A DNA stretch of 64,000 bases, taken from assembly GCF_012489685.1 (NCBI RefSeq), contig NC_080045.1:48009096-48073095 (forward strand). The letters are read 5' to 3'. Both the position numbers and the translations under genes were made by a program. Below are positions 1 through 64,000 of the stretch, piece after piece. The notes under the pieces were generated by a model. It was not told where the DNA came from. It worked only from the letters and a program-made list of their open reading frames with translations, and made no database searches. The stretch comes from Lotus japonicus (Eukaryota > Streptophyta > Magnoliopsida > Fabales > Fabaceae). How positions within the stretch are numbered: position 1 is the first letter of the stretch; each line of letters starts with the position of its first letter.

Positions 1-1443
1 TGTCGTTGATACTTCATTATTCGACATTGAATTTGTTAAGACTCTAGGTTGACTAATTAGAGCCATGAACAAAGAGAATCGAGAACTAATTCGCTTGCAA
101 GTAAAATGTGAGTTAAGTGGAACATAGGTCTAGTTAAGACTATGGACCATGAGAACGATGGTGCCGTTAGAGACAAACGGTTACTTGCACGCGAGGGTGT
201 TGGATTGACTTTATGTCGTCCTGAGAATTAAGGGTTGTACTGTGTGTCCCCTTGGGATTGACCGCGCGTCTCCTCGAGAATTGTGCATCTGCGGATGTTC
301 GAGATTGGCCAAGGTGTTGTGGCGGTTGTGTGAATGGTGAGGATCGTTAGTGTAACCGAATACTTAGGTGATTAACTGTTATATAAAATCCTATTAAAAC
401 AAAGAGATAATATGTGTTGAGAATTGCCTTATATTTATGTTTGGTTTGTAACCTGACCCTTGCTTGTTTGTTTTGTGTTGTTTTGGTGGGGTGGGGGGTA
501 GATGGTTCTGACGAAGACCACAACGTCGATCCACTCCTGGGAACTGACGTTGTATGATGAGGAGAAGGACTGGGCTTGGATGGCCGACACATCCGGAGTC
601 TGACGTGTCTATGTCGGCGATGCAAAGCTTACAGGTTTGGATATGCATGCAAACGTCGTGGAGATGCAACATATGACGGGATGAGTCATCACGATGCCTT
701 ATCCACCTCCACGATACTTTTTCCCGAAGGACGAAGGCTCTCAAGTAGCATCAGTGGAGAGTGATCCTTCAGAAGAAGCAGCGGTTGAGTCCCAGCGAAC
801 GGTAGAGCAGATTATAGTCCCAACGCAGGCCCGAGCTGAGGAACCAAAGCATGATGACAAGGCAGAGTTGAATGGGCGAGTACCTGTAGCACCGGCTTGG
901 TGGGGTGACATGGAAGCTTGCTGTGTATGGGGTCCTTTTGAGGCTCCGCCACTTGAGTCTCTACCGCCAGTCGTGCCATTTTTCAAGAAGCATCGCCAGG
1001 TCAGAGGTTGCTTCGAGAAGGAGCTCATTAAGGTTTCTAGTGAAGACAAGGATATGGATTGAGAGTTTTCTATTTTGGGGACTTGAGAGTTATGCATCGA
1101 ACTTAATTATTTCCTTATTTTGTCGAACTATTTTATAGCTTTGTTATTTCATTTCAGATGTAATGAGTTCACAGTTTTGTACTTGAACAACTTCACACGT
1201 GGGTGTGCTTACTGGTTCTTTTAATTTAAAAGCAAACGTTATTTCAGTTATCCGATGCTTTATATTCAGACATTCGAGTTCAACTTTAAATTGATTGAGT
1301 TTAATTAAGGTCGATGTTTAAGAGTTTTCGTAAAATGGACCTTTGTCATCAATTAAAGATTAATAATTGAATCGACAAAAATTCTTTATGAAACTCATGA
1401 CGTTTGGGTTACTGTGTGACACTCGAGAAATCGGGGCGTTACA
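1..1443 (+). repeat. 5' LTR of gypsy A (3' part only)
   Basis: Position 1 corresponds to about 18555 of the 3' LTR, and the two copies can be followed side by side to the LTR end. The LTR terminates in GGGGCGTTACA at 1443. It contains a conserved block (about 40-205), GTGTGTCC-type repeats (about 230-300), a G-rich acceptor-like tract ending in TAG at 499-501 and an LTR-embedded ORF that starts at 502. The rest, 1063-1443, is AT-rich 3' LTR sequence with no ORF. Confidence 0.92.
502..1062 (+). pseudogene. LTR-embedded ORF, 5' LTR copy of gypsy A (broken)
   Basis: This is the same reading frame as the intact 186-codon ORF at 19082-19642 in the 3' LTR. It starts with ATG directly after GGGGGGTAG. 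Two in-frame TGA codons break it, one just before the RVYVGDA motif (about 601) and one before the proline motif (about 682). The C-terminal half (694-1062) is open. The function is unknown. The family is shared with the LTRs of elements B and C, so it is not a chance ORF. As the paired LTR copy is intact, the stops here are mutations after integration. Confidence 0.75.
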
Positions 1444-1446
1444 TTG

Positions 1447-1458
1447 TGGTATCAGAGC
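1447..1458 (+). promoter_or_regulatory. Primer binding site of gypsy A
   Basis: TGGTATCAGAGC lies 3 nt after the 5' LTR end. It is complementary to the 3' end of plant initiator methionine tRNA, the usual primer of plant LTR retrotransposons. Confidence 0.93.
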
Positions 1459-1713
1459 TCCGGTTGAGAAACCAGAGCACTAGGGTTTTGGGCACCCGAG
1501 TTTCCGAGCTCGTTTCTGTTTGTTTTGATAAGTTCTAAGTTTCCGCGGTGAGATTTGGTAGACTTGTGTGCTAAGATGTTTGCTTGGATGTGAGATTTTC
1601 TGAGATTAGTATCATTGCCGTGATACTTGAGTTAAATTGTTTCTCTATATCTTAAATTAATTACTATTTTGGGGAACTGACATTGGGTTGTGGTTCTCTT
1701 TCCAAGCAGGATC

Positions 1714-2988
1714 ATGCCTCCGAGACAGGACCCGACCAATGCTCAGCTCGCCTAAGCAATCGCACAACTGGCTCAAGTGATTGCCCAGCAAGCTGCCACT
1801 GCTGCTGCTCAGACCGCAACACAAACACAGCGGGAGGCTGAGGAGAATACCAGGAGGGCTGAAAAGGATGCCAGAAGGGCACAGGGGGCTGAGAGGGAGC
1901 TGGAATAGGACCAGGTCCGTATGAGGACTGACTTCAACCGTCATGGACCACCTAGGTTCCAAGGCAAGGTTGAACCTGAAAAAGCTGATCTGTGGATTCA
2001 GGAAACGGAAAAGATCTTTGAGGCTCTTCACACTCCGGATGCGGAGAAGGTGAACTTGGCCGCCTTTATGCTGAAGGGTGACGCTGAGTACTGCTGGAGG
2101 AGCGCTAAGCAGTCGATGACTGCCAACAATGAGGCTATCACTTGGGATCCCTACAAGAAGGCTTTCATGGATAAGTACTTTCCCGAGACCGCTAGAGAAG
2201 AGATGGAGAACCAGTTCCTCAGGTTGAGACAGGGGACGATGACCGTGGGGGAGTATGCTGCCAAGTTGGAGGCCTTATCCAAGCACTTCTGTTTCTTCCA
2301 AGTGCGAGTGGACGAGGCGTATATATGAAACAGGTTCATGAGGGGATTGAGAAATGAGATTGAGAAATCTGTCAGGCCGCTAGGAATCAGAGTTTTTCAA
2401 CAGGTGGTTGAGAAAGCTCGGGAGGTAGAGTCCATGGAGAACAAACAGAGGGGCCAATCTGACAATGGAGGACCAATCCGCTCTGGACAAAGCCAAACAG
2501 GGAGGTTCAGTGGTCAGAAGCAAACCGGGAGATTCGACAAGGGCAAGGCACCGCCGAGGAAGCCTAACCAACGCCCTGCTGACAGGGTACCTTTTGCTGG
2601 AAGGGGTGGAGCAGCTGTTCCTAAAGAAGAGGTGGTTTGTTTCAAGTGCAACTAGAAAGGGCACTATGCTAATGAGTGCGGACAGGAGATTGTGTGCTGG
2701 AAGTGCCAGAAGCCAGGGCACGTTGAGAGAAACTGTCCTAATGCCGCTAAGGCAGAACCAGTGCTGAATACGGCTAGGGGAAGGCGACCATCTGCTCCAG
2801 GGCGTGTGTTCGCAATCTCTGGCGAACAAGCTGCAGTGACCAATGATCTTATTCAGGGTACGTGTACTATCGCTGGAAACTCCTTAATGGTCTTATTTGA
2901 TTCGGGTGCTACACACTCATTCATTGCTGAGGAGTGTGTGAAGAGGTTAAGATTGTTAACTGCTGACTTACGTTCGATTTGGTGGTGA
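1714..2988 (+). pseudogene. gag: Gypsy A gag and protease (degenerate)
   Basis: The structural capsid/nucleocapsid polyprotein, followed by the aspartic protease. The frame opens at ATG 1714 (MPPRQ start, typical of this clade) and stays in one phase to 2988, with stops at 1753, 1906, 2326 and 2653. The capsid domain (retrotrans_gag type) runs about 1921-2420, with WIQETEKIFE and YFPETAR motifs. The first zinc knuckle is hit by the 2653 stop. The second, CWKCQKPGHVERNC, is intact near 2695-2736. The protease motif LFDSGATHSF lies near 2896-2925. A frameshift near 2975 separates it from the rest of pol. 1459-1713 is untranslated leader. Confidence 0.88.
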
Positions 2989-5478
2989 CGACCCCTGCCG
3001 CCGATCGACTAGTTACGCGCACGGCATGCTTGCAGTGTCTGTTGATCTACGAGGATCGGAAGTTCCTTGCGAACCTCGTCTGCTTAGGGCTTAAGGAGCT
3101 CGATGTGATTCTGGGAATGGATTGGTTGGCACAGTATCACGTTCTTTTGGATTGTGCTAACAAGGCCGTAGTGTTTCCAGATTCAGGCGTTACGAATTAC
3201 TTGAATTCGTACACCTTGAGGAAGGGTTCACCAGCATTCGTGAACTCTATCGTAGCTGAGGCGAAGAATGACGGTGACATGGGCAACATTTTGGTAGTGC
3301 AAGATTTTGTGGACGTGTTTCCAGAAGATGTGCCTGGATTACCACCGGTGAGAGAGACAGAGTTCTCTATTGATATCATGCCTGGCACGGGACCAATATC
3401 AATGGCGCCTTATCGGATGGCACCGGCGGAGTTGGCGGAGTTAGCAAAGCAGTTGGAGGATCTCTCTTCAAAGGGATTCATCCGACCAAGTGTGTCGCCT
3501 TGGGGTGCACTAGTGTTGTTGGTAAAGAAGAAGGATGGGAGGTCCAGACTATGCGTGGACTACCGACAAGTCAACAAGGTGACAGTGAAGAACTGTTATC
3601 CGATGCCTCTGATAGATGACTTGATGGATCAACTTCGGGGAGCTGTCATTTTCTCGAAGATAGATCTGAGTCAGGATATCACAAGATCCGCGTCATGGAG
3701 ACTGATATTCAGAAGATTGCATGTAGAACTCGATACGGGCATTATGAGTACCTCGTGATGCCGTTTGGAGTTACCAATGCACCCGCAGTGTTTATGGACT
3801 ACATGAACAGAGTGTTCAGGCCATTCCTGGACAAGTTCGTTGTGGTTTTCATCGACGACATTCTAATCTACTCGAAGAGTAACGAGGAGCACGAAGAGCA
3901 TTTACGACAAGTGCTGGGAGTATTGCGAGAGAAGGAACTTTATTCTAATGGCTCGAAATGCGAATTCTGGATGGAAGAGGTTAAGTTCCTGGGTCACGTC
4001 ATATCAAGTCAGGGTGTGGCAGTTGACCCCAGCAAAATTGAATCGATTCTGTCATGGGAACAACCTAAGACGGTAAGCGACATCAGAAGTTTTGTTGGGC
4101 TTGCTGGCTACTACAGACGCTTTGTGAAGGACTATGCAAAGTTGACCTCGCCGTTGACTCAATTGACGAAGAAAAATCAACCCTTTGCATGGACGGAGAA
4201 ATGTGAAGAGAGTTTTCAGGAAATGAAGAAGCGACTGACTACTGCACTAATACTAGCCTTGCCTAAGGAGGGAGAAACCTACGACGTATACTGTGATGCT
4301 TCGCATAATGGGCTGGGTTGTGTAATGATGCAGGAGAAAAAGGTGATTGCTTATGCAGGAGAAAAAGGTGATTGCTTATGCTTCGCGACAGCTGAAGATC
4401 CACGAAAAGAATTACCCTACGCATGATTTGGAGTTGGCTGCTATAGTGTATGCCCTCAAGATTTGGAGGCATTATCTGTATGGCAGTACGTTCACGAGCT
4501 ACAGTGATCACAAGAGTCTGAAGTACTTGTTTGATCAGAAGGATCTGAACATGAGGCAGTGAAGGTGGATGGAATTTCTACAAGACTACGAGTTTGCTCT
4601 ATAGTATCATCCGGGGAAAACCAATGTTGTAGCTGACGCTGTTAGTCGAAAGGCTATACATGTATCCTCGTTGATGGTCAAGGAGTTAGAACTGTTGGAG
4701 GCATTCCGAGATCTGAGCTTGGATGTTAAGCTTGCGCCAGGAAAGTTGTGCTTCAGAATGGTGACGATGTCGAGTGGACTCTTGGACGAGATAAAGTCGA
4801 AACAAGAGACTGATGAAGGACTGATCGAGTGGCGCAAACTTGTTACTCAAGGGAAGGCACCAGAATTCACTATCGGAAACGATGGTCTTTTGCGTTGCAA
4901 AGGGCGAGTCTGTGTACCCAATGATGCAGCTATGAGGAGGTTGATCTCGGATGAAGGCCACAAGAGCAGGTTGAGTATTCATCTGGGAATGAACAAAATG
5001 TATCATGACTTGAAACTTCATTTCTGGTGGCCTGGGATGAAGAAACAAGTGGCTGAGTACGTGTCGACATGTCTAACATGTCAGAAGGTGAAGGTGGAAC
5101 ATCAGAAACCAGCAGGGAAACTACAGTCGTTGGATATTCCGAAGTGGAAGTGGGACAACATTTCTATGGACTTCGTGACGGCGTTACCACTAACACGAAG
5201 GAAGTTCGATGCAATTTGGGTGGTAGTTGATCGATTGACGAAGACTGCTCACTTCGTGCCAATGAATCTGAACTACAAGGTGGAGAAACTAGCAGAGATC
5301 TACATCGCTGAGATTGTACATCTGCAACCAAGTTGAGGTTGAGTTCCGCATATCATCCGCAGACGGATGGGCAAACCGAAAGGACTATTCAATCCTTGGA
5401 GGATTTGCTAAGGGCTTGTGTGCTAGACCATAAAGGGAGTTGGGACGAGTTGTTGCCCTTGATTGAATTCACCTACAA
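2979..5478 (+). pseudogene. pol: Gypsy A pol, first part: protease end, RT, RNase H, integrase (degenerate)
   Basis: Domains in order: end of protease (DVILGMDWL, about 3100); reverse transcriptase, with [10 protein letters not shown] near 3554 and the catalytic FIDDILIYS near 3850; RNase H (DASHNGLG near 4296, then the SDHKSLKYL segment near 4507); and integrase zinc-binding and catalytic domains (HLGMNKMYHD near 4980, TCLTCQK near 5068, first catalytic Asp in MDFVTALP near 5168). Frameshifts occur near 3672 and at a 25-bp tandem duplication (4329-4378). Stops lie at 4560 and 4602. About 30 codons holding the second integrase Asp are deleted near 5325. The frame then resumes with the TDGQTERTI segment carrying the catalytic Glu. 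The reading ends in IEFTYN, where element B is inserted. Confidence 0.9.
4329..4378 (+). repeat. 25-bp tandem duplication in gypsy A RNase H
   Basis: Two perfect adjacent copies, 4329-4353 and 4354-4378, each starting TGCAGGAGAAAAAGG. The extra 25 bp shifts the RNase H frame by +1. Confidence 0.9.
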
Positions 5479-8400
5479 TGTAAGACCCTAACCTTGCTTA
5501 TGTATTGCTTAAGTGATTTATTGAATAAAAGTGAAATTTCTAGTGAAGTTTGATTTAATTGCTAATCTGTCCTTGACCTTGTGTGAATTTTTGAGAGGTC
5601 TTAAAGACCTAATCTTGAAAACATTCCTTCATGAGAGTTGTAGCTCTCTGAGTTAGCTAAATTCTCTCGTTGGTTTCAGGTCATTCCCACCTCTGTAGCC
5701 CGAGATAGTCATGTTTTAGTGACGGAAGGTCAGGCTGTATTGTTCTAGCAATTTTGCTAGAAGAAAGTCTCTTAATTCCGAATTTATTTCTTTAATATCA
5801 AGGGAAGGAGTTTGCCTTGATTTATTTTATCCTCTTAATCAGTAGTTATGAGAGTAATTAGTTGGACTTGGGCCAAGTTATGAGGGGAGAAGAGAAAAGG
5901 AAAACCTAGCCCATGATGTATGCTAGCCGAATTCCATGAGGAAGGAAGGAAGGGAGACCTTTGGTTGACTTGTAATGCTAGAATCAAGGGGCTGATGGGG
6001 GTTATGTTCCCTTGATTAATAAAAATCAGTTTTCATGGAGAGGATTAAGAGCTAATAATGAGCATTGAAAGTTTTGTCTCCATTTGAATTTGAAGTTTTT
6101 GTGAATGCTTTGAGGGAGGGTGTTGGGCCACGAATTGGAGGGCAAAATGGGAGGTTTGCTGCAGCTTTGAGAGACCTAATAAGGCTAAGTTAGAAACCTA
6201 ACCACATACTCTCATTTCCCCACACAAATTCAGAAGAGAAAAGAAAAGAAAACAAGAGAGATAGAGTGAGAGAGGGTGGCGGCTAGAGAGAAAGAAATAA
6301 GTAGAAGAAGAGGAAAAGCAAGAGAAACCAAGAGAAGATCAAGAGAGAAAGAAGGAGAGCAAGCAAGGACTGTGAGGAGCAGCAAGGAGAGGGCTTCTTC
6401 ATTCATCCTTTTCATCATCTCCCTCATTCCAATCAGCCAAGGTAAGGGTAGAGTCTAGGTTTCTTGATGAAAATTTCATGAAAGCATGATTAAAGGTTTA
6501 ATCTTTATGAAGATGAATGATGCATGAGAATGCATGAGAGGTTTAGGGCTTGATTATCTGCCATATGCTCGTGATGCCTACTGTTTAAGATGATGAGATG
6601 ATGGATGCTATGCCTCTTTAAAAATCACTATTATAGATGTCACTCTTGCTATGATTTTTGCTTAGAGCTGATTCATGATGATTCATATGCCTAAGATTGA
6701 TTAAATTCTTAATGATTATGATGAGATGTTGCTACTGGAATTTAGAGGAGGAATATGTGCTGTATGTTTGCTGGAACATGACCTAGAAATGAATTCTGGG
6801 TCTCAGATGAATTCTGGGTTTCAGAGCCTAATATCACCTAATTCTGGGTCTCAGATTAAAAAGTGATAAACTAGAAAGTTGTAGATTTTCAAAATACCTT
6901 TCCAGGCATGTATAGTATGTCAATTTCGGCTGAGAAATGATTTCTGGAGACCAGTTTTAATGCACACTGTTCCTGCTGCCTAAATGCTAGGGTTCGAGTA
7001 GAAGAGGAACTTGGACAGCAAGGAGCAGACTATCCAAGCTTCATTCCTCCATTCTTTTCAGATCAAGAAATCAAGGTAAGGGCTGATATCTAGGACATGG
7101 GTAGAGTTTAGGGATTTCTATGTGAAAAGCTATGATTTCATGTGTACAAAAATGCGGCTTTGGTGGATTTTTCTTTAGCTTTTTGATGTATTGATTGTTG
7201 CTGATTGCTACTGGAATTTTTACCATATTTGTGAAGCTTGTGTGATTCTATGATCAGTAGGTTAATGTTTGGCAAATGACCCTAGGTCTTGTGTATGGAA
7301 ACCATGAGTTTATGCCAAATTTGCCTAGATTTTCACATGATTTTAACATGTAATTGTGACATGATCAATTCTGGATTTTGGGAGAGTATATGCTTATGGT
7401 TGTTGGATGGACATTGACTTGTGAAGTTGAGATGGAAGAAAGGAAGAGTTTTAGAAAATCTTGGACCCTTTAGGGTTCGGTTAAACCACTTTTGTGGTTG
7501 TAGGCAAGTTTTCTTCCTTCCGATTCATGCACAAGTTTATGTGATGGCTTGATTGATGAAGTTGCCATGAATTAAGTGTTGATGTGCATGAGAATATGAC
7601 TATGTGCTTGATATTGCTTATTTGATGCCTGATTTGAATATTGCCAAAAGGTCGCTCATCCAGCTGTAATTCCTTTTGGTGCTGTGGTTATTATTGTGAT
7701 TATGTTGTATAAGTCTTGTGAAGATGTTAAGACTCTAGGTTGACTAATAGAGCCCTAACAAAGAGAAATGAGAACTTAATCGCTTGCAAGTAAAATGTGA
7801 CGTAATTGGAACATAGGTCTAGTGAGGACTATGGACCATGAGAACGATGATACCGTTAGAGACAAACGGTTACTTGCACGCGAGGGTGTTTTGTGGGTTG
7901 TACGGTGTGTCCTCACGTGATTTGGTTGACTGCGGTCACTTTGTGATTTTGTGGACGGACGGTGTGTCCGGCGGACGGTGTGTCCCCCCACATGAATGAG
8001 GGTTGTACGGTGTGTCCCCTCCGAGAATTGTTCATCTGCGGATGATCGTGATTATGGCCATTGGTGTTGAGGTGGTTGTGTGAATGGTGAGGTCGTTAGC
8101 CTAACTGAACTTATGTGACTGACTTTGATACAACGTAAAGATTATGCTTATTATACCTTGTTATTTATGAGAATACATGAACATGTGAATGTTTCTATGA
8201 GAACATGTGATCTGACCCTGTTATTTGTCTATGTGTTTATTTGGGGGGGGGGGTAGATGGTGACCACCACGATATTGGGGACTATCGTGAGATGGGAGAT
8301 CGTTCTGAGTAGGCCAGCAGAAGACCGGCTCTGGGAGACCGACGGTTCCGGAATCCGGAGAGTCTACGTCGGCGATGCAGAGCTCTTAGGGAGGAACAGA

Positions 8401-9034
8401 TCTGGGACGGTTCTGGAGAGGCAGATGCTTAGGGATGGGACTGTTGTGCTGCCACATCCTCCCGCTAGGTTTCATCAGACTATAGTGGACGATGAGGAAG
8501 AGGATCCTTCGGAGGACACTACAGTGGAGTCACGGTTGGTCGAGGAGGAGAAGGCAGTGGAGTCTTCACCACTAGAGGCCAAGTCGGGAGTCTGTGCGCA
8601 GCGTGTACCTGGGCGTCCAAAGTGCTTTCGAGTGGGACCTCGGAAGAGCGTGATATAGCTGGAGCAGTCTAAGAAGAGAGCGCGTGGAGCGGGAGCTGAC
8701 GTTCCGGAGCGGGATCAGGATTAGAGTGTTCCTTTTTGTGGGGCTGGGAATTCGTGTCGAACTATTATTTATCATTTTTATTTTCGGGTTTTCTTTTGAT
8801 GTACTTTGATGTAGGGCTTCAGCCCAAGGTTTAATTTATGTACTTTGGAGTTATAGTTTCTTTATTTATGAGTATTTCTTATTTATTCCGCAAATTTATT
8901 TCGTAAAGTTTCAAGAGTCGCAATTAATGAACCTTTGTCATTAATTCAAGATTAATAATTGAACGACGAAATTTTTTTACGAAAATGGTGATGTTTGGTT
9001 TACTGTGTGACACTCGAGAAATCGGGGCGTTACA
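5479..9034 (+). repeat. 5' LTR of gypsy B
   Basis: TG at 5479, CA at 9034. In order it holds a purine-rich leader (about 6225-6440), two splice-donor-like sites AAG|GTAAGGG (GT at 6442 and 7076), a conserved block (about 7727-7890), GGACGGTGTGTCC repeats (about 7893-8017), a 10-G tract ending TAG (8247-8256), the LTR ORF (from 8257), and an AT-rich 3' end. A stretch near 6784-6826 differs completely from the 3' LTR (13150-13248). 5479-6224 holds no ORF and is probably U3. Confidence 0.93.
8257..8658 (+). pseudogene. LTR-embedded ORF, 5' LTR copy of gypsy B (late stop)
   Basis: 133 codons starting ATGGTGACC straight after a G-run and TAG. It matches the 155-codon 3' LTR copy at 14677 but ends early because AAG is TAG at 8656-8658; the frame would otherwise run to about 8724. 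It contains RRVYVGDA (residues 34-41), a PHPPAR motif (about 66-71) and an acidic tract with EEDPSED. It shares residue spacing with the ORF in the LTR of element A. The function is unknown. I see no signal peptide or membrane segment. Confidence 0.75.
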
Positions 9035-9037
9035 TTG

Positions 9038-9049
9038 TGGTATCAGAGC
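9038..9049 (+). promoter_or_regulatory. Primer binding site of gypsy B
   Basis: TGGTATCAGAGC lies 3 nt after the LTR end, identical in site and spacing to element A. It is complementary to initiator tRNA-Met. Confidence 0.93.
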
Positions 9050-9271
9050 TCCGGTTGAGAAACCAGAGCACTAAGGGTTTTAGGCTTACGAGTTTCCGAA
9101 CTCGTTGTGTTTTTTTTTTGTTTTTGATAAAGATGTTTTCAAAGCTTCGCGGTGAGATTGGGTAGACTTGTTTGCTAAGATGTTTGCTTGATTGTGAGAA
9201 TGTCTCTGATTAGTATCATTGCCGTGATACCTGAGATTAAGTGTTTGACTCTTTGTCAAGATATTTTGAGG

Positions 9272-9435
9272 AAGTTGATCTTGGATGAGGGTCATAAGAG
9301 TAGATTGAGTATTCATCCGGGAGTGACAAAGATGTATCAGACTTAAAACTTCATTTCTGGTGGACTGGGATGAAGAAACGAGTAGTCGAGTATGTATCAA
9401 CGTGTTTGACGTGTCAAGAGGTGAAGGTAGAAGCT
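9272..9435 (+). pseudogene. Integrase zinc-binding remnant in gypsy B
   Basis: A short pol relic reading DEGHKSRLSIHPGV, then TCLTCQ-like codons, after one frameshift near 9341. It aligns with 4935-5100 of element A (H..H..C..C zinc domain of integrase). Nothing upstream or downstream continues it, so the internal region of B derives from a deleted autonomous element. Confidence 0.75.
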
Positions 9436-10894
9436 AAGGATGAATCTTAGTGGAATGACATATGAATTCCAGAGATGAGATGTCAAGGGTACATGATTTT
9501 TGAGGTTGAAGTATTAGAAATTGAATCGATTGGATATGATCTCAATTTATGTGGCTACGGGATGATAGGGACTCATTGACCTTTCCAGTGATTTTTTTCT
9601 AAATTTCCATCTTCGGCATATTAAGCCTAATCGACTTAATATTGAAGGGGGGTGATATTCAGAATTATAGCTGGTGATGGACCATGATAGAAAGGTTGAT
9701 AGGAATTGATATATGTTGGTCAAATCTGAGAGATGAGTTTTGTTAGGTATTTAATCCCATTGTGAAGAAGTCGTAGTGCTAAGAAATGAATATTCATCTA
9801 AAAATTGTTGAAGAGTTAGAGGACGTTATTGGTGCGAACTCAGTGAAGGTTTAGATTTTAAGTCCATAAATTCTTGTCCTAATTGTGTAGGACTTAAAGT
9901 TTGTTAGAATTGGATTGAGAGATTAAGAAGTTGATTGGTGTCATAGTGATCAAGCTAGAGAAAGAAAGTTTTAGCATAAGTTGAATACATGAGAGTGTTG
10001 ATATGGATTTCAGAGAAATGTGCTAGGATTACTAAGTGAGATTGACTAAGCTGGATTAAAACCTTAGGGGTTAAGATTGTCCTTGAGAGTTGGGAGACAG
10101 GTATGAATAAGAGATTTAATGGTTTTAGTTGTGACGATAGCAGTTGAACCTTTGAAGATTAAAATCTAGGGAGCGAAAGTTGGGCTAAGTCCCTAGAGGC
10201 ACAATATATGGTTTGATCTTGAAGGGAATGAATTATGAGTTATGCAGAGATTTCAGACTCAAAATAGGCTATAATTTGACTTGTGGATAAGTGAAAGATT
10301 GATTTAAGGTCTGAATGAGGATAGTTCTGAAACAAGAGATGACGTATGGATTGTTAGGTATTGAGATGATGATTAGCTTATAAACGGTTGATCAATTGGA
10401 CTTGGATTTGGCGCCTAGTGCCCTAGTACGAGCGTGATATCTAGGTCTATCTGAAGATGATTGTTAGATATCTAAGGGTTGTTGTTGCCTTGTATGTCAC
10501 CCTTGAGGTGAACTTGCATGACGTCTCCCAGGTTTTGGGATGCGTGCTGACACTACTTGTAAGATCGAAGAAAAGTGAGGGATTGAAAGGATGTTTTAAT
10601 TAAGGGTTGTCGCTTACCCAAGGATTGAGATTGGAAGGGACGCTCCAAGTGGAACACGCCTGACCACATCGAGACTTTGTGTCTATTTTGGTAAAATAAA
10701 TAATAATTGGTATTATCTCATTTTGTGAATGGTTTGTGATTTATGTGTGTGATATGATTTGGTGTGCTGAATGCTCATCATTGAGTCATAGAGGCGGGGA
10801 AGAACACTGACTGAGTCAATGTCTTCCTTACGTTTTTGTGGTGTTTTGTGTGACTGTGTTACACTCTCGATTTTGTTTTTCCTTACTTAGCAAA
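9436..10894 (+). other. Non-coding internal region of gypsy B
   Basis: No ORF of note and no recognisable pol motif in any frame. A segment near 9590-9700 (AT-rich, 'ttccatctt...ttgatattg' type) recurs in diverged form at about 11555-11660, so part of the region is an internal duplication. Otherwise I see nothing in it. Confidence 0.6.
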
Positions 10895-11288
10895 GATGGT
10901 GGATGGAACCATCGGCTAAGAAAGGATGGCGGATGGAGCCAGTGAACAGAGTGCGTCGATCAAGATGGTGGATGGAACCATCAAGGTCGATGAGATGGCG
11001 GATGGAGCCAGTGCACGGAGTGCGTCGATTGAGATGGTGGATGGAACCATCAAGGTCGATGAGATGGTGGATGGAACCATCGGTGAAGCAGGAATGGTGG
11101 ATGGAACCATTGGTCAGACCGAGATGGTGGATGGAACCATCAGGAAAGACGGGATTGGTGGATGGAACCAATGATCGTATATGGTGGATGGAACCATAGA
11201 TCGAACAAACCAGATGGTGGATGGAACCGTCGAATGGACTAGGTGGTGGATGGAACTACTGAACGAGTGAATTGGTGGATGGAACCTT
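10895..11288 (+). repeat. GGTGGATGGAACC minisatellite in gypsy B
   Basis: About 13 copies of a GGTGGATGGAACCAT-type core (variant GGCGGATGGAGCC) with irregular spacing of roughly 25-40 bp. Two copies of a longer compound unit are visible at 10925-11060. Repeat-driven ORFs on both strands are by-products. Its role is unknown. Confidence 0.9.
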
Positions 11289-11852
11289 TGAGCTCGGTGT
11301 CCGAAAAGTTTGTTTTCCCGTGTCTGAGCTGTTGATGTTGCATCTGGATCACCAGGACGGGACGCCGACCAGCGTGCACCGGCATGAGCATAACACCTGT
11401 TTGACTTAAACTTCTGTTGTTTTGTGTGACTGCAGTGAGTCAGTCTGGGTCATGTTCTAACGGAAGAGTTCCGTGAGGTTCTACGACGAGTGTCTAGGTT
11501 ATAGACAGTGAAATGAGAGTGACTCGAGCATCCTTACCAATTATTTTTTTCTAGTTGCCATCTTTTAGATATTGAGCTTGATCAACTTGATATTGGAAAA
11601 TGGTGATAGGAATGATAGTTGGTGTTGGACTGTGACAGGAACGTTAAAGAGAGAGTTTCCCTTTGTGGGAATGATGTGGAACTAGACCATTAGAGATGTC
11701 TCGTGAAGACCAGAAAGATGAGACTAAAGGCAATAACCTATGCGTCGAGACGACTGGGAAATTGGTAGGGAATATCAGAGTGCGCAATGGAAGCGTGGTA
11801 TGTCTTCCTATAGTAGTTTCGAGGACGAAACCATTTTTAAGGAGGGTGGTAT
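11289..11852 (+). other. Non-coding 3' internal region and polypurine tract of gypsy B
   Basis: No ORF. It ends with TTCGAGGACGAAACC and a purine tract AAGGAGGGTGGTA (about 11839-11851) immediately before the 3' LTR. That is the usual place and form of the plus-strand primer in this clade. Confidence 0.7.
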
Positions 11853-14800
11853 TGTAAGACCCTAACCTTGCTTATGTATTGCTTAAGTGATTTATTGAAT
11901 AAAAGTGAAATTTCTAGTGAAGTTTGATTTAATTGCTAATCTGTCCGTGACCTTGTGTGAATTTTTGAGAGGTCTTAAAGACCTAATCTTGAAAATCTTC
12001 CTTCATGAGAGTTGTAGCTCTCTGAGCTAGCTAAATTCTCTCGTTGGTTTCAGGTCATTCCGACCTCTGTATCCCGAGATAGTCATGTTTTAGTGATGGA
12101 AGGTCAGGCTGTATTGTACTAGCAATTTTGCTAGAAGAAAGTCTCTTAATTCCGAATTTATTACTTTAATATCAAGGGAAGGAGTTTGCCTTGATTTATT
12201 TTATCCTCTTAATCAGTAGTTAGGAGAGTAATTAGTTGGACTTGGGCCAAGTTATGAGGGGAGAAGAGAAAAGGAAAACCTAGCCCATGATGTATGCTAG
12301 CCGAATTCCATGAGGAAGGAAGGAAGGGAGACCTTTGGTTGACTTGTAATGCTAGAATCAAGGGGCTGATGGGGGTTATGTTCCCTTGAATAATAAAAAT
12401 CAGTTTTCATGGAGAGGATTAAGAGCTAATAATGAGCATTGAAAGTTTTGTCTCCATTTGAATTTGAAGTTTTTGTGAATGCTTTGAGGGAGGGTGTTGG
12501 GCCACGAATTGGAGGGCAAAATGGGAGGTTTGCTGCAGCTTTGAGAGACCTAATAAGGCTAAGTTAGAAACCTAACCACATACTCTCATTTTCCCACACA
12601 AATTCAGAAGAGAAAAGAAAAAAAAAACAAGAGAGATAGAGTGAGAGAGGGTGGCGGCTAGAGAGAAAGAAATAAGAAGAAGAAGAGGAAAAGCAAGAGA
12701 AACCAAGAGAAGATCAAGAGAGAAAGAAGGAGAGCAAGCAAGGACTGTGAGGAGCAGCAAGGAGAGGGCTTCTTCATTCATCCTTTTCATCATCTCACTC
12801 ATTCCAATCAGCCAAGGTAAGGGTAGAGTCTAGGTTTCTTGATGAAAATTTCATGAAAGCATGATTAAAGGTTGAATCTTTATGAAGATGAATGATGCAT
12901 GAGAATGCATGAGAGGTTTAGGGCTTGATTATCTGCCATATGCTCGTGATGCCTACTGTTTAAGATGATGAGATGATGGATGCTATGCCTCTTTGCAAAT
13001 CACTATTATAGATGTCACTCTTGCTATGATTTTTGCTTAGAGCTGATTCATGATGATTCATATGCCTAAGATTGATTAAATTCTTAATGATTATGATGAG
13101 ATGTTGTTACTGGAATTTAGAGGAGGAATATGTGCTGTATGTTTGCTGGAACAAGGCCTAGAAACCTTGGACTCAAATGGTTAGAAATTAATTTGAAGGT
13201 AAAAGTATCACTGCCAGTTTTCTGTACTGGACAGCGAAGTTCAGAGCCTAATATCACCTAATTCTGGGACTCAGATGAAAAAGTGATAAACTAGAAGGTT
13301 GTATATTTTCAAAATAGCTTTCCAGGCATGTATAGTATGTCAATTTCGGCTGAGAAATGAATTCTGGAGACCAGTTTTAATGCACACTGTTCCTGCTGCC
13401 TAAATGCTAGGGTTCGAGTAGAAGAGGAACTTGGACAGCAAGGAGCAGATTATCCAAGCTTCATTCTTCCATTCTTTTCAGATCAAGAAATCAAGGTAAG
13501 GGCTGATATCTAGGACATGGGTAGAGTTTAGGGATTTCTATGTGAAAAGCTATGATTTCATGTGTACAAAAATGCGGTTTTGGTGGATTTTTCTTTAGCT
13601 TTTTGATGTATTGATTGTTGCTGATTGCTACTGGAATTTTTACCATATTTGTGAAGCTTGTGTGATTCCATGATCAGTAGGTTAATGTTTGGCAAATGAC
13701 CCTAGGTCTTGTGTATGGAAACCATGAGTTTATGCCAAATTTGCCTAGATTTTCACATGATTTTAACATGTAATTGTGACATGATCAATTCTGGATTTTT
13801 GGAGAGTATATGCTTATGGTTGTTGGCTGGACATTGACTTGTGAAGTTGAGATGGAAGGAAGGAAGAGTTTTAGAAAATCTTGGACCCTTTAGGGTTCGG
13901 CTAAGCCACTTTTGTGGTTGTTGGCAAGTTTTCTTCCTTCCGATTCATGCACAAGTTTATGTGATGGCTTGATTGATGAAGTTGCCATGACTTAAGTGTT
14001 GATGTGCATGAGAATATGACTATGTTCTTGATATTGCTTATTTGTTGCCTGATTTGAATATTGCCAAAAGGTCGCTCATCCAGCTGTAATTCCTTTTGGT
14101 GCTGTGGTTATTATTGTGATTATGTTGTATAAGTCTTGTGAAGATGTTTAGACTCTAGGTTGACTAATAGAGCCTTAACAAAGAGAAATGAGAACTTAAT
14201 CGCTTGCAAGTAAAATGTGATGTAATTGGAACATAGGTCTAGTGAGGACTATGGACCATGAGAACGATGGTACCGTAAGAGACAAACGGTTACTTGCACG
14301 CGAGGGTGTTTTGTGGGTTGTACGGTGTGTCCCCACGTGATTTGGTTGACTGCGGTCACCTTGTAATTCTGTGGACGGACGGTGTGTCCGGCGGACGGTG
14401 TGGCCCCCCCATGAATGAGGGTTGTACGGTGTGTCCCCTCCGAGAATTGTTCATCTGCGGATGATCGTGATTATGGTCATTGGTGTTGAGGTGGTTGTGT
14501 GAATGGTGAGGTCGTTAGCCTAACTGAACTTAGGTGACTGACTTTGATACAACGTAAAGATTATGCTTATTATACCTTGTTATTTATGAGAATACATGAA
14601 CATGTGAATGTTTCTATGAGAACATGTGATCTGACCTTGTTATTTGTCTACGTGTTTATTTGGGGGGGGGGGGTAGATGGTGACCACCACGATATTGGGG
14701 ACTATCGTGAGATGGGAGATCGTTCTGAGTAGGCCAGCGGAAGACCGGCTCTGGGAGACCGACGGTTCCGGAGTCCGGAGAGTCTACGTCGGCGATGCGG

Positions 14801-15454
14801 AGCTCTTAGGGAGGAACAGATCTGGGACGGTTGTGGAGAGGCAGATCCTTAGGGATGGGACTGTTGTATTGCCACATCCTCCCGCTAGGTTTCATCAGAC
14901 TACAGTGGACGAGGAGGAAGAGGATCCTTCGGAGGACACTAAAGTGGAGTCACGGTTGGTCGAGGAGGAGGAGGCAGTGGAGTCTTCACCACCAGAGGCC
15001 AAGTCGGGAGTCTGTGCGCAGCGTGTACCTGGGCGTCCAAAGTGCTTTAGAGTGGGACCTCGGAAGAGCGTGATAAAGCTGGAGCAGTCTAAGAAGAGAG
15101 CGCGTGGAGCGGGAGCTGACGTTCCGAAGCGGGATCAGGATTAGAGTGTTCCTTTTTGTGGGGCTGGGAATTCGTGTCGAACTATTATTTATCATTTTTA
15201 CTTTCGGGTTTTCTTTTGATGTACTTTGATGTAGGGCTTAAACCCAAGGTTTAATTTATGTACTTTGGAGTTACAGTTTCTTTATTTATGAGTATTTCTT
15301 ATTTATTCCGCAAATTTATTTCGTAAAGTTTCAAGAGTCGCAATTAATGAACCTTTGTCATTAATTCAAGATTAATAATTGAACGACGAAAATTCTTTAC
15401 GAAAATGGTGATGTTTGGTTTACTGTGTGACACTCAAGAAATCGGGGCGTTACA
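11853..15454 (+). repeat. 3' LTR of gypsy B
   Basis: TG at 11853, CA at 15454, followed by TSD TACAA. Same architecture as the 5' LTR: purine-rich leader (12590-12815), donor-like GTAAGGG at 12817 and 13496, conserved block (about 14147-14310), GTGTGTCC repeats (14313-14440), G-run plus TAG, and ORF at 14677. It carries about 100 bp (13150-13248) that the 5' LTR lacks or has replaced. Confidence 0.93.
14677..15144 (+). CDS. LTR-embedded ORF of gypsy B, intact
   Basis: 155 codons, the best-preserved copy in the B family. Residues 1-71 align without gaps to the ORF in the LTR of element A, with 34 identities by my hand count. The matches include W13, W26, D29, RRVYVGDA (34-41), G45, VVE (52-54) and P..PP.R (66-71). 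An acidic segment with EEDPSED follows, then a basic C-terminus. No signal peptide, membrane helix or known catalytic motif is visible. The start is chosen because ATG lies immediately after a G-run and TAG, which looks like a splice acceptor. I do not recognise the family. It is not gag, pol or a chromodomain. It could be a small regulatory protein encoded by the LTR. Confidence 0.65.
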   Translation: MVTTTILGTIVRWEIVLSRPAEDRLWETDGSGVRRVYVGDAELLGRNRSGTVVERQILRDGTVVLPHPPARFHQTTVDEEEEDPSEDTKVESRLVEEEEAVESSPPEAKSGVCAQRVPGRPKCFRVGPRKSVIKLEQSKKRARGAGADVPKRDQD

Positions 15455-15459
15455 TACAA

Positions 15460-15488
15460 CAACAGTTTCCATGCGAGCATAGGGATGG
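15460..15488 (+). pseudogene. pol: Gypsy A integrase sliver between two insertions
   Basis: 29 bp reading NSFHASIGM in the frame interrupted by element B, ending in GATGG, the TSD of the next insertion. It shows that the two insertions entered the same integrase gene independently, 30 bp apart. Confidence 0.85.
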
Positions 15489-16653
15489 TGTAAGACCAAG
15501 ATTTGGTCATGTAGTACAACTCTATGTTTTGATGATTACATGTTAACTATTGTGTATGAACAATTGTGGTACTCTAACATTGTTTTCTGAGTGTTTAAAT
15601 GACAGGCTCTGACTCTGGTCAAAACTCACACATATCAGAAGCATTAAGCCCAAAGAGTAGCCAACGCAATGCTTTCGCACACACTATGTTTTGATTGAAC
15701 AGTAGTATATGCTTTAGAAGTTCTGAAGATGACAAGCTCCGATGCGGATTCAGATCACTTAAAGTTCTGAAGACCAGAAGTTCTGAAGGTCCAGAAGCTG
15801 AGAAGTGAAGATTCTGAAGTCCAAGAGTAAGCTGGCTCTGAAGACCAAGTACTTCCAACTCTGAGGTCAAGAAGCAGAAGTTACGAAGGTCAGAGGATCC
15901 AAGCTTCCCTCTGACTCTGATCAACAAGCTTCACAAGTTCCAAAATGAAGAGTCACGTGATCAGAAGTCAATTAGGATAAGGGTCACGTCGCTATCCAAG
16001 TACGAAAGCAATTGTACCATTCTGACGACCTTACCTAAGACGTTCAGCCATAGCAGAATCTGGAAGTTACAGATTTGCCCTCCAACGGTAGCATTCCATG
16101 CAACGGATACAACCCTAATCCTTGGAGTATAAATAGAGGCTGAAGATGGAAGATGCCGCTAAGAAACTTTGTGCAAGCTTAAGCAACCATTCAATATTCT
16201 CTTAGCAATCTTTCTTCAATCGTTTTTATTGTGTTTACCTTAGCTTTCTGAGAAGCACTCATTGTAAACCCAAACCTTCAAACAGTTAGTTTGTTTTTCC
16301 TTAAGGGACCAAGGTTGGTCAGATCCTTGAGAAGACTCAAAGAGTGAATCTTAGTGCTTACTAGTTCATTCTATTGTTAGTCACTGAGCAGGTTGCTAGT
16401 GCAGCTGTAACAAACATTGAATATTGGATTGCCTTCATTCTAAGAAGGAAGAAATGACCTTAACGCGTGGACTGGATTAGCTTGAGGGATTTATCAAGTG
16501 AACCAGGATAAAATACTTGTGTGCTCTTCTTCATCTCTTATCTTTGCACCTTGTGTTATTTGTTAGAGAGATTTGTCCAAATCTCAAGAGGGAAAAGTTT
16601 TTATTTGAAAACGCTATTCAAACCCTCCCTTTTTATCGTTTTTCATACCTTCA
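15489..16653 (+). repeat. Solo sirevirus (Ty1/copia) LTR
   Basis: 1165 bp starting TGTAAGACCAAG and ending TTTTTCATACCTTCA, flanked by GATGG at 15484-15488 and 16654-16658. It matches the sirevirus LTRs from 21022 onwards along its length but is more diverged. TATAAATAG lies at 16128-16136. The middle holds degenerate TTCTGAAG/GATCCAGAAG repeats (about 15715-15900), as in the other sirevirus LTRs. It formed by LTR-LTR recombination of a full element inserted in A. Confidence 0.95.
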
Positions 16654-16658
16654 GATGG

Positions 16659-17261
16659 CACCTTACGAAGCTCGGTATGGTCGGAGGTGTCGTACGCCTT
16701 TGTGTTGGCATCAAGACGGGGAGAACTTGGTTATTGGACTTGAGTTGGTTCAGCAGACCACAGAAGAAGTGAAGCGAATCCAGGAAAAGATGAGGATCTC
16801 GCAGAGTCATCAGAAGAGTTATGCTGACAACATGAGGAAGGAGCTGGAATTTCAAGCTGCAGATCATGTCTTCTTGCGGGTTACCCCGATGACAGGTGTC
16901 GGAAGGGCGATCAAGTCGAAGAAGCTTACTCCAAAGTTCATTGCACCTTACCAGATTACGGAACGTGTTGGGCCAGTGGCATATAGGATTGCGTTGCCGC
17001 CATTCCTATCTAATATTCTTGATGTACCTCACGTATCGCAGCTTCGGAAGTACCTGGCCGATAACTCTCATGTTAGTGAACCTGATGATATTCAGCTAAA
17101 GGATAATCTGACGATGGTGATGTCACCCATCAAGATCGTCGACAAGAGTACCAAACGCTTATGAAACAAGGAGGTATCCTTGGTGAAAGTGATTTGGAAT
17201 CAAGCGACGGGTGACGCTATCTGGGAGCTTGAGGATGAGATGCGGGAGTCACATCCCTAAT
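16659..17261 (+). pseudogene. pol: Gypsy A pol, last part: integrase C-terminus and chromodomain-like end
   Basis: It resumes after the solo LTR with APYEARYGRRCRTPLCW (the GPY/F-side integrase motif), continues through PYQITERVGPVAYRI and the HVSQLRKY segment, and reaches a chromodomain-like end (IVDKSTKRL, stop at 17161, then VIWNQATGDAIWELEDEM). The stop TGA at 17161-17163 replaces an expected Arg codon. The reading ends in MRESHP and a stop at about 17259. The last pol residues and the polypurine tract seen in relatives are missing. This region identifies A as a chromovirus. Confidence 0.85.
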
Positions 17262-17386
17262 TTTATTAAATAAAATTATTGGTCGATTTTGATGTGACTT
17301 GAACTATAGATGATTTGGATGATTTTATGAGGTTGAGTTTTATAAGTGATCCATGTGACTTATATGTTTTATTTTATTTAGTTCAG

Positions 17387-17433
17387 TTTAATTAATTAAA
17401 TAAATTTTATTAAACTTTATTTAATTAATTAAA
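17387..17433. repeat. Perfect 18-bp AT-rich inverted repeat
   Basis: TTTAATTAATTAAATAAA (17387-17404) and its exact reverse complement (17416-17433) flank 11 nt. It lies in the U3-like part of the A 3' LTR. Confidence 0.85.
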
Positions 17434-17965
17434 AGATGGAAAATTGGGCTTGAAACCCAAGCTGGGCCTTGGTGGCCGCGGGTTTGGAACTTTAGAGGGA
17501 GCTTGTGGCCGCCGGCCACATTAGGGTGATGGGAGAGGGTTTTTATTTGGTTTTTAGTTCTGATTATTAGTAATTAATGAGTGATTAATAGAATTAATTG
17601 TTTTTGTTTTGGGTTTGGGCTAGAAATAAGAAAAAAGAAAAACCTAGGCCTAGTAGTGTTGGAGCCACCGGTTTTGTGTTGTGGAGAGGGGGGAAAACCT
17701 TGTTTTCGTTCACAAACTGAATTAGAAACCTTACCAAACACTCTTCACGTTGAAATCAGAAGAAAGAAGAGAGAGAAGAGAGAGAAGCTGCCGCCGCCCT
17801 TGCAACCCTAGCGCCGGTCGTGAGTGAGCGAGAGAGAGAGAGAGAGGAGAACGCGAGGGAGAAAGAGAGTGATCGAGTGGGAGAGAAAGAAGAGGGACTT
17901 GGACAGCAGCCGTTGGACTCTCTTTGAGCATCAAAAACCTTTCTTTCTCATCAAGTTTGATCAAG

Positions 17966-19081
17966 GTAAGGGCTGGTTTAGGAAAAGTGTAGAGGCTTAG
18001 GGTTTTGCCATGAAAATCCTTGAGAAAAGTTATGTTCTTGCATGTTTTGCATGAGATTTGTGGAAGTGTTTGTTGCTGTACCTTTTTGCCATGAAAGCCA
18101 TGATTCTTAATCCTTATTTTATGTACCTTGCATGGCCCTATATTCTTATGTTTTGATTCCATGATTATATGCTAAATTTGACTTGATCTTCACATGTTTT
18201 AACATGAAGGTTGATGAATGTTTAGATCTGAATTTCTGGGTGAATATGTTTGATGTTGTTGGCTGGACATAGGCTTGTGATGATGAAAGAAAAGAAAGAA
18301 CAAAAAATATAAACCCTAGAGCTCTTTTTGGGTTCGGTCGAACCCTATTTCAGGGGGTTCGGTGCGTTTTTTTATTTCGGTTCATGCACAAGTTCGTCTG
18401 ATGTCTTGCTTGATGGAATTTCCATGAATTATGTGTTGAAATGAATGTGAATGTGATTATGAGTATATTTGTAACATGTATATTGCCTGACTGAGATATT
18501 GCTACAAGGGTCGCTCATCCAGCTGTAATTCCCACTGGTGTTGTGTATGTTTCATATCGTTGATACTTCATTATTCGACGTTGAATTTGTTAAGACTTTA
18601 GGTTGACTAATTAGAGCCATGAACAAAGAGAATCGAGAACTAAATCGCTTGCAAGTAAAATGTTAATTAAGTGGAACATAGGTCTAGTTAAGACTATGGA
18701 CCATGAGAACGATGGTGCCATTAGAGACAAACGGTTACTTGCATGCGAGGGTGTTGGATTGACTTTATGTCGTCCTGAGAATTAAGGGTTGTACTGTGTG
18801 TCCCCTTGGGATTGACTGCGCGTCTCCCCGAGAACTGAGGGTTGTACTGAGTGTCCCCTCGAGAATTGTGCATCTGCGGATGTTCGAGATTGGCCAAGGT
18901 GTTGTGGTGGTTGTGGGAATGGTGAGGATCGTTAGTCTAACCGAATACTTAGGTGACTAACTGTTATATAAAATCCTATTAAAACAAAGATAATATGTGT
19001 TGAAAATTGCCATATATTTATGTTTGCTTTGTAACCTGACCCTTGCTTGTTTGTTTTGTGTTGTTTTGGGGGGGGGGGTAG
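17966..19081 (+). other. Putative LTR intron of gypsy A
   Basis: The donor-like TCAAG|GTAAGGG at 17966 follows a purine-rich leader. The acceptor-like G-run plus TAG ends at 19081, directly before the LTR ORF ATG. The predicted length is 1116 nt. Similar donor/acceptor pairs occur in B (7076-8256, 1181 nt, or from 6442) and in C1 on the minus strand (35216 to about 33595). The pairing is inference. No transcript evidence is available. Confidence 0.45.
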
Positions 19082-19642
19082 ATGGTTCTGACGAAGACGA
19101 CAACGTCCATCCACTCCTGGGAACTGACGTTGTATGATGAGGAGAAGGACCGGGCTTGGATGGCCGACACATCCGGAGTCCGACGTGTCTATGTCGGCGA
19201 TGCAAAGCTTACAGGTTTGGATATGCATGGAAACGTCGTGGAGATGCAATGTATGACGGGAGGAGTCATCACGATGCCTTATCCACCTCCACGATACTTT
19301 TTCCCGAAGGACAAAGGCTCTCAAGTAGCATCAGTGGAGAGTGATCCTTTAGAAGAAGCAGCGGTTGAGTCCCAGCGACAGGTAGAGCAGATTATAGTCC
19401 CAACGCAGGCCCGAGCTGAGGATCCAAAGTATGATGACAAGGCAGAGTTGAATAGGCGAGTACCTGTAGCACCGGCTTGGTGGGGTGACATGGAAGCTTG
19501 CTGTGTATGGGGTCCTTTTGAGGCTCCGCCACTTGAGTCTCTACCGCCATTCGTGCCACTTTTCAAGAAGCGTCACCAGGTCAGAGGTTGCTTCGAGAAG
19601 GAGCTCATTGAGGTTTCCAGTGAAGACAAGGATATGGATTGA
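19082..19642 (+). CDS. LTR-embedded ORF of gypsy A, intact
   Basis: 186 codons starting immediately after a G-run and TAG. Motifs: W13, W26, D29, RRVYVGDA (34-41), D47..G50, VVEMQ (52-56) and MPYPPPR (65-71). Then come an acidic/glutamine-rich stretch, a WWGDMEACCVWGPFEAPP segment (about 136-153) and an acidic C-terminus ending SSEDKDMD. The N-terminal 71 residues align gap-free with the B ORF. The C-terminal part is specific to family A. No signal peptide, membrane helix or catalytic motif is recognisable, so the function is unknown. The 5' LTR copy (502-1062) has two stops, so this copy is the one still open. Confidence 0.65.
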   Translation: MVLTKTTTSIHSWELTLYDEEKDRAWMADTSGVRRVYVGDAKLTGLDMHGNVVEMQCMTGGVITMPYPPPRYFFPKDKGSQVASVESDPLEEAAVESQRQVEQIIVPTQARAEDPKYDDKAELNRRVPVAPAWWGDMEACCVWGPFEAPPLESLPPFVPLFKKRHQVRGCFEKELIEVSSEDKDMD

Positions 19643-20023
19643 GAGTTTTCTATTTTGGGGACTTGAGAGTTATGCATCGAACTTAATTATTTTGTTATTT
19701 TGTCGAACTATTTTATAGCTTTGTTATTTCATTTCAGATGTAATGAGTTCACAGTTTTGTACTTGAACAACTTCACACGTGGGTGTGCTTAGTTGTTCTT
19801 TTTATTTAAAAGCAAATGTTATTTCAGTTATCCGATGCTTTATATTCAGACGTTCGAGTTCAACTTTAAATTGATTGAGTTTAATTAAGGTCGATGTTTA
19901 AGAGTTTTCGTAAAATGGACCTTTGTCATTAATTAAAGATTAATAGTTGAATCGACGAAAATTCTTTATGAAACTCATGACGTTTGGGTTACTGTGTGAC
20001 ACTCGAGAAATCAGGGCATTACA

Positions 20024-21021
20024 TCAGACCTCATGTTCAACACAAATCACAGTTCACATAAGCATTAAAAATTTAACAGGAGAATCATAATTTCACATCT
20101 CAGTTAGTAACCTAAGGTTCGGTTAGGCTAACGACCTCATCAACACACAACCACCACATTCACCTTGGCCAATCTCGAACATCCGCAGATGATCAATCAC
20201 AAGGGGACACTCAGTCAACCCAAGTCACATGGAGACACACAGTCGATCCATCAATCTCGAGGGGACCGCAGTCAACCTCATCACGTGGAGTCACACAGTC
20301 AATCCACAACCACCCTCGCGTGCAATCAACCGTTTGTCTCTAACTGCACCATCGTTCTCATGGTCCATAGCCTACTCTTAGAACTATTACCATAAGTCAC
20401 ATCACACTACTTGCAAGCGAAGTTCACATCTCTATAATTGGCTACTAATTTCATAATATATAAGCATACCAATAGTCATCATGCATAGCATATTATTAAA
20501 ATTTTCCCCCAATCTTGCCAAAATAGACAATTCATCAAACATATCCCATCAAATAACAAGTACAAACGCCTAACCCCAGGGAGCGTTGGGTTTGGCCATA
20601 CAACAACACTTTGCACATATACATGTTCTCATATTTATCATACAAAATCCAGCACCAAAACATCAAGCTAATTCATGGATCAAGAAGCATAAGAAAAATT
20701 CTCCGGAAACCCTAAAGGTGGGTTCGGCCGTGAGCAACATTGGCCAGGGTTTTCATATTTTCTTGATCTTATTGGATCAAGGTTATCTATATAAATTCCA
20801 GTAGTATTTTTATCATGAAACTTCAATAAAACTTCAGATCTATAGCAAGTCATACCATATAAATCAAATCTAGCATCATGGTGGAAAAATAACAAGTTTT
20901 CTCATGTGATCAACAAGGAAATCATGGCAACACTTAAGGACATGATTAAAACAGAAACTTTGCACCTTGTTCATGCATACTAAAGCCCCTTTTCATGCAA
21001 ATAGTTTCCCCATATCATAAC
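20024..21021 (-). repeat. Gypsy LTR fragment E (antisense), target of A and S1
   Basis: Read on the minus strand it carries the landmarks of the A/B LTRs: GTCGTTAGCCTAACCGAACC, the GTGTGTCTCC-type repeats (about 20200-20300), and the conserved block with AACGGTTGATTGCACGCGAGGGTG (about 20310-20440). Element A sits at its left edge, close to where the LTR ORF would start. Sirevirus S1 is inserted at its right edge. No ORF of its own is intact. Confidence 0.7.
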
Positions 21022-22204
21022 TGTAAGATCAAGTTTTGATCTAGTAGTACAACTCTATGTTTTGATGATTACAAGTTAACCTTTTGATATGAACAATTAT
21101 GGTACTCTAACGTGTTCTCTGAGTGTGCTCTTAACAGGTTCTGACCTTGTCACAAATTCACACAAATCAGATGCACTGTGCTTAAAGAGTGATCCTTGCA
21201 ACGCTTTCGTATTCTCCATGTTCAGTCTGAACAGTGGAAAAGCTTCAGAAGATCTGAAGTAAATCAAGCTCTAATAAGGACTCAACTCACTTGAAGCTCT
21301 GATGATCCAGACGTTCTGACAACCTAGAGACTCTGAAGGTTCAGAAGTTCTGATGGTGTAGAAGACTCTGAAGATCCAGAAGCTGAAGAGTGAAGACTAT
21401 GAAGTCCAGAAGCAACTAGCTCTGAAGACCATGTACTGATCCTCTGAAGTGAAGATCAGAAGGTACAGCGGTCAGAGGATCCAAGCTTCCATCTGACTCT
21501 GATCAATCAGCTTCACAAGTTCCAACACGAAGCGCTCCTCTGATCAGAAGTCTACGAGGTTAAGGTCAAGTCACTATCCAAAGTACAAAAGCAAAGTGTA
21601 CTATCCTGACAACCTACCTAACATCCTCAGCCACAGCAGAAGCTGGAATTTCCAGAACTGCCCTCCAACGGTAACATTTCCATGCAGCGTTCAAACCCTA
21701 ATCCTTGGAGTATAAATAGAGGCTGAAGATTGAAAGAAGCGGCTAGAAGCACTTACACACGCGCAAGAAATATTCAAACCTTCTAAGCTTTCTTTCATCT
21801 TGAATTTCATTGTGTTTACTATAAGCTTTTTAGAAGCTTTGTAAACAAGAACTTCATATACAGTTGTATAGTTTGCCTTTAGGAGATCAAGGTTGATCGG
21901 ATCCTAGAGAAGACTAAGAGAGTGAATCTTAGTGTGAGCTAAGTCAGTGTATTGTTAGTCACTTGTAGGTTTCAAGTGCAGTTGTAACACTTACCTGATT
22001 AGTGGATCACCTTAACGGGTGGACTGGATTAGCTTGAGTGATTTATCAAGTGAACCAGGATAAAATCCTTGTGTGCTTTTCTATCTCTTATCTTAAGCAC
22101 TTTATTTGTCTCGAAAGATTTGCCAAAATCTTTAAGGTGGAAGTTTTATCTTGAAAACGTTATTCAAACCCCCCCCCCCCTTTCTACCGTTTTTCATACC
22201 TTCA
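21022..22204 (+). repeat. 5' LTR of sirevirus S1
   Basis: 1183 bp, TGTAAGATCAAG ... TTTTTCATACCTTCA. It contains degenerate repeats of TCTGAAGATCCAGAAG type (about 21240-21480), a TATA box at 21711, and a C-run (about 22168-22180) shortly before the end. There is no ORF. Confidence 0.95.
21711..21719 (+). promoter_or_regulatory. TATA box of the sirevirus S1 LTR
   Basis: TATAAATAG follows CCTTGGAG. The same site is seen in the other sirevirus LTRs (16128 and 39285 on the plus strand; S3 has TATATATATAG at 41939). It is the likely core promoter of the element. Confidence 0.75.
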
Positions 22205-22206
22205 AT

Positions 22207-22218
22207 TGGTATCAGAGC
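22207..22218 (+). promoter_or_regulatory. Primer binding site of S1
   Basis: TGGTATCAGAGC lies 2 nt after the LTR end, complementary to initiator tRNA-Met. It is followed by GCAAGTTCTGATTACC, conserved in every sirevirus copy here. Confidence 0.93.
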
Positions 22219-22276
22219 GCAAGTTCTGATTACCACACCTAACAGTGTTCAGTGATCCGGGCCGGTGTGAAAAACA

Positions 22277-24184
22277 ATGGCTACCACCAGTGAAACTCAA
22301 AAAGATGGTTACAACGCAAAGCCTCCCATGTTCGATGGTCAAAGGTTCGAATATTGGAAAGATAGACTTGAAAGTTTCTTTCTGGGTTTTGATGCAGATC
22401 TCTGGGATATTATTGTAGATGGCTATGAGCATCCAGTTGATGAAGAAGGCAAGAAGATCCCAAGGTCAGAGATGACTGCAGATCAAAAGAAGCTTTACTC
22501 ACAACATCACAAAGCTAGAGCAATTCTTCTAAGTGCTATTTCTTATGAAGAGTACCAGAAAATTACAGATCGTGAGTATGCAAAAGGCATCTTTGAATCC
22601 CTGAAGATGTCTCATGAAGGAAACAAGAAAGTCAAAGAATCAAAGGCATTGTCTTTGATCCAAAAGTATGAATCCTTCATCATGGAGCCAAACGAGTCCA
22701 TTGAAGAAATGTTTTCCAGATTTCAGTTGCTTGTAGCTGGAATACGACCTCTCAACAAGAGCTACACGACAAAAGATCATGTCATAAGGGTCATCAGGAG
22801 TCTTCCTGAAAGCTGGATGCCTTTAGTGACATCAATAGAGCTCACGAGAGATGTTGAGCGTATGAGTTTAGAAGAACTCATCAGCATTTTGAAATGCCAT
22901 GAGCTTAAGCGCTCTGAGATGCAAGATCTAAGGAAAAAGTCTATAGCCTTAAAATCCAAATCTGAGAAGGCTAAGTCTGAGAAGTCAAAAGCTCTCCAAG
23001 CTGAAGCAGAAGAATCTGAAGAAGCATCAGAAGATTCTGATGAAGATGAGCTGACTCTGATCTCTAAAAGACTCAACCGGATCTGGAAGCACAAGCAAAG
23101 CAAGTACAGAGGCTCTGGAAAGGCCAAAGGAAAGTCTGAATCCTCAGGTCAGAAGAAGTTTTCAATTAAGGAAGTCACATGCTTTGAGTGCAAAGAATCA
23201 GGGCACTACAAAAGTGACTGTCCAAAGTTGAAGAAGGACAAGAGGCCAAAGAAGCACTTCAAGACCAAGAAAAGTCTGATGGTGACTTTTGATGAATCAG
23301 AGTCAGAGGATGTTGACTCTGATGGTGAAGTCCAAGGACTCATGGCCATTGTCAAAGACAAAGGAGCAGAGTCAAAGGATGTTGTTGACTCTGACTCAGA
23401 ATCAGAAGGAGATCCTAACTCAGACGATGAAAATGAGGTATTCGCTTCTTTCTCAACCTCTGAACTGAAACATGCTTTGTCTGATATCATGGATAAGTAT
23501 AACTCTTTATTGTCTAAGCATAAAAAGTTGAAAAAGAACTTATCTGCTGCTTCTAAGACTCCTTCTGAACATGAGAAAATTATTTCTGAGTTGAAAAATG
23601 ATAATCATGCTTTGATAAATTCTAACTCTGTGCTTAAGAACCAGATTGCTAAGTTAGAAGAAATAGTTGCTTGTGATGCCTCTGAGTGTAAAAATGAATC
23701 CAAGTATGAAAAGTCTTTTCAAAGATTCCTAGCTAAGAGCGTAGATAGAAGCTTAATGGCTTCAATGATCTATGGCGTAAGCAGAAATGGAATGCATGGC
23801 ATTGGCTATTCTAGACCTGATAGAAATGAGCCTACTGTGTCTAAAGCTAAATCTTTATATGAATGCTTTGTTCCCTCTGGTACCATAATGCCTGAATCTG
23901 TACCTGCTAAAGTTGCTAAACCCCCTCTCAAAGAGGGAACTTTCTCCATATCTAAATATCATGCTAAAATTCCTTTACATTACCATGTTGAGAAACCCAA
24001 GGTGATCAGAACCTCTGGGGTAACTAACAAGAAATGACCCAGAAAGTGGTTACCTAAGGACAAGATTATCTATGTTGCAGATATCCTTGATAGCTCCACT
24101 GAAACACCAATCATGGTATCTAGACAGTGGATGCTCGCGTCACATGACGGGAGAAAGGCGTATGTTCCAAGAGCTAAAACTTAA
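22277..24184 (+). pseudogene. gag: S1 gag (one late nonsense codon)
   Basis: Capsid/nucleocapsid protein of the sirevirus. The UBN2/retrotransposon gag domain lies roughly at residues 15-225 (YWKDRLESFF near 28, SIEEMFSRFQLL near 141). A Lys/Glu/Ser-rich linker follows (about 230-300), then one CCHC knuckle CFECKESGHYKSDC (302-315), and an acidic Ser/Asp tract with a coiled-coil-like segment (about 400-480). The frame stops at TGA 24035-24037 where S3 and S4 have a Gly codon. Without it, gag would run to the conserved TAA at 24182. The last part overlaps pol in the +1 frame. Confidence 0.9.
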
Positions 24185-24998
24185 GCCTGGAGGCGAAGTT
24201 GGCTTTGGTGGCAACGAAAAGGGTAAAATTGTTGGTACTGGTACTATTTGTGTAGATAGTAGTCCATGCATTGACAATGTTTTATTGGTAGACGGCTTAA
24301 CTCATAACTTATTGCCTATAAGTCAATTAGCTGACAAGGGTTATGATGTTATCTTTAATCAAAAGTCTTGCCGGGCTGTAAGTCAGATCGATGGCTCTGT
24401 TCTGTTTAACAGCAAGAGGAAGAACAACATTTATAAGATCAGATTATCTGAGTTGGAGGCTCAAAATGTGAAGTGCCTTCTGTCTGTTAATGAAGAGCAA
24501 TGGGTTTGGCATAGACGGTTAGGGCATGCCAGTATGAGAAAGATTTCTCAACTGAGCAAGCTAAACCTTGTCAAGGGCTTGCCCACTCTAAAGTTCTCTT
24601 CAGACGCTCTTTGTGAAGCATGTCAGAAAGGCAAATTCACAAAAGTCCCTTTCAAGGCAAAGAATGTTGTCTCAACCTCAAGGCCGTTGGAACTTCTGCA
24701 TATCGACCTGTTTGGACCAGTGAAAACTGAGTCTATAGGTGGCAAGAGATATGGGATGGTCATCGTTTACGACTATAGCCGCTGGACATGGGTAAAATTT
24801 CTAACCCGCAAGGATGAGTCTCATGTTGTGTTCTCTACCTTCATAGCCCAAGTTCAAAACGAGAAGGCTTGTAGGATTGTGCGTGTCAGAAGTGACCATG
24901 GTGGAGAGTTTGAGAATGACAAGTTTGAGAGTCTGTTTGATTCCTATGGAATTGCACATGATTTCTCTTGTCCCAGAACTCCTCAACAAAATGGTGTT
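24072..24998 (+). pseudogene. pol: S1 pol, first part: protease and integrase core
   Basis: It lies in the +1 frame relative to gag. Protease motif WYLDSGCSRHMTG (Asp at residue 18 from the first Met). Integrase zinc domain H147, H152, C181, C184. Catalytic D212 (HIDLFGP) and D275 (RSDHGGEF). The D212-flanking loop reads VYDYSRW where S3 and S4 have VDDYSRW. The reading is cut after TPQQNGV, exactly before the catalytic Glu codon, by solo LTR C0. Continuation at 26399 puts Glu at position 311, giving the D35E spacing. Confidence 0.92.
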
Positions 24999-26393
24999 TG
25001 TAACACCCCGATTTCGGTGGCGTCACTTTAGTAACCAAAAATAAACTAATACGGAAAAACGTGAATATTTTTTTTCGATCAAACTTGGTTCCTATGCTAT
25101 AATTAGCCGTAACTAAGGGTATTCTAAACTCGGAAAAATTATCGGATCAAAAACTGTCGCAGGGGTATTTTGGTCATTATTTTTAGCTCAGAAATTCAAA
25201 ACTGAAATTTCGAAAAACAAATTGGATGGGGACGTCACCAACGACGTTTATGACGACTAATCCTACTAGCACTAAGCTAAGGCGATAGTTTTCAGTCCAA
25301 AGGACGAAGCTTTACCCCAAAATGGGTATTTTTAGCAGAATTGAAACTCGACGGTAGTTTTTCGAGAATCGGCGCAGTATTATTAGCTAAACATACTCAG
25401 GAGAACGTAGGGAAGATGTTTAGAATCAAAAATGGAATTATCAGGATAGTTTTGCAAAAACCTCAAAACTATGAGCACAGAAAGACATAGAGAAAAGCTA
25501 TGGAAAAGACGATCAGAGGTAAGGATTAGCGACTATACCTCGGTACCTTGAAGTAGCAACTGTTGGATCAACGGTCAAGCAAGAAATGAACAAAATCTTC
25601 TCTTTTCCTCCTCCTTGCAAACTCGCGGCCTCCTTGGGAAGAAATGGGTAAGTTTTGTGATATTTTCTCATTTCTTGGCTATATACAGAGGTTGGCAAAA
25701 CACGGGAAAATGAAAGTTTCGCGATTCTGGTTTTCCGGCTTCATTCTCCGTGAATTCTAAGATAGGTTTTGGCGAAAGAATTCCAAAACTAAAATGAGGT
25801 CTCCTTGTATTTTAGGCGACTAATGCAAAGTCGGTGTAAAACTATTTTACCCGATAAGTTGCTTTTTGCATCGAATGTCGGAATGGAAAACTTCCTTCTG
25901 AAGAAAGATCAAAATCATCGAGAGAAATGGGTGTACGCGTGTAGAATCTTCATTTGAAGCTCTGAATAGAAAAAGTCTTCATTGTCGGTTGATTCTAGGG
26001 TTTTTGAACTATCAGGGTTTTGGTTTCGGCAAACTTCCGATGATTGGAATCAGACGTTCGTAGATCCTAGAGTTTCGCCTCGAAACGCTTGTTATATATG
26101 GAATAAGAGAAGTTCTAACGTTTCTCTGAAGATTTTTGGAATTAGCTTCCATCGTGCCTTTAAGAGAAAACTAGCTATTTGCTAGGGTTTCTGCCCTAGG
26201 TTTAAGCGTATAACGATCGTGCTATAACTTTTATCGATCATGATGCAATCCTTAGACTTTTCCTGAACTTTCTCCTTCATAATTTTATTTCATTTAATAA
26301 ACTCTTGTTTAGGTTTCCCTTCACAATACGCCAAACCTAATCGTGAATAGGATTTTATTCACTTACTCTAAACTCAAAAACTTGGGTCTTACA
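24999..26393 (-). repeat. Solo gypsy LTR C0 (antisense), internally deleted
   Basis: 1395 bp, TGTAACACCCCGATTTCGG ... GGGTCTTACA, with TSD GTGTT on both sides (24994-24998 and 26394-26398). The orientation is inferred from the LTR ends and from the antisense ORF in relatives C1 and C2. Compared with C1 and C2 it lacks the 2.2-2.8 kb between the T-run near 25070 and the TTCGATCAAACTTGG segment near 25076. It therefore lacks the LTR ORF and the minisatellite slot. Confidence 0.93.
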
Positions 26394-26398
26394 GTGTT

Positions 26399-28576
26399 GT
26401 TGAGAAGAAGAACAGAACTCTTCAGGAGATGGCTAGAACCATGCTCCAAGAAACTAGCATGGCTAAGCACTTTTGGGCAGAGGCAGTAAACACAACGTGT
26501 TACATTCAGAACAGAATCTCAGTGAGACCAATTCTGAATAAGACTCCTTATGAATTGTGGAAGAATATAAAACCCAACATCTCTTATTTTCATCCTTTTG
26601 GTTGTGTTTGTTAAGTTCTCAATACTAAGGATAGATTGCATAAATTTGATGCTAAGTCTTCTAAATGTCTATTACTTGGTTACTCTGATAGATCTAAAGG
26701 TTTTAGATTTTATAATACTGATGCTAAGACTATTGAAGAGTCTATTCACGTTAGATTTGATGATAAGCTTGACTCTGACCAGTCAAAGCTAGTTGAGAAG
26801 TTTGCAGATCTAAGCATAAATGTGTCTGACAAAAGTAAAGCTCCAGAGGAAGCTGAGCCAGAGGAAGATGATCCAGAAGAAGAAGCTGGTCCCTCTGATT
26901 CACAACCTCAGAAGAAAAGTAGAATCATTGCATCACACCCTAAGGAATTGATTCTGGGCAACAAAGATGAACCAGTCAGAACCAGATCAGCCTTCAGACC
27001 CTTTGAAGAGACCCTGCTTAGTCTGAAAGGATTGGTGTCCTTAATTGAACCCAAGTCCATAGATGAAGCTCTTCAGGACAAGGACTGGATACTGGCTATG
27101 GAAGAAGAACTGAATCAATTTTCCAAGAATGATGTTTGGAGCTTAGTGGAGAAACCTCAAAGTGTTCATGTGATTGGAACCAAATGGGTTTTCAGAAACA
27201 AGCTGAATGAGAAAGGAGACGTAGTGAGAAATAAGGCAAGGCTAGTTGCTCAAGGCTACAGTCAGCAGGAAGGAATTGACTACACTGAAACATTTGCTCC
27301 AGTAGCTAGACTAGAAGCAATCAGACTGCTGATCTCTTTCTCAGTGAATCACAACATAGTACTTCATCAGATGGATGTGAAAAGTGCCTTCCTAAATGGT
27401 TACATATCAGAGGAAGTCTACGTTCATCAACCCCCAGGTTTTGAAGATGAGAAGAATCCAGACCATGTGTTCAAACTGAAGAAATCCCTCTATGGTCTGA
27501 AGCAAGCTCCCAGAGCATGGTATGAAAGACTTAGCTCATTCCTTCTGGAGAACGAGTTTGTAAGGGGTAAAGTAGATACAACTCTCTTTTGCAAATATTA
27601 CAAAGATGATATCTTAATTGTGCAAATCTATGTTGATGATATAATATTTGGCTCTGCTAATCAGTCTCTATGCAAAGAATTTTCTAAGATGATGCAGGCT
27701 GAATTTGAAATGAGTATGATGGGTGAACTCAAATACTTTCTGGGTATACAAGTAGATCAAACACCAGAAGGAACATATATCCATCAGAGCAAGTACACTA
27801 AAGAACTTCTGAAGAAGTTCAACATGTTGGAATCTACAGTTGCCAAGACTCCAATGCATCCTACATGCATTATGGAAAAGGAAGATGCAAGTGGTAAAGT
27901 TTGTCAGAAGCTCTATCGTGGTATGATAGGATCACTTCTATACTTAACTGCATCTAGGCCAAATATATTGTTTAGTGTTCATTTGTGTGCTCGCTTCCAA
28001 TCAGATCCAAGGGAAACCCACTTAACTGCTGTTAAGAGGATCCTAAGGTATCTGAAAGGCACCACTGACCTTGGCTTGATGTATAAGAAAACATCAGAGT
28101 ATAAGCTTTCAGGTTTTTGTGATGCTGACTATGCTGGAGACAGAACAGAGAGAAAAAGTACTTCTGGAAATTGTCAATTTCTGGGAAGTAATCTAGTCTC
28201 ATGGGCAAGCAAGAGGCAATCAACCATTGCACTATCCACTGTAGAGGCAGAATATATCTCAGCAGCAATATGCAGCACTCAGATGCTCTGGATGAAACAT
28301 CAGCTGGAGGATTATCAGATCCTTGAGAGCAATATCCCAATCTATTGTGATAACACTGCTGCAATCTCATTAAGTAAGAATCCTATCTTACATTCAAGGG
28401 CAAAGCACATTGAGGTAAAGTATTATTTTATTAGAGACTATGTACAGAAGGGCGTACTTCTTCTGAAGTTTGTTGATACTGACCATCAATGGGCAGATAT
28501 CCTTACAAAGCCCTTAGCAGAGGATAGATTTCATTTTATTCTGAAAAATCTGAATATGGACTTTTGTCCAGCATGA
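26399..28576 (+). pseudogene. pol: S1 pol, second part: integrase end, RT, RNase H
   Basis: It begins with the catalytic Glu of integrase (VEKKNRT). TAA at 26612-26614 interrupts GCVCYVL. From 26636 the frame is open to the natural stop at 28576. It runs through an acidic linker, RT (KWVFRNKLNEKG, QMDVKSAFLNG, catalytic YVDDIIFGS near 27631-27657), and RNase H (DADYAGD near 28120, STVEAEYISAA near 28237, TKPLAEDRFH near the end). The only visible defect besides the LTR insertion is the single stop. Confidence 0.92.
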
Positions 28577-28946
28577 AGATGGATCAGAACCTCTGACTAT
28601 GATACTTCTTTATCAGAAGATGTCTAGTCCAGAAGGTAACTCAATCAGAGTTTATGTACCCATTGGTGCTGACTCTGAAGCTGAGACAGTAAACGTGTGT
28701 CAGTATCTCTGATGCATAGTTCCTTGTGCCCGTGTGACAGTCTGTCGTAATGAGTGTTGATGTGCTTCTCTCCTACGTGTGATATGTGTATTTACTGTTA
28801 CCATGATGTCTTTAATTTTTAACCGTTGATTTTAAATTGCTTTTGATCAACAACGGTTACTTTTAAAAACCCACTATACACACACGTTCTCCTACACTTA
28901 CGGTTTTACCTTCTCTCTCTTTAGTTTTTCAAACCCTTATCTCCAC

Positions 28947-28979
<33 letters not shown>

Positions 28980-29021
28980 TCATCTTCTTCCCTTCTACCC
29001 AAAACCTTCAACCGCTCAACA
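28577..29021 (+). other. Spacer and leader between pol and the env-like ORF of S1
   Basis: No ORF. It contains a short inverted pair AACCGTTGAT ... ATCAACAACGGTT (about 28821-28858), ACCCACTATACACACACG (TATA-like, about 28869-28886), and a pyrimidine-rich leader with a (TC)n microsatellite at 28949-28977. The env-like ATG follows at 29022. The same arrangement, with a much shorter TC run, occurs in S2 (58740-59175). It looks like an internal promoter plus leader, which is inference. Confidence 0.55.
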
Positions 29022-31908
29022 ATGGTGAGAGTAAACAGAGGTGAAGCAACCCAAGGTTCTCGGTTTCCAGTGATGGTAGTTAGTCAAGCTACAGGACAGG
29101 CAGGTCCTGAAGTTCAAAGAACTCAAGCTACGACTCAAGGGCAGATGATTCCAATTGCAGAACGGGGCTGTGCCGTTCACTGCGTTTTTGCTCCTAAAGA
29201 ACTGCTAGTTCTTGCTGAGTGGAGATTTGATCTAGACAACATAGCTGCAAATGGGTATGATCTTCGACCTGAAGTCCGTGTTCAAGGATAGGAAAATTAC
29301 GTCAACAGGCTTCGAGGACCGGTGTACGACAAATTGGTCAAGGAATTCTGGAAACACGCTGAGTGTGATGAAACTCAGGTGGTTTCATACATTGCTGGTA
29401 GAAGGATCATCATCACTGAGAAGTCGATTGTTGATCTTCTGGGTGAGCACACTGGCAGAGGTTACAGATTCCAACTGACGGAATCCAAGGTGAAACCCAA
29501 AACAAAAGAGGAGACCAACAGCTCTTTACACCACCTACAAACCAGGAAATAGTGACTACAAGGTAGTGGATCTTCATCCCAAGCTCAGAATCTGGCACAA
29601 GATTCTACTCCACTGCATCAATCAAAGATCCAAGGGCAGCTCTCCTGACTACATCAACTTTAGCCAGAAGGCAATGCTCTTCTTCATCCAAGACCATCAG
29701 AAGATTTGTCTTCCTTTCTTCCTGTTCTCCTACCTCAAGGAGTGCATCAAGAAATCAAGAACAACTGCCTCAAAGAAGTCTGCTATCAAATACATTCCTT
29801 TTGGAAGACTGCTCTCAGATCTCTTTGTTGAGAGTAAGCTTGTAGAAGACCTGACAAAGGCTGGCTGCACAGAGGATCTGACAATGATTGTCAGTGATGT
29901 CTTCACTTCCAACTCCTTAAAGAAGATGGGGCTAATTCAGAAAAAGATTGCTCCGGCACATGAAGATACTTCAGATGAAGTCAGAAGAAGCAGAATCCCT
30001 CTGGTGGATTTCCCTTTGTGGTCTCAAGCAGAAAATCCTGAAGCAATTCTGTGCTACATTGATGATTTGAAGCAACAAGGCTATGAGATTGATGTGGATG
30101 AATTTTTCAGAAGATTGCCACCAGCACCTGAGTTTGATTCTCCTCCCAAGAGGAAAACTAAGAGAAAGATCATCTTGGATGAATCCTCTGAAGAGTCTGA
30201 CTCTGATGCTACTCAGAAGAAGAAGGAAAAGGCTGACAAGCCTAAGAGGAAGGATGAGGAAACCACCAAACAAGATGCACCCTCTGATGGTGATAATGAT
30301 GACGGTCCTCCTCCACCAAAGAAGAAGAAGCGGGTCAGAATCATGGAGAAGCCTACCCGTGTGGAACCGGCTGCTCAAGTGATCAGACGGATTGAGACTC
30401 CTGTCAGAGTGACTCGGTCTTCAGTGCGATCAACAAGTAAGTCTGCTATTGCTGAATCTGATGATGATTTAAATTCACTTGATGCACTCCCCATCTCTGC
30501 GTTGCTCAAACGCTCTTCCAACCCACTCACTCCTATCCCTGAGTCCCAATCAGCTGCACAAACCACCTCTCCACCCACTTCACCAAGATCTTCCTTCTTC
30601 CAACCTTCCCCACATGAAGCACCTCTTTGGAACATGCTTCAGAACCAACCTTCTAGACCCTCTGATCCAACCTCTCCCATTACCATTCAATACAATCCAT
30701 TAACCTCTGAGCCCATCATTCTTGACCAACCAGAACTTGAACAACCAGAACCTGAACCCAGAACGTCTGATCACTCTGTCCCCAGAGCATCAGAACGTCC
30801 TGATCGTAGAACTGCTGATACAGATTCTTCCACTCCCTATACTTTTGTATCCTTTCCTACCAACGTTGCTGACTCCTCACCTTCCAACAACTCTGAGTCA
30901 CTTCGTAAATTTCTGGAAGTCAGAAAAGAAAAAGAGTCTACCATTCCAGAGTACTACCTCACAGTACCAAGCCCTAGGAGATACCCTGGACCTAGACCAG
31001 AACGTCTAGTTGACCCAGATGATCCTATCCAGGCTGACCCCTTGCATGAAGCAGACCCTTTAACCCAACAAGTCCAACCTGGCCAAGTTCATCAAGAGCT
31101 CATTCAACCAGAACCAGAAAACTCTGTGTCTAATCATTCTTCGGTTAGATCACCACATCCTCAGGTTGAAACCTCTGAACCAAACCTTGGAACCTCTGAA
31201 CCAAATGTCCAAACTTTTGATATTGGTTCTCCTCAAGGTGCCTCTGAGGCAAATAACATCAATCACCCAACCTCTCCTGAAACCAATCTTTCCATTGTTC
31301 CCTTCACCTACCTCAGGCCAACCAACCTCCTTGAGTGCATCAGTGTCTTTAGTCATGAAGCTTCACTGATGATTCGTAACGTAGAAGGTCACACTGATTT
31401 GAGTGAGAATCCTGACTCTGTTGCTAATGAATGGAATCGTCTGAGTGATTGGCTAATTGCTCAAGTTCCCTCTATGATGAGTCTTCTCACTGCGTTAAGG
31501 GATCAAAGGATTGAGGCTGCAAGGCAGCGGTTCAATAGAAGAGTGATATTGCACGAACAACGGCTGAGAAATAAGCTACATGAAGCTATTGAAGAAGCAA
31601 AGAAAAAGAAAGAACAAGCAGAAGAAGCTGCACGCCAAGAAGCTGAAAGGATTGCAAATGCCAAGTTAGAAGCAGAAAGGCTTGAAGCTGAAGCTGAAGC
31701 TATCAGATGTCAAGCACTTACTCCAGTGCCTTTTGCACATGTTGATGCTCAAACTCCTCACTCTGCTCAGGATGTTCCCTCTACTTCTGCACAGACAAGC
31801 TCTTCCAGACTCAACATTTTGGAACAACGTCTGAACTCTCATGATGTTACCCTGCTCAACATGAATCAAGCCCTTCAAGAACTTCTGCGTCGCACTGCCA
31901 AACCCTAG
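29022..31908 (+). pseudogene. S1 env-like (third) ORF, two disabling mutations
   Basis: The additional ORF of sireviruses, about 960 codons, disrupted by TAG at 29289-29291 (Trp in S2) and a 2-nt deletion near 29518. From 29566 it is open for 780 codons. The N-terminal half resembles the plant 'putative transposon protein' domain (AERGCAVHC, KEFWKHAECD, YIPFGRLLSDLF). Next are basic Lys/Arg clusters (PPKRKTKRK, PPKKKKRVR) typical of nuclear localisation signals. A long Pro/Ser/Glu-rich linker and a C-terminal coiled coil (about 31500-31720, EEAKKKKEQAEEAA) follow. I see no signal peptide and no convincing membrane anchor, so the name env-like rests on position only. Confidence 0.82.
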
Positions 31909-32120
31909 ATTTAGGACTTCTTGTCATTTTTCTTTCCCTTTTTATCTATATACTTATTTTCCCTGTTTTTTTATCTTTGTTTTGTTTCTTTAGTTATCGT
32001 TTTACTATGTGTCGCATACTATGTGTTCATCATTAAAACTCCTTTCAGTCATATGCATTAATTAACCAACAATCTCTTTTTATTAATTCATAAAATGTTT
32101 CATACATTGCATTGCATAAT
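31909..32120 (+). other. 3' untranslated region of S1
   Basis: T-rich sequence after the env-like stop, with no ORF. It separates the env-like frame from the convergent antisense ORF. Confidence 0.6.
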
Positions 32121-32510
32121 TTAAAATGGAGGATTTTTCCTCAACTCTCTACACTGCCTACGCATCGTTGTTTTCTCAAGCTCCAGACGATGCTGACTAT
32201 GCTCTAAGAGAACCAAGCTCTGGCGCAACTCCTGCCTCTCAGGACCCTTTCCCACAGTCTCCAGTGCTGATTCAATGGCTCTGATCTCCTCGTATAGCTC
32301 CTGCTCCCTCTGGAAGCAAAGCTGCATTTCTTCAATGAAGCTAAGGAAGCCTCTGAGGATGTTGTCCATCTCTGGACTCAGGCTCATGCCTAGTAGCTGA
32401 TTTGTTAGGCTGTAGATGCTCAGTTCCTCTGGATGGCGAATATTCATGTAGAGATCTTCATCAAAGGCCTTGATCCTCACCTGCTCGATGCATGCTGTGA
32501 ATGATGCCAT
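32121..32510 (-). CDS. Antisense ORF of sirevirus S1, coiled-coil protein
   Basis: 129 codons on the minus strand, convergent with the env-like ORF, located where the 3' untranslated region precedes the lost 3' LTR. The protein starts MASFTACIEQVRIKAFDED. It looks like a real, mostly helical protein: hydrophobic heptads around LRGFLSFIEEMQLCF (about 53-67), then Glu/Arg/Leu-rich helices (EQELYEEIRAIESALE, about 70-85, and LEHSQHRLELEKTTMRRQ, about 101-118). No known domain is recognised. The start is supported by a minus-strand TATAAAA about 69 nt upstream. It is a single copy here because S2 is cut before this point. It could alternatively be a captured host gene fragment. Confidence 0.6.
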   Translation of the reverse strand: MASFTACIEQVRIKAFDEDLYMNIRHPEELSIYSLTNQLLGMSLSPEMDNILRGFLSFIEEMQLCFQREQELYEEIRAIESALETVGKGPERQELRQSLVLLEHSQHRLELEKTTMRRQCRELRKNPPF

Positions 32511-32578
32511 TGCTATTTTATGCTAAGAGAATGATATGTGAAATGAGATGTGAAGACTACCTTTGTGGATTAACTGCC

Positions 32579-32585
32579 TTTTATA
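32579..32585 (-). promoter_or_regulatory. TATA box for the antisense ORF
   Basis: CTTATAAAAGGC on the minus strand, about 69 nt upstream of the antisense ATG at 32510. This leaves room for a transcript start near 32550 and a leader of about 40 nt. Confidence 0.5.
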
Positions 32586-33111
32586 AGCTATGTTAAGTCT
32601 GCAAAAGTAATTGCTGAAGCTGTTTCTTGTAACACCCCGATTTCGGTGGCGTCACTTTAGTAACCAAAAGAAATACTTAAGCGGAAAAAAAACGTGAATT
32701 ATTTTTTTTCGACAATATAACTAAAGACAGAAAGCAATAAACTCCCCAACAAAAGATAAAAGAAACTACTATACAACTATATATACATGCCTCGCTAAAT
32801 ACAACCACGTCACGAGTAACCTCCAGTGACGGGTGACAGAAAGAGAGTAACGCCCGAAGGCAATATGTACAGTCCAAGGTAAAAATACTGTGTCCGCAAC
32901 ACTAAACCTCAAAATCTGAGAACAAGTTGGCCCAGCGGCCTAAGAAAAGACCCCCTAAATCCAACCAGCTCTCTGTGATCTCCATAGGAAACCACACAAA
33001 AAGCTACCGGTAGGAAACTACCCTGTCCCCAAAACTGAAGCATGACGGTCAGAGCATCGACACTACTCCTACACTAATCCCTACCCGAGGAGCCCACACT
33101 AGCACTCGATC

Positions 33112-33651
33112 CTACATGCTAGCGCGGTCGTCATCCGAATCTGCATCCAGGACGACTAAGTCGACATACTCAACACTGTCCTCTCTGTCCACCCTAATGC
33201 GCTCCTGCACTGGCCTCTCGGGCTCGGGGCCCGGAACGAGATCCGCGACGACAGCAGCAGCAGTAGACGGACTAGACTCCGTCGAAGCCCCACCTACTGG
33301 CACCTCCTCAGAGGGGTCCTCATCATCCGAAGGGGATGGTGGCGGTGGAGGTCCTCCCAAGCCGGGTCCACAGTGTACACCTGGAGGCAGGTTGAAGCTC
33401 ACTATGTGCCTCCTCATCACCCCCTCCGTCAAGCGTCCGAATCGGTCGACACGGTCCTCCATGACCCGACCGGTGTAGGTCGCACGGTGGCCCTCGGGAT
33501 CGACCACCCATGCACCTGGGTCGTCTTGATCAAGCATCTCATACCTGGTCCCCCCCGAGGGGCTGACCATGGTAAACCAATCCCCCATACTCATCTGACA
33601 AATGGCGTAGTCCGCCCAAACACACACAGCAGACGCGAGGGTCAACTCCAA
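33112..33651 (-). CDS. LTR-embedded ORF of gypsy C
   Basis: 179 codons from the first Met (33651). The likely functional start is the Met at 33594 or just after, because CAG precedes it as an acceptor-like site. Aligned to the A and B ORFs, W, D(+3), G(+6), R(+8), Y(+11) and G(+13) keep the same spacing, as do D(+21), G(+24), E(+28) and a following P-P pair. The A/B RVYVGDA motif is RATYTGR here. An acidic DDEDPSEE tract matches EEDPSED of B. The C-terminus is acidic and ends DADSDDDRASM. It is thus a diverged member of the same LTR protein family. The function is unknown. No disabling mutation is seen. Confidence 0.62.
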   Translation of the reverse strand: MELTLASAVCVWADYAICQMSMGDWFTMVSPSGGTRYEMLDQDDPGAWVVDPEGHRATYTGRVMEDRVDRFGRLTEGVMRRHIVSFNLPPGVHCGPGLGGPPPPPSPSDDEDPSEEVPVGGASTESSPSTAAAVVADLVPGPEPERPVQERIRVDREDSVEYVDLVVLDADSDDDRASM

Positions 33652-34289
33652 AGAATTATATAATTAATAAAACCAGATATAATTATAGGATAATAAATAC
33701 TTGCCTCTCAGGCTTATAAGTTTTGGGATAGCTTCCTAGGGTTGCATGTATCACAATGAATATAAAGAACCATAATAACAAGTAGCATGCCTCAAAAATA
33801 GGATAAACAGTTACCAATCACACTCAGCAACTAAGTCAGCATGTATGTTGCATGAAATGCAATGCTGGGTAACAAAATGCATTCCGGAAGAAGGATGGAC
33901 ACCATCGAGTCAGCCCTAACACCGGCCAAAGTGGGACCATTCCGCTCGGGCGTCTCTTACACCACACAAAAGTAGTCAGATCAGCAGTGAACCCGTAGGT
34001 CTGCCATTCCGTCTGCTACTGAGGACCACCGTAGTGTCCTAAATATGGAAATCCGGGTCTTATGACCATTTTGGAATCCACCGAGGTTCAGTATCACGCC
34101 GTGTATTAACCTCAAAATGAGTGCATGAATGCAAGTGATTAGCCAAACAACGTCTCCGACCTCACCCGACACGTCGCCACGTGTTCTAGATAACTTAAAG
34201 TCTCTAAAAGAATACCCTAAGGTAAATGTCGATTCTGCGACAAAATACAATTAATCATAAACAAAAGAGTGCAACCACTCACGACAACT

Positions 34290-34556
34290 CTTCAAGTCAT
34301 CAATGCTCTCACGAAGTCTCACGCTTCTGTGGAGTCTCACACATTCACAAAGTCTCACGCTTCAGTGAAGTTTTATGCTTTCACAAGGTCTCACGCCTCA
34401 GTGAATTTACACACTTGCACGAAGTCTCACGCTTCAATGAAGTTTCATGCTGTTCACGAGGTCTCACGCCTCAGTGAAGATCCATGCTTTCCACAAGGTC
34501 TCACGCCTCAGTGGAGTATCACGCATTCACAAGGTCTCACACCTCCGTGAAGCTTC
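34290..34556 (-). repeat. TCTCACGC-type minisatellite in LTR C1
   Basis: About eight degenerate copies of a core AAGTCTCACGCTTCAGTGAAG spaced 25-45 bp apart, alternating with CATGCTTTCACAAGG-like segments. The equivalent place in C2 holds an unrelated 80-bp repeat. Confidence 0.85.
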
Positions 34557-35373
34557 TCGGCTCATCCCTTGGATGGCTAAACAAACTGCTCCCAGAGCGA
34601 TTGAGTATCAACATACCCAGAACTCGCAATCTTCTCAACACTTGGATCCGACGACACTTCTCGTTTTCCAAAACTAAACTTCAATCCAAAGCTTGCATCC
34701 GAGATTGTTATCTTTATTTAAAGGTTTAGAGGTTGTTTAATATCTTATGAATTTTCTTTGTAAAAATAGCTCCTTTTTAGTCTTATCGTATTCCCTATGA
34801 GTTTCAAAGTTCCCATAATCCCAAGTAATTCCCTGAGAAGGTCTCGATCCATTGGAGCATGACAAGGTCCGAACTCCGTTCGTCCTTTTAAAACTCTCTC
34901 AAAATCTCATAAAAATTTGGCATGACCTGCCCGTAAACCTCACTCCTCAGAATCTCAGGTACAAGTGGAATAGCATAAATAAAACAGCTCAGTCAAAAGC
35001 ATAAACAACATATTCCAACACATCCTAAGTTAACCATGTAGCACATAGCATGTGAATCATTTAGCACACAATATCATGGCATCAATTACTCAACAAGGTC
35101 GGCCGAAGCCTCAGAGAACAATTCAGACATTTAGCAATTAAGTGCATAACACATAAATCAAGTCGAACTTGTCGACACCTAAAGCATTATCTAGTAATTC
35201 AGAGAGTAGCCCTCACCGGTGGGTCTTCCAGCTTCTTCCTCAAAATGTTCTTCAAGCTCTTCTCCTTGATCTCTGGGAATCTCCTCAAACGAACCTTAAG
35301 CAAAAATCACAGAAATCAACACCAAGAGTCAGAAACTCAGCAATCAAAGAGTCCTAGGGTTACACGGTACACT

Positions 35374-35437
35374 ACTACCTCCGTGGTACGACAATCTAAC
35401 GCGTTACTACCTCCGTGGTACGACAATCTAACGCGTT
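35374..35437. repeat. 32-bp perfect tandem duplication in LTR C1
   Basis: ACTACCTCCGTGGTACGAC units at 35374-35405 and 35406-35437. C2 has a single related copy near 63060-63095. Confidence 0.88.
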
Positions 35438-36660
35438 AAGACAAGTTTTCGAAAAATCGGATTCTCCCCCCCCCCCCTTGATATAGCTCTCGGCCACTTC
35501 CTTTAATTGGGAGGGTCGATTTTTCTTCGATCAAACTTGGTTCCTAGGTTAACATAAGCCGTAACTAAGACGGTTCTAGGCTCGGAAAAATTTTCGGATC
35601 GAAAACTGATATAGGGGTAGTTTGGTCATTATTTTTAGCTCAAAATTTCAAAATTGGATTTTTGAAAAACAAATTGGATGGGGACGTCCACAACGACGTT
35701 TATGACGACAAATCCTACTAGCACTAAGCCAAGTCGATAGATTAGAGCGTAAAGGTTGCGACTTTGCCGAAAAATGGGTATTTAAGGTAGAAATTGATCC
35801 CGGCGGCATTTCGTCGACATTCGACAAAATCTAATCCGCAGAACACGCTCAGGAGCATGCAGGGAAGAAGTTTAGACACTGAAATCAGCGTATTTGAACA
35901 GTTTTTCAAAAACCTCAAAATTTTGAACTCAGAAAGTCGTAGGAGAAGTGGACAGAAACGACGATTCGAAGGAGAGTATAGTTTACCTACCTCGAGGTCT
36001 TCGATTAGTGACGATCGGTGAAGCAAACGGGCAAGAAACGACGAAGATCCGGATCTCTCTCTCTCTCTAGGTGCTCGCGGGTTTGGGGAGGGGAAATGGG
36101 TATTTTTTTTGCAAAAAATCTAATTTTCAAGCTATTTATAGGTTTTGGAAAAAGCGGAAAAAAGATTTTTTTGCGATTCCGATTTTTCCTGCGCGTTCCT
36201 CTGCGCATTCTAAGATAGGTTCTGGCGACAGAATTCCAGAACTCAAAACAGGATTCTTGGAATTAAACCAAAAGATCCAAAATCGACATAAGTCGGTGTA
36301 AGTCGGATTATCCAGAAAAACTACTTTTTGCAGTGATCGTCGGATGAGAAAACTTCATTCTGAAGAAAGATTAGGAATGATGAGAGAAATAGGAGATCGC
36401 GGGTGGAATCTTCTTTTGCAGCTCCGAATAGAAAAAGTCTTCATCGTCTGTCGATCTTAGGTTTTCTCGAACTATCAGGGATTCCGTTTCGGCAAACTTC
36501 CGAGAATTGGAATTTGACGTTCGTACTTTCCAGGATTTCGCATCGAAATGATTGTTTAAGGACGGAAAAGAGAAGTTCTAACATTTCTCTGAGGATTTTT
36601 GGAATTAGTTTCCATCGTGTCTTAAAGCGTAAATTAACTATTCACTAATACCTTTGACCT

Positions 36661-37063
36661 AGGATTCATACTTTTGGATCAAAGACAATGCCTTTGATTC
36701 TTTGACTTTCTTGTTTCCTTCATGAGACATCTTCAGAGATTCGAAAATGCCTTTCGCAAACTCACGATCTGTAATCTTCTGGTACTCTTCATAGGAAATA
36801 GCACTTAGAAGAATTGCTCTTGCTTTGTGATGTTGTGAGTACAGCTTCTTTTGATCTGCAGTCATCTCTGACCTTGGGATCTTCTTGCCATCTGCATCAA
36901 CTGGACGCTCGTAGCCATCCACAATAATATCCCAGAGATCTGCATCGAAACCCAGAAAGAAACTTTCCAGTCTATCTTTCCAATATTCGAACCTTTGACC
37001 GTTGAACATAGGAGGCTTTGCATTGTAACCATCTCTTTGAGTTTCACTGGTGGTGGCAGCCAT
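36661..37063 (-). pseudogene. gag: Truncated sirevirus gag (left copy of S4)
   Basis: The first 134 gag codons on the minus strand, from ATG at 37063 to the break at 36661, in the capsid domain. It matches S4 gag (49430-49832) with a single difference noticed. Beyond the break the sequence is gypsy LTR, so the rest of this copy was lost. Confidence 0.9.
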
Positions 37064-37135
37064 TGTTTTTCACACCGGCCCGGATCACTGAACACTGTTA
37101 GGTGTGGTAATCAGAACTTGCGCTCTGATACCAAT

Positions 37136-38341
37136 TGAAGGTATGAAAAACGGTAGAAAGGGGGGGTTTGAATAACGTTTTCAGTATAAAACTTCCACCT
37201 TAAAGATTTTGACAAATCTTTCGAGAACTTAAGTGCTAAAGATAAGAGATAGAAAAGCACACAAGGATTTTATCCTGGTTCACTTGATAAATCACTCAAG
37301 CTACTCCAGTCCACCCGTTAAGGTGATTTCTTCCTTCTTAGAATGAAGGCAATCCACTAATCAGGTAAGAGTTACAACTGCACTTGAAACCTACAAGTGA
37401 CTAACAATTACACTGACTTAGCTCACACTAAGATTCACTCTCTTAGTCTTCTCTAGGATCCGATCAGCCTTGTTCTCCTAAAGGAACTAAACAAACTGTT
37501 TATCAAAGAATTGTTTACAAGAGATTTGCTTCTAAAAAGCTAATAGTAAACTCAATGAATTTCAGATGAAAGAAAGCTTAGAAGAATTTAAGTTTGTCTT
37601 GCGCGTATGTGAATGCTTCTAGCCGTTTCTTTCAGTCTTCAGCCTCTTTATATACTCCAAGGATTAGGGTTGAGCGTTGCATGGGAAATGCTACCGTTGG
37701 AGGGCAGTTCTGGAAAATCCAGCTTCTGCTGTGTCTGAGACTGTTAGGTAGGTCGTCAGGAAGGTACAATTGCTTTTGTACTTGGATAGCGACTTGACCT
37801 TTAAACCTAGGAGACTTCTGATCAGGGGATGCTTCATATTGGAACTTGTGAAGCCGGTTGATCAGAGTCAGAGGGAAAGCCCAGATCCTCTGACCATTGT
37901 TTCTTCTGATTCTGAACTCAGAGGGAAGAACATGGTCTTCAGAGTATCTTGCTTCTGGACAACAGAATTTCACTAATCAGCTTCTGGATCTTCAGAGTCT
38001 TCTACACCATCAGAATATCTGAGCCTTCAGTGTTTTTTGGTTATCAGACTTTCTGGATCTTCAGAGCTTCTAGTGACTGAGTCCACATCAGAGTTTGTAT
38101 AACTTCAGAACTTCTGAAGCTTTTCCACTGTTCATACTGAACATGGTGAATGCGAAAGCGTTGCTTGGGTTGCTCTTTATACACAGTGCTTCTGATTTGT
38201 GTGAGATTGAGTTGAGGTCATAGCCTGTAAATAGCACACTCAGAAAAACACGTTAGAGTACCACAATTGTTCATATCAAAAGGTTAACTTGTAATCATCA
38301 AAACATAGAGTTGTACTACTAGATCAAAACTTGATCTTACA
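37136..38341 (-). repeat. Sirevirus LTR (left copy of the S4 5' LTR)
   Basis: 1206 bp in antisense orientation, the duplicate of 49905-51110. The primer site is on its left (37122-37133). Confidence 0.93.
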
Positions 38342-38595
38342 TGTTCTAGGTTCGCGACTTCCATGCACTACTTCTACTCACGAAGGTAAGGGTAACTCGG
38401 TTTTAGAAACGTCTTTGAGTCTTTCTTGTTTAATTGCACTGCATGCGTATGAGATGAAGGTGATTAACTTGATTGGCAATTGATTGAAATGTTGTCATGT
38501 TTTGCTATGTTGTATCTTTGCTTATGTTGATTGTCTCTAAGACTTGTGTCAAACATTTTCTGAGGCTTCAGCCATTGTTAAACAATAGAGACGTG
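38342..38595 (+). repeat. Gypsy LTR fragment F (left copy)
   Basis: 254 bp of gypsy LTR squeezed between two divergently oriented sirevirus LTRs. It contains the donor-like CGAAG|GTAAGGG (GT at 38386) and TGAGGCTTCAGCC, which match the C-type LTRs on their own strand. The right copy is 51111-51364. Confidence 0.65.
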
Positions 38596-39804
38596 TGTAA
38601 GATCAAGTTTTGATCTAGTAGTACAACTCTATGTTTTGATGATTACAAGTTAACCTTTTGATATGAACAATTGTGGTACTCTAACGTGTTTTTCTGAGTG
38701 TGTTATTTACAAGCTCTGACATCTATTCCATCTCACACAAATCAGAAGCACTATGCTTAAAGAGTGACCCAAGCATCGCTTTCGCATTGTCCATGTTCAG
38801 TCTGAACAGTGGAAAAGCTTCAGAAGATCTGAAGTAAATCAAGCTCTGATAAGGACTCAGCTCACTTGAAGATCTGATGATCCAGAAGATCTGACAACCA
38901 AGAGACTCTGAAGGCTCAGAAGCTCTGATGGTGAAGAAGACTCTGACGATCCAGACTCTGAAGAGTGAAGACTCTGAAGTCCAGAAGCAACTGGCTCTGA
39001 AGACCATGTACTGATCCTCTGAAGTGAAGATCAGAAGGTACAACGGTCAGAGGATCCAAGCTTCCTTCTGACTCTGATCAATCAGCTTCACAAGTTCCAA
39101 CACGAAGCGCTCCTCTGATCAGAAGTCTACGAGGTTAAGGTCAAGTCACTATCCAAAGTACAAAAGCAAAGTGTACTATCCTGACGACCTACCTAACATC
39201 CTCAGCCACAGCAGAAGCTGGAATTTCCAGAACTGCCCTCCAACGGTAGCATTTCCATGCAACGTTCAACCCTAATCCTTGGAGTATAAATAGAGGCTGA
39301 AGATTGAAACAAGCGGCTAGAAGCACACACGCGCAAGAAATATTTAAATCCTTCTAAGCTTTCTTTCATCTTGAAATTCATTGTGTTTACTATAAGCTTT
39401 TTAGAAGCACTTTCTTTGTAAACAAGAACTTCATATACAGTTGTATAGTTTGCCTTTAGGAGATCAAGGATGATCGGATCCTAGAGAAGACTAAGAGAGT
39501 GAATCTTAGTGTGAGCTAAGTCAGTGTATTGTTAGTCACTTGTAGGTTTCAAGTGCAGTTGTAACACATACCTGATTAGTGGATTACCTTCATTCTAAGA
39601 AGGAAGAAATCACCTTAACGGGTGGACTGGAGTAGCTTGAGTGATTTATCAAGTGAACCAGGATAAAATCCTTGTGTGCTTTTCTATCTCTTATCTTTAG
39701 CACTTAGTTCTCGAAAAGATTTGTTAAAATCTTTAAGGTGGAAGTTTTATCTTGAAAACGTTATTCAAACCCCCCCCCCCTTTCTACCGTTTTTCATACC
39801 TTCA
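38596..39804 (+). repeat. Sirevirus S2 5' LTR (left copy)
   Basis: 1209 bp, TGTAAGATCAAG ... CATACCTTCA, with TATAAATAG at 39285-39293 and a long C-run (about 39769-39780). Primer site TGGTATCAGAGC at 39807-39818. Confidence 0.94.
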
Positions 39805-39876
39805 ATTGGTATCAGAGCGCAAGTTCTGATTACCACACCTAACAATGTTCAGTGATCCGGGCCGGTGTGAAAAACA

Positions 39877-41249
39877 ATGGCTACCCCCAGTGAAACACAG
39901 AAAGATGGATACAACGCAAAGCCTCCTATGTTCGACGGTCAAAGGTTCGAATATTGGAAAGATAGACTCGAAAGTTTTTTTCTGGGTTTTGATGCAGATC
40001 TCTGGGATATTATTGTAGATGGCTATGAGCGTCCAGTTGATGAAGAAGGCAAGAAGATCCCAAGGTCAGAGATGACTGCAGATCAAAAGAAGCTTTACTC
40101 ACAACATCACAAAGCTAGAGCAATTCTTCTAAGTGCTATTTCTTATGAAGAGTACCAGAAAATTACAGATCGTGAGTATGCAAAAGGCATCTTTGAATCC
40201 CTGAAGATGTCTCATGAAGGAAACAAGAAAGTCAAAGAATCAAAGGCATTGTCTTTGATCCAAAAGTATGAATCCTTCATCATGGAGCCAAATGAGTCCA
40301 TTGAAGAAATGTTCTCCAGATTTCAGTTGCTTGTAGCTGGAATACGACCTCTCAACAAGAGCTACACAACAAAAGATCATGTCATAAGGGTCATCAGGTG
40401 TCTTCCTGAAAGCTGGATGCCTTTAGTGACATAAATAGAGCTCACAAGAGATGTCGAGCGTATGAGTTTAGAAGAACTCATTAGCATTCTGAAATGCCAT
40501 GAGCTGAAGCGCTCTGAGATGCAAGATCTGAGGAAAAAGTCTATAGCCTTGAAATCCAAATCTGAAAAGGCTAAGGCTGAAAAGTCAAAGGCTCTCCAAG
40601 CTGAAGCAGAAGAATCTGAAGAAGCATCAGAAGATTCTGATGAAGATGAGCTGACTCTGATCTCCAAGAGACTCAACCGCATCTGGAAGAACAAGCAAAG
40701 CAAGTACATAAGCTCTGGAAAGGCCAAAGGAAACTCTGAATCTTCAGGCCAGAAGAAGTCATCAATCAAGGAAGTCACATGTTTTGAGTGCAAAGAATCA
40801 GGGCACTACAAAAGTGATTGTCCAAAGTTGAAGAAGGACAAGAAGCCAAAGAAGCACTTCAAGACGAAGAAGAGTCTGATGGTGACTTTTGATGAATCAG
40901 AGTCAGAGGATGTTGACTCTGATGGTGAAGTCCAAGGACTCATGGCTATTGTCAAAGACAAGGAAGCAGAGTCAAAGGATGCTGTTGACTCTGACTCAGA
41001 ATCAGAAGGAGATCCCAACTCAGACGATGAAAATGAGGTATTCGCTTCTTTCTCAACCTCTGAATTGAAACATGCTTTGTCTGATATCATGGATAAGTAT
41101 AACTCTTTATTGTCTAAGCATAAAAAGTTGAAAAAGAACTTATCTGTTGCTTCTAAGATTCCTTCTGAACATGAGAAAATTATTTCTGATTTGAAAAATG
41201 ATAATCATGCTTTGATGAATTCTAACTCTGTGCTTAAGAACCAGATTGC
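39877..41249 (+). pseudogene. gag: S2 gag, left copy (nonsense codon, then LTR insertion)
   Basis: Capsid domain open from ATG 39877 to TAA at 40432-40434, where relatives have TCA. The frame then continues (40462 onwards) through the linker, CFECKESGHYKSDC and the acidic tract, to the insertion point of S3 at 41250. The same nonsense codon is in the right copy (53197-53199), so it predates the duplication. Confidence 0.9.
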
Positions 41250-42461
41250 TGTAAGATCAAGTTTTGATCTAGTAGTACAACTCTATGTTTTGATGATTAC
41301 AAGTTAACCTTTTGATATGAACAATTGTGGTACTCTAACGTGTTTTTCTGAGTGTGCTATTTACAGGCTCTGACCTCAACTCAATCTCACACAAATCAGA
41401 AGCACTGTGTATAAAGGGTAACCCAAGCAACGCTTTCGCATTCACCATGTTCAGTATGAACAGTGGAAAAGCTTCAGAAGTTCTGAAGCAATACAAACTC
41501 TGATGTGGACTCAGTCGCTAGAAGCTCTGAAGATCCAGAAGTTCTGATAACCAAGAAACACTGAAGGTTCAGATGTTCTGATGGTGTAGAAGACTCTGAA
41601 GATCCAGAAGCTGAATAGTGGAAACTCTGAAGTCCAGAAGCAAGAAACTCTGAAGGCCATGTTCTTCCCTCTGAGTTCAGAATCAGAAGATACAATGGTC
41701 AGAGGATCTGTGCTTTCCCTCTGACTCTGATCAACCGGCTTCACAAGTTCCAATATGAAGTATTCCCCTGATCAGAAGTCTCCTAGGTTAAAAGGTCAAG
41801 TCGCTATCCAAGTACAAAAGCAAGTGTACCTTCCTGACGACCTACCTAACGTTCTCAGCCACAGCAGAAGCTGGATTTTCCAGAACTGCCCTCCAACGGT
41901 AGCATTTCCCATGCAACGCTCAACCCTAATCCTTGGAGTATATATATAGAGGCTGAAGATTGAAAGAAGTGGCTAGAAAAAAACACATATACGCGCAAGA
42001 CATATTCAAAATATTCTAAGCTTTCTTTCATCTGAAATTCATTGTGTTTACTATTAGCTTTTTAGAAGCAAATCTCTTGTAAACAATTCTTTGATAAACA
42101 GTTTGTTTAGTTCCTTTAGGAGATCAAGGTTGATCGGATCCTAGAGAAGACTAAGAGAGTGAATCTTAGTGTGAGCTAAGTCAGTGTAATTGTTAGTCAC
42201 TTGTAGGTTTCAAGTGCAGTTGTAACTCTTACCTGATTAGTGGATTGCCTTCATTCTAAGAAGGAAGAAATCACCTTAACGGGTGGACTGGAGTAGCTTG
42301 AGTGATTTATCAAGTGAACCAGGATAAAATCCTTGTGTGCTTTTCTATCTCTTATCTTTAGCACTTAAGTTCTCGAAAGATTTGTCAAAATCTTTAAGGT
42401 GGAAGTTTTGTTCTGAAAACGTTATTCAAACCCCCCCTTTCTACCGTTTTTCATACCTTCA
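41250..42461 (+). repeat. Sirevirus S3 5' LTR
   Basis: 1212 bp, inserted in S2 gag after ATTGC (41245-41249). The right copy of this LTR (54015-55226) has ATTGC on both sides. TATA-like TATATATATAG is at 41939-41949. Primer site TGGTATCAGAGC is at 42464-42475. Confidence 0.94.
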
Positions 42462-42533
42462 ATTGGTATCAGAGCGCAAGTTATGATTACCACACCTAAC
42501 AGTGTTCAGTGATCCGGGCCGGTGTGAAAAACA

Positions 42534-44444
42534 ATGGCTGCCACCACCAGTGAAACTCAAAGAGATGGTTACAACGCAAAGCCTCCTATGTTCGATGGTC
42601 AAAGGTTCGAATATTGGAAAGATAGACTGGAAAGTTTCTTTCTGGGTTTCGATGCAGATCTCTGGGATATTATTGTGGATGGCTATGAGCGTCCAGTTGA
42701 TGCAGATGGCAAGAAGATCCCAAGGTTAGAGATGACTGCAGATCAAAAGAAGCTGTACTCACAACATCACAAAGCAAGAGCAATTCTTCTAAGTGCTATT
42801 TCCTATGAGGAGTACCAGAAGATTACAGATCGTGAGTTTGCTAAAGGCATTTTTGAATCTCTGAAGATGTCTCATGAAGGAAACAAGAAAGTCAAAGAAT
42901 CAAAGGCATTGTCTTTGATCCAAAAGTATGAATCCTTCATCATGGAGCCAAATGAGTCCATTGAAGAAATGTTCTCCAGATTTCAATTGCTTGTAACTGG
43001 CATACGACCTCTCAACAAGAGCTACACAACAAAAGATCATGTCATAAGGGTCATCAGGTGTCTTCCTGAAAGTTGGATGCCTTTGGTGACTTCAATAGAG
43101 CTCACAAGAGACGTTGAGAATATGAGTTTAGAAGAACTCATCAGCATTTTGAAATGCCATGAGCTGAAGCGCTCAGAGATGCAAGATCTGAGGAAAAAGT
43201 CCATAGCCTTGAAATCCAAATCTGAAAAGGCTAAGGTTGAGAAGTCAAAAGCTCTTCAAGATGAAGAAGAAGAATCTGAAGAAGCATCAGAAGATTCTGA
43301 TGAAGATGAGCTGACTCTGATCTCCAAGAGACTCAACCGCATCTGGAAGCACAGGCAGAGCAAGTTCAAAGGCTCTGGAAAGGCAAAAGGAAAGTATGAG
43401 TCCTCAGGCCAGAAGAAGTCTTCAATCAAGGAAGTCACATGTTTTGAGTGCAAAGAATCTGGGCACTACAAAAGTGATTGTCCAAAGTTGAAGAAAGACA
43501 AGAAGCCAAAGAAGCACTTCAAGACGAAGAAGAGTCTGATGGTGACATTTGATGAATCAGAGTCAGAGGATGTTGACTCTGATGGTGAAGTCCAAGGACT
43601 CATGGCCATTGTCAAAGACAAAGGAGCAGAGTCAAAGGAAGCTGTTGACTCTGACTCAGAATCAGAAGGAGATCCTAACTCAGACGATGAAAATGAGGTA
43701 TTCTCTTCTTTCTCTACCTCTGAACTGAAACATGCTTTGTCTGATATCATGGATAAGTATAACTCTTTATTGTCTAAGCATAAAAAGTTGAAAAAGAACT
43801 TATCTGCTGTTTCCAAGACTCCTTCTGAACATGAGAAAATTATTTCTGATTTGAAAAATGAAAATCATGCTTTGGTAAATTCTAACTCTGTGCTTAAGAA
43901 CCAGATTGCTAAGTTAGAAGAAATTGTTGCCTGTGATGCCTCTGATTGTAGAAATGAATCTAAGTATGAAAAGTATTTTCAAAGATTCCTAGCTAAAAGC
44001 GTGGATAGAAGCTTAATGGCTTCAATGATCTATGGCGTAAGCAGAAATGGAATGCATGGCATTGGCTATTCTAAACCAATTAGAAATGAGCCCTCTGTGT
44101 CTAAAGCTAAATCTTTATATGAATGCTTTGTTCCCTCTGGTACCATATTGCCTGATCCTGTACCTGCTAAAGTTGCTAAAAACCCTCTTAAAAAGGGATC
44201 TTTCTCTATGACTAAATATCATGCAAACATTCCTTTAAAATATTATGTTGAGACACCCAAGGTGATCAGAACCTCTGGGGTAACTAACAAAAGAGGACCC
44301 AGAAAGTGGGTACCTAAGGACAAGATTATCTATGTTGCAGATATCCTTGATAGCTCCACTGAAACACCAATCATGGTATCTGGACAGTGGATGCTCGCGT
44401 CACATGACGGGAGAAAAGCGTATGTTCCGAGAGCTGAAACTTAA
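42534..44444 (+). CDS. gag: S3 gag, full length
   Basis: 636 codons without interruption. Capsid/nucleocapsid protein that packages the element RNA in cytoplasmic particles. Domain order as in S1: capsid (about 15-225), Lys/Glu-rich linker with a DSDEDE tract, CCHC knuckle CFECKESGHYKSDC (about 303-316), acidic Ser/Asp segment, coiled coil (about 400-470) and a conserved C-terminal region. The last 161 nt (44284-44444) overlap pol, which lies in the +1 frame. With S4 this is one of two undamaged gag copies. The ATG is chosen because every copy starts here, 58 nt after the primer site. Confidence 0.92.
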   Translation: MAATTSETQRDGYNAKPPMFDGQRFEYWKDRLESFFLGFDADLWDIIVDGYERPVDADGKKIPRLEMTADQKKLYSQHHKARAILLSAISYEEYQKITDREFAKGIFESLKMSHEGNKKVKESKALSLIQKYESFIMEPNESIEEMFSRFQLLVTGIRPLNKSYTTKDHVIRVIRCLPESWMPLVTSIELTRDVENMSLEELISILKCHELKRSEMQDLRKKSIALKSKSEKAKVEKSKALQDEEEESEEASEDSDEDELTLISKRLNRIWKHRQSKFKGSGKAKGKYESSGQKKSSIKEVTCFECKESGHYKSDCPKLKKDKKPKKHFKTKKSLMVTFDESESEDVDSDGEVQGLMAIVKDKGAESKEAVDSDSESEGDPNSDDENEVFSSFSTSELKHALSDIMDKYNSLLSKHKKLKKNLSAVSKTPSEHEKIISDLKNENHALVNSNSVLKNQIAKLEEIVACDASDCRNESKYEKYFQRFLAKSVDRSLMASMIYGVSRNGMHGIGYSKPIRNEPSVSKAKSLYECFVPSGTILPDPVPAKVAKNPLKKGSFSMTKYHANIPLKYYVETPKVIRTSGVTNKRGPRKWVPKDKIIYVADILDSSTETPIMVSGQWMLASHDGRKAYVPRAET

Positions 44445-46581
44445 GCCTGGAGGCGAAGTTGGCTTCGGAGGAAATGAAAAGGGTAAAATTATTGGTACTG
44501 GCACTATTTGTGTAGATAGTAGTCCATGCATTGATAATGTTTTATTGGTAGACGACTTAACACATAACTTATTGTCTATAAGTCAATTAGCTGACAAGGG
44601 TTATGATGTTATATTCAATCAAAAGTCCTGCCGGGCTGTAAGTCAGATCGATGGCTCTGTTATGTTTAACAGCAAGAGGAAGAACAACATTTATAAGATC
44701 AGATTATCTGAGTTGGAGGCTCAGAATGTGAAGTGCCTTCTGTCTGTTAATGAAGAGCAGTGGGTATGGCATAGACGGTTAGGGCATGCCAGTATGAGAA
44801 AGATTTCTCAGCTGAGCAAGCTAAACCTTGTCAGGGGCTTACCCAATCTGAAGTTCGCTTCAGACGCTCTTTGTGAAGCATGTCAGAAAGGCAAATTCAC
44901 AAAAGTCCCTTTCAAGGCAAAGAATGTTGTCTCAACCTCAAGGCCGTTGGAACTTCTGCATATAGACCTTTTTGGACCAGTGAAAACTGAGTCTATAGGT
45001 GGCAAGAGATATGGGATGGTCATCGTTGACGACTATAGCCGCTGGACATGGGTAAAATTTCTAACCCGCAAGGATGAGTCTCATGCTGTGTTCTCTACCT
45101 TCATCGCCCAAGTGCAAAACGAGAAGGCTTGTAGGATTGTGCGTGTCAGAAGTGACCATGGTGGAGAGTTTGAGAATGACAAGTTTGAGAGTCTGTTTGA
45201 TTCCTATGGAATTGCACATGATTTCTCTTGTCCCAGAACTCCTCAACAAAATGGTGTTGTTGAGAGGAAGAACAGAACTCTTCAGGAGATGGCTAGAACC
45301 ATGCTCCAAGAAACTGGCATGGCTAAGCATTTTTGGGCAGAGGCAGTAAATACAACATGTTACATTCAGAACAGAATCTCTGTGAGACCAATTCTGAATA
45401 AGACTCCTTATGAATTGTGGAAGAACATAAAACCCAACATTTCTTATTTTCATCCTTTTGGCTGTGTTTGTTATGTTCTCAATACTAAGGATAGATTGCA
45501 TAAATTTGATGCTAAGTCTTCTAAGTGTCTATTACTTGGTTATTCTGATAGATCTAAAGGTTTTAGATTTTATAATACTGATGCCAAGACTATTGAAGAA
45601 TCTATTCATGTTAGATTTGATGATAAGCTTGACTCTGACCAGTCAAAGCTAGTTGAAAAGTTTGCAGATTTAAGCATTAATGTTTCTGACAAAGGCAAAG
45701 CTCGAGAGGAAGTTGAGCCAGAGGAAGATGAACCAGAGGAAGAAGCTGGTCCCTCTAACTCACAAACTCTAAAGAAGAGCAGAATCACTGCAGCTCACCC
45801 TAAGGAATTGATTCTGGGCAACAAAGATGAACCAGTCAGAACCAGATCTGCCTTCAGACCCTCTGAAGAGACCTTGCTGAGTCTGAAAGGATTGGTGTCC
45901 TTAATTGAACCCAAGTCCATAGATGAAGCTCTTCAGGACAAGGATTGGATTCTGGCCATGGAAGAAGAATTAAATCAATTCTCTAAGAACGATGTTTGGA
46001 GCTTAGTGAAGAAGCCTGAGAATGTCCATGTTATTGGAACGAAATGGGTATTCAGAAACAAGCTAAATGAGAAAGGAGATGTAGTCAGAAACAAGGCAAG
46101 GCTAGTTGCTCAAGGCTACAGCCAGCAGGAAGGAATAGACTACACTGAAACATTTGCTCCGGTAGCAAGACTGGAGGCAATCAGACTATTGATCTCCTTC
46201 TCAGTAAATCACAACATAGTTCTACATCAGATGGACGTAAAGAGTGCCTTCCTAAATGGTTATATCTTAGAGGAAGTCTATGTTCATCAACCCCCAGGTT
46301 TTGAAGATGAAAAGAAACCAGACCATGTGTTCAAATTGAAGAAATCACTTTACGGTCTGAAGCAAGCTCCCAGAGCATGGTATGAGAGACTTAGCTCATT
46401 CCTTCTGGAGAATGAGTTTGTAAGGGGTAAAGTAGATACAACTCTCTTTTGCAAGACTTATAAAGATGATATCTTAATTGTGCAAATTTATGTTGATGAT
46501 ATTATATTTGGTTCTTCTAATCAATCTCTATGCAAAGAATTTTCTGAGATGATGCAGGCTGAATTTGAGATGATGCAGTGA
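44332..46581 (+). pseudogene. pol: S3 pol, truncated in RT by the inverted junction
   Basis: The frame is open from 44284; the first Met is at 44332. Protease WYLDSGCSRHMTG, integrase HHCC and the D-D35E residues are intact, including VERKNRT. RT is present to YVDDIIFGS and QAEFEM (46573). It then runs into antisense S4 sequence and stops after three or so codons. RNase H is absent. Apart from the truncation there is no internal stop in 749 codons. Confidence 0.92.
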
Positions 46582-48034
46582 TTCTGCTCTTCTTCAGAGT
46601 TTGTGAGTTAGAGGGACCAGCTTCTTCCTCTGGTTCATCTTCCTCTAGCTCAGCTTCCTCTGGAGCTTTGCCTTTGTCAGAAACATTAATGCTTAAATCT
46701 GCAAACTTTTCAACTAGCTTTGACTGGTCAGAGTCAAGCTTATCGTCAAATCTAACATGAATAGATTCTTCAATAGTCTTAGCATCAGTATTATAAAATC
46801 TAAAACCTTTAGATCTCTCAGAATAACCGAGTAATAGACACTTAGAAGACTTAGCATCAAATTTATGCAATCTATCCTTAGTATTGAGAACATAACAAAC
46901 ACAGCCAAAAGGATGAAAATAAGAAATGTTGGGTTTTATGTTCTTCCACAATTCATAAGGAGTCTTATTCAGAATTGGTCTCACAGAGATTCTGTTCTGA
47001 ATGTAACATGCTGTATTTACTGCCTCTGCCCAAAAGTGCTTAGCCATGCCAGTTTCTTGGAGCATGGTTCTAGCCATCTCCTGAAGAGTTCTGTTCTTCC
47101 TCTCAACAACACCATTTTGTTGAGGAGTTCTGGGACAAGAGAAATCATGTGCAATTCCATAGGAATCAAACAGACTCTCAAATTTGTCATTCTCAAACTC
47201 TCCACCATGGTCACTTCTGACACGCACAATCCTACAAGCCTTCTCGTTTTGCACTTGAGCAATGAAGGTAGAGAACACAGCATGAGACTCATCCTTGCGG
47301 GTTAAAAACTTTACCCATGTCCAGCGGCTATAGTCATCAACGATAACCATCCCATATCTCTTGCCACCTATAGACTCAGTTTTCACTGGTCCAAAAAGGT
47401 CGATATGCAGAAGTTCTAACGGCCTTGAGGTTGAGACAACATTCTTTGCCTTGAAAGGGACTTTTGTGAATTTGCCTTTCTGACATGCTTCACAAAGAGC
47501 GTCTGAAGCGAACTTCAGATTGGGTAAGCCCCTGACAAGGTTTAGCTTGCTCAGCTGAGAAATCTTTCTCATACTGGCATGCCCTAACCGTCTATGCCAT
47601 ACCCACTGCTCTTCATTAACAGATAGAAGGCACTTCACATTCTGAGCCTCCAACTCAGATAATCTGATCTTATAAATGTTGTTTTTCCTCTTGCTGTTAA
47701 ACAGAACAGAGCCATCGATATGACTTACAGCCCGGCAGGACTTTTGATTGAATATAACATCATAACCCTTGTCAGTTAATTGACTTATAGACAATAAGTT
47801 ATGTGTTAAGCCGTCTACCAATAACACATTATCAATGCATGGACTACTATCTACACAAATAGTACCAGTACCAACAATTTTACCCTTTTCATTTCCTCCA
47901 AAGCCAACTTCTCCTCCAGGCTTAAGTTTCAGCTCTCGGAACATACGCCTTTCTCCCGTCATGTGACGCGAGCATCCACTGTCCAGATACCATGATTGGT
48001 GTTTCAGTGGAGCTATCAAGGATATCTGCAACAT
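46574..48034 (-). pseudogene. pol: S4 pol, truncated after integrase
   Basis: On the minus strand from Met 48034. Protease and integrase (HHCC, D-D35E with VERKNRT) are complete. The reading reaches SRITA in the linker and then enters inverted S3 sequence at 46574/46573. RT and RNase H are missing. It lies +1 relative to S4 gag, as in the other copies. Confidence 0.92.
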
Positions 48035-49832
48035 AGATAATCTTGTCCTTAGGTACCCACTTTCTGGGTCCTCTCTTGTTAGTTACCCCAGAGGTTCTGA
48101 TCACCTTGGGTGTCTCAACATGATATTTTAAAGGAATATTTGCATGATATTTAGTCATAGAGAAAGATCCCTTTTTAAGAGGGTTTTTAGCAACTTTAGC
48201 AGGAACAGGATCAGGCAATATGGTACCAGAGGGAACAAAGCATTCATACAAGGATTTAGCTTTAGACACAGAGGGCTCATTTCTAATTGGTTTAGAATAG
48301 CCAATGCCATGCATTCCATTTCTGCTTACGCCATAGATCATTGAAGCCATTAAGCTTCTATCCACGCTTTTAGCTAGGAATCTTTGAAAAGACTTTTCAT
48401 ACTTAGATTCATTTCTACAATCAGAGGCATCACAGGCAACAATTTCTTCTAACTTAGCAATCTGGTTCTTAAGCACAGAGTTAGAATTGATCAAGGCATG
48501 ATTATCATTTTTCAAATCAGAAATAATTTTCTCATGTTCAGAAGGAGTCTTGGAAACAGCAGATAAGTTCTTTTTCAGCTTCTTATGCTTAGACAATAAG
48601 GAGTTATACTTATCCATAATATCAGACAATGCATGTTTCAGTTCAGAGGTAGAGAAAGAAGCGAATACCTCATTTTCATTGTCTGAGTTATAATTTCCTT
48701 CTGATTCTGAGTCAGAGTCAACATCTCCCTTTGACTCTGCTTCCTTGTCTTTGACAATAGTCATGAGTCCTTGGACTTCACCATCAGAGTCAACATCCTC
48801 TGACTCTGATTCATCAAATGTCACCATCAGACTCTTCTTTGTCTTGAAGTGCTTCTTTGGCTTCTTGTCCTTCTTCAATCTTGGACAGTCACTTTTGTAG
48901 TGCCCTGATTCTTTGCACTCAAAGCATGTGACTTCCTTAAGTGAGGACTTCTTCTGACCTGAGGATTCAGACTTTCCTTTTGCCTTTCCAGAGCCTTTGT
49001 ATTTGCTCTGCCTGTGCTTCCAGATGCGATTGAGTCTCTTGGAGATCAGAGTCAGCTCATCTTCATCAGAATCTTCTGATGCTTCTTCAGATTCCTCTTC
49101 TTCAGCTTGAAGAGCTTTTGACTTCTCAACCTTAGCCTTTTCAGATTTAGATTTCCAGGCTATGGACTTTTTCCTCAGATCTTGCATCTCTGAGCGCTTC
49201 AGCTCATGGCATTTCAAAATGCTGATGAGTTCTTCTAAACTCATATTCTCAACGTCTCTCGTGAGCTCTATTGAAGTCACTAAAGGCATCCAACTTTCAG
49301 GAAGACACCTGATGACCCTTATGACATGATCTTTTGTTGTGTAGCTCTTGTTGAGAGGTCGTATGCCAGCTACAAGCAACTGAAATCTGGAGAACATTTC
49401 TTCAATGGACTCATTTGGCTCCATGATGAAGGATTCATACTTTTGGATCAAAGACAATGCCTTTGATTCTTTGACTTTCTTGTTTCCTTCATGAGACATC
49501 TTCAGAGATTCGAAAATGCCTTTCGCAAACTCACGATCTGTAATCTTCTGGTACTCTTCATAGGAAATAGCACTTAGAAGAATTGCTCTTGCTTTGTGAT
49601 GTTGTGAGTACAGCTTCTTTTGATCTGCAGTCATCTCTGACCTTGGGATCTTCTTGCCATCTGCATCAACTGGACGCTCGTAGCCATCCACAATAATATC
49701 CCAGAGATCTGCATCGAAACCCAGAAAGAAACTTTCCAGTCTATCTTTCCAATATTCGAACCTTTGACCGTCGAACATAGGAGGCTTTGCATTGTAACCA
49801 TCTCTTTGAGTTTCACTGGTGGTGGCAGCCAT
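47922..49832 (-). CDS. gag: S4 gag, full length
   Basis: 636 uninterrupted codons on the minus strand, nearly the same protein as S3 gag, with scattered substitutions in the linker and acidic tract (e.g. EGNYNSDNENE instead of EGDPNSDDENE). Same domains: capsid, CCHC knuckle CFECKESGHYKSDC, coiled coil. The C-terminus overlaps pol in the +1 frame. Its first 134 codons are duplicated at 36661-37063. Confidence 0.92.
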   Translation of the reverse strand: MAATTSETQRDGYNAKPPMFDGQRFEYWKDRLESFFLGFDADLWDIIVDGYERPVDADGKKIPRSEMTADQKKLYSQHHKARAILLSAISYEEYQKITDREFAKGIFESLKMSHEGNKKVKESKALSLIQKYESFIMEPNESIEEMFSRFQLLVAGIRPLNKSYTTKDHVIRVIRCLPESWMPLVTSIELTRDVENMSLEELISILKCHELKRSEMQDLRKKSIAWKSKSEKAKVEKSKALQAEEEESEEASEDSDEDELTLISKRLNRIWKHRQSKYKGSGKAKGKSESSGQKKSSLKEVTCFECKESGHYKSDCPRLKKDKKPKKHFKTKKSLMVTFDESESEDVDSDGEVQGLMTIVKDKEAESKGDVDSDSESEGNYNSDNENEVFASFSTSELKHALSDIMDKYNSLLSKHKKLKKNLSAVSKTPSEHEKIISDLKNDNHALINSNSVLKNQIAKLEEIVACDASDCRNESKYEKSFQRFLAKSVDRSLMASMIYGVSRNGMHGIGYSKPIRNEPSVSKAKSLYECFVPSGTILPDPVPAKVAKNPLKKGSFSMTKYHANIPLKYHVETPKVIRTSGVTNKRGPRKWVPKDKIIYVADILDSSTETPIMVSGQWMLASHDGRKAYVPRAET

Positions 49833-49904
49833 TGTTTTTCACACCGGCCCGGATCACTGAACACTGTTAGGTGTGGTAATCAGAACTTGCGCTCTGATAC
49901 CAAT

Positions 49905-51110
49905 TGAAGGTATGAAAAACGGTAGAAAGGGGGGGTTTGAATAACGTTTTCAGTATAAAACTTCCACCTTAAAGATTTTGACAAATCTTTCGAGAACTTA
50001 AGTGCTAAAGATAAGAGATAGAAAAGCACACAAGGATTTTATCCTGGTTCACTTGATAAATCACTCAAGCTACTCCAGTCCACCCGTTAAGGTGATTTCT
50101 TCCTTCTTAGAATGAAGGCAATCCACTAATCAGGTAAGAGTTACAACTGCACTTGAAACCTACAAGTGACTAACAATTACACTGACTTAGCTCACACTAA
50201 GATTCACTCTCTTAGTCTTCTCTAGGATCCGATCAGCCTTGTTCTCCTAAAGGAACTAAACAAACTGTTTATCAAAGAATTGTTTACAAGAGATTTGCTT
50301 CTAAAAAGCTAATAGTAAACTCAATGAATTTCAGATGAAAGAAAGCTTAGAAGAATTTAAGTTTGTCTTGCGCGTATGTGAATGCTTCTAGCCGTTTCTT
50401 TCAGTCTTCAGCCTCTTTATATACTCCAAGGATTAGGGTTGAGCGTTGCATGGGAAATGCTACCGTTGGAGGGCAGTTCTGGAAAATCCAGCTTCTGCTG
50501 TGTCTGAGACTGTTAGGTAGGTCGTCAGGAAGGTACAATTGCTTTTGTACTTGGATAGCGACTTGACCTTTAAACCTAGGAGACTTCTGATCAGGGGATG
50601 CTTCATATTGGAACTTGTGAAGCCGGTTGATCAGAGTCAGAGGGAAAGCCCAGATCCTCTGACCATTGTTTCTTCTGATTCTGAACTCAGAGGGAAGAAC
50701 ATGGTCTTCAGAGTATCTTGCTTCTGGACAACAGAATTTCACTAATCAGCTTCTGGATCTTCAGAGTCTTCTACACCATCAGAATATCTGAGCCTTCAGT
50801 GTTTTTTGGTTATCAGACTTTCTGGATCTTCAGAGCTTCTAGTGACTGAGTCCACATCAGAGTTTGTATAACTTCAGAACTTCTGAAGCTTTTCCACTGT
50901 TCATACTGAACATGGTGAATGCGAAAGCGTTGCTTGGGTTGCTCTTTATACACAGTGCTTCTGATTTGTGTGAGATTGAGTTGAGGTCAGAGCCTGTAAT
51001 TAGCACACTCAGAAAAACACGTTAGAGTACCACAATTGTTCATATCAAAAGGTTAACTTGTAATCATCAAAACATAGAGTTGTACTACTAGATCAAAACT
51101 TGATCTTACA
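49905..51110 (-). repeat. S4 5' LTR
   Basis: 1206 bp in antisense orientation. Its start (TGTAAG on the minus strand) is at 51110 and its end at 49905. The primer site on the minus strand is 49891-49902. It is inserted in gypsy LTR fragment F. Confidence 0.94.
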
Positions 51111-51364
51111 TGTTCTAGGTTCGCGACTTCCATGCACTACTTCTACTCACGAAGGTAAGGGTAACTCGGTTTTAGAAACGTCTTTGAGTCTTTCTTGTTT
51201 AATTGCACTGCATGCGTATGAGATGAAGGTGATTAACTTGATTGGCAATTGATTGAAATGTTGTCATGTTTTGCTATGTTGTATCTTTGCTTATGTTGAT
51301 TGTCTCTAAGACTTGTGTCAAACATTTTCCGAGGCTTCAGCCATTGTTAAACAATAGAGACGTG
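51111..51364 (+). repeat. Gypsy LTR fragment F (right copy)
   Basis: The duplicate of 38342-38595 with one noticed substitution. It is the common target of S4 and S2. Confidence 0.65.
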
Positions 51365-52569
51365 TGTAAGATCAAGTTTTGATCTAGTAGTACAACTCTA
51401 TGTTTTGATGATTACAAGTTAACCTTTTGATATGAACAATTGTGGTACTCTAACGTGTTTTTCTGAGTGTGTTATTTACAAGCTCTGACATCTATTCCAT
51501 CTCACACAAATCAGAAGCACTATGCTTAAAGAGTGACCCAAGCATCGCTTTCGCATTGTCCATGTTCAGTCTGAACAGTGGAAAAGCTTCAGAAGATCTG
51601 AAGTAAATCAAGCTCTGATAAGGACTCAGCTCACTTGAAGATCTGATGATCCAGAAGATCTGACAACCAAGAGACTCTGAAGGCTCAGAAGCTCTGATGG
51701 TGAAGAAGACTCTGACGATCCAGACTCTGAAGAGTGAAGACTCTGAAGTCCAGAAGCAACTGGCTCTGAAGACCATGTACTGATCCTCTGAAGTGAAGAT
51801 CAGAAGGTACAACGGTCAGAGGATCCAAGCTTCCCTCTGACTCTGATCAATCAGCTTCACAAGTTCCAACACGAAGCGCTCCTCTGATCAGAAGTCTACG
51901 AGGTTAAGGTCAAGTCACTATCCAAAGTACAAAAGCAAAGTGTACTATCCTGACGACCTACCTAACATCCTCAGCCACAGCAGAAGCTGGAATTTCCAGA
52001 ACTGCCCTCCAACGGTAGCATTTCCATGCAACGTTCAACCCTAATCCTTGGAGTATAAATAGAGGCTGAAGATTGAAACAAGCGGCTAGAAGCACACACG
52101 CGCAAGAAATATTTAAATCCTTCTAAGCTTTCTTTCATCTTGAAATTCATTGTGTTTACTATAAGCTTTTTAGAAGCACTTTCTTTGTAAACAAGAACTT
52201 CATATACAGTTGTATAGTTTGCCTTTAGGAGATCAAGGATGATCGGATCCTAGAGAAGACTAAGAGAGTGAATCTTAGTGTGAGCTAAGTCAGTGTATTG
52301 TAAGTCACTTGTAGGTTTCAAGTGCAGTTGTAACACATACCTGATTAGTGGATTACCTTCATTCTAAGAAGGAAGAAATCACCTTAACGGGTGGACTGGA
52401 GTAGCTTGAGTGATTTATCAAGTGAACCAGGATAAAATCCTTGTGTGCTTTTCTATCTCTTATCTTTAGCACTTAGTTCTCGAAAAGATTTGTTAAAATC
52501 TTTAAGGTGGAAGTTTTATCTTGAAAACGTTATTCAAACCCCCCCTTTCTACCGTTTTTCATACCTTCA
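51365..52569 (+). repeat. S2 5' LTR (right copy)
   Basis: 1205 bp. It differs from the left copy mainly in the length of a C-run (7 versus about 12). Primer site at 52572-52583. Confidence 0.94.
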
Positions 52570-52641
52570 ATTGGTATCAGAGCGCAAGTTCTGATTACCA
52601 CACCTAACAATGTTCAGTGATCCGGGCCGGTGTGAAAAACA

Positions 52642-54014
52642 ATGGCTACCCCCAGTGAAACACAGAAAGATGGATACAACGCAAAGCCTCCTATGTTCGA
52701 CGGTCAAAGGTTCGAATATTGGAAAGATAGACTCGAAAGTTTTTTTCTGGGTTTTGATGCAGATCTCTGGGATATTATTGTAGCTGGCTATGAGCGTCCA
52801 GTTGATGAAGAAGGCAAGAAGATCCCAAGGTCAGAGATGACTGCAGATCAAAAGAAGCTTTACTCACAACATCACAAAGCTAGAGCAATTCTTCTAAGTG
52901 CTATTTCTTATGAAGAGTACCAGAAAATTACAGATCGTGAGTATGCAAAAGGCATCTTTGAATCCCTGAAGATGTCTCATGAAGGAAACAAGAAAGTCAA
53001 AGAATCAAAGGCATTGTCTTTGATCCAAAAGTATGAATCCTTCATCATGGAGCCAAATGAGTCCATTGAAGAAATGTTCTCCAGATTTCAGTTGCTTGTA
53101 GCTGGAATACGACCTCTCAACAAGAGCTACACAACAAAAGATCATGTCATAAGGGTCATCAGGTGTCTTCCTGAAAGCTGGATGCCTTTAGTGACATAAA
53201 TAGAGCTCACAAGAGATGTCGAGCGTATGAGTTTAGAAGAACTCATTAGCATTCTGAAATGCCATGAGCTGAAGCGCTCTGAGATGCAAGATCTGAGGAA
53301 AAAGTCTATAGCCTTGAAATCCAAATCTGAAAAGGCTAAGGCTGAAAAGTCAAAGGCTCTCCAAGCTGAAGCAGAAGAATCTGAAGAAGCATCAGAAGAT
53401 TCTGATGAAGATGAGCTGACTCTGATCTCCAAGAGACTCAACCGCATCTGGAAGAACAAGCAAAGCAAGTACATAAGCTCTGGAAAGGCCAAAGGAAACT
53501 CTGAATCTTCAGGCCAGAAGAAGTCATCAATCAAGGAAGTCACATGTTTTGAGTGCAAAGAATCAGGGCACTACAAAAGTGATTGTCCAAAGTTGAAGAA
53601 GGACAAGAAGCCAAAGAAGCACTTCAAGACGAAGAAGAGTCTGATGGTGACTTTTGATGAATCAGAGTCAGAGGATGTTGACTCTGATGGTGAAGTCCAA
53701 GGACTCATGGCTATTGTCAAAGACAAGGAAGCAGAGTCAAAGGATGCTGTTGACTCTGACTCAGAATCAGAAGGAGATCCCAACTCAGACGATGAAAATG
53801 AGGTATTCGCTTCTTTCTCAACCTCTGAATTGAAACATGCTTTGTCTGATATCATGGATAAGTATAACTCTTTATTGTCTAAGCATAAAAAGTTGAAAAA
53901 GAACTTATCTGTTGCTTCTAAGATTCCTTCTGAACATGAGAAAATTATTTCTGATTTGAAAAATGATAATCATGCTTTGATGAATTCTAACTCTGTGCTT
54001 AAGAACCAGATTGC
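52642..54014 (+). pseudogene. gag: S2 gag, right copy, first part
   Basis: Same as 39877-41249, including the TAA at 53197-53199. One visible change makes residue 48 Ala instead of Asp (52784). It is interrupted by the solo LTR at 54015. Confidence 0.9.
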
Positions 54015-55226
54015 TGTAAGATCAAGTTTTGATCTAGTAGTACAACTCTATGTTTTGATGATTACAAGTTAACCTTTTGATATGAACAATTGTGGTACTC
54101 TAACGTGTTTTTCTGAGTGTGCTATTTACAGGCTCTGACCTCAACTCAATCTCACACAAATCAGAAGCACTGTGTATAAAGGGTAACCCAAGCAACGCTT
54201 TCGCATTCACCATGTTCAGTATGAACAGTGGAAAAGCTTCAGAAGTTCTGAAGCAATACAAACTCTGATGTGGACTCAGTCGCTAGAAGCTCTGAAGATC
54301 CAGAAGTTCTGATAACCAAGAAACACTGAAGGTTCAGATGTTCTGATGGTGTAGAAGACTCTGAAGATCCAGAAGCTGAATAGTGGAAACTCTGAAGTCC
54401 AGAAGCAAGAAACTCTGAAGGCCATGTTCTTCCCTCTGAGTTCAGAATCAGAAGATACAATGGTCAGAGGATCTGTGCTTTCCCTCTGACTCTGATCAAC
54501 CGGCTTCACAAGTTCCAATATGAAGTATTCCCCTGATCAGAAGTCTCCTAGGTTAAAAGGTCAAGTCGCTATCCAAGTACAAAAGCAAGTGTACCTTCCT
54601 GACGACCTACCTAACGTTCTCAGCCACAGCAGAAGCTGGATTTTCCCGAACTGCCCTCCAACGGTAGCATTTCCCATGCAACGCTCAACCCTAATCCTTG
54701 GAGTATATATATAGAGGCTGAAGATTGAAAGAAGTGGCTAGAAAAAAACACATATACGCGCAAGACATATTCAAAATATTCTAAGCTTTCTTTCATCTGA
54801 AATTCATTGTGTTTACTATTAGCTTTTTAGAAGCAAATCTCTTGTAAACAATTCTTTGATAAACAGTTTGTTTAGTTCCTTTAGGAGATCAAGGTTGATC
54901 GGATCCTAGAGAAGACTAAGAGAGTGAATCTTAGTGTGAGCTAAGTCAGTGTAATTGTTAGTCACTTGTAGGTTTCAAGTGCAGTTGTAACTCTTACCTG
55001 ATTAGTGGATTGCCTTCATTCTAAGAAGGAAGAAATCACCTTAACGGGTGGACTGGAGTAGCTTGAGTGATTTATCAAGTGAACCAGGATAAAATCCTTG
55101 TGTGCTTTTCTATCTCTTATCTTTAGCACTTAAGTTCTCGAAAGATTTGTCAAAATCTTTAAGGTGGTAGTTTTGTTCTGAAAACGTTATTCAAACCCCC
55201 CCTTTCTACCGTTTTTCATACCTTCA
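54015..55226 (+). repeat. Solo LTR left by S3 in S2 gag
   Basis: 1212 bp flanked by ATTGC (54010-54014 and 55227-55231). It sits at exactly the site where the left copy has the S3 5' LTR. The S2 gag reading continues on the far side (CTAAGTTAGAAG). It shows that S3 inserted before the duplication and was later reduced to a solo LTR in this copy. Confidence 0.95.
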
Positions 55227-55231
55227 ATTGC

Positions 55232-55766
55232 TAAGTTAGAAGAAATAGTTGCTTGTGATGCCTCTGATTGTAGAAATGAATCCAAGTATGAAAAGTCTTT
55301 TCAAGGATTCCTGGCTAAGAGCGTAGATAGAAGCTTAATGGCTTCAATGATCTATGGCGTAAGCAGAAATGGAATGCATGGCATTGGCTATTCTAAACCA
55401 ATTAGAAATGAGCCCTCTATGTCTAAAGCAAAATCTTTGTATGAATGTTTCGTTCCCTCGGGTACCATATTGCCTGATCCTTTACCTGCTGAAGTTGCTA
55501 AACCCCCTCTCAAAAAGGGATCTTTCTCCATGTCTAAATATCATGCAAAAATTCCTTTACATTATCATGTTGAGAAACCCAAGGTGATCAGAACCTCTGG
55601 GGTAACTAACAAGAAAGGACCCAAAAAGTGGGTACCTAAGGACAAGATTATCTATGTTGCAGATATCCTTGATAGCTCCACTGAAACACCAATCATGGTA
55701 TCTAGACAGTGGATGCTCGCGTCACATGACGGGAGAAAGGCGTATGATCCAAGAGCTAAAACTTAA
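55232..55766 (+). pseudogene. gag: S2 gag, right copy, C-terminal part
   Basis: It continues the coiled-coil and C-terminal region after the solo LTR and ends at TAA 55764-55766, overlapping pol in the +1 frame. No further stop was seen. Confidence 0.88.
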
Positions 55767-58739
55767 GCCAGGAGGCGAAGTTGGCTTTGGTGGGAACGAA
55801 AAGGGTAAAATTGTTGGTACTGGTACTATTGTGTAGATAGTAGTCCATGCATTGATAATGTGTTATTGGTAGACGGCTTAACTCATAACTTATTGTCTAT
55901 AAGTCAATTAGCTGACAAGGCTTATGATGTTATTTTCAATCAAAAGTCTTGCAGGGCTGTAAGTCAGATCGATGGTTCTGTTCTGTTTAACAGCAAGAGG
56001 AAGAACAACATTTATAAGATCAGATTATCTGAGTTGGACGCTCAGAATGTGAAGTGCCTTCTGTCTGTTAATGAAGAGCAGTGGGTATGGCATAGACGGT
56101 TAGGGCATGCCAGTATGAGAAAGATTTATCAGCTGAGTAAGCTAAACCTTGTCAGGGGCTTACCCTCTCTGAAGTTCTCTTCAGACGCTCTTTGTGAAGC
56201 ATGTCAGAAAGGCAAATTCACTAAAGTCCCTTTCAAGGCAAAGAATGTTGTCTCAACCTCAAGGCCGTTGGAACTTCTGCATATCGACCTTTTTGGACCA
56301 GTGAAAACTGAGTCTATAGGTGGCAAGAGATATGGGATGGTCATCGTTGACGACTATAGCCGCTGGACATGGGTAAAATTTCTAACCCGCAAGGATGAGT
56401 CTCATGCTGTGTTCTCTACCTTCATCGCCCAAGTGCAAAACGAGAAGGCTTGTAGGATTGTGCGTGTCAGAAGTGACCATGGTGGAGAGTTTGAGAATGA
56501 CAAGTTTGAGAGTCTGTTTGATTCCTATGGAATTGCACATGATTTCTCTTGTCCCAGAACTCCTCAACAAAATGGTGTTGTTGAGAGGAAGAACATAACT
56601 CTTCAGGAGATGGCTAGAACCATGCTCCAAGAAACTGGCATGGCTAAGCACTTTTGGGCAGAGGCAGTAAACACAGCGTGTTACATTCAGAACAGAATCT
56701 CTGTGAGACCAATTCTGAATAAGACTCCTTAAGAATTGTGGAAGAACATTAAACCCAACATTTCTTACTTTCATCCTTTTGGTTGTGTCTGTTATGTTCT
56801 TAATACTAAGGATAGATTGCATAAATTTGATGCTAAGTCTTCTAAATGTCTATTACTTGGTTACTCTGAAAGATCTAAAGGTTTTAGATTTTACAATACT
56901 GATGCTAAGACTATTGAAGAGTCTATTCATGTTAGATTTGATGATAAGTTTGACTCTAATCAGTCAAAACTAGTTGAGAAATTTGCAGATTTAAGCATTA
57001 ATGTTTCTGACAAAGGCAAAGCTCCAGAGGAAGCTAAGCCAGAGGAAGATGATCCAGAAGAAGAACCTGGTCCCTCTGATTCACAACCTCAGAAGAAAAG
57101 TAGAATCATTGCATCACATCCTAAGTCATTGATTCTGGGCAACAAAGATGAACCAGTCAGACCCTCTGAAGAGACCTTGCTCAGTCTGAAAGGATTGGTG
57201 TCCTTAATTGAACCCAAGTCCATAGATGAAGTTCTTCAGGATAAGGATTGGATTCTAGCTATGGAAGAAGAGTTGAATCAATTTTCCAAGAATGATGTTT
57301 GGAGCCTAGTGAAGAAACCTCAAAGTGTTCATGTGATTGGAACCAAACGGGTTTTCAGAAACAAGCTGAATGAGAAAGGAGATGTAGTGAGAAACAAGGC
57401 AAGGCTAGTTGCTCAAGGCTACAGTCAGCAAGAAGGAATTGACTACACTGAAACGTTTGCTCCAGTAGCTAGACTAGAAGCAATCAGACTGCTGATCTCT
57501 TTCTCAGTGAATCACAACATAGTACTTCATCAGATGGATGTGAACAGTGCCTTCCTAAATGGTTATATATCAGAGGAAGGCTATGTTCATCAACCCCCAG
57601 GTTTTAAAGATGAGAAAAATCCAGACCATGTGTTCAAACTGAAGAAATCACTCTATGGTCTGAAGCAAGCACCCAGAGCATGGTATGAGAGACTCAGCTC
57701 ATTCCTTCTGGAGAATGAGTTTGTAAGGGGTAAAGTAGATACAACTCTCTTTTGCAAAACATACAAAGATGATATCTTAATTGTGCAAATCTATGTTGAT
57801 GATATAATATTTGGCTCTGCTAATCAATCTCTATGCAAAGAATTTTCTAAGATGATGCAGGCTGAATTTGAGATGAGTATGATGGGAGAACTAAAGTACT
57901 TTCTGGGAATACAAGTTGATCAAACACCAGAAGGAACATATATCCATCAGAGCAAGTACACTAAAGAACTTCTAAAGAAGTTCAACATGCTGGAATCTAC
58001 AGTGGCCAAGACTCCAATGCATCCTACATGCATTCTGGAGAAAGAAGATGCAAGTGGTAAAGTTTGTCAGAAGCTCTATCGTGGTATGATAGGATCTCTT
58101 CTATATTTAACTGCATCTAGGCCAGATATATTGTTTAGTGTTCATTTATGTGCTCGTTTCCAATCAGATCCAAGGGAAACCCACTTAACTGCTGTTAAGA
58201 GGATCATAAGGTATCTGAAAGGCACCACTAACCTTGGCTTGATGTATAAGAAAACATCAGAGTATAAGCTTTCAGGTAATTGTGATGCTGATTATGCTGG
58301 AGATAGAACAGAGAGAAAAAGCACTTCTGGAAATTGCCAATTTCTGGGAAGCAACTTAGTTTCATGGGCAAGCAAGAGGCAATCAACCATTGCACTATCC
58401 ACTGCAGAGGCAGAATATATCTCAGCAGCAATATGCAGCACTCAGATGCTCTGGATGAAACATCAGCTGGAGGATTATCAGATCCTTGAGAGCAATATCT
58501 CAATCTATTGTGATAACACTGCTGCAATATCTTTGAGTAAGAATCCTATCTTACATTCAAGGGCAAAGCACATTGAGGTAAAGTATCATTTTATTAGAGA
58601 TTATGTTAAGAAGGGCGTACTTCTTCTGAAGTTTGTTGATACTGACCATCAATGGGCAGATATCTTTACAAAGCCCGTAGCAGAGGATAGATTTAATTTT
58701 ATTCTGAAAAATCTGAATATGGACTTTTGTCCAGTATGA
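55654..58739 (+). pseudogene. pol: S2 pol (frameshift and nonsense)
   Basis: Protease WYLDSGCSRHMTG, then a 1-nt deletion near 55829 that shifts the frame. Integrase runs from 55860 with HHCC and D-D35E (VERKN). TAA at 56730-56732 stands where relatives have TAT. RT (QMDVNSAFLNG, YVDDIIFGS) and RNase H (DADYAGD, STAEAEYISAA) then run open from 56736 to the stop at 58739. Other changes visible against S1: TKRVFRN for TKWVFRN and a missing RTRSAF segment near 57160. Confidence 0.92.
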
Positions 58740-59175
58740 AGATGATTCATAACCTCTGACTATGATACTTCTTTATCAGAAGATGTCTAGTCCAGAAGGT
58801 AACTCTATTAGAGTGTATGTACCCATTGGTGCTGACTCTGAAACTGAGACAGTAAACGTGTGTCAGTATCTCTGATGCATAGTTCCTTGTGCCCGTGTAA
58901 CAGTCTGTCATAATGAGTGTAGATGTGCTTCTCTCCTGCGTGTGATATGTGTATTTACTGTTACTACGATGTCTTTAATTTTTAACCGTTGATTTTAACT
59001 TGTTTTCTTGATCAACAACGGTTACTTTTAAAAACCCACTATACACACACGTTCTCCTACACTTAAGGTTTTACATTCTCTCTCTTCAGTTTTTCAAAAC
59101 CTCTCTCCCACGATCTCTCTCTCTCTATTCATCATCTTCATCTTCATTTCTACCCAAAACCTTCAACCGCTCAAG
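58740..59175 (+). other. Spacer and leader between pol and the env-like ORF of S2
   Basis: Homologous to 28577-29021: AACCGTTGAT/ATCAACAACGGTT pair, CACTATACACACACG and a pyrimidine-rich leader with a short TC run (about 59115-59127). No ORF. Confidence 0.55.
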
Positions 59176-60897
59176 ATGGTGAGACAAACCAGAAATGAAG
59201 CCGCAGATGCAACCAGGTTTCCTCATATTGTAGTAGGTCAAGCTACAGGTCAATTGGGTCCTGAAACTCCAACTCAAGCTCCGGCTCAAGGGCAGATGAT
59301 TCCGATTGCAGAACGGGGCTGTGCCGTTCACTGCGTTTATGCTCCAGAAGAACTCCAAGTGCTTGCTGAATGGAGATTTGACCTGGATAATATAGCTGCA
59401 AATGGGTATGATCTTCATCCCGAAGTTCAAGTTCAGGGATGGGAAGAGTATTTCAACAGGCTTAGAGGTCCAATCTATGACAAATTGGTCAAGGAATTCT
59501 GGAAACACGCTGAGTGTGATGATACTCAGGTGGTTTCGTACATAGCTGGAAGGAGGATAATCATCACGGAGAAATCTATTGTGAATCTGCTGGGTGCACA
59601 CACTGGAACTGGGTATAGATTTCAACTGACTGAATCCAAGTTGAAACCCAAAACAAAGGAAGAAACCAACAAGGCTCTTTACACCAACTACAAACCTGGC
59701 AATACCGATTACAAAGTGATGGATCTTCATCCTAAGCTCAGAATCTGGCACAAGATTCTGCTCAACTGTATCAACCAGAGGCCAAAGGGTAGTTCTCCTA
59801 ACTACATCAACTTCTGCCAGAAGGCGATGCTATTCTTTATTCAGGATAAGAAGAAGATCTGTCTTCCCTTCTTCTTGTTTTCTTACCTGAAAGAATGCAT
59901 CAGGAAGTCCAGAACCACTGCATCCATCAAGTCTGCTATCAAGTACATTCCTTTTGGAAGACTTCTCTCAGATCTTTTCATTGAAAGTAAACTTGTGGAA
60001 GATCTGACCAAGGCTGGCTACACAGAGGATCTGACCATGATTGTGAGTGATGTCTTCACATCCACATCTTTGAAGAAGATGGGATTGGTCAAGAAGAGGA
60101 TAGACCCTGCTCATGAAGATACTTCAGATGAAGTCAGAAGAAGAAGAATCCCTCTGAATGACTATCCTTTGTAGACTCAGGCAGACAACCCAGAAGCTAT
60201 CAGGTGCTACGTTGAAGATCTAAGAGAACAAGGCTTTGAAATTGATGTATATGAGTTCTTCAGGCGATTGCCACCAGCAATAGAATTTGACTCTCCTCCC
60301 AAGAGGAAAGTTCAGAGAAAAATGGTATTGGAGGAATCTTCTGAGGAGTCTGATGTCCCTCTGAAGAAGAAAAAAAAGGCTGATAAGAGGAAGCATGCTG
60401 AAACCACTTTGCCTAATGATGCTGATGATGGTCATAATGAAGATGGTCCTTCTACTCCAAAGAAGAAGAAGAAACAAGTCAGAATTGTGGTGAAGCCTAC
60501 CAGGGTGGAACCCTGTTGCTGCAGTTATCAGAAGAGAGTCTTCTGCCAAAGTGACTCGGTCTGCTGTGCGTTCATCAAGTAAGTCAGTTGTCATTGAATC
60601 TGATGATGATTTAAATTCCATTGATGCACTCCCCATCTCTACACTTCTTAACCGCACCGCCACCCAACTCACTCCTATCCCGGAGTCCCAACCAGCCACT
60701 CAAACCACATCTCCACCAAATTCCCCAAGGTCTTCATTCTTCCAACCTTCCCCACATGAAGCACCTCTCTGGAATATGCTTCAGAACCAACCTACCGGAA
60801 CCTCTGATCCAACCTCACCCATTACCATTCAATACAATCCATTAACATCTGAACCCATTATTCTTGAACCCTCTGAACCTGAACTCACAATTCCTGT
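59176..60897 (+). pseudogene. S2 env-like ORF, N-terminal half (broken)
   Basis: Open for 332 codons to TAG at 60172-60174 (Trp in S1). It then continues in frame through basic clusters (PPKRKVQRK, PKKKKKQVR) to a 1-nt insertion near 60513, and in the next frame from 60551. Gypsy LTR C2 cuts it at 60898, removing the Pro-rich linker and coiled coil. The first 330 codons are the best-preserved N-terminal domain in the window. They show that S1 lost a Trp codon at 29289 and two bases near 29518. Confidence 0.88.
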
Positions 60898-61321
60898 TGT
60901 AACACCCCGATTTCGGTGGCGTCACTTTAGTAACCAAAAAGAAATACTTAAGCGGAAAAACGTGAATTATTTTTTTTTGATAATATAATTAAAGACAGAA
61001 AGAGATGAAACTCTAAAACGAAAGATAACAGAACTAATATACAATATAATTACAGCCCCCATTGTAAGTTGTAAACCACGTCACGAGTAAACCTCCAGTG
61101 ACGGAAAGTAAAAGAGAGTAACGCCCGTAGGCAAAAGTACAAACCAAAAGAAAAGTCAAGTGTCCGCAACACTATCCCTCAAAATGAGAATGAGTTAGCC
61201 CAGATGGCCCTAAACAAGACCTCCTAGCCCAACCAACTCTCTGTGATCCCCGTAGAGGAACCACACAAAAAGCTATAGGCGGGAAACTACCCTGTCCCCA
61301 AAGAAACAATGACGGTCAGAG

Positions 61322-61531
61322 CTAAGACTCTATTCCTACACTAATCCCATCTCGAGTAAGTCGCTCGGTGACCAGCGGGGTCGACCACCCATGAACCGTA
61401 GTCCTCCTGATCAAGCTTCTCCAACCTAGTTTCCCCCGAAGGGTGAACCATCGTGAACCGGTCCGCCATGGACATCTGACAAAGGCGTAGTCCGCCCAAA
61501 CACACACAGAAGACGCGAGGGTCAACTCCAA
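61322..61531 (-). pseudogene. LTR-embedded ORF remnant in C2
   Basis: The upstream segment (MELTLASSVCVWADYA) matches C1. A frameshift then a deletion removes the W..D..G core and the acidic tail. The sequence jumps from the WST region to the LTR 3' end. Confidence 0.6.
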
Positions 61532-62141
61532 AGAATTATATAATTAATAAAACCAGATATATAGGATAATAGTTATTAGCCTCTCAGGCTTATAAGTTTA
61601 GGGATAACATCCTAGGGTTGCATGTATCACAATGAATATAAAAGATCATAATAACAATTAGCATGCCTCAACTAGGATAAACAAGTACCAATCACACTCA
61701 GCAACTAAGTCAGAATGTATGTTGCATGACATGCAATGCTGGTTGACAAGATGCATTCCGGAAGAAGGATGGACACCAACGAGTCAGCCCTAACACCGGC
61801 CATAGTGGGACCATTCCGCTCGGGCGTCTCTTACACCACACAAAAGTAGTCAGATCAGCAGTGAACCCGTAGGTCTGCCATTCCGTCTACTACTGAGGAC
61901 CACCATAGTGTCCTAAATATGGAAATCCGGGTCTTATGACCATTTTGGAATCCACCGAGGTCCGGCATCCCACCGTGTATTAACCTCAAAATGAGTGCAT
62001 GAATGCAAGTGATTAGCCAAACAACGTCTCCGACCTCACTCGACACGTCGCCACGTGTTCTAATTAACTTAATGTCTCTAAAAGAATACCCTAAGGTAAA
62101 TGTCGATTATGCGACAAAATGAATTAATCAAGAGAAGAAGA

Positions 62142-62302
62142 ATGTACTTTGGAACTCATGGTTCCCGGCTAAACTTTAGATAGCCAAACATTAAACTGCT
62201 CATCGAGCGAAAGAGTACGATTGTACTTGGAAACTTAAAGTTTCCGGCTAAACTTTAGATAACCAAACAATAACCTGCTCATCGAGCAAAAGAGTATCAA
62301 CA
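62142..62302 (-). repeat. Two-copy 80-bp tandem repeat in C2
   Basis: Units at about 62142-62222 and 62223-62302, both containing GGCTAAACTTTAGATA and CTGCTCATCGAGC. They occupy the slot that holds a different minisatellite in C1. Confidence 0.8.
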
Positions 62303-63498
62303 TACTCAGAAATTTGTAAATTCCTCAAAGCTTGGACTCGACGACACTTCTCACATTTTCAAAACTAATACTCAAGCTCTACGCTCTTATCTAAGGTTGT
62401 TGTCATTGTTCAAGGGTTTTAGAGATTAATTAATGTCTTATGAATTTTCCTTGAGAAAATAGGTTTCTTTTAGTCTTATAACATTCCTATGAGTTTCAGG
62501 GATCCCATAATCCCAAATAATTTCTGAGAAGGTCTCGGTCCATCAAAACATAACAAGGTCCGAACTCCGTTCGTCCTTTCAAACTCTCTCAAAATCTCAT
62601 AAAAATTCGGCATGACTTGCCCGCAATCCTCACTCCTCAGAATCACAGTTATGAGTGGAATAACATAAAACAGCTCAATCAATAACCATAAACAGCATAT
62701 TCCAACACATCCTAGATTAACCATTTAGCACATAACATGTGAATCATTTAGCACCCAATATCATGGCATCAAGTACTCAACAAGATCAGCCGAAGCCTCA
62801 GAAATCATTTCAGACATTTAGCAATTAAGTGCATAACACATAAATCAAGTCGTATTCGTCGACACCTAAAGCATTATCTAGTAATTCAGAGAGTAGCCCT
62901 CACCTGTAGCTCCTCCAGCGTTTTCCTCACAAACTCCTTCACGTTCCTCGCCTTGATCTCCAGGAACCTCCTCAATAGAACCTTAAGCAAAAATCACAGA
63001 AATTAACACGATGAATCAGAAACTCAGCAAACGATAAGTCCTAGGATTACACGGTACATTACAAACTCCGCGGTACGACAATCTAACGCGTTAAGACAAG
63101 TTTTCGAAAAAGTCGGATTTCCTCCCCCCCTTGGTATAGCTCTCGGCCACTTTCCTTAATTGGGAGGGTCGATTTTTCTTCGATCAAACTTGGTTCCTAG
63201 GTTAACATAAGCCGTAACTAAGACGGTTCTAAGCTCGGAAAAATTTTCGGATCGAAAACTGATATAAGGGTAGTTTGGTCATTATTTTCAGCTCAGAATT
63301 TCAAAACTGGATTTTTGAAAAACAAATTGGATGGGGACGTCAACAACGACGTTTATGACGACTAATCCTACTAGCACTAAGCCAAGTCGATAGTTTACAG
63401 CTTAAAGGTTGCGACTTTGCCTAAAAATGGGTATTTGATGCAAAAATTGATCCCGGCGGCATTTCGTCGACATCTGACAAAATCTAATCCGCAGAACA

Positions 63499-64000
63499 TG
63501 TAACGCCCCGATTTCTCGAGTGTTACACAGTAACTAATTAACCAATTTTCGTAAAGAGTTTTCGTCGATTCACTTATTAATCTTGAATTAATGATAAAAG
63601 TTCAATTTTACAAAATTCTCGAAATTTAACCATTTCAAACTTGCGGAAATAAACATCAACCTAAACCTCAAACTTTATTAATCATTGAAAAGAGTATGAA
63701 ATAAATATCCGGAAGAAAACTTCAAAGTAAATTACATCAAGTTAAACTATCTCAACTAAAATAAAGTAATGGTTCAATACTTCCAAAACTCGGTACTCTC
63801 AACCCAAAAGAAAAATGGATGTCTGACAACCCAACCATATCCTTGGCCCCTTCCTCTTTATCTTCTTCCTCTTCATCAGAAGTGTAGTCGTCATCTGTAG
63901 TGGCTCGTCACGTAGCATCAACTCCTAAGAATGAGTTGTCGCCATTATCTTCACGACCATCTACCCCCCCCAAATAAACACATAGCAAACAAGCAGGGTC
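63499..64000 (-). repeat. Gypsy LTR D (antisense), cut by the window edge
   Basis: TGTAACGCCCCGATTTCTCGAGTGTTACACAG at its left end is the reverse complement of the A/B LTR 3' terminus. It is inserted in C2 after GAACA (63494-63498). The minus strand at 63961-64000 shows GACCCTGCTTGTTTG, a G-run and TAG before an ATG, the same layout as A and B. Confidence 0.85.
63860..63960 (-). pseudogene. LTR-embedded ORF remnant in D
   Basis: ATG at 63960 follows a G-run and TAG, and the first codons read MVVKIMATTHS before a stop. The RVYVGDA and proline motifs are missing. An acidic Asp/Glu-rich stretch follows in another frame. It is a decayed, internally deleted member of the LTR ORF family. Confidence 0.5.

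Follow-up and report, generated by a model that had tools for sequence, protein, structure and literature searches.

A reading frame kept by purifying selection inside the long terminal repeats of Lotus japonicus retrotransposons and its possible role as an accessory gene

The long terminal repeats (LTRs) of Lotus japonicus retrotransposons contain an open reading frame (ORF) which, to judge from the divergence of its codons, encodes a protein that is kept by purifying selection. Sequence comparison supports the position of the frame in the LTR, its homology across element families, the selection on the frame itself and a conserved context of its start codon. The frame may be regarded, tentatively and as a reading that falls short of probable, as a selected accessory gene of the LTR, with a product that would be a small nuclear adaptor and would act in trans on the LTR of its own element, in favour of its transcription or against its silencing.

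Reading frames in the nested elements and their place in the LTR

The genome searched was that of L. japonicus (553.7 Mb), and the window, i.e., the whole stretch of 64,000 nucleotides that was analysed, lies within its chromosome-size contig C5 and contains nested LTR retrotransposons, with the following features.

1..1443, forward strand: 5' LTR of element A, clipped by the window edge
502..1062, forward strand: family A ORF, other LTR copy, with two TGA codons (34 and 61), homologous over 186 codons
5479..9034, forward strand: 5' LTR of element B, TGTAAGACCC...GCGTTACA, with the target site duplication (TSD) TACAA at 5474-5478
8257..8721, forward strand: family B ORF in the 5' LTR, with TAG after codon 133 (133-aa ORF 8257-8658) and homology to codon 155
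11853..15454, forward strand: 3' LTR of element B, TSD TACAA at 15455-15459, matching the 5' LTR at 97.5% identity in 3551 aligned bases
14677..15144, forward strand: family B ORF, 155 aa, within the 3' LTR
18557..20023, forward strand: portion of the A 3' LTR matching the 5' copy (96.5% over 1439 bases), the true start lying further upstream
18965..18972, forward strand: candidate TATA box TATATAAA, 117 bp upstream of the A ATG
19036..19081, forward strand: stretch like a 3' splice site, candidate only: CTGAC (19036-19040), T-rich part, G-run and TAG abutting the ATG
19082..19642, forward strand: family A ORF, 186 aa, intact, in the A 3' LTR; the family is under purifying selection
19082..19297, forward strand: predicted beta core region (structure models), residues 1-72 of the A ORF
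19604..19639, forward strand: C-terminal motif LIEVSSED..., SUMO-interaction-like by sequence pattern, residues 175-186 of A
32628..36666, reverse strand: C-type LTR, initial ~150 bp absent, no primer binding site (PBS) behind it
33112..33594, reverse strand: family C ORF, 160 aa from its first ATG (33594), open upstream to TTG 33651 (179 aa)
61353..61490, reverse strand: remnant of a second C-type ORF, first ~46 residues kept, the rest lost by internal deletion

Element A extends from before position 1 to 20023, and its gag-pol, recognised by tblastn in the pieces 1834-5479 and 16625-17257, is interrupted twice, by element B (5479-15454) and, at about 15479-16653, by a second insertion, which matches repeats found elsewhere in the window. 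The A frames sit in a repeated LTR, the ends of which are 1443 and 20023. The LTRs of B start with TGTAAGACCC, end with GCGTTACA and are bounded by the 5-bp target duplication TACAA, while the 5' LTR is followed by the PBS TGGTATCAGAGC, which we take to be of tRNA type. The 3.6-kb LTRs of B flank an interior of only 2.8 kb (9036-11852), where the gag-pol trace is limited to a short remnant of the integrase zinc domain, and B is therefore considered a non-autonomous copy that retained the LTR gene. The C-type LTR is a solo or a 3' LTR, since no PBS comes after it, and the copy with the C frame is 98.7% identical to the LTR of a complete C element elsewhere in the genome; the remnant at 61353-61490 marks a further C-type LTR. 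A 5.8-kb repeat (36661-42468 and 49430-55233, 99.8% identity) with copia-type gag pieces, presumably SIRE-like, was also observed in the window, and represents a recent duplication or a paired insertion unrelated to the LTR frames.

The initial annotation of the window had described homologous frames inside the LTRs of A, B and C, and such frames were found at all five places. The recount of A against B returned the same 34 identities across 71 ungapped residues, and the residues W, D, G, R, Y, G, D, G and E were seen at identical spacing in the alignment with C. The DNA of the LTRs is, as had been claimed, far more diverged between A/B and C, the blastn alignment being limited to some 58 bp at the end of the LTR.

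The distance from the stop codon to the LTR end in the window is 377 bp (B1), 310 bp (B2), 382 bp (A2) and 484 bp (C), and across the genome it was 310-492 bp at all 15 loci with a recognised end motif, which comprise 14 of the 33 nonredundant members and L067b, many of the fetched stretches being too short for the end to be reached. The frame lies wholly inside the LTR, in the manner of an accessory gene of the mouse mammary tumour virus (MMTV) type. Pairs of frames on the same strand, 4-12 kb apart, numbered 27 among 150 C-type matches versus 0.17 by chance, mostly at 8.6-8.8 kb. The A-type matches, likewise 150, included 15 such pairs versus 0.18 by chance; this is the spacing expected from the two LTRs of one element. 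Ten B-type matches, six of them with equal score, were counted on both strands within about 192 kb at C2:30502102-30694125, perhaps a local amplification.

The complete C element (C3:16053083-16066049) carries the frame in each of its two LTRs, which are about 4.15 kb long and differ little (99.83% identity in 4152 aligned bases), and has the TSD TTGAC, the PBS TGGTATCAGAGC and a stop-free gag-pol frame of 1474 codons. Its gag-pol, matched to Pfam in three pieces, has the order gag, zinc knuckle, protease, reverse transcriptase, RNase H, integrase, SH3_Tf2-1, and this order, together with the 5-bp TSD and the PBS, places the carrier among the Ty3/gypsy elements. No Pfam chromodomain was matched in this gag-pol at E ≤ 0.01; its C-terminus after SH3_Tf2-1 resembles, as we judge by eye, a type II chromodomain. 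The carrier elements are likely chromoviruses of the Tekay lineage.

Family size, kinship and selection on the frame

The first look at the genome returned 1070 candidates with B, 7658 with C, 1147 with A and 7373 with P0004 as queries, of which ~150 of each were scored, so the copy numbers are lower bounds. After the removal of ORFs below 125 aa and of those that began at an internal methionine, 68 distinct ORFs remained from the fetched loci, and 33 of the 68, mutually less than 85% identical, formed the nonredundant set. Full-length open frames were followed down to 43% identity with the A query. Accordingly, the homology among the three families of the initial annotation stood, while their number proved an underestimate, there being many subfamilies in the genome.

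The kinship of the A/B group with C is above chance, as far as sequence statistics go, and is not strong. The BLASTP pair of A and C had an E of 5e-4, and the hidden Markov model of 30 A/B members matched P0005, the window C, the second C-type and P0004 at E 0.0058, 0.022, 0.076 and 0.16, all four above each of 10,000 shuffled decoys (best shuffle E 0.42). P0003 fell within the shuffle range in that search, and P0007-P0010 were not among the best 30 matches; P0002 is 93% identical to the window C. The profile-profile comparison of A/B with C gave a probability of 72% and P 3.3e-5 over columns 14-96. In addition to these statistics, the two groups have in common the EDPSE tract, the YAG-ATG start, the motif at the C-terminus and the location within the LTR, and on all this the A/B and C frames are very probably homologous.

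The claim that no named family fits the protein was upheld by the lack of significant matches in Pfam and, by sequence, in PDB. No relative known to be outside Lotus appeared among the database matches listed; a wider distribution is possible, since LTR ORFs may be masked before annotation. A captured host gene was set aside as an origin, no relative outside Lotus having come up among the matches, and a gag-pol fragment was rejected for lack of a domain match.

The selection on an LTR-encoded protein, proposed in the initial annotation, was assessed in 22 disjoint pairs of 73-88% nucleotide identity, which share branches and in the sampling of which intact ORFs were favoured. The dN/dS was below 1 in 22 of 22 pairs (0.16-0.60 for single pairs), with the pooled value of 0.346 (bootstrap over pairs 0.299-0.402). 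The proposal was to fall with a ratio near 1 across many LTR copies or with no homologous ORF in other Tekay-like elements, and what was found is this pooled ratio and homologous ORFs in many copies of the same genome. The sense frames shifted by one and two bases gave 0.97 and 1.13, and the antisense frames 1.00, 0.43 and 1.15, where 0.43 is the expected mirror, as this antisense frame and the sense frame have their third codon positions in common. The median dN/dS was 0.63 at dS 0.02-0.1, then 0.46, 0.38 and 0.31 (dS 0.6-1.0), as would be expected of recent copies decaying after insertion together with long-term constraint on the lineages; the value of 0.43 in the bin of dS 1-2 is unreliable because of saturation.

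Stop codons were counted in 90 A-query matches with at least 150 aligned residues (from 116 of the 150 matches, the other 34 all having fewer than 125 aligned residues). The 36 matches at 43-55% identity held on average 0.89 stop, and 15 of them were stop-free, while in simulations where the A ORF drifted neutrally to 50% identity there were 5.1 stops, and 0.5% of the runs were stop-free. The flanking DNA was compared as well: in 17 pairs at 85-93% the identity was 0.911 for the ORF, 0.884 for the upstream 150 bp and 0.847 for the downstream 150 bp, and in 34 pairs at 55-85%, some of which are cross-group, it was 0.766, 0.771 and 0.718, respectively. The flanks are only slightly less conserved than the ORF among the closer copies, and non-coding signals upstream of the ORF are probably also under selection.

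Anatomy of the protein, start context and proposed role

The anatomy of the protein was described on 41 sequences of 133-222 aa, i.e., the 33 nonredundant members and eight database proteins, some of them near a member. Structure prediction, which had been recommended with the initial annotation, gave AlphaFold2 models of two members that agree on a beta core of about 70 residues, with strands 12-17, 35-46 and 52-65 and a short bridge 27-28 in A, and strands 16-20, 29-32, 37-49 and 55-68 in the C-type P0005. The ten-residue mean pLDDT over residues 11-70 was 69-90 for A and 67-86 for P0005; the tails stayed mostly below 50, and the confidence is confined to the core. The beta core had no significant match in Pfam, PDB or Foldseek, nor a significant fold match in any library used. 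The tail is predicted to be acidic and disordered, and the net charge of the 41 proteins had a median of -13 (range -23 to +1). A motif of the [DE]-DP-x-E type follows the core in 34 of 41 proteins, and a run of at least three K/R after residue 100 was found in 28 of 41, including 27 of the 30 in the A/B group, the C-type proteins being without it except P0008.

A C-terminus resembling a SUMO-interaction motif (SIM), which we take to be a hydrophobic core followed by acidic or serine residues, was recognised in 24 of the 41 proteins, where shuffled tails would give 4.6, and it occurs in the A/B lineage as well as in C, e.g., LIEVSSED in A, VIYISSDDED in L083 and VDLVVLDADSDD in C; the pattern is loose and was set after the sequences had been seen, the 41 proteins include near relatives, and the binding is a prediction only. 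The pattern is failed by 17 of 41, with B-type members among them, and P0009 and P0010 fail it although they bear EMITVDSDSDSD. With these failures and the missing basic run of the C-type proteins other than P0008, no single motif is universal. A GWL motif is common to the C-terminal regions of L082, L083, L085, L094, L095 and L097, as CGWL in four of them, FGWL in L082 and NGWL in L097, and in five of the six it has xxS behind it. None of the 41 proteins reaches a mean hydropathy of 1.6 over any 19 residues, as would mark a membrane segment, and no significant match to a capsid or integrase family was found in Pfam.

The first ATG is abutted by YAG in 62 of the 68 ORFs, with TAG in 50, CAG in 5 and CAG before ATGAGTATG in 7, the last being C-type cases in which the script had used the second ATG; among the nonredundant members YAG-ATG holds for 31 of 33. 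A YTRAY, which resembles a branch point, lies 27-53 nt upstream, mostly 38-53, in 29 of 33 (18.0 of 31 expected by dinucleotide shuffling), and the stretch from -48 to -4 consists of 39% T and 37% G. As TAG and CAG both occur, the conserved part is AG and not a stop codon, which fits a 3' splice site. The G-run before YAG in most A/B-type members is unusual for such a site; it is roughly 5 to 17 G long, stands just before 19079, 14674 and 8254 in the window, and is absent in the C-type, for which reason a poly-G run was rejected as an essential element. The regularity of the start context is partly explained by shared descent. The residues preceding the ATG in the Lotus gene model P0004 are not in the frame just upstream, hence its annotators put a junction there, and the upstream exon of this model was not located within ~1.2 kb. 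Donor-like sites AAGGTAAGG are present in the B LTRs at -1183 and about -1.8 kb. A 254-bp array of seven 36-bp units, which contain GTGAGACTTCAC-like half-palindromes, is found in a C LTR (L069:606-859) about 0.7 kb upstream of the ORF and could be, by analogy, a cis-target of the LTR-encoded protein. The scanned stretches of the A and B LTRs showed no array of this type, and a tandem repeat as a target general to the LTRs was rejected, the array being in C only.

In the mechanism proposed, the LTR would be a small gene, the mRNA of which would be spliced with the 3' splice site at the start codon. The product would move to the nucleus, with the basic run as its predicted nuclear signal, and act on the element's own LTR via a SUMO-dependent partner; the ~70-residue beta core is predicted to be the target-binding part and the C-terminal motif the SUMO binder. 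The LTR would be kept transcribed or unsilenced as the outcome, and the solo-LTR copies may supply the protein too. The motifs are compatible with a nuclear regulator of this kind. The most specific version, in which a single repeat would hold a full gene with its promoter, an intron that stops exactly at the start ATG, the coding part for a nuclear anti-silencing protein able to bind SUMO, and a terminator, is doubtful.

A factor for RNA handling, that would bind the genomic RNA of the element and export it unspliced, like CERV of Cer1 and Rem of MMTV, is an unlikely reading of the same protein. The net acidic charge, with its negative median, speaks against a simple RNA-binding protein and was the ground for preferring a role in chromatin or transcription to one in RNA binding; furthermore, the basic run is missing in most C-type members, and no significant fold match and no Rfam element were found.

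The ORF may also be part of a transcribed leader (R-U5), where its translation would set the gag output and the product would be secondary. A TATATAAA-like box, which 9 of the 33 members have between -112 and -127 and which would place a start site just upstream, agrees with a leader, as does the conservation of the upstream 150 bp nearly like the ORF. Over the members as a whole, in the A and C groups both, TATA-like boxes precede the ORF in certain copies and follow it in others, so that the ORF may lie in U3, with expression from the 3' LTR, or in the leader. Two C-type LTRs have such a box downstream, and the amino-acid selection, the full-length frames to 43% identity and the shared C-terminal motifs need a functional product, which makes the leader improbable. 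A role outside gene regulation, i.e., in the particle, in the choice of the integration site or in cell-to-cell movement, is equally improbable: the insertion distribution is described as different between the sunflower Tekay elements with and without the 5' extra ORF (PMC11728184), while the Lotus proteins lack both the membrane segment by hydropathy and a significant capsid or integrase match.

That there is no protein at all, the open frames merely accompanying the conservation of the LTR DNA or the youth of near-identical copies, agrees with the conserved flanks of related copies and with the many near-identical, therefore young, C-type copies, but is hardly tenable with dN/dS below 1 in every pair of the true frame, at 0.346 versus 0.97 and 1.13 in the shifted ones, and with stops far rarer than under neutral drift.

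Known systems and significance

The superantigen of MMTV is a membrane-anchored protein. Its gene sag, located in the 3' LTR, is the nearest parallel to the Lotus frame, in both cases an accessory protein being encoded within an unusually long LTR. The MMTV accessory gene is described as LTR-encoded with a splice acceptor just upstream (PMC3026287), and the Lotus ORF has a candidate splice-acceptor-like sequence abutting its start codon. However, the host kingdom and the element family are different, and the Lotus protein is without a membrane segment.

Among the plant elements, the extra ORF of the Tekay lineage (5'aORF or eORF-5'F) is described for RIRE3, RIRE8, Retrosat-2 and FRetro3 of grasses and for group 2 of the sunflower Tekay, as located 5' of gag, conserved in the family, predicted nuclear and largely disordered, with a protein of 402 aa in sunflower (PMC11728184). 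The Lotus copy in the 5' LTR is likewise an extra ORF 5' of gag-pol. In contrast to the Tekay 5'aORF, the Lotus frame has a second copy 3' of pol and is also in solo LTRs, both of which follow from its location in the LTR, and its proteins of 133-222 aa are under the cut-off of the plant extra-ORF survey, where only ORFs of at least 250 codons are stated to have been counted (PMC6317226); the comparison is one of descriptions only, no protein of a published 5'aORF appeared among the database matches listed, and a kinship in kind with the Tekay 5'aORFs is possible. The available text of the 2020 review sets the additional ORFs (aORFs) of plants in the internal region (PMC7264820), and the Lotus ORF lies in the LTR instead. 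In the centromeric retrotransposons of CRM group A the end of the gag-pol polyprotein is reported to overlap the 3' LTR (PMC3059260), unlike the separate gene near the LTR 3' end in Lotus.

CERV of the C. elegans element Cer1 is described as a small nuclear accessory protein translated from a spliced, five-exon mRNA with a conserved acceptor before the ATG (PMC10309623). The likeness is that of a small accessory protein of an LTR retrotransposon, the nuclear site and the splicing being presumed for Lotus; the difference is that CERV largely shares the reading frame of the polyprotein and, in the accessible part of the source, is not described as within the LTR (PMC10309623). The anti-silencing VANC proteins of the Arabidopsis VANDALs, which are DNA transposons (PMC11728184), are reported to bind the noncoding DNA of the element, in arrays, with the loss of silent marks (PMC10398659). 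A transposon protein acting on its own noncoding DNA is the role proposed, by analogy, for the Lotus protein, and the 36-bp array of the C LTR resembles the kind of array that VANC is described to target (PMC10398659). However, VANC belongs to a DNA transposon, its gene is not in an LTR, and the binding and the loss of marks, established for VANC, would be predictions for the Lotus protein. No report of an LTR-encoded plant gene was found in the openly licensed literature on plant-LTR ORFs and Tekay extra ORFs, as far as its accessible text extends, and on this scope the Lotus frame is rated as an accessory gene of retroelements, hence of a known kind, at a site with no plant report in that literature.

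The LTRs of plant retrotransposons are usually treated as regulatory DNA, and a selected gene inside them means that some of the elements' coding capacity has been missed; the 250-codon cut-off given for the survey (PMC6317226) exceeds every Lotus member found. With such a gene, the solo LTRs may not be inert, and the evolution of the element and that of its LTR are coupled via the protein. The family also provides a testable example of the means by which an element that has long LTRs and many copies (7658 and 7373 first-look candidates, loosely defined, for the C-type queries) goes on multiplying in a silencing host. If the most specific, doubtful version of the role is true, each element would have two copies of the gene, the 'dead' solo LTRs would help the live elements, and plants would have their first known case of a trans-regulator encoded in an LTR, in an arrangement like that of MMTV sag.
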